The notes below the pieces were generated by a model. That model was not told the origin of the DNA. It searched no databases and was given only the letters and a program-made list of their open reading frames with translations. Position numbers and translations under genes: made by a program. DNA of 26,728 bases from positions 1 through 26,728 of the IMG/VR virus record IMGVR_UViG_3300037088_000923, one strand, 5' to 3'. This stretch comes from a virus. This document shows, piece after piece, positions 1-26,728 of the stretch; position 1 is the first letter of the stretch, and each line of letters begins with the position of its first letter.

Positions 1-204
1 AAGTTTTTCTTTTAGTTTGATGAATCCCTTTTTGTCTTCGGAGGCGGCGAGGAAATAAGTTCCATCTTCTTCTTTGATATAATCAAAGAGATGATAGTCG
101 TAGATTCTTTGCCCTGCAATTGTGTCGTGGATCTGATATCTTTCCGGGATTGGATTTCGAACTTCTGCAACGGGGATTTCATTGAGTCCTGTTGTTTTTG
201 TCAT
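1..204 (-). CDS. Hypothetical early protein (partial, runs off the window)
   Basis: The reading frame opens at an ATG at 202-204 (N-terminus MTKTTGLNEIPVAEV), stays open through base 1, and so lacks its C-terminus here. An AAGGAGG SD sits at 212-218 on the minus strand, which fixes the start. The visible 68 residues are hydrophilic with many aromatic and acidic residues, and show no signal peptide or membrane segment. It is the last gene of the leftward early operon in this window. I do not recognise a family. Confidence 0.7.
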   Translation of the reverse strand, partial: MTKTTGLNEIPVAEVRNPIPERYQIHDTIAGQRIYDYHLFDYIKEEDGTYFLAASEDKKGFIKLKEKL

Positions 205-216
205 GGTCTGGCCTCC

Positions 217-408
217 TTATCGTGGTGGTAAGTAATGAGTTTCGATACCGCACTTTTCCCGCCTGATAATTCTCCGGGCTTCCTTTTCAAGAACTTCAGA
301 AGCGTAGGTGGCAGGCAATATATTATTTCGCTTTGCCTCTCTTTGCAAGGCTTTTTTTGCATCCACAGAGATATATGATCCCTGCACAACTCGTTTAATC
401 CTTGGCAT
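217..408 (-). CDS. Small basic protein, possible ribbon-helix-helix DNA-binding protein
   Basis: This 63-residue protein begins MPRIKRVVQGSYISVDAKK. A short extended segment (about residues 8-15, SYISVDAK) is followed by two predicted helices (about 16-24 and 30-47), which is the size and order of a ribbon-helix-helix (CopG/Arc-like) repressor. AGGAGG precedes the ATG at 406-408. The gene overlaps the end of the upstream gene by 14 bases, so the two are probably translated together. The assignment is from shape and length only; a plain hypothetical protein remains possible. Confidence 0.65.
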   Translation of the reverse strand: MPRIKRVVQGSYISVDAKKALQREAKRNNILPATYASEVLEKEARRIIRREKCGIETHYLPPR

Positions 409-697
409 TATCTATTCCCTCCTGATCGTAGAATTTTTCCCACTTCTTTGACTCTCCTTTTTTGCAAGTTTTGTAATGGACGATGAGATCGGGATCATCG
501 TCGGCAAGGGCTCCACAATTGATGCATTCATAGACATCCAGATTATCTGTGTGATGAATGACTTCAAGCTCATTGCATTTTTCTTTATCAATCAAAGTTT
601 TTGTTTCTTGTTTGTGATCTTCCCATGTTCTTCTAAATTGCCAACCCAACCAAAAGGATATTCCGATAAGCAAAATCACTCCTATTGCCAATTCCAT
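395..697 (-). CDS. Membrane-anchored small protein with a zinc-finger-like C-terminal domain
   Basis: In this 100-residue protein, residues 2-18 (ELAIGVILLIGISFWLG) form one strong transmembrane segment. A charged, probably helical stretch follows, then a Cys/His cluster at about residues 57-78: CINCG, then a His and a Cys about 15-20 residues later (VHYKTC). This fits a C2H2/C2HC zinc site. The likely topology is a membrane anchor with a cytoplasmic zinc domain. The SD (AAGGAGG) overlaps the stop codon of the upstream 42-residue gene. No family recognised. Confidence 0.7.
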   Translation of the reverse strand: MELAIGVILLIGISFWLGWQFRRTWEDHKQETKTLIDKEKCNELEVIHHTDNLDVYECINCGALADDDPDLIVHYKTCKKGESKKWEKFYDQEGIDNAKD

Positions 698-708
698 AAT
701 TTACCTCC

Positions 709-837
709 TTATCCTTTTCCTTTATTAATTTTGAGCTTCATTTGATAGATGTCTTGTTTGCGGATTACTTTTCCTCCAGTTGCTTTAATCATAGCAAGAT
801 GCAAATGCCATGGGGCTTTGATCCATTCAGTTTTCAT
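709..837 (-). CDS. Hypothetical 42-residue protein
   Basis: This short frame runs from an ATG at 835-837 to a TAA at 709-711. Its N-terminus is MKTEWIKAPWHLHLAMI and it ends in a Lys/Gly-rich tail. GGGAGG lies 6-7 bases before the ATG, and its own stop is embedded in the SD of the next gene, the same tight packing as the rest of this operon. The protein is basic with an aromatic N-terminus. No family recognised. Confidence 0.6.
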   Translation of the reverse strand: MKTEWIKAPWHLHLAMIKATGGKVIRKQDIYQMKLKINKGKG

Positions 838-848
838 CTCTGCCTCCC

Positions 849-967
849 TCAGGTTATTTCCCAGCAGATTAAATCCTCATCGACGCGGACAAGTCTCAAC
901 TCTTCACCGTTTTTCTTTGGCTTGTTTTCTCTTGCCTCTTTTAGAGTCTCGTAGTTTTGCCCTTTTG
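849..967 (-). pseudogene. -1-frame continuation of the split small gene
   Basis: After the heptamer at 965-959 the -1 frame reads 36 further codons (QNYETLKEAR... ending LICWEIT) to a TGA at 849-851. The composition looks protein-like. The stop abuts the SD (GGGAGG) of the next gene, exactly as other stops in this operon do. The frame has no start codon or SD of its own, so it should be made only by frameshifting or by an intact version of the gene. It is labelled pseudogene only because the frame is broken in this sequence. Confidence 0.45.
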
Positions 968-1036
968 AAACCAGTTCTCGCCTTTAAGGACTTCCCAGTG
1001 ATAGCTTGTTTTGGTTAATTGGTAGATTCGTTTCAT
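941..1036 (-). CDS. Small early protein, 5' part of a gene split by a -1 frameshift
   Basis: The ATG at 1034-1036 overlaps the TGA of the preceding gene (ATGA), with GGAG upstream, so this start is well supported. Frame 0 gives 31 residues (begins MKRIYQLTKTSYHWEVLKG) and stops at 941. The minus strand reads A AAG GGC at 965-959, which has the X XXY YYZ form of a -1 slippery heptamer. Reading -1 from there gives an open continuation to 849 and a plausible 62-residue product. One missing base in the AAAAGGG run would give the same picture. Confidence 0.5.
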   Translation of the reverse strand: MKRIYQLTKTSYHWEVLKGENWFQKGKTTRL

Positions 1037-1461
1037 GATTCCAAAGTCTCCTTTACAAAGTTTTTGAGATTGCGATTCATCTTCATCATTAACTCGATGA
1101 CCTTCTCTACTCCGGCAGTGCATTTGAATTCCCACTGGATTGGATTGCCGAGAAAGTCTGTCTCTTCATTCATCATCTCTTTGGCCAATCCTCCCGGGCT
1201 GATTGTGTAAGTATACCAGTTGGCTGGATCGATGAATCTTGCCTGACCGATAGGAGTTATTTTTTGCAAGAAACTTGACCATCTCGCAATTGTTGGTTTC
1301 TTGTTGTTGATATAGGCGACAACTCCCGGGTAATCATCACAATGATAGCAATGATCGTATCGGAGCATATCGCCTATTGGTAGGGTTGCCGGATTGAGTT
1401 GATCTTCGACTTCATACATCTCGATCTTTTTCACTATGATTTTTGTTGACTTCTTTTTCAT
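1033..1461 (-). CDS. Hypothetical early protein, 142 aa
   Basis: Its N-terminus is Lys-rich (MKKKSTKIIVKKIEMYEVED). A Cys/His group at about residues 37-42 (DHCYHCDD) could bind a metal, but no second pair is evident. The centre is rich in aromatic and proline residues (about 70-95), and the C-terminal third is a likely amphipathic helix. The start overlaps the previous stop (ATGA at 1458-1461), and its stop overlaps the next start, so it is the middle of a translationally coupled trio. No family recognised. Confidence 0.7.
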   Translation of the reverse strand: MKKKSTKIIVKKIEMYEVEDQLNPATLPIGDMLRYDHCYHCDDYPGVVAYINNKKPTIARWSSFLQKITPIGQARFIDPANWYTYTISPGGLAKEMMNEETDFLGNPIQWEFKCTAGVEKVIELMMKMNRNLKNFVKETLES

Positions 1462-1682
1462 GATTTCTCTTCCTCCTTTATTTTATGTTTGTTGAGAAGG
1501 GCAAGAGCTGTGCCATGCAGTCCTCTTCCCTTCTTGTAATACATCTCAAACCTGCGGGAAATATATTCCGATTTGAGATGATAGGTATATCTCTTAATAT
1601 TGTCTGGCTCTTTAACGACAAATAGAGAGATATCAATCACGCCATCTGGATGTTTTACTGTTGCTTCATGAATCAAATGCAT
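1458..1682 (-). CDS. Hypothetical early protein, 74 aa
   Basis: This small protein begins MHLIHEATVKHPDGVIDISL. It has two probable beta strands, then a basic helical part (about residues 35-70) with YHLKSEYISRRFEMYYKKG near its centre. GGAGGG lies 10 bases upstream of the ATG at 1680-1682. Its stop overlaps the next start by four bases. The strand-strand-helix arrangement loosely recalls small phage domains such as KTSC, but I cannot support that assignment. Confidence 0.65.
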   Translation of the reverse strand: MHLIHEATVKHPDGVIDISLFVVKEPDNIKRYTYHLKSEYISRRFEMYYKKGRGLHGTALALLNKHKIKEEEKS

Positions 1683-1698
1683 TTGTCTTGCCCTCCTT

Positions 1699-1905
1699 TC
1701 AGGCTGACCCTTCTGTTCTCAGTGCTTCGGCAAGATCGCCCAGTTCGTTATATGCCTTGTCAAAAGCGCTTTCTACAAAGGGAATCTTTTCTTCTTTAAA
1801 AATAGGCTCCATTATTTTTCGGATTTCGTTTTTTGGGATGTAAAGTGTTTTCTTTTGATTGGCGATGTCAAGGACAAAATCTGTGTAGTCAATTAATGTT
1901 GGCAT
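1699..1905 (-). CDS. Hypothetical early protein, 68 aa
   Basis: This acidic, mostly helical small protein begins MPTLIDYTDFVLDIANQ. GGAG precedes the ATG at 1903-1905, and AACTTA lies just upstream of the SD (1922-1927), a motif shared with five other starts on this strand. It has no Cys, membrane segment or recognisable motif. It lies 21 bases downstream of the 133-residue gene and belongs to the same transcript. Confidence 0.65.
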   Translation of the reverse strand: MPTLIDYTDFVLDIANQKKTLYIPKNEIRKIMEPIFKEEKIPFVESAFDKAYNELGDLAEALRTEGSA

Positions 1906-1926
1906 GATTGTCTCCTTTCTCTAAGT

Positions 1927-2328
1927 TTAAAAATCGAGGGCTCTTTTTAGATGCCCTTCCTGTGGTTTCGGTTTGTCTGGTTTCTTTTGAGGTATAAAGG
2001 GAGGATATTCACCCGGTCTTAAATCCCTTCGTTTGTTTGCCATGTCTTGTAAAGTTCGGGAAGTTTTTCGGAGAGGCTTCCCATCCGATAATTTTCTTGC
2101 ATCATATCGTCTGCGATCTGTATCCAGAGACTCTTTAATAGTTTTATTTCCCAGTGAAGACAATCTTCTCTCTGCAGCTCTTGCCAATGCAGGGTATCCA
2201 AATACTTCAGCTGCTTTTATGAAGCTTCTGAGCTTATCTGTCTTTGTGATTTTGTTGAGACGGGTAAGAAGCTGTCCGGTAGTCATTTCTTGAAATCTTT
2301 TCCTTTCGTGATCCATCAGGTCTTTCAT
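1927..2328 (-). CDS. Basic early protein, first gene after the internal hammerhead ribozyme
   Basis: This 133-residue, strongly basic protein begins MKDLMDHERKRFQEMTTGQL. Its N-terminal half (1-60) is helical, and a Lys/Arg/Pro-rich tail covers about 75-125, suggesting nucleic-acid or protein binding. It ends in LKRALDF, a C-terminal motif nearly repeated in the gene at 9014-9214 and partly in the gene at 2425-3309. AGGAGG precedes the ATG at 2326-2328. The type II hammerhead at 2361-2418 lies in its 5' untranslated region, so its mRNA probably begins at 2388 after self-cleavage. Confidence 0.75.
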   Translation of the reverse strand: MKDLMDHERKRFQEMTTGQLLTRLNKITKTDKLRSFIKAAEVFGYPALARAAERRLSSLGNKTIKESLDTDRRRYDARKLSDGKPLRKTSRTLQDMANKRRDLRPGEYPPFIPQKKPDKPKPQEGHLKRALDF

Positions 2329-2360
2329 ATCTCCTCCTTTCTCTTCTCTAAGTTTTGTTT

Positions 2361-2418
2361 GATCTCATCAGTGCTGTCATTAACAGCAGACCCGGGCATT
2401 CTATCCCGGGTTTCGATC
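2361..2418 (-). ncRNA. Type II hammerhead ribozyme, internal (copy 1)
   Basis: Read on the minus strand 5' to 3': stem II strand GATC (2418-2415), core GAA plus A15.1 (2414-2411), stem III ACCCGGG/CCCGGGT with an 8-base loop (2411-2390), cleavage base C17 (2389) after GGGT, stem I TGCTGT/ACAGCA with loop TAATG (2388-2372), core CTGATGA (2371-2365), and stem II GATC (2364-2361). Every invariant hammerhead core base is present, with a GUC cleavage triplet. Predicted cleavage is between 2389 and 2388. The order (open stem II, closed stems I and III) makes it type II. It lies between the stop of the 294-residue gene (2425) and the ATG at 2328. No U-run follows the hairpins, so it is not a terminator. 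Confidence 0.92.
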
Positions 2419-2424
2419 TTTGAG

Positions 2425-3309
2425 TTAGAATTGGATATCTCTCTTGAGTGGTGTATCAATGTAAGTATTGATCTGCTCAAGGAGCTTCTCCGCTACTTTG
2501 GCGACCTTCGTCTTCGTCTTGTCATTTTGCAGGTCTGTATCAGAGATGCTTGCCACCTTCAAATTTACCTCGCCCAGAGTTTCCGTGAGGGCTTTGTCTC
2601 CGGAGATATTGAGAACCGGGAGCAACGAGATCAAATCGCGCAGGCCTGACATGACAGCCTTATCTTCTTGAAATCTCATTCTATCGGCGCTCAGGCGATC
2701 AACGATTGTCTTCACCGCCTCTGCCAATCTCTTCCAAAGATCCTTGGAGATATTGCCGTAACGATCAGAGATCGAGCCGACTAAGTTTTTCCTGACCTCT
2801 GCGAGAAGTTTTTTGTTTGCTTCGATTACAAAATGCCCGCTATTAGGAACCGGGAAGTAATCAATCTGGATCGACCACTTTGCCGCGAATTCGTCGAAGC
2901 TCAGATAATCATTTTCATCCCAGAGATCGCCCAGCGATGCCTTCGCCTTTACAAAGACCGCCTCTTGATACTTCGGTTTAAAGTCTATCAATTTGTCTTT
3001 CAATTCCTGAGAAAGCTCTTCATGGGTTTTGTTAAGTTTCTCCATGTTGGCGACGGGCAGCATCCGGACTCCTTTTGTCCATGGAACGGTCAGGGAATAA
3101 AACATCTTGAGCATTTTTCTTTGAGTATAATGGAGAGGTCCGGCATCTGTCAAGAGCTTCTTGATTACCCGGGCGCTGGTCTCATCGGCATGCTTTCTCG
3201 TTGTAAGTTCATCGGAAGCTTCTTTGTCATGTTTATTGACACCAAACTCTGTCATGGTAAGGTCAGCCAGTACCGCCACTTTTCCTAAATCTTGAATTTC
3301 TTCTTTCAT
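2425..3309 (-). CDS. Helical 294-aa early protein next to the Ycf46/Ycf35-like module (DUF3150-like?)
   Basis: This mid-sized, mostly alpha-helical protein begins MKEEIQDLGKVAVLADLTMT. It has heptad-like charged stretches around residues 90-130 and 180-230, and no Cys, membrane segment or catalytic motif that I can see. Size, helical character and position downstream of a phage AAA+ ATPase recall the DUF3150-type proteins that accompany such ATPases, but this is a weak resemblance. Its C-terminus, LKRDIQF, resembles the LKRALDF/LKRALEF ends of two other proteins here. AGGAG is upstream of the ATG at 3307-3309. The internal ribozyme begins 7 bases past its stop, so cleavage would leave its mRNA with a stem III hairpin near the 3' end. 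Confidence 0.75.
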   Translation of the reverse strand: MKEEIQDLGKVAVLADLTMTEFGVNKHDKEASDELTTRKHADETSARVIKKLLTDAGPLHYTQRKMLKMFYSLTVPWTKGVRMLPVANMEKLNKTHEELSQELKDKLIDFKPKYQEAVFVKAKASLGDLWDENDYLSFDEFAAKWSIQIDYFPVPNSGHFVIEANKKLLAEVRKNLVGSISDRYGNISKDLWKRLAEAVKTIVDRLSADRMRFQEDKAVMSGLRDLISLLPVLNISGDKALTETLGEVNLKVASISDTDLQNDKTKTKVAKVAEKLLEQINTYIDTPLKRDIQF

Positions 3310-3346
3310 GATTGTTCTCCTTTTTATATGAGTTGTAAGTTATTGG

Positions 3347-3547
3347 TTAGTGAGAATGTGCATGATCGTGATCGTGAGCCCCGTGATCGGCATCTGGATC
3401 CTCTTCAATAGTGACCTTGCCGCCCATAAGTTTATCCATCTTTGTGAGAAGCTCGTCAGCCGACATATGATTGCCGCTGCTGATCTCAGATGTCGTGACA
3501 ACGATCGTTCCGTCTTCCAATATTTTGAATGTGATGCTATCTGCCAT
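3347..3547 (-). CDS. DUF2997-like small protein with a His/Asp-rich metal-binding tail
   Basis: This 66-residue protein starts at the ATG at 3545-3547, chosen because AAGGAGG lies 8 bases upstream; a longer frame without an SD exists. Its N-terminus MADSITFKILEDGTIVVTTS forms a beta hairpin, followed by a helix around the M(S)ADELL segment, as in the short DUF2997 family commonly found beside DUF1257 (Ycf35) proteins. The tail from about residue 50 is nearly all Asp and His (DADHGAHDHDHAHSH), a likely divalent metal-binding extension. Family assignment rests on length, fold pattern and the neighbouring gene. Confidence 0.7.
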   Translation of the reverse strand: MADSITFKILEDGTIVVTTSEISSGNHMSADELLTKMDKLMGGKVTIEEDPDADHGAHDHDHAHSH

Positions 3548-3558
3548 GATTGACCTCC

Positions 3559-3891
3559 TTAAAATCTTTGGAGCTGGAAAGTATTTTCGTCCAGCTGATT
3601 TTTGAACCACTGATCCTCTTCGCTGATCTCATCAATGACACACTCGCTATATGTCCTCTTGAGCGAGTTGGAGAAGTCTGCAAGTTCTCTGTCATTCATG
3701 CTTGTGCTTTGCAGCATCCCGTTTCGGAGATCGATGACAAAAGAGTTGTATCCACCGCTATTTGCGACGATTGTATATCCATCGCTTCTCATATAATGTC
3801 CGAGTCCTTGTTTCTCCAAAGCCTTTTTCAGGATATCAATATTCTCAACTCTGAATTGAACTGTTGCTGTTCTTATCTCGTAGCAAGGCAT
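3559..3891 (-). CDS. Ycf35/DUF1257-like protein
   Basis: This 110-residue protein begins MPCYEIRTATVQFRVENIDI. The pattern is an N-terminal strand, then ILKKALEKQG as a helix (about 20-30), a strand pair around YTIVANSGGYNSFVIDLRNG, and a C-terminal helical part with NSLKRTYSECVIDEI, where DUF1257 proteins carry their conserved RYA-like helix. It lies between a Ycf46-like AAA+ ATPase and a DUF2997-like gene, a set seen together in cyanobacteria, plastids and phages. The set's molecular function is unknown. GAGGAGG precedes the start. Confidence 0.68.
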   Translation of the reverse strand: MPCYEIRTATVQFRVENIDILKKALEKQGLGHYMRSDGYTIVANSGGYNSFVIDLRNGMLQSTSMNDRELADFSNSLKRTYSECVIDEISEEDQWFKNQLDENTFQLQRF

Positions 3892-3921
3892 ATTCTGTTC
3901 CTCCTCTAAGTTTTGTGAAGG

Positions 3922-3940
3922 GGCAGGGATGACCTGCCCT
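3922..3940. other. Intergenic hairpin between the AAA+ ATPase and DUF1257-like genes
   Basis: GGGCAGG (3922-3928) and CCTGCCC (3934-3940) form a perfect 7-bp stem with a 5-base loop, just downstream of the ATPase stop codon. On the minus strand no U-run follows, so a simple intrinsic terminator is unlikely. It may stabilise or pause the ATPase message. On the plus strand a loosely T-rich stretch follows, but no plus-strand gene is nearby. Confidence 0.5.
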
Positions 3941-3947
3941 TGTTTGA

Positions 3948-5504
3948 TTACATATCAAGTTTGCGACCGGAAGATTTCTTTTCGGCGACGACCATTGCCT
4001 TTGATGCCGGGACTGTCCTGCCTTCCTTCCATTGAAGCAACCAATCGATATCTTCCTTCATAGTTTTGCTTATGGGAAGAATGAGCTGATCGGCGTCGTT
4101 GGCATCTTTGCCTTTTGAAATCTTCTTAGCTGCGAGCTTGCACCAAGTCTCAAGTTCTGCTCCCGACCACCCTTCTGTATCTACTTTCGGGCATGCCTTT
4201 GCAGGCAGACCGTAGACTTTTTTGTGATGATTGAGAATCGCTTCTCTCTCTGCGATGTTCGGCAGATTGACAAAGATCGGAGCTGTATCCCACCTGCCTG
4301 CCCGTAAGTATTCAGCGGGCAGAGAGGAGATATCGTTGCAGGTCGCGAAGACAATTATTCCCGGGATCCGATTGCTCAGAAATTTAAGGAGCAGTGAATT
4401 GCTTCTGTCTGTCGATCCGCTATCTCCACCACCTTGTCTTCCCATCTTTGATGTTCCGGCTAATCCTTTTTCCAGTTCATCGATGAAGACATAAATCGGA
4501 TTTAATGGATTTGCATTGGCTGTGATGACTGCGATTGATTTCGCATAGGCATTCTCTTTCTGCCCGACGAGACCTTCACCTTGCATCTGCGCCAATTCCC
4601 ACTCGATGCACATTGTATCGTAATGCGCGGCGAGCAGCTGAACGAATCTTGATTTGCCAGTCCCTGGAGGGCCGACAAAGATCATGCCCTTTGCATTTGG
4701 ATCATCTCTCCACTCATCGGCTAATTCTTTGGCAATCTCGAAGCCAATCAGATCAGTGAGCTTGCCTGTATACTTACCAATCTTTAATCCGGGTGTTGAG
4801 TTGATCTCTTCAGCCCTCAATTCCTCGACTGTCTTTGGATCAAAGTATCCAGCATTCTTGACGAGGCTGTAAGAGAAAACTTTGATGATCTCTGCGCTGC
4901 TCAGACCTTTCGCGCCGGCAATGATCCTCTGCTTATCTTTGGTATCTGGCTCTTTGAACTGTGGATTTCCCTTTGCCGAGTAAACAATAAACTGATAAAG
5001 GGTCTCGATCTCTTTTTCATCGGGCAGGTCGTAGCTGACCTTTGCAAATTCCCTCTTGAGAATAGACGGGATCGCTTTATCGAAGCTTTCCTCTCCGACG
5101 ATGATAAGTATCTTGCGATACTCGGGAGATGAAAACTTCGTCGATCTGTTTAGCAGCCATGCAACGGTCTCTTTATTTGACTTGCCGTATTGATCGACGA
5201 CAAACCAGTTATAGTTTTTTGCGATCACGATTTGCCCGGCTTCGATCTGGTCTCTCTCCTCTCTGATATTTTCGAGGAGGTTAATCATCTCTTTTGGATT
5301 GTTGTACTTGCTCTGCCCATTGTCTCCTGTCGACTCATAATCCCAAACGGCAACCCGATATTTCGTGCCGTTGGTGTTTGCCTTGAAATATTCTTCGAGG
5401 CTGTCTTTGACATCTTGGACTGTCTTGTTTGGTTCTTGAGTCTCAATGTAAAAATAAGCATATCCGCTCTTGATACCGAATATCAATTCTGATGTTCCTT
5501 TCAT
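3948..5504 (-). CDS. Ycf46-like AAA+ ATPase
   Basis: This 518-residue protein has an N-terminal domain (about 1-240, starting MKGTSELIFGIKSGYAYFYI) with the Ycf46-type 'SGYxxxYIET' opening, and one AAA+ module. Walker A is GPPGTGKS (278-285), Walker B YVFIDELEK (338-346), sensor 1 FATCND (386-391), a candidate arginine finger lies in LRAGRWD (400-406), and sensor 2 is WSGAELE (446-452). All catalytic positions look intact, so it should hydrolyse ATP, probably as a ring. The substrate is unknown; neighbours suggest it works with the DUF1257- and DUF2997-like proteins. GGGAG is upstream of the ATG at 5502-5504. It is the largest gene of the early operon. Confidence 0.88.
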   Translation of the reverse strand: MKGTSELIFGIKSGYAYFYIETQEPNKTVQDVKDSLEEYFKANTNGTKYRVAVWDYESTGDNGQSKYNNPKEMINLLENIREERDQIEAGQIVIAKNYNWFVVDQYGKSNKETVAWLLNRSTKFSSPEYRKILIIVGEESFDKAIPSILKREFAKVSYDLPDEKEIETLYQFIVYSAKGNPQFKEPDTKDKQRIIAGAKGLSSAEIIKVFSYSLVKNAGYFDPKTVEELRAEEINSTPGLKIGKYTGKLTDLIGFEIAKELADEWRDDPNAKGMIFVGPPGTGKSRFVQLLAAHYDTMCIEWELAQMQGEGLVGQKENAYAKSIAVITANANPLNPIYVFIDELEKGLAGTSKMGRQGGGDSGSTDRSNSLLLKFLSNRIPGIIVFATCNDISSLPAEYLRAGRWDTAPIFVNLPNIAEREAILNHHKKVYGLPAKACPKVDTEGWSGAELETWCKLAAKKISKGKDANDADQLILPISKTMKEDIDWLLQWKEGRTVPASKAMVVAEKKSSGRKLDM

Positions 5505-5546
5505 GGCTTTTCTCCCTTTAAGTTTTGTCTGAGTTATTTGTTCATT

Positions 5547-5897
5547 TTATAGTTTTTCATGTATCTTCTGGATCTCTCTCCATGAGAGACTATTGAAACA
5601 TTCTTCGCTGCAAAAATCTCCCTTATTTGTTTTTTTGTAGGCTTCATTGTGGAATAAGAATTGACCGCATACAACACAGGAATTTTCATAATCTTCTTTT
5701 TTATTGATTTCTTTGTCCATCAGATTTTTCAGCTCGGTGTAAATCAGGCTCTTGCATGTCTGGTGGCTAAGCTTATCCAGATCATAATTGTAATCCATCA
5801 AAAGTTCTGTGATGTCATCTGTCCATGAATCTTCGAGTTTGTCGAAGAGATATGCCGCTAATTGATCGATCGTCTTTTTTGTAAGTTTTGTCTTCAT
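5547..5897 (-). CDS. Small protein with a C-terminal four-cysteine zinc finger
   Basis: The 116-residue form starts at the ATG at 5895-5897, preferred because GGGAGG precedes it; an upstream ATG gives 17 extra residues that overlap the preceding small gene. Residues 1-70 are helical and acidic. At about 74-100 there are two pairs, CVVCG and FCSEEC, with the spacing of a treble-clef-like zinc finger (the second pair resembles MYM/FLZ-type FCS motifs). A role in nucleic-acid or protein binding is likely, but no family is certain. Confidence 0.7.
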   Translation of the reverse strand: MKTKLTKKTIDQLAAYLFDKLEDSWTDDITELLMDYNYDLDKLSHQTCKSLIYTELKNLMDKEINKKEDYENSCVVCGQFLFHNEAYKKTNKGDFCSEECFNSLSWREIQKIHEKL

Positions 5898-5899
5898 GA

Positions 5900-5986
5900 T
5901 TATCTTCCTCCCTCTCTTAAACAAGCGTGCATGAAAATGATTATCCAAATAACTAAACCGCCCATCATTGCCGCAAATCCTGTCAT
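5900..5986 (-). CDS. 28-aa single-pass membrane peptide
   Basis: A short frame runs from an ATG at 5984-5986 to a TAA at 5900-5902, with a strong SD (AGGGAGG) 8 bases upstream and AACTTA just before it. The product MTGFAAMMGGLVIWIIIF continues into MHACLREGGR: one hydrophobic helix of about 20 residues, then a basic C-terminus, so N-out/C-in is likely by the positive-inside rule. The codons for its last residues double as the SD of the next gene. Tiny phage membrane peptides often modulate host membrane enzymes, but nothing specific can be said here. Confidence 0.55.
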   Translation of the reverse strand: MTGFAAMMGGLVIWIIIFMHACLREGGR

Positions 5987-6004
5987 GATATTTTCCTCCC
6001 TAAG

Positions 6005-6229
6005 TTATGCTCCGATTGTTAAGTAATAACCGGCGGCTGTTACTCTGATTTTGCCGTTTGGCTTGTTGATAAATAATGGACATGATCCGGTAAAATGGAT
6101 GATTGCCTCTGCAATCAGGTCCAGATTCTCTTTTGAAGAAATTGTTGAGTTTATCCGGTTTTTCCAGTTCTTTTTATTGCTGACTTTGTTAAACGCTTCT
6201 TTCAATTGTTCCTGAGAATATTTTTTCAT
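6005..6229 (-). CDS. First gene of the leftward early operon, 74-aa hypothetical protein
   Basis: The ATG at 6227-6229 is preferred, with GGAGG 9 bases upstream; a TTG further out would overlap that SD. The product begins MKKYSQEQLKEAFNKVSNKK: a basic helical N-terminal half, then a hydrophobic part with one Cys (FTGSCPLF) and a C-terminal strand (VTAAGYYLTIG). The protein could bind DNA, but no family is recognised. It lies 25 bases downstream of the leader hammerhead ribozyme, so translation would start on an RNA whose 5' end was made by self-cleavage at 6282. Confidence 0.7.
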   Translation of the reverse strand: MKKYSQEQLKEAFNKVSNKKNWKNRINSTISSKENLDLIAEAIIHFTGSCPLFINKPNGKIRVTAAGYYLTIGA

Positions 6230-6254
6230 GATCTTTTCCTCCAAAATTTATTTT

Positions 6255-6308
6255 GATCTCATCAGTGCTGTCATTAACAGCAGACCCGGATTTAACCGGG
6301 TTTCGATC
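6255..6308 (-). ncRNA. Type II hammerhead ribozyme, operon leader (copy 2)
   Basis: On the minus strand: stem II GATC (6308-6305), GAA plus A15.1 (6304-6301), stem III ACCCGG/CCGGGT with loop TTAAAT (6301-6284), C17 at 6283, stem I TGCTGT/ACAGCA with loop TAATG (6282-6266), core CTGATGA (6265-6259), and stem II GATC (6258-6255). Stem II can extend beyond a small internal loop through TTATT pairing with AATAA (about 6311-6315 with 6248-6252), the usual partner for loop I tertiary contacts. Stem III differs from copy 1 by one whole base pair and by its loop, while core, stem I and loop I are identical. Predicted cleavage is between 6283 and 6282. Confidence 0.93.
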
Positions 6309-6344
6309 TAATAACCTCATGGGAGATTTCCAGTCATCCCTCAG

Positions 6345-6382
6345 ATCAAGACTTGATGTTGCCCTGCCAACCTTCTGGCAGG
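6345..6382 (-). promoter_or_regulatory. Structured leader hairpins upstream of the ribozyme
   Basis: Within the leftward leader, CCTGCCA (6363-6369) pairs with TGGCAGG (6376-6382) in a 7-bp stem with a 6-base loop. Beside it, ATCAAG-A-CTTGAT (6345-6357) is a perfect dyad. Further upstream, GGCG/CGCC can form a short stem (about 6384-6398). No U-run follows any of them on the minus strand. They lie between the predicted start of transcription and the ribozyme, so they would be part of the 5' piece released by cleavage. The dyad could instead be a protein operator. Confidence 0.4.
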
Positions 6383-6455
6383 ATCGGCGTTGGATCGCCT
6401 CTCTCTGATTATGTGCATGTTGTTTTTTTCTTGATCCCTCTGTCTTGTTGACCTA

Positions 6456-6484
6456 AATATATGATATTGAGATGTTCATGTCAA
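6456..6484 (-). promoter_or_regulatory. Leftward early promoter, sigma70-type
   Basis: On the minus strand TTGACA (6484-6479, perfect -35) is followed by exactly 17 bases and TATATT (6461-6456, 5 of 6 to TATAAT). Transcription should start near 6449, giving a leader of about 220 bases that contains the hairpins and hammerhead ahead of the ATG at 6229. A host-type consensus promoter fits an early phage operon read by host RNA polymerase. Confidence 0.8.
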
Positions 6485-6518
6485 CATAATTCTGCATCCC
6501 AAACGAAAAAAGATTGTA

Positions 6519-6524
6519 TATAAT
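6519..6524 (+). promoter_or_regulatory. Possible rightward -10 element
   Basis: A perfect TATAAT lies in an AT-rich stretch upstream of the small-terminase gene, but the bases 16-18 upstream (around ATCCCA) do not resemble a -35. The late operon may need an activator or another promoter. The 6525-6669 stretch holds the inverted repeat described next and an AGGGAG SD before the ATG at 6670; I see no gene in it. Confidence 0.3.
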
Positions 6525-6564
6525 ATCACATAGTTAGCTCAATATATTTTAAAAATCCTTTAAA

Positions 6565-6589
6565 AAACAGCTGTTTCCGGCGAAAACAG
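6565..6589. promoter_or_regulatory. AAACAG/CTGTTT inverted-repeat cluster, candidate operator
   Basis: AAACAGCTGTTT (6565-6576) is a perfect 12-bp palindrome. Its right half CTGTTT is reused in a second inverted repeat with AAACAG at 6584-6589, with CCGGCG between, so three half-sites lie within 25 bp. This arrangement is typical of a dimeric regulator site and lies between the possible rightward -10 and the first rightward gene. A transcript hairpin is also possible, but no terminator U-run follows. Confidence 0.45.
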
Positions 6590-6669
6590 AGGAAAAATCA
6601 GGTTTCTGCCATACCAAATAATAAATTTACAGACGAGGGAAAATCGTTTATATAGATAGGGAGACAATC

Positions 6670-7266
6670 ATGAGTAGCACAGATATCGAAGTAGTTTATA
6701 ATTTCATCGATGAGGAAGAGGATCCTCAAATCAAAAAGAAAACCAAGAAAGAATCCAAAACCAAAACAGAGGAGAAAAAGAAAAATGGCAGACCTTCCCT
6801 ATACTCAGAGGAGCTTGCAAACAAGATATGTCAATGGCTGAGTGAAGGGAAATCTCTTACAAGTCTGTGCAAACAAGACGACATGCCGACATACGCAACT
6901 GTGATGAATTGGTTGTGGAAGGAATCTGATTTCAAGAAGGGGTTTTTAGAGAGATACGAGACAGCCCGTGAGCAGCAGGCAGAATGCCTGGCTGACGAGT
7001 TGATAGACATATCGGATGACGGGACAAATGATTACATGGAAAAGACCAGAAAGGACGGATCCAAATTTATCGTTGTTGATGGGGAGAATATACAGAGGAG
7101 CAGATTGCGGGCTGATACGAGGAAATGGATTGCAGCCAAGCTGAGGCCCAAGAAGTATGGAGACTCTTCCCAGTTGAAACTGACAGATGGAGAAGGGAGG
7201 GGCTCTGCCATTTTCAAAGTTATTTATGAGAATCGCCCGATACCAAAGAGAGAGGACGGATTATGA
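6670..7266 (+). CDS. terS: Terminase small subunit (Sf6 gp1-like)
   Basis: This protein recognises phage DNA and recruits the large terminase for packaging. It has 198 residues: a charged Lys/Glu-rich N-terminus (about 15-39), then a helix-turn-helix region starting GRPSLYSEELANKICQWL (40-57) with the MPTYATVMNWL recognition-helix area (72-82). A helical oligomerisation region and the family's conserved C-terminal element RADTRKWIAAKLRPKKYG (147-164) follow. Length and order match the Sf6-type small subunit. AGGGAG lies just before the ATG. It opens the rightward operon, but the large subunit is 6 kb away, which is unusual. Its stop overlaps the next start (ATGA). Confidence 0.88.
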   Translation: MSSTDIEVVYNFIDEEEDPQIKKKTKKESKTKTEEKKKNGRPSLYSEELANKICQWLSEGKSLTSLCKQDDMPTYATVMNWLWKESDFKKGFLERYETAREQQAECLADELIDISDDGTNDYMEKTRKDGSKFIVVDGENIQRSRLRADTRKWIAAKLRPKKYGDSSQLKLTDGEGRGSAIFKVIYENRPIPKREDGL

Positions 7267-7667
7267 AATATATCGTAGAGAAGAGGAGAGATAAGGATTT
7301 ATGGTTGGTGATTCCTTTTCAAGAAATGGCTGAAGGAGATATTGTCAGATTCCGTTTCCCCGACACCCTTGAATTAGTTTCTCTCCTTGATGAAACGATA
7401 TTTAGAGTGGCTTCTAAACCGGAACCATTCAGCGATCCAAATAATCCAGATGTGGAATGGATGGTCGAGATTGATGTCGGGAATCTTACTGTCTTGCAAT
7501 CAAATGACAGGATCGTAGATCCGAGAGATGTCCCCGAAAATTATGTTTATTTTGGGACTGCGGCAATCCCAGCCTTTAAAGGAGGAAGGGAATACGACGA
7601 AGAAGAGATTTCAGAACCTGTCAATCGTTTCAGAGAATCAATAATAAAAGGAGAACCCAGGCAATGA
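7263..7667 (+). CDS. Hypothetical acidic protein, 134 aa
   Basis: It starts within the stop of the small terminase (ATGA) and overlaps the next gene in the same way, so three genes are translationally coupled. It begins MKYIVEKRRDKDLWLVIPFQ. The centre is beta-rich and the surface strongly acidic (for example PFSDPNNPDVEWMVEID). It has no membrane segment, Cys or catalytic motif. Position beside the terminase suggests a packaging-associated or accessory role, but that is only inference. Confidence 0.7.
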   Translation: MKYIVEKRRDKDLWLVIPFQEMAEGDIVRFRFPDTLELVSLLDETIFRVASKPEPFSDPNNPDVEWMVEIDVGNLTVLQSNDRIVDPRDVPENYVYFGTAAIPAFKGGREYDEEEISEPVNRFRESIIKGEPRQ

Positions 7668-8206
7668 AAATCCAGATAATAAAAGAATTGGCGGAGAAGG
7701 TGGAGAGGATTGATACTCTTATTGGAAGGAGGCAGTCTCTTCAGAAGGGGGTAAAAGAGATAGGATTGGCAGGATTTAAAAGAGATAGTATTGAATGCGT
7801 GATGGTTCCGGCTGAAATATTTATGAGTGTCACAAAAGAAATCCTCTACTATTATGATAGAGAGATAGAGAGACAGAAAAAAGAGATCGAGGATTATCAC
7901 GAAAAGCCTATCACTTATGGAAGACTTAGAGCAGAAGAAGGAGGGTCTCCTCGTCATTGGGATCCGGGTAAGCCTCCTCAGTTTCTTGCTGGGGTTGATC
8001 GCGGCCAGGAAAGGGATCAGGTAGTTGTTGCTCTTTGGGGAAGTGATCCTGCCGGGAATTTTAAATTACTCAGAATGAAGACAACGGTTTATTTTTCGCA
8101 GGATCGCCCTTCAAGCAGAGAGATAGAAGAGCAAATCAGGGAAATGTGTATGGCAGAAAGTTTGTCAACAAAAGAAACAGAAGATGTACTCAGATCCTTG
8201 AGGTAG
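7664..8206 (+). CDS. Hypothetical protein with a coiled-coil N-terminal half, 180 aa
   Basis: It is coupled to the upstream gene by ATGA. Residues 1-85 are helical with charged heptads (MKIQIIKELAEKVERIDTLI; DREIERQKKEIEDYHEK). A Gly/Pro-rich linker follows (SPRHWDPGKPPQF), then a short beta segment (FLAGVDRGQERDQVVVALWG) and a helical C-terminus. The segment VDRGQERDQVVVALWG superficially resembles an RNase H-like strand, but no matching acidic residues follow. No family recognised. Confidence 0.65.
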   Translation: MKIQIIKELAEKVERIDTLIGRRQSLQKGVKEIGLAGFKRDSIECVMVPAEIFMSVTKEILYYYDREIERQKKEIEDYHEKPITYGRLRAEEGGSPRHWDPGKPPQFLAGVDRGQERDQVVVALWGSDPAGNFKLLRMKTTVYFSQDRPSSREIEEQIREMCMAESLSTKETEDVLRSLR

Positions 8207-8209
8207 GAA

Positions 8210-8401
8210 ATGAAAAAGCAACAATTGACAATCGCAGAACTTGAAGCCCTTCTCGATCAGGATGAAGAGACGGCAATTGTTCTCTCTGCCGGAAAAGTTG
8301 ATGATTATATCCGCTGCGATATAAAAATTACCAACGAAGAATTATGGGAAAGAGCAATGATGCAAGGAAGGCCATTACAAGTGAGGGTGGGGTATAAATG
8401 A
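8210..8401 (+). CDS. Hypothetical protein, 63 aa
   Basis: This small acidic protein begins MKKQQLTIAELEALLDQDEE: one helix followed by beta strands (TAIVLSAGKVDDYIRCDIKI). It lies three bases after the previous stop, with GAGGTAGG as a weak SD inside that gene's end, and overlaps the methyltransferase start by four bases. No family recognised. Confidence 0.6.
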   Translation: MKKQQLTIAELEALLDQDEETAIVLSAGKVDDYIRCDIKITNEELWERAMMQGRPLQVRVGYK

Positions 8402-9024
8402 ACTCTCAAGAGATAGAAAAGATATATAGAGACGAACCAAGATTCCAGAGAGTCTTCCAGCTCAAGCATGTCCAGAAATACTCGACATATGCAGTCGCCT
8501 CAATTATAAACTGGCTGGTCGAAAAGATGAATCCGCAATATTGTTATCTTGATGTTGGTGTGTGGCATGGTTTCTCCCTCCTCGCCGGTGCAATAGGCAA
8601 TCCTCAAAAGCGTTGCATCGGCGTTGATAATTTCTCCCAGACTGACGGGATCGATGATCTGGAGCGTAATATCGAGCCATTCGAGAATGTCGAATTCTTC
8701 AAGATGGGGTATCAAAAATATCTTCAGCAGATTCACAAACAATCAATAGGGGTGTATCATTATGACGCAGACCACAGAGAGGATAGCCAGTATTATGGGC
8801 TTACCCTTGCAAAACGCTTCCTTCGAGAAGGCTCAATTATTATTATTGACGATTGGTCTTGGCTCCATGTCCAGACTGCGACGAGATGGTTCCTTAAAGA
8901 CAATCCCGAATATCATATCATCTTTGAAGAGACCTATAACAAGCCGATAGAGGAATGTAATCTCTGGAATGGAATCTGCCTAATCAAAAAAGGCAAAGAA
9001 GGAAGGGCATATTATGGGTATTAG
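8398..9024 (+). CDS. Class I SAM-dependent methyltransferase-like protein (Methyltransf_24 type)
   Basis: This 208-residue protein has a Rossmann-like methyltransferase core: motif I LDVGVWHG (51-58), second-strand acidic motif GVDNFS (75-80), DADHRED at 123-129, and the strand/acid pair IIIIDDW (147-153). This pattern matches class I enzymes of the Methyltransf_24 group, which often act on small molecules or glycans in surface-sugar pathways. An invariant 'GxGxG' is degenerate (GVWHG), as is common in that group. The target cannot be read from sequence; virion glycan or host-surface modification are options. Confidence 0.75.
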   Translation: MNSQEIEKIYRDEPRFQRVFQLKHVQKYSTYAVASIINWLVEKMNPQYCYLDVGVWHGFSLLAGAIGNPQKRCIGVDNFSQTDGIDDLERNIEPFENVEFFKMGYQKYLQQIHKQSIGVYHYDADHREDSQYYGLTLAKRFLREGSIIIIDDWSWLHVQTATRWFLKDNPEYHIIFEETYNKPIEECNLWNGICLIKKGKEGRAYYGY

Positions 9025-9214
9025 TCCGCAATATACATGGGGCGAGTTTGTCGAATATTTTAAGAAAGATGACTTGGTGCAATTTTTTACTCAGCCTCAG
9101 CCTGGAGGGAATGTTTTCCTTTATAGATCAAAGGATCCATCAGTTCCGATGGAGATTCAAGAGAAGCAGCCTGAGGAAAAGAATATTGTGTTGAAAAGAG
9201 CTTTGGAGTTTTAA
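9014..9214 (+). CDS. Hypothetical protein with C-terminal LKRALEF tag, 66 aa
   Basis: It overlaps the methyltransferase end by 11 bases, with GGAAGG upstream of the ATG. It begins MGISPQYTWGEFVEYFKKDD, continues with FLYRSKDPSVPMEI, and has a charged linker before the C-terminal LKRALEF. This end is nearly identical to that of the early protein at 1927-2328, although the two proteins are otherwise unrelated. The N-terminus could be a small helical domain. No family recognised. Confidence 0.6.
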   Translation: MGISPQYTWGEFVEYFKKDDLVQFFTQPQPGGNVFLYRSKDPSVPMEIQEKQPEEKNIVLKRALEF

Positions 9215-9216
9215 TT

Positions 9217-9393
9217 ATGCAAGAATGGCAACAAGGGCATGATCGATTTACAAAGGCAAAACAAAAGCAGCTTGCCGCCAATAGGGAAAGGCTTATAAGG
9301 GAAAGGATCGGCAGGAAGTGCTCAAAGGTCGCTAACGACAACTATCTAAATCATTATGACGAGACATTCGGGAAGAAGGAGGAGAGATCATGA
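9217..9393 (+). CDS. Basic helical small protein, 58 aa
   Basis: The frame runs from the ATG at 9217 to a TGA overlapping the next start (ATGA at 9390-9393). The product begins MQEWQQGHDRFTKAKQKQLA and is very rich in Lys, Arg and Gln, consistent with one long amphipathic or nucleic-acid-binding helix. There is no clear SD beyond GGAG inside the upstream gene, so translation is probably coupled. No family recognised. Confidence 0.55.
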   Translation: MQEWQQGHDRFTKAKQKQLAANRERLIRERIGRKCSKVANDNYLNHYDETFGKKEERS

Positions 9394-9812
9394 AGAAAAG
9401 ATTTGGGACAATGTTGTGGATAATTTTGATTTGCCTTTTGGTTTCATATGGGATTGTTCATGCCGGCGCTCTGACTTCGATGAAAGCGGTCAAGGCTGTC
9501 CCAGATGGAGCGCAAGTATTTCTTGATGGATATGTCTCTCCGGGATTTGTTGATGCGGAAGTCCTGACAGGCGGAGCAGCGGTAGTTCATTATGTTCCAT
9601 ATCAGGGAACGACGACTCTTGTAAAAATAAAATGTACTGGCGATGTCTGGGTGAATGTGGGAGCAGCCGCCGCTGTCCCCGGAGCTGCCATAACAGATGG
9701 CTCCAGTTCAATATTGAATCCACCCGGCTTCTTATCTATCGGATCGGCGACATATATAGGATTGATCGCAGCGGCGAATAATAAGTGTTCTCTTGAGTGG
9801 TTCAAGCCATAG
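9390..9812 (+). CDS. Secreted protein with signal peptide, beta-rich
   Basis: This 140-residue protein has an unmistakable Sec signal peptide: MKKRF, hydrophobic core about 8-22 (MLWIILICLLVSYGI), and probable cleavage after VHA (residue 25). The mature part (about 115 residues) is beta-rich, Ala/Gly-rich and poor in charge (DVWVNVGAAAAVPG), with two Cys (in KIKCTGD and NKCSLEW) that could form a disulfide in the periplasm. The mature domain resembles short beta-sandwich virion decoration proteins, yet the signal peptide would send it out of the cytoplasm. AAGGAGGAG is a strong SD. Confidence 0.72.
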   Translation: MKKRFGTMLWIILICLLVSYGIVHAGALTSMKAVKAVPDGAQVFLDGYVSPGFVDAEVLTGGAAVVHYVPYQGTTTLVKIKCTGDVWVNVGAAAAVPGAAITDGSSSILNPPGFLSIGSATYIGLIAAANNKCSLEWFKP

Positions 9813-9968
9813 ATGAAAATCATATATGTCTATACTGACCAGACATATTGCAAGAAGACAGGCGAGCCCTGTAAAGAGCCAGATAAACCTTGTCCTCATA
9901 AAGTGAGGAAGGAAGATATGGAGAGAGAAGATGAAGGGAGAGGATTTGCACGGAGGCGAGATACTTAG
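9813..9968 (+). CDS. Cys-rich 51-aa protein, probable zinc-binding
   Basis: It starts directly after the previous stop (TAGATG). The product begins MKIIYVYTDQTYCKKTGEPC and contains C-X6-C-X6-C-P-H at residues 13-29, in which a CKxxGEP-like unit is nearly repeated. This is a compact CCCH metal-site pattern. The C-terminus is charged and overlaps the start of the tail-collar gene by 38 bases in another frame. Coding is supported by the Cys pattern and gapless placement, but the SD is weak. Confidence 0.5.
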   Translation: MKIIYVYTDQTYCKKTGEPCKEPDKPCPHKVRKEDMEREDEGRGFARRRDT

Positions 9969-10107
9969 TAAGGAGGAATATCCGGAGTTGTATGCAGCCA
10001 TCTGTTCTTCATATAGGTTTGTTCCAGAAAAATTTACTCTGCCGGATTTGAGAGGCAGATTTATGAGAGGATGGACTGAAGACTTTTCAGATGGAGGAGG
10101 AATATAA
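9931..10107 (+). CDS. Stand-alone phage tail collar domain (PF07484-like), 58 aa
   Basis: The ATG at 9931 opens a 58-residue frame whose centre matches the tail collar domain: the ILSKEEYPELYAAICSSY helix followed by FTLPDLRGRFMRGW, the LPDLRGRF signature. In most phages this domain ends a long fibre protein. Here it is a complete small gene, slightly shorter than usual and lacking the upstream fibre. It could be a separately made fibre tip or chaperone, or a remnant of a fibre replaced elsewhere. The SD is purine-rich (GAGAGAGAAG). Confidence 0.65.
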   Translation: MKGEDLHGGEILSKEEYPELYAAICSSYRFVPEKFTLPDLRGRFMRGWTEDFSDGGGI

Positions 10108-10108
10108 A

Positions 10109-10609
10109 ATGTCAAGATCACAGACAGGAAATAGAAATGCCTTCTTAGACATGATTGCAGATTCGGAATTAGGCCAGAGGATACTCGCCGGATCTGATGA
10201 TGGATATAATGTCGAGGTCGGCAGTACCCCGGATAACATTATCCTGATCGCGAACTACGACGATCATCCCCATATTGTTGAGCATATTCATCGCAGAGAC
10301 GGGACGGATATTCCCTCAAGTGCTGCCGGGCGTTATCAGGCGCTTGGACATATTTTCGATTCTTATCGGAAGAGCCTCAATCTGCAAGCTCCTTATTTTT
10401 CTCCTGAAAATCAAGATGCAGTCACAATCCAGCAAATAAGAGAATGTCATGCACTGCCGGATATCGATGCAGGCAATATCGAATCTGCTATTCCAAAGGT
10501 CGCGCATCTCTGGGCAAGTTTCCCGGGTGCAGGATATAAAGATCAGCACATGAATAAGATCACTCAACTACTCGCAGCATTTACAGCTGCTGGTGGAATA
10601 TTGGCATAG
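10109..10609 (+). CDS. Endolysin, lambda R-type lytic transglycosylase
   Basis: It cuts the glycan strands of peptidoglycan at the end of infection. The ATG at 10109 is preferred because GGAGGAGG lies 8 bases upstream; a start at 10091 adds six residues without an SD. Of 166 residues, NRNAFLDMIADSE (8-20) carries the catalytic Glu at 20, aligning with the E19 region of lambda R. AAGRYQ (72-77), QDAVTIQQI (102-110) and WASFPGAGY (135-143) match conserved R motifs, and length is close to lambda's 158. There is no signal peptide, so release needs a holin. It opens the lysis block. Confidence 0.9.
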   Translation: MSRSQTGNRNAFLDMIADSELGQRILAGSDDGYNVEVGSTPDNIILIANYDDHPHIVEHIHRRDGTDIPSSAAGRYQALGHIFDSYRKSLNLQAPYFSPENQDAVTIQQIRECHALPDIDAGNIESAIPKVAHLWASFPGAGYKDQHMNKITQLLAAFTAAGGILA

Positions 10610-10621
10610 GGAGGTGAATAT

Positions 10622-10810
10622 ATGGTAACATTGAAGGTCATCATTGCAATTGTGATTGTTCTTTTGATTCTCGCCGTTGTTGGAGTTTTTGTCTATCGAA
10701 ATAACAAGGCGAAGATTCTCGCAGCAGCCGACAAGGCGACAGCAGTAGCAGACAAGGTGGTTGATGCAGAACAGAAAGCAAAAGATATTGCGGCGACATT
10801 AAAGAAGTAA
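10622..10810 (+). CDS. Single-pass membrane protein, possible lysis accessory
   Basis: This 62-residue protein has one strong transmembrane helix at about 5-26 (KVIIAIVIVLLILAVVGVFV), then an Ala/Lys/Asp-rich amphipathic helix (ADKATAVADKVVDAEQKAKD) likely in the cytoplasm or periplasm. GGGAGGTG is upstream of the ATG. It sits directly after the endolysin. This layout suits a class III holin-like or accessory membrane protein, but a better holin candidate lies at 11453-11725. The structured RNA and terminator follow 36 bases later. Confidence 0.65.
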   Translation: MVTLKVIIAIVIVLLILAVVGVFVYRNNKAKILAAADKATAVADKVVDAEQKAKDIAATLKK

Positions 10811-10846
10811 CGGCGCAAAGAAAAGTGATGACAAGCTAACGAAAAA

Positions 10847-10919
10847 GGAGAGGGTGTGAAACAAACTAAACTATCGTCCGCAACGAGGGTTAGGTCACGA
10901 CATTCCCTCTCCATTTTTT
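10847..10919 (+). ncRNA. Structured RNA capped by an intrinsic terminator
   Basis: The longest non-coding gap of the right arm (10811-10933) contains nested pairings: GGAGAGGG (10847-10854) with CCCTCTCC (10905-10912), GTGA (10856-10859) with TCAC (10895-10898), CTAA (10866-10869) with TTAG (10890-10893), and TCGT (10874-10877) with ACGA (10883-10886) closing a 5-base loop. TTTTTT follows the outer stem (10914-10919), so it should terminate transcription. GAGGG at 10885-10889 can compete for CCCTC, offering a switch between two folds. Four nested helices are more than a plain terminator needs. No known riboswitch core is recognised. Confidence 0.6.
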
Positions 10920-10933
10920 AAAAAGGAATTATC

Positions 10934-11122
10934 ATGACAACAGCAAATACAATGTCAATAGGCGATATCCAGCAGGCATTAAATGAGTTCAATAATAAAG
11001 ACCTTGCAGTTTATGTATCGATTGCCGGTGTCGCATATTCGATTTCATCGATAGGATTAAATCCGGTGCTGGGGCAAGATGTCCAGATAGTTATCTATTG
11101 TCAACCAATGGCAATTTCATAA
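10934..11122 (+). CDS. Hypothetical protein, 62 aa
   Basis: It begins MTTANTMSIGDIQQALNEFN: an N-terminal helix, then a beta-rich, uncharged C-terminal half (DLAVYVSIAGVAYSISSIG) ending QIVIYCQPMAIS. It looks like a small globular alpha/beta domain. AAAGGA is upstream. It is the first gene after the terminator, so either some transcription reads through or a new promoter lies nearby. No family recognised. Confidence 0.6.
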   Translation: MTTANTMSIGDIQQALNEFNNKDLAVYVSIAGVAYSISSIGLNPVLGQDVQIVIYCQPMAIS

Positions 11123-11135
11123 AAGGAGGTCAGAG

Positions 11136-11456
11136 ATGCCAAGTCCAGATGAGAATAAAAAGGTCAATGAAGGGTTTTTTAGAATGCTCAATTCGGAGCC
11201 GAGGAATGGTGCGGGCGCCTTCTTGAATAATTATGAGGAGAGAATGAATGTTCAAATCGGCAGTCCTTTCCTCAAAGTTCTTCAGGAAGAAAAGGTGGAG
11301 GAAGATACATATTACAATCTTGTTTGCAGAATTGACAAACTTGAAAAGAAGATCAATAAAATAATGATCCATCTGGGCATCGATGACAAATCAGAAATTT
11401 TGGTTGTTGGAAAGGCAATGATAAATCCATATAAGATGAAAGGAGGTCAGTCATGA
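11136..11456 (+). CDS. Hypothetical protein with C-terminal coiled coil, 106 aa
   Basis: It begins MPSPDENKKVNEGFFRMLNS. Residues about 55-82 form a likely coiled coil (YNLVCRIDKLEKKINKIMIH), suggesting oligomerisation. The last codons (MKGGQS) double as the SD of the next gene, and the stop overlaps its start. AAAGGAGGTC precedes its own ATG. No family recognised. Position between lysis genes does not establish a lysis role. Confidence 0.6.
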   Translation: MPSPDENKKVNEGFFRMLNSEPRNGAGAFLNNYEERMNVQIGSPFLKVLQEEKVEEDTYYNLVCRIDKLEKKINKIMIHLGIDDKSEILVVGKAMINPYKMKGGQS

Positions 11457-11725
11457 AATTTAGCGAGCAAGCAAAGGTCTGGTTGAAAGGATTTATCTCT
11501 GCGGTCATCTCAGGGTTGTCAGGTGGGGTAGGATGTTTAATCGCAGAGCCTACTACCTTTAATTTTACGGAGACCGGATTTATATCGCTGGCAAAGGTTT
11601 GCGGAGTGTCTGCATTGATAGGAGCTGCCAATTATATAAAGCAGTCGCCATTGCCATCCAGTAATTGTGGGCCTCCGCCTGCAATGCCTGATCCGGCGGC
11701 AGCTCCCGGGACACCGACAAAATGA
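11453..11725 (+). CDS. Holin-like membrane protein
   Basis: Holins make the inner-membrane holes that release the endolysin. This 90-residue protein starts with a short amphipathic helix (MKFSEQAKVWLKGF) and has two hydrophobic segments at about 13-32 (ISAVISGLSGGVGCLIAEP) and 43-62 (ISLAKVCGVSALIGAANYIK). It then carries KQSPLP and a Pro-rich tail. The 'KxWLKG...FIGG...NF...YLKQSPLP' layout recurs in small phage holin candidates near spanins. AGGAGG is upstream of the ATG. Position between endolysin and spanins supports the call; biochemical identity is inferred. Confidence 0.62.
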   Translation: MKFSEQAKVWLKGFISAVISGLSGGVGCLIAEPTTFNFTETGFISLAKVCGVSALIGAANYIKQSPLPSSNCGPPPAMPDPAAAPGTPTK

Positions 11726-11749
11726 CGATAAAGGGAAAGGAGACCAGTC

Positions 11750-12031
11750 ATGAAAAAGGATGAAATAATGTTAACGGCCTTTGCAGATAAATTGATGGCC
11801 AAATTTATGGAGTTGAATCCGGACGACAAGCCGATATCATGGTGTATAAAACTTATTAGCAACGATCAGGAATATAAGAATGCTGCATTGATGAGTCTTT
11901 CAAATGATGTTAGTCTTCTTTGTCTTCCTGAGAAGATCCACGATGTCATAACAAACGAAGCTGTCTTTGATTTCTTTGAAATGGAAGATAGTTGGTATTT
12001 ATTCGCTCTCGTACAGAGCAAATTTGCATAA
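11750..12031 (+). CDS. Hypothetical helical protein, 93 aa
   Basis: It begins MKKDEIMLTAFADKLMAKFM and is mostly helical and acidic, with a conserved-looking centre LPEKIHDVITNEAVFDFFEM. It has two separated Cys and no membrane segment. GGAGA precedes the ATG. It lies between the holin candidate and the inner spanin. No family recognised. Confidence 0.6.
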   Translation: MKKDEIMLTAFADKLMAKFMELNPDDKPISWCIKLISNDQEYKNAALMSLSNDVSLLCLPEKIHDVITNEAVFDFFEMEDSWYLFALVQSKFA

Positions 12032-12042
12032 GGAGAATAATC

Positions 12043-12522
12043 ATGTTAGGACTACCGCCTTATCTAAATCCGAAAAACATATTGCTGACTCTTCTGGGCA
12101 TCGCACTGATCTCAACCGGATTCCTCTATCTTACCCAGAGGACGACCCTCGCGACAACGAAGGCCAATCTCGAAAGTTGCCAGAAAGACCTTTCTATCGA
12201 GAAGATTGATCTTGCCGATTGTGAAAAGAATGTCGCAGCTGTGAAGACCCAGTACGAGCAGGCAGAGCAGACCAATGCCAATACAAATACCGTGAGAGAT
12301 AAAATATGGACGATTGTTAATAAACATACAGTCACGGCGCCCGGGCCTGCCCAAACAAATCCTCAAATAGTAACCGCTGCCCCTGCAGCCCAGCCAAAGG
12401 AGATGGTGATCGACAATGAAACACAGAAAAAACTTGATGATCTGTTTGCTGTTGCCAATAGTACTGTCGTTGCTTTTAATACAAGGGTGCGCGCATCGGC
12501 AGGAGTTGGTGGTTCCAAATGA
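12043..12522 (+). CDS. Inner-membrane spanin (Rz-like)
   Basis: The ATG at 12043 is preferred (AAGGAG 9 bases upstream); a longer frame starting inside the previous gene lacks an SD. The 159-residue product has an N-terminal signal-anchor at about 13-30 (ILLTLLGIALISTGFLYL), a periplasmic coiled coil at about 38-80 (KANLESCQKDLSIEKIDL), a Pro/Ala linker, and a second helix (ETQKKLDDLFAVANSTVV). This fits an i-spanin, which with the outer-membrane lipoprotein fuses the two membranes in lysis. The call rests mainly on the overlapping lipoprotein gene. Confidence 0.78.
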   Translation: MLGLPPYLNPKNILLTLLGIALISTGFLYLTQRTTLATTKANLESCQKDLSIEKIDLADCEKNVAAVKTQYEQAEQTNANTNTVRDKIWTIVNKHTVTAPGPAQTNPQIVTAAPAAQPKEMVIDNETQKKLDDLFAVANSTVVAFNTRVRASAGVGGSK

Positions 12523-12721
12523 GCCTGTAAAGTGCGGGGATCCCCTTGCTCCTCAGCTCATAGCAACGAAGCCCTGCATTCCATTGACGACAATGGAAGA
12601 TTATCTTCAATGTCTTGTCGCCAATACTGGCATCCTCGCAAATGATCTCAATGAAATGAACGGATATACGGAGAAGCTCGAAGATGCAGTACGCTGCTAC
12701 AAATCTTCAAACACAAAGTAG
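12416..12721 (+). CDS. Outer-membrane spanin lipoprotein (Rz1-like)
   Basis: It starts inside the Rz-like gene in the +1 frame and extends beyond it, the overlapped Rz/Rz1 layout. Of 101 residues, the signal peptide is MKHRKNLMICLLLPIVLSLL with lipobox LIQGC, so lipidation is at Cys25. The mature part is Pro/Cys-containing (KCGDPLAPQL, TKPCIPLT) with a short helix near the end. It is longer than lambda Rz1. The pair implies a Gram-negative host. Its last 38 bases overlap the large terminase start. Confidence 0.82.
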   Translation: MKHRKNLMICLLLPIVLSLLLIQGCAHRQELVVPNEPVKCGDPLAPQLIATKPCIPLTTMEDYLQCLVANTGILANDLNEMNGYTEKLEDAVRCYKSSNTK

Positions 12722-14033
12722 CACTATTCCGGAGATCATTGTCCGGCTCCCGATGCCGACTCCGAAGCAGCGGGATTTTATTTACAGTCCTGCCAAACGG
12801 AAAATAGTTAAAGCCGGAAGGCGAGGAGGCAAGACTGTTGGTGTCGGTATAATGGGGATCGAAGACTTTATGTCTAATTATAGGGTCTTGTATGCAGCGC
12901 CGACTCAGGAACAGATTGCGAGATTCTGGTTTACGGTTTGCAAGGCATTGGAAGAGCCCCTTGAAAAAGGATATCTCTACAAAAATGAATCGGATCACAT
13001 TATTGAATGGGAAGATTGGATCCTCAAGAAATGGCAGGAACAGGGAATCGACCGATCTGAAAATAGGATACGGGCAAAGACAGCATGGAATGCAGATACC
13101 CTTCGAGGAGATTATGCAGACAAGCTGCTTCTCGATGAGTGGCAGTTAATGAATGAGGATGCATGGGGATATGTCGGAGCGCCCATGCTCATGGATACAA
13201 ATGGAGATGTCGTTTTTATTTACACCCCTCCGAGTCTCCAATCAAGATCGGTAAGCAAAGCGCGGGATCCCCAGCATGCCGCAAAGCTCTTTAAAAAGAT
13301 ATCAGCGCTACAGAAGGTAAGGCCAGACAGATATGCTGCATTCCATTTTACATCTCGTGACAATCCTCATCTCAGTGAAGAGGCTCTAAACGAGATCGCA
13401 GATGATATGACATCTGAAGCTTATAGAATGGAAATTCTCGCAGAGGATCTTGATGAAGCGCTCGGCTCTCTCTGGAAGCGTGCGACAATCGAGAAGTATC
13501 GAATCCAGACATGGGATACAGAAAAGCTTCCCCGCGAGTATGAACTTATTATGGTTGGTGTCGATCCCTCTGCAACAAGTACGGGTGATGAGGCGGGGAT
13601 AATTGCAGCAGGCAAGAAAGGGAAAGAAGGATTTACACTTAAAGATGCGTCTGTCCAAGGATCTCCTCTCACATGGGCAAAGGCCGCTGTTGCTTTGTAC
13701 CACGATCTCAAGGCGAATAAGATCGTGGCAGAAGCTAACAATGGAGGAGAGATGGTTTCGACGGTTATTGCTCAGGTTGATCCCAATGTCCCCGTCACTC
13801 TTGTCCATGCGTCAAGAGGCAAGCAGACAAGGGCTGAACCTGTTTCTGCTCTTGCCGAGAAGGGGAAGGATCATCATGTAGGCAATTTCCCATATCTCGA
13901 AGATGAAATGTGTTTATGGGTGCCCGGAAGGCCATCTCCGAATAGGATGGATGCAAAGGTCTGGGCTTATACAGGACTTGGATTGGTCGGTACTGGCGGT
14001 ACTGATTGGGAGGCAGTTGTCGGAGGAAATTAA
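12684..14033 (+). CDS. terL: Terminase large subunit (ATPase and nuclease)
   Basis: It pumps DNA into the prohead and cuts concatemers. Of 449 residues, the N-terminal ATPase carries Walker A AGRRGGKT (44-51) and Walker B with catalytic acid LLLDEW (148-153). A coupling motif lies near IYTPPS (179-184). The RNase H-like nuclease shows VGVDPS with Asp294, VAEANNGG with Glu350, and a third acid Asp423 in RMDAKVWAY. All catalytic residues are present and the length is normal. The start at 12684 overlaps the o-spanin end, with GGAGAAG upstream. Separation from the small subunit by the lysis block is unusual. Confidence 0.93.
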   Translation: MQYAATNLQTQSSTIPEIIVRLPMPTPKQRDFIYSPAKRKIVKAGRRGGKTVGVGIMGIEDFMSNYRVLYAAPTQEQIARFWFTVCKALEEPLEKGYLYKNESDHIIEWEDWILKKWQEQGIDRSENRIRAKTAWNADTLRGDYADKLLLDEWQLMNEDAWGYVGAPMLMDTNGDVVFIYTPPSLQSRSVSKARDPQHAAKLFKKISALQKVRPDRYAAFHFTSRDNPHLSEEALNEIADDMTSEAYRMEILAEDLDEALGSLWKRATIEKYRIQTWDTEKLPREYELIMVGVDPSATSTGDEAGIIAAGKKGKEGFTLKDASVQGSPLTWAKAAVALYHDLKANKIVAEANNGGEMVSTVIAQVDPNVPVTLVHASRGKQTRAEPVSALAEKGKDHHVGNFPYLEDEMCLWVPGRPSPNRMDAKVWAYTGLGLVGTGGTDWEAVVGGN

Positions 14034-14035
14034 AA

Positions 14036-14395
14036 ATGCCAACAATTCAATTGAGTGATGCAAATGGAGTTAAATATTATTTTCAATGTACTCAGGGAGA
14101 TGGATCTTTAGCCAACCCATTCATCCCAGATAGTGAAGATACTAATCTTGAATTTATGCTTCATATTCTGCTTGATCTGCTTTCAAACCCTGTCTGGTTA
14201 AATGCAGCTTTGAATGCTCTTCAAGTTTCTCAGGCGACAGCTGCAAACTTGAACTGCACGGCTTCAATCGCCGGCGCTCAAACCCTTGCGACCTTAACAA
14301 ACGTGGCTCAACATGGAGCAGTTCCTGCGGATCCTCTTGTCCCCGGGATGATGGATGCCGCGTGGGGATCAGATATCAGAGCGATTTTGACATAG
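14036..14395 (+). CDS. Hypothetical structural-region protein, 119 aa
   Basis: The ATG at 14036 is chosen with GGAGG just upstream, inside the terminase end. It begins MPTIQLSDANGVKYYFQCTQ: an N-terminal beta segment, a helical centre (FMLHILLDLLSNPVWLNAAL), then an Ala/Thr-rich stretch and a C-terminal DAAWGSDIRAILT. Low charge and high Ala/Thr content are typical of virion proteins. Position between terminase and the 543-residue structural protein supports this, but no family is recognised. Confidence 0.65.
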   Translation: MPTIQLSDANGVKYYFQCTQGDGSLANPFIPDSEDTNLEFMLHILLDLLSNPVWLNAALNALQVSQATAANLNCTASIAGAQTLATLTNVAQHGAVPADPLVPGMMDAAWGSDIRAILT

Positions 14396-14404
14396 GAGGA
14401 TAAA

Positions 14405-16036
14405 ATGCCAATACTTGATAAGGTAAAACCAATAATAGATTACCCGCGTTGGAGACAACCTGCACCAACCCTTAACGCTCATGCTGCTGGATCTGCGATT
14501 TGTTTTGACAAGAGGAATGATAATAGCAGGCATCCCCTTCTATATCAACTTGTCTCCGCGGCGGTATTGAATGCCTATGATCCAAGACAGGACGGATGGT
14601 CATTCGTTGGCAACCCCGGCCTCTCTGCCTTTGGAGCTGGATCGTGTGCAGTATTTTGTCCTTCTCAGGGAGTCAGGGGAACACTGGGCAGCGGTTCGAC
14701 GAGCACTTCAATTGTCGTTGGAAGTGTTCTTACTGCGGTTATCGCAGGGCAACTTACGGGAAATAGAATCCGCATGATCGGGAATAATAATGCGGGAAGT
14801 TGCGGGAGAATAGAAGAGAGAATGATAATTGGCAACTCTGCAGGAACAAGTCCTACAATTTATCTCGATAGTCCTCTTTCATATTCCTACATAAGTGGCG
14901 ATGCATTTGAAATTCATTCGGGCAGGGTCTATATGTTGGGCACGACAGCTGGAGCAACCCAGTTGAGATATTATGATACGATTTATCAGACATTGACAAG
15001 TGCAGGCAATACCACCTTGACAATCGCGGTTGATTCTGAAATGGTTTGTCTCGATGAAGACTATGTCCCTTATGATAGAAAGCCTGGCGAGGGGTTGGTT
15101 GTTACATCTTCTTCTCCTGCAATCACTTACGATACTGGAGGGATCGTAAAGTATTGTTTACAGGCATCTGCGGTGGGAGTTGGAACAGTGACAGGATCTG
15201 CAGCGGGGGGAGACAATAATATTCTTGCAAATGAATATCGAAATTTCCAGATTAGGATTGTCGAAGATACGACAACTCCAACTGCTGTTGGACAAAGGGC
15301 TACAATCGCGTCTCATACGGCAGGAGCTGCTTCTCCTCTTATTGTTTATACTCTGGGCGCCAACTGGGGAGTGAGGCCTTCAAACAATGCCAAGTATGTC
15401 ATCGAGAATCCGAATGTCATATTGCTCTTCGCTCAGGCTGCGGGCACAACAATTTATACTTATAATCCGACACCTGCGACAATCAATAATGGAACAAATA
15501 CGATCACAACAGGAGCTTTCTCCACGCCCTATTTCGGAGTGAGGGGTTCGGCTGTTGGAGCAGGAACTTTTTATCTTCCATCATGGTCTCATGAGCCTGT
15601 TCTCAATGCAGACGGAACAAAACAATCTCGTCATAGTTTCATTTACTCTATCAGGGGAGGAGGCGGCACTCAGATTGATATGCTTGATATTGCCGGAGGT
15701 ACGACAGGAGCCTGGACAAATGCTCTTGCATATATTGGTCAGCAGACAGCATTCAATACTGCTTCTTGTGGGAATATGGCTCCATTCGATCAGAATGGAA
15801 TGTATGGATATTGTATTCTAAATGCAACAAATAATATGTATCGTTTTGATATCAAGAATAGAATCATGTGGCCATGGAAGCAGTTGCCTGTTCAGTCCGG
15901 AGCCGCGGCAGTGGGAGGAAGAGTTGAAATAATTCCATATATGACTACAGGAAATTCTCCGACAGACAAAGTGAGTCTGGTATTTGTAAACAGTCATCTT
16001 TCAACGGTCATGTATAGGGCGGAGGTAATATCATGA
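14405..16036 (+). CDS. Large beta-rich virion protein, 543 aa
   Basis: It begins MPILDKVKPIIDYPRWRQPA after AGGAGG. The composition is rich in Gly, Ala, Ser and Thr and poor in charge, with many short strand-turn units, such as VRGTLGSGSTSTSIVVGSVL, RIRMIGNN and GRVYMLGTTAGATQLRYYD. Repeated segments of the 'RVYMLGTT...QLRYYD' and 'NMYRFDIKNR' kind suggest a blade-like or beta-propeller fold. It is probably a head or tail surface protein. No enzyme motif is visible. Its last bases overlap the next gene by four. Confidence 0.7.
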   Translation: MPILDKVKPIIDYPRWRQPAPTLNAHAAGSAICFDKRNDNSRHPLLYQLVSAAVLNAYDPRQDGWSFVGNPGLSAFGAGSCAVFCPSQGVRGTLGSGSTSTSIVVGSVLTAVIAGQLTGNRIRMIGNNNAGSCGRIEERMIIGNSAGTSPTIYLDSPLSYSYISGDAFEIHSGRVYMLGTTAGATQLRYYDTIYQTLTSAGNTTLTIAVDSEMVCLDEDYVPYDRKPGEGLVVTSSSPAITYDTGGIVKYCLQASAVGVGTVTGSAAGGDNNILANEYRNFQIRIVEDTTTPTAVGQRATIASHTAGAASPLIVYTLGANWGVRPSNNAKYVIENPNVILLFAQAAGTTIYTYNPTPATINNGTNTITTGAFSTPYFGVRGSAVGAGTFYLPSWSHEPVLNADGTKQSRHSFIYSIRGGGGTQIDMLDIAGGTTGAWTNALAYIGQQTAFNTASCGNMAPFDQNGMYGYCILNATNNMYRFDIKNRIMWPWKQLPVQSGAAAVGGRVEIIPYMTTGNSPTDKVSLVFVNSHLSTVMYRAEVIS

Positions 16037-16236
16037 GGGCTGTAAGAAAAGCATTGGAAGTAGATGTCCAGATAGTTGCGTTTGCTTGTCTGATTCCTGT
16101 AAAGTCTCCAAATGGAGGCCCAGATAAATTGGAACAGGCAAATCCGGGAGACTATTTAATAACAAATTCTCAGGGAGAAAGTTATCCGATACGGGCAGAC
16201 CTTTTTCTTGCCCAGTATGATATAGTGGAAGAATAA
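16033..16236 (+). CDS. Small conserved phage protein with 'PGDYLITN' motif, 67 aa
   Basis: It begins MRAVRKALEVDVQIVAFACL. Its second half, NPGDYLITNSQGESYPIRAD then LFLAQYDIVEE, matches a short domain seen across phages and prophages with the consensus PGDYxxxxxxGxxYPIxxDxFxxxY. That domain's role is not known to me. It is coupled to its neighbours by overlaps at both ends (ATGA at 16033 and a one-base overlap at 16236). Confidence 0.7.
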   Translation: MRAVRKALEVDVQIVAFACLIPVKSPNGGPDKLEQANPGDYLITNSQGESYPIRADLFLAQYDIVEE

Positions 16237-16895
16237 TGAACGTTACTCAGGAAATATTGCTGAAACTTCTCAATCCGACTATTGCAAAAAAACAAGTCGC
16301 ATCTGGAGGATTGTTAGTATCCGGACAAGCTCAGACAATTGAGAAGATGAAACAGATCGCATCTGGAGGCCTGACGATATCAGGGAGTCCGAGATATCTT
16401 TCAAAGATGGTCTGTTCTGCGACGGGAGGGATCAATGTCGGAGGGGCAGCGGGATTCCTTGCAAAATTGGCATGTTCTCCTTCTGGAGGACTCTTTATAT
16501 CCGGACATGCTCTTGCGACTATACTTCAGGATTTTGTTGCTATCGGACAGGGAGGATTGCTTGTTTCCGGGCAGGCGAGTTATCGCTTAAAGCCTTCAGC
16601 CTTTAATTATATCGGATCCGGAGAGTTAGATATTGCCGGCATTTCTCAGATTGCATTCATATTGAAACAGATTACCGAAGGAGAGATTGATGTAAGCGGT
16701 CATGCTCTCTATGCCCATAATGTCGGCAAGATGAAATTTGGAGTTGTTGTTGATTGCCCATTTGCAAAAGCTCGTGTGATAACGATGACCGGCAGTGCAA
16801 GGGTGGTATCTCCGTCGGCAAAGGGAGAAACAATTGTAACTGAAGCGTCCTCGGAAGTGCTTGCTCCATCCGGGACAGCAAAAATATTAGATTAG
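16236..16895 (+). CDS. Repeat protein with a seven-fold 'GGLxVSG' beta repeat, 219 aa
   Basis: Residues 21-155 hold seven copies of a Gly-rich strand: VASGGLLVSG (21-30), IASGGLTISG (41-50), SATGGINVGG (61-70), SPSGGLFISG (81-90), IGQGGLLVSG (103-112), IGSGELDIAG (126-135) and ITEGEIDVSG (146-155). The period is 20 residues for the first four units. The intervening residues are helical or turn-like. A beta-solenoid or stacked-hairpin rod is likely, followed by a non-repeat C-terminal domain (about 160-219). This suggests a fibre or surface spike component. DNA copies have diverged, so the repeat is old. Confidence 0.72.
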   Translation: MNVTQEILLKLLNPTIAKKQVASGGLLVSGQAQTIEKMKQIASGGLTISGSPRYLSKMVCSATGGINVGGAAGFLAKLACSPSGGLFISGHALATILQDFVAIGQGGLLVSGQASYRLKPSAFNYIGSGELDIAGISQIAFILKQITEGEIDVSGHALYAHNVGKMKFGVVVDCPFAKARVITMTGSARVVSPSAKGETIVTEASSEVLAPSGTAKILD

Positions 16896-16907
16896 GAGGG
16901 ATTGAAA

Positions 16908-17315
16908 ATGACATTACTTGCTCCCAATGTTGGTGATGCGCAACTTCTGGGAATCGCATTGAATAAGAATGCTCAGGAGAACCAGATATTGAAGCTATTT
17001 ACAAATAATAAAGTCCCGGCAAAGGGAGATACCGCCGCCAACTATACAGAAGCTGCCGGCAATGGATATGCGGCAATCCCTCTCACCGGAGCAAACTGGT
17101 CGATTGCCCTTGCCGGATCCCCGTCTGTTGAAACGGCTTCATACGCGATGCAGGAATTTGATTTCACCGGGGCGCTCGGAAATGTCTACGGCTATTTTAT
17201 TGTCGGAGCGATCTCCGGGATACTTCTCTGGGCGGAAGCTTTTACCGGTGGTCCTTTTAATGTAACCGGATCCCAGACACCGATCCAAGTAACACCGCAG
17301 ATCACATTGAATTGA
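16908..17315 (+). CDS. Virion-associated beta protein, 135 aa
   Basis: The ATG at 16908 is chosen (AGGAGGG 10 bases upstream); a TTG six bases earlier is less likely. It begins MTLLAPNVGDAQLLGIALNK. The second half contains FDFTGALGNVYGYFIVGA and LLWAEAF, then VTPQITLN at the end. This 'FTGxxGNVYGYxV...LLWAExF...I.VTPxLxL' pattern recurs in uncharacterised phage structural proteins. Together with the next gene it probably forms part of the particle or fibre. The exact role is unknown. Confidence 0.68.
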   Translation: MTLLAPNVGDAQLLGIALNKNAQENQILKLFTNNKVPAKGDTAANYTEAAGNGYAAIPLTGANWSIALAGSPSVETASYAMQEFDFTGALGNVYGYFIVGAISGILLWAEAFTGGPFNVTGSQTPIQVTPQITLN

Positions 17316-17323
17316 GGTGAACC

Positions 17324-17671
17324 ATGAGCAGCACACAGCTTCTACCAAATGCGAGAGAGCAGAGCAGTTATGGGATCGAGGTTTCGAGTTTTGATTCGGC
17401 GGGAAATCCCTGCATCCCAAAGACGATGAATTGGTCTCTCATGGATAAACAAAAGAATATCATCAACAGCCGACAGAATGTTCCTATCATCCCCACAGGT
17501 GTCTTCACGATCATAACTCTTGAAGGGGATGATCTCCAGATCGTAGATCCTACGATGATTGTAGAGAATCGGGTTCTTGTTGTACAGGGAACAAATGATG
17601 ATATCACGCTTGGCCAGGATTCTCCCTTTGAATATAGTTTCTTATTTGATGTGGAAAGCATGGTGACATAA
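17324..17671 (+). CDS. Virion-associated beta-sandwich-like protein, 115 aa
   Basis: It begins MSSTQLLPNAREQSSYGIEV. The core reads PKTMNWSLMDKQKNIINSRQ and VLVVQGTNDD, a layout like short immunoglobulin-like phage domains (N..W.L.D..G.vIN.R). It is low in Cys, with no membrane segment. A GAGGTG SD precedes the ATG. Its stop overlaps the next start (TAATG). It is probably a small structural partner of the preceding protein. Confidence 0.65.
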   Translation: MSSTQLLPNAREQSSYGIEVSSFDSAGNPCIPKTMNWSLMDKQKNIINSRQNVPIIPTGVFTIITLEGDDLQIVDPTMIVENRVLVVQGTNDDITLGQDSPFEYSFLFDVESMVT

Positions 17672-17883
17672 TGCAAGAGAGCTGGACTCCCCGTCGGGCA
17701 AAATCGACCTCTTGTATTTGTCCTCGTTGTATGGTCAAACATAGGATGAAATTGTTTTGGACGGGTGAATTGCCAGCTCGCAAGTTTTGCAATAGTTGTA
17801 ATCAGATCGCGGAGAGAGATTATACTCCAGATTCTCTTTCAATCAGCCCAGATATACTGGAGGTTATGAATGCTTCTTTATGA
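17671..17883 (+). CDS. Zinc-ribbon protein, 70 aa
   Basis: It begins MQESWTPRRAKSTSCICPRC. Two Cys pairs, CICPRC (15-20) and KFCNSC (about 39-43), are separated by a short strand (MKLFWTGELPA), the layout of a zinc ribbon. It lies among structural genes and overlaps the start of the metalloprotease by 14 bases, providing its GGAGG SD. The role could be DNA or protein binding during assembly. Confidence 0.68.
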   Translation: MQESWTPRRAKSTSCICPRCMVKHRMKLFWTGELPARKFCNSCNQIAERDYTPDSLSISPDILEVMNASL

Positions 17884-18745
17884 TTTCTTGAAAGGTCTTC
17901 CCGGAAGCAGATATTTGAAAACCAGAGATGCTGGTTTCAAGGAGGAAGAGCATCCTCGTGGACAGCCGAATAATCCCGGGCAATTTGTTGAAGGGGGAGG
18001 ATCGAGTTCATCCGGATCCGAGGAGTCTGAATCAAAGAAGGAAGAATCACAGTCACAGGAGAAGAGTAACGAAGAGAAACTGAAAGAGGCGAGAAAGGCT
18101 CACAAGGAAGCGCGGGAGAAAAATGATTTTGATGAAATGGTAAAACATCGAAAGACCATAAATGAACTCGAAAAAGTATTGGCTCCTCCTCCTACAGAGA
18201 TCGGCAAGACGACATGGGAAGAACAGGCAAAGAGACAGGTCGCGAATAGATATATCAAGGCCAACTTCAATATTAATAGTGTCTCTGGATCAATCGAGCA
18301 GGTCAATGCAACTGGCAGTCATTTATCGAAGCTTTGTAATCAATTCCCGGAAGTGCATTTCCAGTTAAAGAAACATCGTATGAGTTTTATTAAGTATCAG
18401 GGAGAGAATGAAGTTCTTAAATCGAGATATGGACATGAAATGGGAAGAAGATCTCGGGGAGTTTATGAGGACAAAACGGGAGATGGTGCAATGCCTGCAA
18501 TTACAATGAAGGCTTTGAAAAGAAGAGATGCACTTAAATTTGATACAGATGCTGGCAAGGTTGGATATGTTTTTGGCTCGGAGAATAATGGGCACAGCGA
18601 TGGAGATGTTTTGAATCATGAATTAGGCCACCACATGATGTTTTGCATAGGTAAAAAGCCCGAAGAGAATGGTATGATGTTTGTGAAAAAATGGGAGGGT
18701 CTATTGCTCTGGAAAAGACAGTTTCAAAGTATGCTGGAACAATAA
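17870..18745 (+). CDS. Putative zinc metalloprotease of the head module, N-terminal part (frame broken at 18691)
   Basis: It begins with the shared N-terminal tag MLLYDFLKGLPGSRYLKTRD, then an EEEHPRGQPNNPGQFVEGG motif (about 26-44, also present in modified form in the portal) and a Ser/Glu/Lys-rich linker with a coiled coil (about 45-100). A C-terminal domain carries the zinc motif HELGH (250-254). Frame 0 is then lost: after VKK it reads 18 residues of unlike sequence to 18745. The domain's expected remainder, with EGFAESF as a likely third zinc ligand, is in the -1 frame from 18691. An intact form would have 346 residues. It may cleave head proteins or be injected with DNA. Confidence 0.7.
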   Translation: MLLYDFLKGLPGSRYLKTRDAGFKEEEHPRGQPNNPGQFVEGGGSSSSGSEESESKKEESQSQEKSNEEKLKEARKAHKEAREKNDFDEMVKHRKTINELEKVLAPPPTEIGKTTWEEQAKRQVANRYIKANFNINSVSGSIEQVNATGSHLSKLCNQFPEVHFQLKKHRMSFIKYQGENEVLKSRYGHEMGRRSRGVYEDKTGDGAMPAITMKALKRRDALKFDTDAGKVGYVFGSENNGHSDGDVLNHELGHHMMFCIGKKPEENGMMFVKKWEGLLLWKRQFQSMLEQ

Positions 18746-18909
18746 TAAAAGCAACTCCAATGGGAGTTGATAGAAATCCGGAAGATTGGTATCAGGAAGG
18801 ATTTGCAGAGAGTTTCGCAAAATTTACAAATCCTAATTATAAGAAAGGCAATCTGCCTCAATCAATTGAAAATTATATGACCAAGTATTTTAAAAAGGAC
18901 AAATCATGA
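18691..18909 (+). CDS. C-terminal part of the split metalloprotease
   Basis: This frame starts with an ATG that overlaps the last A of the AAAAAA run at 18686-18691, and continues the protease: MGGSIALEKTVSKYAGTIIK, then NPEDWYQEGFAESFAKFTNP, typical of the glutamate-ligand helix that follows HExxH in gluzincins. There is no SD before this ATG, so independent translation is unlikely. A seventh A in the run would join the two parts. The stop overlaps the next gene start (ATGA at 18906). Confidence 0.6.
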   Translation: MGGSIALEKTVSKYAGTIIKATPMGVDRNPEDWYQEGFAESFAKFTNPNYKKGNLPQSIENYMTKYFKKDKS

Positions 18910-19109
18910 TCGGAGAACCGAATTGTTATAAGCGTAAATGCAAATGGCTAAGAGGAGTGATTCAACCAGAGGGGACAGAAAAAGATGAGTCTCCGTCTTG
19001 TAAAGCTTTCCCAGAGGGGATCCCCGACGAGATAGCATACGGAGATAATAAACATTTGGCTCCGATCAAAGGACAGAAAAACGACATTGTCTACGAGAAG
19101 GAGAAGTAA
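18906..19109 (+). CDS. Small Cys-containing protein of a conserved phage/bacterial family, 67 aa
   Basis: It begins MIGEPNCYKRKCKWLRGVIQ. Three Cys (7, 12 and the one in PSCKAF), the stretch CKAFPEGIPDEIAYGDNKHL and the end IKGQKNDIVYEKEK match a small family with the pattern 'CxAFPxGIPxEI..G.N.H..P..GD.GI.FE'. Its function is unknown; metal binding is plausible. It is coupled to the metalloprotease C-terminal part by ATGA, and its end lies directly next to the next start. Confidence 0.68.
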   Translation: MIGEPNCYKRKCKWLRGVIQPEGTEKDESPSCKAFPEGIPDEIAYGDNKHLAPIKGQKNDIVYEKEK

Positions 19110-19679
19110 ATGCTTCTCTATGATTTCCTAAAAGGATTGAAGGGCAGCAAGTATCTCAAGACAAGAGATGCGATGTCGATTCCCTTCACTCCCGAGCATT
19201 TTAGTGAAGAGTGGAAAGCAGATCAGAAGAAGGTTTTGAAAGAGACTTATCCAGATTTGAGTGAGGATGACTCCCTTCACGAGATCAACTTTCAAGGACT
19301 GACGATCTCGATAGAGAATCCGGAGGGATCAACCCGGGAAGGCACGAAGCCTGACGGCTCTCCATGGCAGACAAAATTCTTTCATCCATATGGCTTTATA
19401 AAACATACATTAGGAGTTGATGGGGATGAGGTTGATTGTTTCATCGGCCCGAATCCGACATCACAGAATGTTTATATCATCCATCAGAGGATTAATGGAA
19501 AGTATGATGAAGATAAGGTCATGCTGGGCTTCGATGATGAGGAGCATGCAAGAGATGCCTATTTGGCGCACTATGACACCCAGCAGAGGTTAGGCCCTAT
19601 TACATTCATGCCGTTCAGCCAATTCAAGGAAGTTCTTGAAGAGAAGGGCAAAGCAGGAATCAAACTAAAAGAGGATTAA
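19110..19679 (+). CDS. Inorganic-pyrophosphatase-like (InPase) polyvalent-protein domain with shared N-terminal tag
   Basis: In this 189-residue protein, residues 1-21 (MLLYDFLKGLKGSKYLKTRD) are nearly the same as the start of the metalloprotease. The domain at about 60-185 has GLTISIENPEG (63-73), DGDEVDCFIGP (104-114) and YDEDKVMLGFDDEEHA (132-147), matching the InPase-like domain found in phage polyvalent proteins. The acidic residues are those expected to bind metal and phosphate. Its role is not established; processing of nucleotides or proteins during DNA entry has been suggested for such proteins. It lies just upstream of the portal, with AGGAG in the previous gene. Confidence 0.75.
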   Translation: MLLYDFLKGLKGSKYLKTRDAMSIPFTPEHFSEEWKADQKKVLKETYPDLSEDDSLHEINFQGLTISIENPEGSTREGTKPDGSPWQTKFFHPYGFIKHTLGVDGDEVDCFIGPNPTSQNVYIIHQRINGKYDEDKVMLGFDDEEHARDAYLAHYDTQQRLGPITFMPFSQFKEVLEEKGKAGIKLKED

Positions 19680-19682
19680 TCA

Positions 19683-22454
19683 ATGTCAAAAAAGAAGACA
19701 AAAGATTCAACGCCGGATTTCAAGAGAGATTTTGTTGAACCAATAAGAAGAGCAGCAGACAATATCGGAGGAGTATTGCCTCCACAACTTGTCTCTTCAG
19801 CTCTCCCTCTCTTGCAGCCTTATCCTGTAATTACTCAACCTCCGGTCTGGAGAAAAAGATATGGTGTAGATGATTCTGTCCCCAAAGATGCGACATTGAA
19901 ACAATCATCGATGGCAACAGACAGCTTCGCAAATTTTACTGCTCGTCTGGGGATCCAGGCCAGCAATATATCTTCTACGGCAGGATATGCACTCGGACCT
20001 TTCATCACGAGAAACAGAATCGCTCTTGAAGCAGCTTATCGTGATAGTTGGGTTGTCGGGAAGGCGATTGATTGCATCGCCGAAGACATGACTCAAGCTG
20101 GGATTTCGATGCATTCCAAATTGAAACCAGCGGAGATCAAAGATATGCAAGTTGCTATCAGCGAATTCAAGATATGGCATGATCTGGGAATGGCGATCAA
20201 GTGGGCAAGACTTTATGGAGGTTGTCTTGCTGTCATGATGATAGACGGACATAATTATGAAGCTCCTCTCGACATTACAAGAGTCGGGAAAGATAAATTC
20301 AAGGGGCTTGTTGTCCTTGATAGATGGATGGTTCAACCCAGTATGGGAGAGTTAATAACCGATCTGGGAACGGATATTGGCATGCCGAAATTCTATCAGG
20401 CGATGCCGGGGGTCTCTACTTTCCCATCAAAGAAGATCCACCATACACGCTGTCTCCGATTTGACGGGATCGAGCTTCCTTATTATCAGAAATTGTTTGA
20501 AAATCTCTGGGGATTGTCTGTCGTCGAAAGATGCCTCGATCGTCTTCTGGCCTTCGATTCTGCAACTCAGGGTGCTGCCCAGTTGTTGTATAAATCTCAT
20601 CTCCGGGTTATCAGGGTGAAGGATTTTCGTCTTGCCCTTGCTGCAGGTGGCAATCAGGAAGAGGCCATGATGAAGATGTTCATGTATATCCGGTCAATGC
20701 AGACAAATGAAGGATTGACAGTCCTTGATGCTGAAGACGAATTTGCGACTCATTCATATACCTTTGCAGGTGTGTCGGATGCCCTCCAGCAGTTCGGCCA
20801 GCAGATCGCCGGTTCTATTGATACTCCTCTCGTCAGGTTATTTGGACAGAGTCCTGCCGGATTCAGTACGGGAGATACCGACATAAGAAACTATTATGAC
20901 GGGATTAAGAAGAGACAGGAGAACGATCTCCGTCCCCGGCTTGATCCATTGCTTGCAGTCATAGCGATGTCGAGGTTAGGCCATGCCCTCCCCGATGACT
21001 TTGAATTCAAGTTTATCCCATTATGGCAAATGTCTGAGAATGAAAAATCAGAGATTGCAGGCAAGGTTGTTGATACGGTTGTCAAGGCAAAGGATGCCGG
21101 GTTAATCCCTCTGCATACCGCGATGAAAGAGTTGCAGGAATCTTCCCGGATAACTGGAGTATTTACAAATATAACCGATGAGGATATTGAAGAAGCCGAG
21201 AATAATCCTCCTGAAGCTCCGATGCCGGGAGCACCCGGTGCTGAGGGCGGGCCAGAAGGAGGAGAGAAGAAGCCAGATGAAACAAAAGGAGCCGAAAAGC
21301 CAAATGAGAGACTCGGAGCTGCGGATCCCGATGTTGAAAAGGAGAAGATTCCTGAAAAAGAAACTCAAGATGTCGGGAGATCATCTGTTAGAGATATTTT
21401 TAATATTTGGAGAGAGAAGAGAAGGAAGATATTAAATTCTCTTGATACGATTTTTAAAGAGGAAGAACATCCCAGAGGATCAGGGGAGAAAGGCGGGCAG
21501 TTTGTCAGCAAGGGGGAAGGTGGAACATCGGGAAAGAAGGAAGGAGAAGGTAAAGAATCTAAAGCGGGAACACAGACAGTCAAGCGCACTAAGTCTACCC
21601 AGTCTTTTGAAGAGACGAAACGGGATAAAGAAGGCAAGGTCGTATTGTCATCGGGCAAGCCTCTTCCAAAGCATATGGTTAATACCTATATAGCACCGGC
21701 GTGGGAAAATGTCCTTATTAATCCCGATCCCAAAGGAGACTTGTGGGCTGTTGGTCATAACAAGGAAGGTAAAATTGTTGGCTGGGTCTATAGTGATGAG
21801 CATAATAGTGGGAAGGACATTGCTAAGGATAGTATGTACCAAGAGCTGAGAAAGCAATATACGTCTATCGTTCAACAGCTCAATAACGATTATAAGGATA
21901 AGGATAAAAAGGAGTCAGCTTTCGTTACAAAGATAATAGCTAACACTGGTGCAAGGATAGGCAGTCAGAAAGAAGCTATCGGCATAAAGGGGATAAAAAC
22001 TTACGGCGCATCGACGCTAGAAGCGAGACATATAGTTGCTGAGAAAGACGGTACGGTTAAATTAGATTTTATTGGTAAAGACGCCAAGCGTAATATCTAC
22101 ACTGTTACAGATAAGAAGGTTGCCGATGAGTTGAAGAGTTTGGTAGCAGGTAAGAAGCCTGCGGATAATTTATTTGCTGCCAATTATAATATGTGTCTTA
22201 ATTATGTCAAGTCTCTTGATGGTGGAGGATTTACTCCTAAGAGTTTTAGGCTTAAGATAGCGACGGACTTAGCATTGCAAACAATGAAGACAATGGGAGC
22301 GCCAACAGATCCAAAAGATTATAAGAAGAAGGTTTTGGCGGTTGCCAAAACAGTAGCCGAACAATTAAATAATACTCCAGCAATAGCTTTGAAGCAGTAT
22401 ATAGTCGCAAGTATATGGACTGACTGGAAGACTAAAGCCGGAGTCGGGGTATAA
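19683..22454 (+). CDS. DUF1073-type portal protein fused to a type IB topoisomerase domain
   Basis: In this 923-residue protein, residues about 70-500 are a Phage_portal_3/DUF1073 portal (DSFANFTARLGIQASN, RDSWVVGKAIDCIAEDMTQA, KWARLYGG). A Pro/Glu linker (about 505-570) is followed by EEEHPRGSGEKGGQF (about 591-605). Residues about 636-923 are a topoisomerase IB: Arg758 in TGARIGS, Lys799 in GKDAKRN, Arg856 in FRLKIAT, Asn897 in NNTP at the vaccinia His265 position, and Tyr906 in LKQYI. Spacings (41, 57, 41 and 9) closely follow vaccinia's (37, 56, 42 and 9). The catalytic residues are present, so it is probably an active nicking-closing enzyme held at the portal vertex. The frame is continuous, with an ATG after TAATCA and a weak SD. 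Confidence 0.85.
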   Translation: MSKKKTKDSTPDFKRDFVEPIRRAADNIGGVLPPQLVSSALPLLQPYPVITQPPVWRKRYGVDDSVPKDATLKQSSMATDSFANFTARLGIQASNISSTAGYALGPFITRNRIALEAAYRDSWVVGKAIDCIAEDMTQAGISMHSKLKPAEIKDMQVAISEFKIWHDLGMAIKWARLYGGCLAVMMIDGHNYEAPLDITRVGKDKFKGLVVLDRWMVQPSMGELITDLGTDIGMPKFYQAMPGVSTFPSKKIHHTRCLRFDGIELPYYQKLFENLWGLSVVERCLDRLLAFDSATQGAAQLLYKSHLRVIRVKDFRLALAAGGNQEEAMMKMFMYIRSMQTNEGLTVLDAEDEFATHSYTFAGVSDALQQFGQQIAGSIDTPLVRLFGQSPAGFSTGDTDIRNYYDGIKKRQENDLRPRLDPLLAVIAMSRLGHALPDDFEFKFIPLWQMSENEKSEIAGKVVDTVVKAKDAGLIPLHTAMKELQESSRITGVFTNITDEDIEEAENNPPEAPMPGAPGAEGGPEGGEKKPDETKGAEKPNERLGAADPDVEKEKIPEKETQDVGRSSVRDIFNIWREKRRKILNSLDTIFKEEEHPRGSGEKGGQFVSKGEGGTSGKKEGEGKESKAGTQTVKRTKSTQSFEETKRDKEGKVVLSSGKPLPKHMVNTYIAPAWENVLINPDPKGDLWAVGHNKEGKIVGWVYSDEHNSGKDIAKDSMYQELRKQYTSIVQQLNNDYKDKDKKESAFVTKIIANTGARIGSQKEAIGIKGIKTYGASTLEARHIVAEKDGTVKLDFIGKDAKRNIYTVTDKKVADELKSLVAGKKPADNLFAANYNMCLNYVKSLDGGGFTPKSFRLKIATDLALQTMKTMGAPTDPKDYKKKVLAVAKTVAEQLNNTPAIALKQYIVASIWTDWKTKAGVGV

Positions 22455-22463
22455 GGAGGCGTT

Positions 22464-22622
22464 ATGGAAGATTATCCAGAGACACAATACGGAAATATTA
22501 GAACAGATAAATTTGATTGGCGCAAGTATAGTAACGATACGGATGACGATGTTGATGAACCTGCGTCTGCTATGCTAATTAAAATGTTGGGGTTCAATCC
22601 CGACGAGGACGAAGAGGAATAA
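22464..22622 (+). CDS. Acidic 52-aa protein between portal-topoisomerase and topoisomerase tail fragment
   Basis: The ATG at 22464 has a strong AAGGAGG SD. The product begins MEDYPETQYGNIRTDKFDWR and ends in an all-acidic tail after ML(G)FNPDE. The stop overlaps the next start (TAATG). The acidic, Asp-rich composition could mimic DNA or bind a basic partner. It stands between two copies of the topoisomerase C-terminal segment, so it may have arrived with the same exchange event. No family recognised. Confidence 0.6.
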   Translation: MEDYPETQYGNIRTDKFDWRKYSNDTDDDVDEPASAMLIKMLGFNPDEDEEE

Positions 22623-22792
22623 TGTACACCCTCCCATACAGAACGACAGAAGCTCCCAAAGATGAGAAGGCCTATAAAAAAGCGGTTCTCAAGGTTGCAA
22701 AAGAGGTCGCAGCCAAACTCGGCAATACTCCTGCAGTTGCTCTGAAGGCCTATATTAGTCCTGTAGTTTTTGCGCAATGGAGGACAAAGTAA
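22622..22792 (+). CDS. Stand-alone C-terminal active-site segment of a topoisomerase IB, 56 aa
   Basis: The product begins MYTLPYRTTEAPKDEKAYKK and continues VLKVAKEVAAKLGNTPAVAL then KAYISPVVFAQWRTK. This matches residues about 880-920 of the upstream portal fusion (VLAVAKTVAEQLNNTPAIAL then KQYIVASIWTDWKTK), including NTP and the catalytic-type Tyr nine residues after Asn. Alone it lacks the Arg/Lys active-site residues, so it cannot be a full enzyme. It is probably a remnant of an older topoisomerase C-terminus left by domain replacement, but it has an intact start, stop and tight packing and may still be translated. Confidence 0.65.
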   Translation: MYTLPYRTTEAPKDEKAYKKAVLKVAKEVAAKLGNTPAVALKAYISPVVFAQWRTK

Positions 22793-23244
22793 TGTTGCTC
22801 ACCGATATGAGGATAAGGAAGGGAAGATTCATACAAAAAGATGCTGAAGAGGTTTACAAAGGAATCGGCTCTTTATTGGGAGAAGCAGGTCATGTTGAAT
22901 CTGGATTAATCGAATTATTCGCCGATAACAAAAAAGTGAAAGATAGCGAGATTCATAAAATGGCTGAACAACTGGGTTGGGAGGCTGATAAATTGGAAGA
23001 GATGGTTTATTCCCTCCTTCAGTCATTCCTTTCTCAGGGCAAGTTTATGAAGGAGGGGCAGGGCAAACAATTCGATGATAAAGAAGTTGAGATGGGAAAG
23101 AAAGTCGAGCTTGAACATACAAACAATCCCATTCTCTCATTGAGAATAACATTGGATCATTTAACAGAGATACCAGACTACTATACTCGATTGGCGCAGA
23201 TGGAGAAAGAAGGGAAGGCGGCAATGAAGGGAGGACAAGAATAA
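22792..23244 (+). CDS. DUF5661-like protein, 150 aa
   Basis: The ATG at 22792 is preferred: GGAGG lies 9 bases upstream and it overlaps the previous stop (TAATG). It begins MLLTDMRIRKGRFIQKDAEE. The C-terminal part, KKVELEHTNNPILSLRITLD then HLTEIPDYYTRLAQMEKEG, matches the 'G..VELEHT...A..IALDHL.E.PDYYT.L' signature of DUF5661. The N-terminal half (about 20-85) is helical. The family's function is unknown; here it sits in the head module between portal and MuF and ends on the MuF start. Confidence 0.7.
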   Translation: MLLTDMRIRKGRFIQKDAEEVYKGIGSLLGEAGHVESGLIELFADNKKVKDSEIHKMAEQLGWEADKLEEMVYSLLQSFLSQGKFMKEGQGKQFDDKEVEMGKKVELEHTNNPILSLRITLDHLTEIPDYYTRLAQMEKEGKAAMKGGQE

Positions 23245-23996
23245 TGGCAGACCTGATTCAAGACTTACCGGAAGCTCCTTTTCAAAAGTCAAAGGCGATC
23301 CAGGAGGAGTATGCCCGTGCTCTGAGAGGGGTATCCAGACAAGTTGGAAATTTAATTAAAGGTTACAACCCGACCGATCCTCTTTCAGCAGAGAGGTTAA
23401 GGAAAGCGCTGAGAGCTTATTCAGAACTTATTGGGCCATGGGCAGAGACAATCAGCAAAAGGATCCTTGTGGCTGTCAACAATCAAGATTACAATGCTTG
23501 GAGGCAGCATAGCCGGGAAATGTCCCTCAAGATGAGGCAAGAGATATTGTCGTCAAATGTGGGCGAGACCTTTCAAAGACTCATGAGGGAGAATGTCGAA
23601 CTCATCAAATCGATACCTTTGAAGGCTGCAGAGAGAGTCCATGAATTGGTCACAGAGAATCTTATGCAGAGCGCCCGGGCAGATGAGATATCACAGAAGA
23701 TAATGGAGTCCGAGAAGGTATCCAAAGTGGTCGCAACCCGGATTGCCCGGACAGAGATTGCAAGAGCATCGAGTACTTTGCTTCAATCAAGGGCTTTGTC
23801 TATTGGGAGTACGGGCTACATTTGGAAGACCTCTAAAGATTTGTTAGTTAGGAAATCACACAAGATAATGGAAGGCAAATTTATTAAGTGGAATGATCCG
23901 CCAAAACTAAGTGATGGTACGATAACCCATGCCGGGCAAATTTACAATTGCAGATGCTGGCCGGATGTTCAAATTCCTGAAGGAAATTATTCATGA
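23244..23996 (+). CDS. MuF-type phage head morphogenesis protein
   Basis: A minor head protein associated with the portal. Of 250 residues, about 1-150 are helical, and the MuF C-terminal region follows: RIARTEIARA (166-175), YIWKTSKDLLVRKSHKIMEG (192-211), then GQIYNCRCWPDV (231-242). The RTExxRA-to-NCRC pattern is the MuF hallmark. It follows the portal as usual in phage head modules. AGGACAAGAATA before the ATG is a modest SD and overlaps the previous stop. Its end overlaps the homing endonuclease start by four bases. Confidence 0.87.
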   Translation: MADLIQDLPEAPFQKSKAIQEEYARALRGVSRQVGNLIKGYNPTDPLSAERLRKALRAYSELIGPWAETISKRILVAVNNQDYNAWRQHSREMSLKMRQEILSSNVGETFQRLMRENVELIKSIPLKAAERVHELVTENLMQSARADEISQKIMESEKVSKVVATRIARTEIARASSTLLQSRALSIGSTGYIWKTSKDLLVRKSHKIMEGKFIKWNDPPKLSDGTITHAGQIYNCRCWPDVQIPEGNYS

Positions 23997-24658
23997 AATA
24001 TGAACTTTATAATTTAATCTTTCTGAATGGGAAAAGATACATTGGAATTTCTCAGGATTCAAAGAAAAGATTTGTAACCCATAAAGCGCTTGCGAGAAGT
24101 GGATATCCTCAAGCTGTTTATAGAGCAATTAGAAAATATGGAGATAATTCAGTCAAACTTAAAATTTTGGCTGTTGGAGAAAAGGATTATATTCTTGAAA
24201 TGGAAAAGAAAGCTATTTTTATTTTTAAAACAATGAATAAGAAGTTTGGGTATAATATGTCTCCCGGAGGAGAAATAAGTCCTGTTGCTGGCATTGGTCA
24301 TTCGAAGAAGAGTAAAAGAAAAATGAGCATCTCTCAAAAAAATAGAATTCATACTCCAGAAGAAATTGCTAAGATGGCTGCTTCTTTAAAGGGAAGAGTT
24401 TTTTCAGAAGAACATAAAGAGAAGTTAAGCTTTGCCGCCTCCAAAAGAAAGATCCCAGAACAGATAAGAACAAAAATAAGTGCTTCTTTAAAAGGAAATA
24501 TCCCGTGGAATAAAGGGATCCCTCGTTCTAATGAAGTTAAAAGAAGAATATCTGATTCTTTAAAAGGACATTCAGCGACGATTGGTTTTACTGGCAGAAA
24601 ACATTCTGAAGAAACAAAACAGAGAATGAGAGAATCTCATTTGAAAAGGGTTGCGTAA
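23993..24658 (+). CDS. GIY-YIG homing endonuclease with NUMOD3 repeats (free-standing)
   Basis: In this 221-residue protein the GIY-YIG nuclease (1-90) shows YNLIF and RYIGIS (15-20), an Arg at about 26 and a Glu near 69-71 (ILEMEKK), followed by FGYNMSPGGE. C-terminal NUMOD3-like DNA-binding repeats follow (HTPEEIAKMAASLKG, FSEEHKEKLS, RTKISASLKGNIPWNKG, HSEETKQRMRESH). The stretch is visibly more AT-rich and Lys-coded by AAA/AAG than the flanking head genes, and fits an inserted selfish gene. It reuses the MuF stop region (ATGA), and the next gene follows with its own SD. Confidence 0.88.
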   Translation: MKYELYNLIFLNGKRYIGISQDSKKRFVTHKALARSGYPQAVYRAIRKYGDNSVKLKILAVGEKDYILEMEKKAIFIFKTMNKKFGYNMSPGGEISPVAGIGHSKKSKRKMSISQKNRIHTPEEIAKMAASLKGRVFSEEHKEKLSFAASKRKIPEQIRTKISASLKGNIPWNKGIPRSNEVKRRISDSLKGHSATIGFTGRKHSEETKQRMRESHLKRVA

Positions 24659-24673
24659 ATAGGAGGGAGTGAA

Positions 24674-25039
24674 ATGTTGCTCAGTGATTTTTTATCCAAA
24701 GGCGTCAAGAACGGGATGTATGCAAAGACAAAAGAGGGGAAGGCTTTTGCCCGGGATGCCTCAATATTAAAATCAAATAAAGACTCCGACATCATAATCA
24801 ATATTAATGTTGGAGAAGGAGATCAGCCCGGGCCAGAGATCATAGCGGCAGAGAATGTTGAAATCCCCGCAGAGACACCGACCAATACAGAGGGCACAGA
24901 GTATAAGGGATATACAATCAAGCAAGAGAATGATGGCAGATTTCTTATCTACTCGATTGGCGGTGCACTGATAACCGAAGCGGCTTCCCTTGAGCTTGCC
25001 ATGAATATCATTAATGGAATGGCGATAGATGGAGAATAA
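24674..25039 (+). CDS. Head-module protein with shared N-terminal tag, 121 aa
   Basis: It begins MLLSDFLSKGVKNGMYAKTK, a diverged form of the MLLYDFLKG...YLKTRDA tag of the metalloprotease and the InPase protein, followed by GKAFARDAS. A disordered, Glu/Pro-rich centre then leads to a small C-terminal alpha/beta domain (about 78-118: YKGYTIKQENDGRFLIYSIG, then a helix). AGGAGGG is upstream. It lies where a scaffold or protease gene would be expected, but no such motif is seen. Function unknown. Confidence 0.68.
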   Translation: MLLSDFLSKGVKNGMYAKTKEGKAFARDASILKSNKDSDIIININVGEGDQPGPEIIAAENVEIPAETPTNTEGTEYKGYTIKQENDGRFLIYSIGGALITEAASLELAMNIINGMAIDGE

Positions 25040-25042
25040 AAT

Positions 25043-25366
25043 ATGAGCCAGCAAGTTCTACCTCCCGATCCTACAAGGGCGCAGATATATCAGAACTCAA
25101 ATTTCATAGCAACGAAGGTCTTGCTCCCCGATGGATCGGTTGTTGATGGTCTTCCCGTTGATGTTCAGGGGAGTATAATCAATCTTAGTGATCTTGTTCC
25201 CTATCCCAAAGATGAGGCTGATTGCAGTTATGATGTGAATATGAATTTGTCACAGGTAGACTTTTATTATCAGGGAGTAAAAGTGGCAACACTTGTATTG
25301 AGTTATGTGTCTGCCGGATCCCCGGTTTCATATTATATTTCTAAGATCAAGAGGACATTTCCATAA
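25043..25366 (+). CDS. Hypothetical structural protein, 107 aa
   Basis: It begins MSQQVLPPDPTRAQIYQNSN. It is beta-rich with FIATKVLLPDGSVVDGLPVD and VDFYYQGVKVATLVLSYVSA, low in charge, and ends YYISKIKRTFP. It looks like a small fibre-associated or baseplate-like domain placed before collagen-like and fibre genes. GGAG is upstream, and its stop overlaps the next start (TAATG). Confidence 0.65.
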   Translation: MSQQVLPPDPTRAQIYQNSNFIATKVLLPDGSVVDGLPVDVQGSIINLSDLVPYPKDEADCSYDVNMNLSQVDFYYQGVKVATLVLSYVSAGSPVSYYISKIKRTFP

Positions 25367-25593
25367 TGGGAAAATTTATCTTCAACCCTTTTACTTGCAA
25401 TCTCGACTATACAGAAACTGGTGGAGGAGGCGGAACTCCCGGTCCTCCTGGCCAAGGTGTCCCAGTTGGTGGGTCTCCTAATCAAGTTTTAGCTAAGAAA
25501 ACTGCTGCCGATTATGATACTCAATGGCAAGACCAATCTGGTGGCGGGATAACTGTTCAGCAAGCAATCATGTATTCATTAATAGGTGGATAA
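25366..25593 (+). CDS. Short tail-fibre-type protein with collagen-like turn, 75 aa
   Basis: It begins MGKFIFNPFTCNLDYTETGG, followed by a Gly stretch with GPPGQG, then GGSPNQVLAKKTAADYDTQW. The 'GxxxQVLxKxSxxDYDTxW' segment is a common short fibre motif in phages. A C-terminal segment ITVQQAIMYSLIGG follows. It is probably one part of the fibre assembly, with the next large gene. Confidence 0.75.
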   Translation: MGKFIFNPFTCNLDYTETGGGGGTPGPPGQGVPVGGSPNQVLAKKTAADYDTQWQDQSGGGITVQQAIMYSLIGG

Positions 25594-26728
25594 ATGTTAG
25601 CATTAAATAATGGAGATATAATCCAAGGAGATGCTACCAATGCAAATCAGGTAGATTATTCCTTTTATGGATATAAAAATAGCGTATTGACAGCTCTCGC
25701 AAATGGGCAGCTCCCAGCGGTCAAGGGGATTCTTTATACAGCGGCTTCTGCTGATGCTGTTTTATCTATCGTCCTTGTTAATACAGGCGCAATGGTAAAC
25801 AATATCAATCTTTATTATCTTCCAGCGTCTTCTCCTCAAACTTCAAGAAGGCTTATTGCCCAGAACTTACAGCTGCCGGCTGGATATTCTTTGCATTTTG
25901 ATGGGCACACTGTAACAGTTCTTAGCAATACTGGAGCTGTTGTTTATGTAGGTGCAACAGGTCAGGGATTTAATTGGCGTGGTGCATGGGTCTCGGGCAA
26001 TAATTATGCAGCTTACGATGTATTGACTAATGCCGGGAATAGTTATCAGTGTATTCTTGCAATAAATAATTCAATTACAGTTCCGGGATCAGATCCAACT
26101 CACTTCTCATTGTTTGTTTCAATAGGCAGCACAGGGTCTCCTGGTTCTGTCTGGTATAATAGTATTGGTGTTCCAAGTGGAGCAACAGGAATTCTTGGCG
26201 ATTATGATTTGAATGTTGTGAATGGAGATGTTTACCAGAAGCAGGGCAGTTCTCCATCTTGGACTCTTGTAGGAAATATAAGAGGTCTTCAAGGCATTCA
26301 AGGTCCCGCCGGAAATATCCCAAATGTGATAGCAACAGGAACTTCCGACGCAATCATAGTAACATACACACCTCCAATCGTCCTTACAGATTTAATGATA
26401 GTTGCTTTTAGAGCAACAGCTAAGAATCTAACCACATCTCCATCCTTCACTCCTAATGGTTTAGCAACGCTGCCTCTTAATAAGTACGGTGGTCAATCTG
26501 TAGCAATAGGTGATATACCAGCCGCCGGAGCAGATTGTATAGTTCAGTATAATGCAACTTCTCCAGCTTTTTGGGATTTGTTGAATCCAGCAAGTGTAGG
26601 TCTCACCCCCGCCACCGCCGCACAGATTATCGCAGGGTCTCCGGCAGGGGTGTATATTGCACCTGATCAGTTGAATCTGGCTAATATTGTCTTAGCTCCA
26701 CAGATCAGACCTATTTCTGCTACTGTTG
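25594..26728 (+). CDS. Tail fibre / receptor-binding protein (partial, 3' end outside window)
   Basis: The ATG at 25594 follows the previous stop directly; the frame stays open to the window end (378 codons). An N-terminal beta domain (about 1-125, starting MLALNNGDIIQGDATNANQV) is followed by a GAWVSGNNYAAYDVLTNAGN carbohydrate-binding-like motif (about 129-148, aromatic Trp/Tyr pattern). Then comes a collagen-like GLQGIQGPAG (about 233-242) and a further beta domain. Low charge and many Thr/Asn/Gly fit a fibre that contacts host glycans. The end that would identify the receptor-binding tip is missing. Confidence 0.78.
   Translation, partial: MLALNNGDIIQGDATNANQVDYSFYGYKNSVLTALANGQLPAVKGILYTAASADAVLSIVLVNTGAMVNNINLYYLPASSPQTSRRLIAQNLQLPAGYSLHFDGHTVTVLSNTGAVVYVGATGQGFNWRGAWVSGNNYAAYDVLTNAGNSYQCILAINNSITVPGSDPTHFSLFVSIGSTGSPGSVWYNSIGVPSGATGILGDYDLNVVNGDVYQKQGSSPSWTLVGNIRGLQGIQGPAGNIPNVIATGTSDAIIVTYTPPIVLTDLMIVAFRATAKNLTTSPSFTPNGLATLPLNKYGGQSVAIGDIPAAGADCIVQYNATSPAFWDLLNPASVGLTPATAAQIIAGSPAGVYIAPDQLNLANIVLAPQIRPISATV

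Follow-up and report, generated by a model that had tools for sequence, protein, structure and literature searches.

Predicted type II hammerhead ribozymes in a phage operon and between the genes of viral relatives

The question raised by the minus strand of IMG/VR virus record IMGVR_UViG_3300037088_000923 is what a self-cleaving RNA would do in the operon of a phage. The whole stretch of DNA analysed, positions 1 to 26,728 of the record (26,728 nucleotides), is called the window below. The role of natural hammerheads in prokaryotes and phages was termed an open question in a 2017 review (PMC6155905). The first-pass annotation of the window had described a complete type II hammerhead on 6308-6255 (-), and had taken it for a device of one leader, that of an early operon. 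A second hammerhead, at 2418-2361 (-), was absent from that annotation.

The two hammerhead copies

The features of the two copies are as follows.

6255..6308, minus strand: hammerhead copy 1, type II (stem II GATC/GATC, GAAA, stem III hairpin, GTC, stem I hairpin, CTGATGA)
6308-6305, minus strand: copy 1 GATC, 5' strand of stem II
6304-6301, minus strand: copy 1 GAAA
6284..6301, minus strand: copy 1 stem III hairpin (CCCGG/CCGGG plus A6301-T6284), which would end the upstream RNA after the cut
6277..6282, minus strand: 5' strand of copy 1 stem I, with which the downstream RNA would begin once cut
6265-6259, minus strand: copy 1 CTGATGA
6258-6255, minus strand: copy 1 GATC, 3' strand of stem II
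2361..2418, minus strand: hammerhead copy 2, type II, situated after ORF 2425-3309 and before ORF 1927-2328, with the predicted cut at 2389|2388

Read directly from the minus strand, copy 1 consists of GATC, GAAA, CCCGG-TTAAAT-CCGGG, TC, TGCTGT-TAATG-ACAGCA, CTGATGA and GATC. In its stem I (TGCTGT/ACAGCA), 6282-6277 are paired with 6271-6266 around the loop TAATG at 6276-6272, and residue H17 is C6283, which places the predicted cut at 6283|6282. When the core definition of PMC3088659 was used, the core (C3 U4 G5 A6 N7 G8 A9, G12 A13 A14, A15.1-U16.1 and H17) was complete in the sequence of both copies, and in both of them stems I and III are closed and stem II is open, which is the type II architecture. 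The copies share an identical stem II strand, GAAA and CCCGG, and their identity resumes at CCGGG and holds across stem I, the core and the other stem II strand; stem III of copy 2 has a loop unlike that of copy 1 and one extra G-C pair. Copy 2 starts 6 nt past the stop of ORF 2425-3309, and copy 1 is positioned in the leader, not between long ORFs.

Searches with the Rfam hammerhead II family, RF02276, gave a divided answer to the expectation of the first-pass annotation that this model would recognize the element: in a 301-base scan against 4227 families copy 1 was matched at 6247-6308 (-) with E=7.7e-4, and its 27.9 bits are below the gathering cut-off of 37 bits. When RF02276 was searched alone in the 26.7 kb record, copy 1 was found at 6247-6308 (-) (27.9 bits, E=1.6e-5) and copy 2 at 2353-2418 (-) (30.4 bits, E=3.7e-6), both below the same cut-off. 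This cut-off is a curation threshold and no defining property of a hammerhead, and the copies are filed here as type II hammerheads, not as curated members of RF02276. No hammerhead match was obtained in a whole-window Rfam scan at E<=10, and a match to Atu_L1 overlapping the hammerhead (22.4 bits vs 60) was set aside as chance. The search of control genomes with RF02276 gave some match in 10 of 14 at a loose limit of 10, and none above the cut-off.

When the window was scanned generically for hammerheads of all three types (I, II and III), the two type II motifs were the sole matches; 3 of 100 shuffled windows had a match. A narrower pattern had two matches in the window and none in 100 shuffles. 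The generic scan revealed no third hammerhead, whether in the window or elsewhere in a near-identical 83 kb record, nor did a later covariance model (R1, described below) in the same DNA, save one weak match at E=0.33. Since both copies belong to the training set of R1, its E-values for them are not independent.

As an isolated 54-mer, copy 1 has the hammerhead as its minimum-energy fold (z -3.6; 2 of 200 shuffles equally good), and in general the isolated 54- and 66-nt stretches of the copies fold as three-helix hammerheads and the longer flanked ones do not. When copy 1 was folded with flanks, other folds beat the hammerhead: with 20 nt on either side the hammerhead fold had -19.7 kcal/mol vs -25.1 kcal/mol for the best alternative (a gap of 5.4), and the probability of the first stem II pair was 0.54. 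For copy 2 with 20-nt flanks the corresponding energies were -22.6 and -24.3 kcal/mol, and the probability was 0.24. The lower-energy alternative pairing of copy 1 with its flanks implies that cotranscriptional folding and tertiary contacts would matter.

The operon and the phage genome

The operon features on which the following description relies are these.

6456..6484, minus strand: sigma-70-like promoter TTGACA-17-TATATT (11/12 positions, a consensus match only)
6283..6449, minus strand: inferred leader, which copy 1 would free, about 167 nt if transcription starts near 6449
6005..6229, minus strand: first operon gene, 74 aa, with an SD-like GGAGG upstream
3948..5504, minus strand: AAA ATPase gene, between the two hammerheads
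2425..3309, minus strand: last gene ahead of copy 2, 294 aa
1927..2328, minus strand: gene directly after copy 2, 133 aa, with its start codon 60 nt past the predicted cut

The consensus promoter that the first-pass annotation had placed upstream is there as a match (6484-6456, 11 of 12 positions), although such sites are not enriched over shuffles (6 in the window vs a shuffle mean of 4.5). The structured leader of roughly 165 bases, by comparison, was not borne out: its folding is not unusual (z -1.7), and 13 of 200 shuffles fold as well. The leader contains a 25-codon ORF at 6418-6341. For the 74-aa first gene no Pfam match was found at E<=0.01.

If both cuts occurred, the predicted 5' UTRs of the downstream products would be 53 nt (copy 1) and 60 nt (copy 2). 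Both products keep stem I, and their centroid folds leave the SD-like GGAGG open; the minimum-energy fold of the copy 1 product (frequency 0.04) pairs part of GGAGG.

The 83 kb record is IMGVR_UViG_3300036886_000363 (83,436 bases), to which the window is near-identical (2 differences over 13,504 shared bases, neither in a hammerhead), and it contains both hammerhead copies. Genes for terminase, portal and head proteins are on the plus strand, and the hammerhead operon runs opposite to them. The minus-strand genes of the 83 kb record extend over tens of kilobases and include those for DNA polymerase III alpha, GTP cyclohydrolase I, QueC and a PTPS protein; a DnaB-like protein on the same strand gave a weak match, below the Pfam cut-off. 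The early operon of the first-pass annotation is accordingly plausible, as it is opposite to the head genes and continues into DNA polymerase III alpha and, weakly, the DnaB-like protein; the label 'early/replication operon' is one that we reasonably infer.

No independent close relative was found, and the 83 kb record is the only near-identical one. Neither the leader nor copy 2 had a meaningful relative when phages were searched by BLAST, and scans of viral-contig proteins for close relatives of the AAA ATPase, the first gene and the 294-aa gene had the 83 kb record as their sole match. When the retrieved viral loci (see below) were searched by tblastn, homologues of the 294-aa protein at 23-28% identity appeared in L008, L113 and L127, and distant homologues of the small and large terminase, the portal and one further plus-strand protein appeared in others. 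A conserved position relative to the 294-aa gene was rejected: the L127 homologue comes after the hammerhead, whereas the window gene precedes copy 2.

Several side observations concern the same genome. In the 83 kb record (L258), GTP cyclohydrolase I, QueC, a radical SAM protein and a PTPS protein are grouped at 7520-12435 (-), a gene set that we take to suggest 7-deazaguanine modification of the phage DNA. The radical SAM protein (9940-11499, minus strand), presumably QueE-like by its neighbourhood, has a HINT-domain match at residues 56-156 and possibly contains an intein. DNA polymerase III alpha of the same record (95-3457, minus strand) is fused with a uracil-DNA glycosylase superfamily domain at residues 966-1103. 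On the plus strand of the window, three otherwise unlike operon proteins start alike by eye (MLLYDFLKGLPGSRYLKTRDA, MLLYDFLKGLKGSKYLKTRDA and MLLSDFLSKGVKNGMYAKT, encoded at 17870-17940, 19110-19180 and 24674-24740), perhaps as a shared targeting tag. The portal protein at 19683-22454 (+) has 923 aa, with a long extra C-terminal part that matches phrog_23460 at 741-894. A CRISPR-DR36-like match at 14261-14292 (-) scored 28 bits vs a gathering score of 38 and may be chance.

Fold and placement in viral relatives

Relatives were retrieved from viral contigs by patterns. The first pattern, which consisted of stem I, the loop and the core only, gave 14 stretches, two of them from the 83 kb record; L012 and L013, among those 14, are not hammerheads. 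The second pattern, GAAAC-N{6,36}-GTC-N6-TRATG-N6-CTGANGA, gave at least 120 stretches; it fixes the loop TRATG and, via GAAAC and GTC, the first two pairs of stem III, and contains no stem II. Among the 153 viral matches listed, 8 rows repeat the window or its 83 kb record, and in 3 further rows a single hammerhead was read twice from different GAAAC sites. Before any selection, stem I had 6/6 pairs in 131 of these 153 matches and 0-3 pairs in the other 22, with nothing between. A strict rule without an extra base was passed by 94 of the 153 matches listed; when one extra base after CTGANGA was allowed, 113 unique viral sequences with stems I and II, including the window copies, were obtained among the matches listed. 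Since this set was kept at stem I >=5/6 and stem II >=3 pairs, its pairing is partly selected there, while stem III was unselected.

Within the 113 sequences from the matches listed, an A just 5' of stem II, which is outside the pattern, was present in 113 of 113, as was the inner C-G pair of stem II, and stem II occurred in 18 sequence combinations. Pairs 3-5 of stem III, neither fixed nor filtered, were paired in 112, 110 and 110 of the 113 (shuffle maxima of 64, 66 and 64), and pair 6 in 86. An alignment of 60 of the 113 (A2) had 98.4% of its helix cells paired vs 63.8% after shuffling, and its covariation score, to which all three helices contribute, was 0.838 vs 0.181 for shuffled alignments and at most 0.100 when slid. 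Doubly changed pairs (13, with 12.3 in shuffles) and pair types (41, with 39.4) were not in excess of shuffles; the other three measures were. With 20-nt flanks, the 113 sequences had a median fold gap of 4.8 kcal/mol, and only 40 were within 3. The core read from the sequence, the RF02276 match and the covariation in this family together uphold the complete type II hammerhead on 6308-6255 (-), and the sequence and covariation likewise uphold its predicted cut with stem I exactly at the new 5' end.

A pattern scan of genome contigs was mostly chance (28 of the 121 matches listed fully paired) and was excluded from the viral statistics. As a separate observation, a similar hammerhead with a 10-pair stem III was seen in bacterial records including several Gastranaerophilales MAGs (L146, L149, L162, L169, L183, L190, L198 and others), where it stands just before, or close to, an ORF beginning ATGGATTACAAGCCTTGGATG.

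The covariance model R1, built from the relatives, gave 144 matches in 88 chosen loci. These were the loci numbered up to L113 that had a paired match, together with L012 and L013; the model was not run on L114-L137 or on several duplicates. After L034, L071 and L072 were dropped as duplicates and the window was added, the final set comprised 141 matches in 86 sources. An ATG-ORF of at least 40 codons began within 60 nt downstream of 119 of the 141 model matches (932 of 2820 random places), and an upstream ORF stopped within 12 nt, counted from 3 nt inside stem II, in 114 of 141 (155 of 2820); some of the loci are close kin, so that these counts are not all independent. Both an upstream stop and a downstream ATG-ORF within 60 nt were found for 103 of the 141 matches vs 237 of 2820 random places. 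With so many matches between ORFs, and with the second copy inside the operon of the window, the description as a device of one leader proved too narrow.

The opposite strand served as a control for the 113 sequences among the matches listed: within 60 nt, an ATG was found for 96 vs 21 and a stop for 99 vs 42. By a crude ORF test, 32 of the 113 relatives listed were inside some open frame of at least 60 codons, vs 1532 of 2260 random places. Two or more hammerheads occurred in 32 of 84 loci, in none of them on both strands, and 25 of 54 consecutive hammerhead pairs within 2 kb enclosed exactly one ORF. L011 and L032 contain gene-hammerhead-gene-hammerhead strings, and one 52.7 kb record has eight hammerheads within 3.5 kb, of which the two weakest score 26-29 bits. 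The window, with two copies on the minus strand, fits this clustering of phage hammerheads on one strand.

The same set has features of its own. Loop I was TGATG or TAATG in 96 of 138 parsed matches, and 28 of the remaining 42 were also U-N-A-N-G, in a count for which 3 of the 141 aligned matches were unparsable and the loop variety comes from a model trained on TRATG sequences. The A 5' of stem II was present in 134 of 134 measurable model matches, and stem II nearly always had 4 pairs. The cut-off of RF02276 was reached by one of 24 model matches in 15 related loci. The published type II consensus includes a pseudoknot of loop I with a 3' tail, described for the majority of type II and not for all (PMC3088659). 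Such a pseudoknot was not detected here: complementary runs of at least 3 occurred in 35 of the 113 listed relatives, and shuffled tails gave a mean of 28.1 and a maximum of 37. For types I and III a reverse Hoogsteen loop contact has been reported (PMC6155905), and the invariant A and the U-N-A-N-G loop suggest, as judged from sequence conservation, a non-canonical contact between stems I and II like that of types I and III. As an additional observation, an extra base between CUGANGA and stem II (T in the rows shown) was present in 36 of 138 parsed model matches, for example in L011:1367-1434 (-) and L033:1853-1920 (+), a recurrent insertion in an otherwise consensus core.

Proposed cutting of the operon message

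The sequence of the elements, the conservation of their fold in relatives, their position and the recurrence of the same arrangement in many phages are established by these comparisons. From them we consider it probable that both copies, as predicted type II hammerheads, are processing signals, intercistronic and in the leader, on one long phage transcript; we infer the co-transcription of the genes, the cleavage and its use, which may be to free, insulate or stabilise messages. During transcription each copy would cleave the RNA at the junction of stems III and I. Because the type II permutation places the cut between two closed hairpins, stem III would end the upstream product, with a 2',3'-cyclic phosphate, and stem I would begin the downstream product, with a 5'-hydroxyl, 53 or 60 nt ahead of the next start codon. 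The ribosome-binding site would stay on the downstream message. The products would be a detached leader, a message of about 3.9 kb with about seven ORFs, and the remainder of the operon, with a hairpin at every cut end and with no need for a host nuclease. The message may be shielded from decay that depends on the 5' end, but in hosts with RNase J a 5'-hydroxyl end can also bring decay about, and in which direction cutting acts on the message would depend on the host.

The element and the cutting idea are already known, and this phage operon is a further case. Perreault et al. described clusters of type II hammerheads in prophages in 2011 (PMC3088659); in that study three tandem prophage sets cleaved in vitro, one of them also in E. 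coli, 4 of 18 consensus hammerheads tested were inactive in vitro, and the splitting of long phage RNAs into operon- or gene-length mRNAs was already proposed. As they are described there and in RF02276, the prophage and bacterial type II elements are permuted in the same way (GAAA - stem III - UH - stem I - CUGANGA) and leave stem II open, and several copies likewise flank genes in phage DNA; compared with that published description, the present set has an almost invariable 4-pair stem II, an invariant 5' A and mostly a U-N-A-N-G loop I. The HHphage of haloviruses HF1/HF2 likewise stands shortly ahead of the first gene of an early polycistronic unit, 13 nt before the early helicase gene, with a mapped mRNA 5' end at most 3 nt from the cut (PMC3088659). 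It has core insertions near C3 and belongs to viruses of halophilic archaea, whereas the window copies have a consensus core. RiboJ, a hammerhead followed by a hairpin and placed before a gene, raised transcript abundance about twofold in E. coli (PMC6206723); it is an engineered form of the sTRSV ribozyme and has an additional 23-nt hairpin, separate from the ribozyme, whereas in the window copies stem I itself would be the terminal hairpin. Self-cleavage in an mRNA leader that leaves a 5'-hydroxyl message, as predicted for copy 1, is found in the glmS ribozyme of B. subtilis; as a point of difference, the glmS cleavage leads to decay. It is ligand-dependent, and its fold is unrelated to the hammerhead.

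The fate of glmS suggests another reading, which we regard as unlikely: cleavage may lower expression, the 5'-hydroxyl product being an entry for a 5' exonuclease, and may thus limit or time the early message. In B. subtilis RNase J1 indeed degrades the glmS mRNA once it has cleaved itself (PMC3997798, PMC11780869), but the new 5' end in the window would open directly with a six-pair hairpin, and 5' hairpins can stabilise mRNAs (PMC3997798). In addition, the elements of some phages precede several different genes per cluster, which general processing fits better than the control of one gene. The role would, with very low probability, be carried by the released pieces, with copy 1 freeing a leader RNA that acts by itself. 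The 11/12 promoter match would set the start about 167 nt upstream of the cut and the leader can fold, but it does so no better than usual, and what lies upstream of copy 2 and of most relatives is a gene.

We give equally little weight to the copies being inactive relics or chance look-alikes. Their preference for alternative folds when flanked and the generic hammerhead shapes in the shuffled windows are compatible with this, but there are two copies with core and stems intact, the narrow pattern is absent from the shuffles, and covariation in the relatives is strong. Similarity is higher within than between loci (stem I 0.66 vs 0.43, stem II 0.92 vs 0.68, inner stem III 0.57 vs 0.36, from 12 vs 6316 pairs), as would be expected of a repeated linker that was spread by copying and whose main use is in homologous exchange between gene cassettes. 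This explanation is very improbable, as pairing is kept while the sequence changes across phages, which points to the RNA fold, rather than DNA identity, as what is selected, and as the hammerheads have a strand bias relative to the genes. Finally, two cuts on the same strand would yield a fragment with a 5'-hydroxyl and a cyclic phosphate, ends of the kind that RtcB joins, and the intervening 3.9 kb could then become a circular or spliced RNA. We find this hardly credible: neither an RtcB nor an RNA_ligase family match was obtained in the 83 kb record, although the host could supply such an enzyme, the arrays, with as many as eight cut sites, suit segmentation better than ligation, and no such ligation products were detected for the tandem hammerheads of 2011 (PMC3088659).

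Processing of the operon message thus remains our preferred reading. A broader proposal, which we hold tentatively and at somewhat less than an even chance, is that a compact, pseudoknot-free, mostly sub-cut-off subclass of type II, with a 4-pair stem II, the invariant 5' A and a U-N-A-N-G loop I, is a general punctuation mark of many phages, placed up to once per gene between stop and start, which would turn polycistronic transcripts into hairpin-ended messages independently of host nucleases. This subclass is possibly distinct, and Dataset S1 of Perreault et al. may already list it; what is added here, as far as the literature searched is concerned, is this operon, the quantified stop-hammerhead-start placement and the longer arrays. 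As the subclass looks under-called at the Rfam threshold (one in 24 in the 15 loci), its extent in the virome may be underestimated. With the stop-hammerhead-start layout, the one-strand arrays and the two-copy operon, one answer to the question of what hammerheads do in phages, namely that they split polycistronic RNA into separate messages, becomes directly testable.
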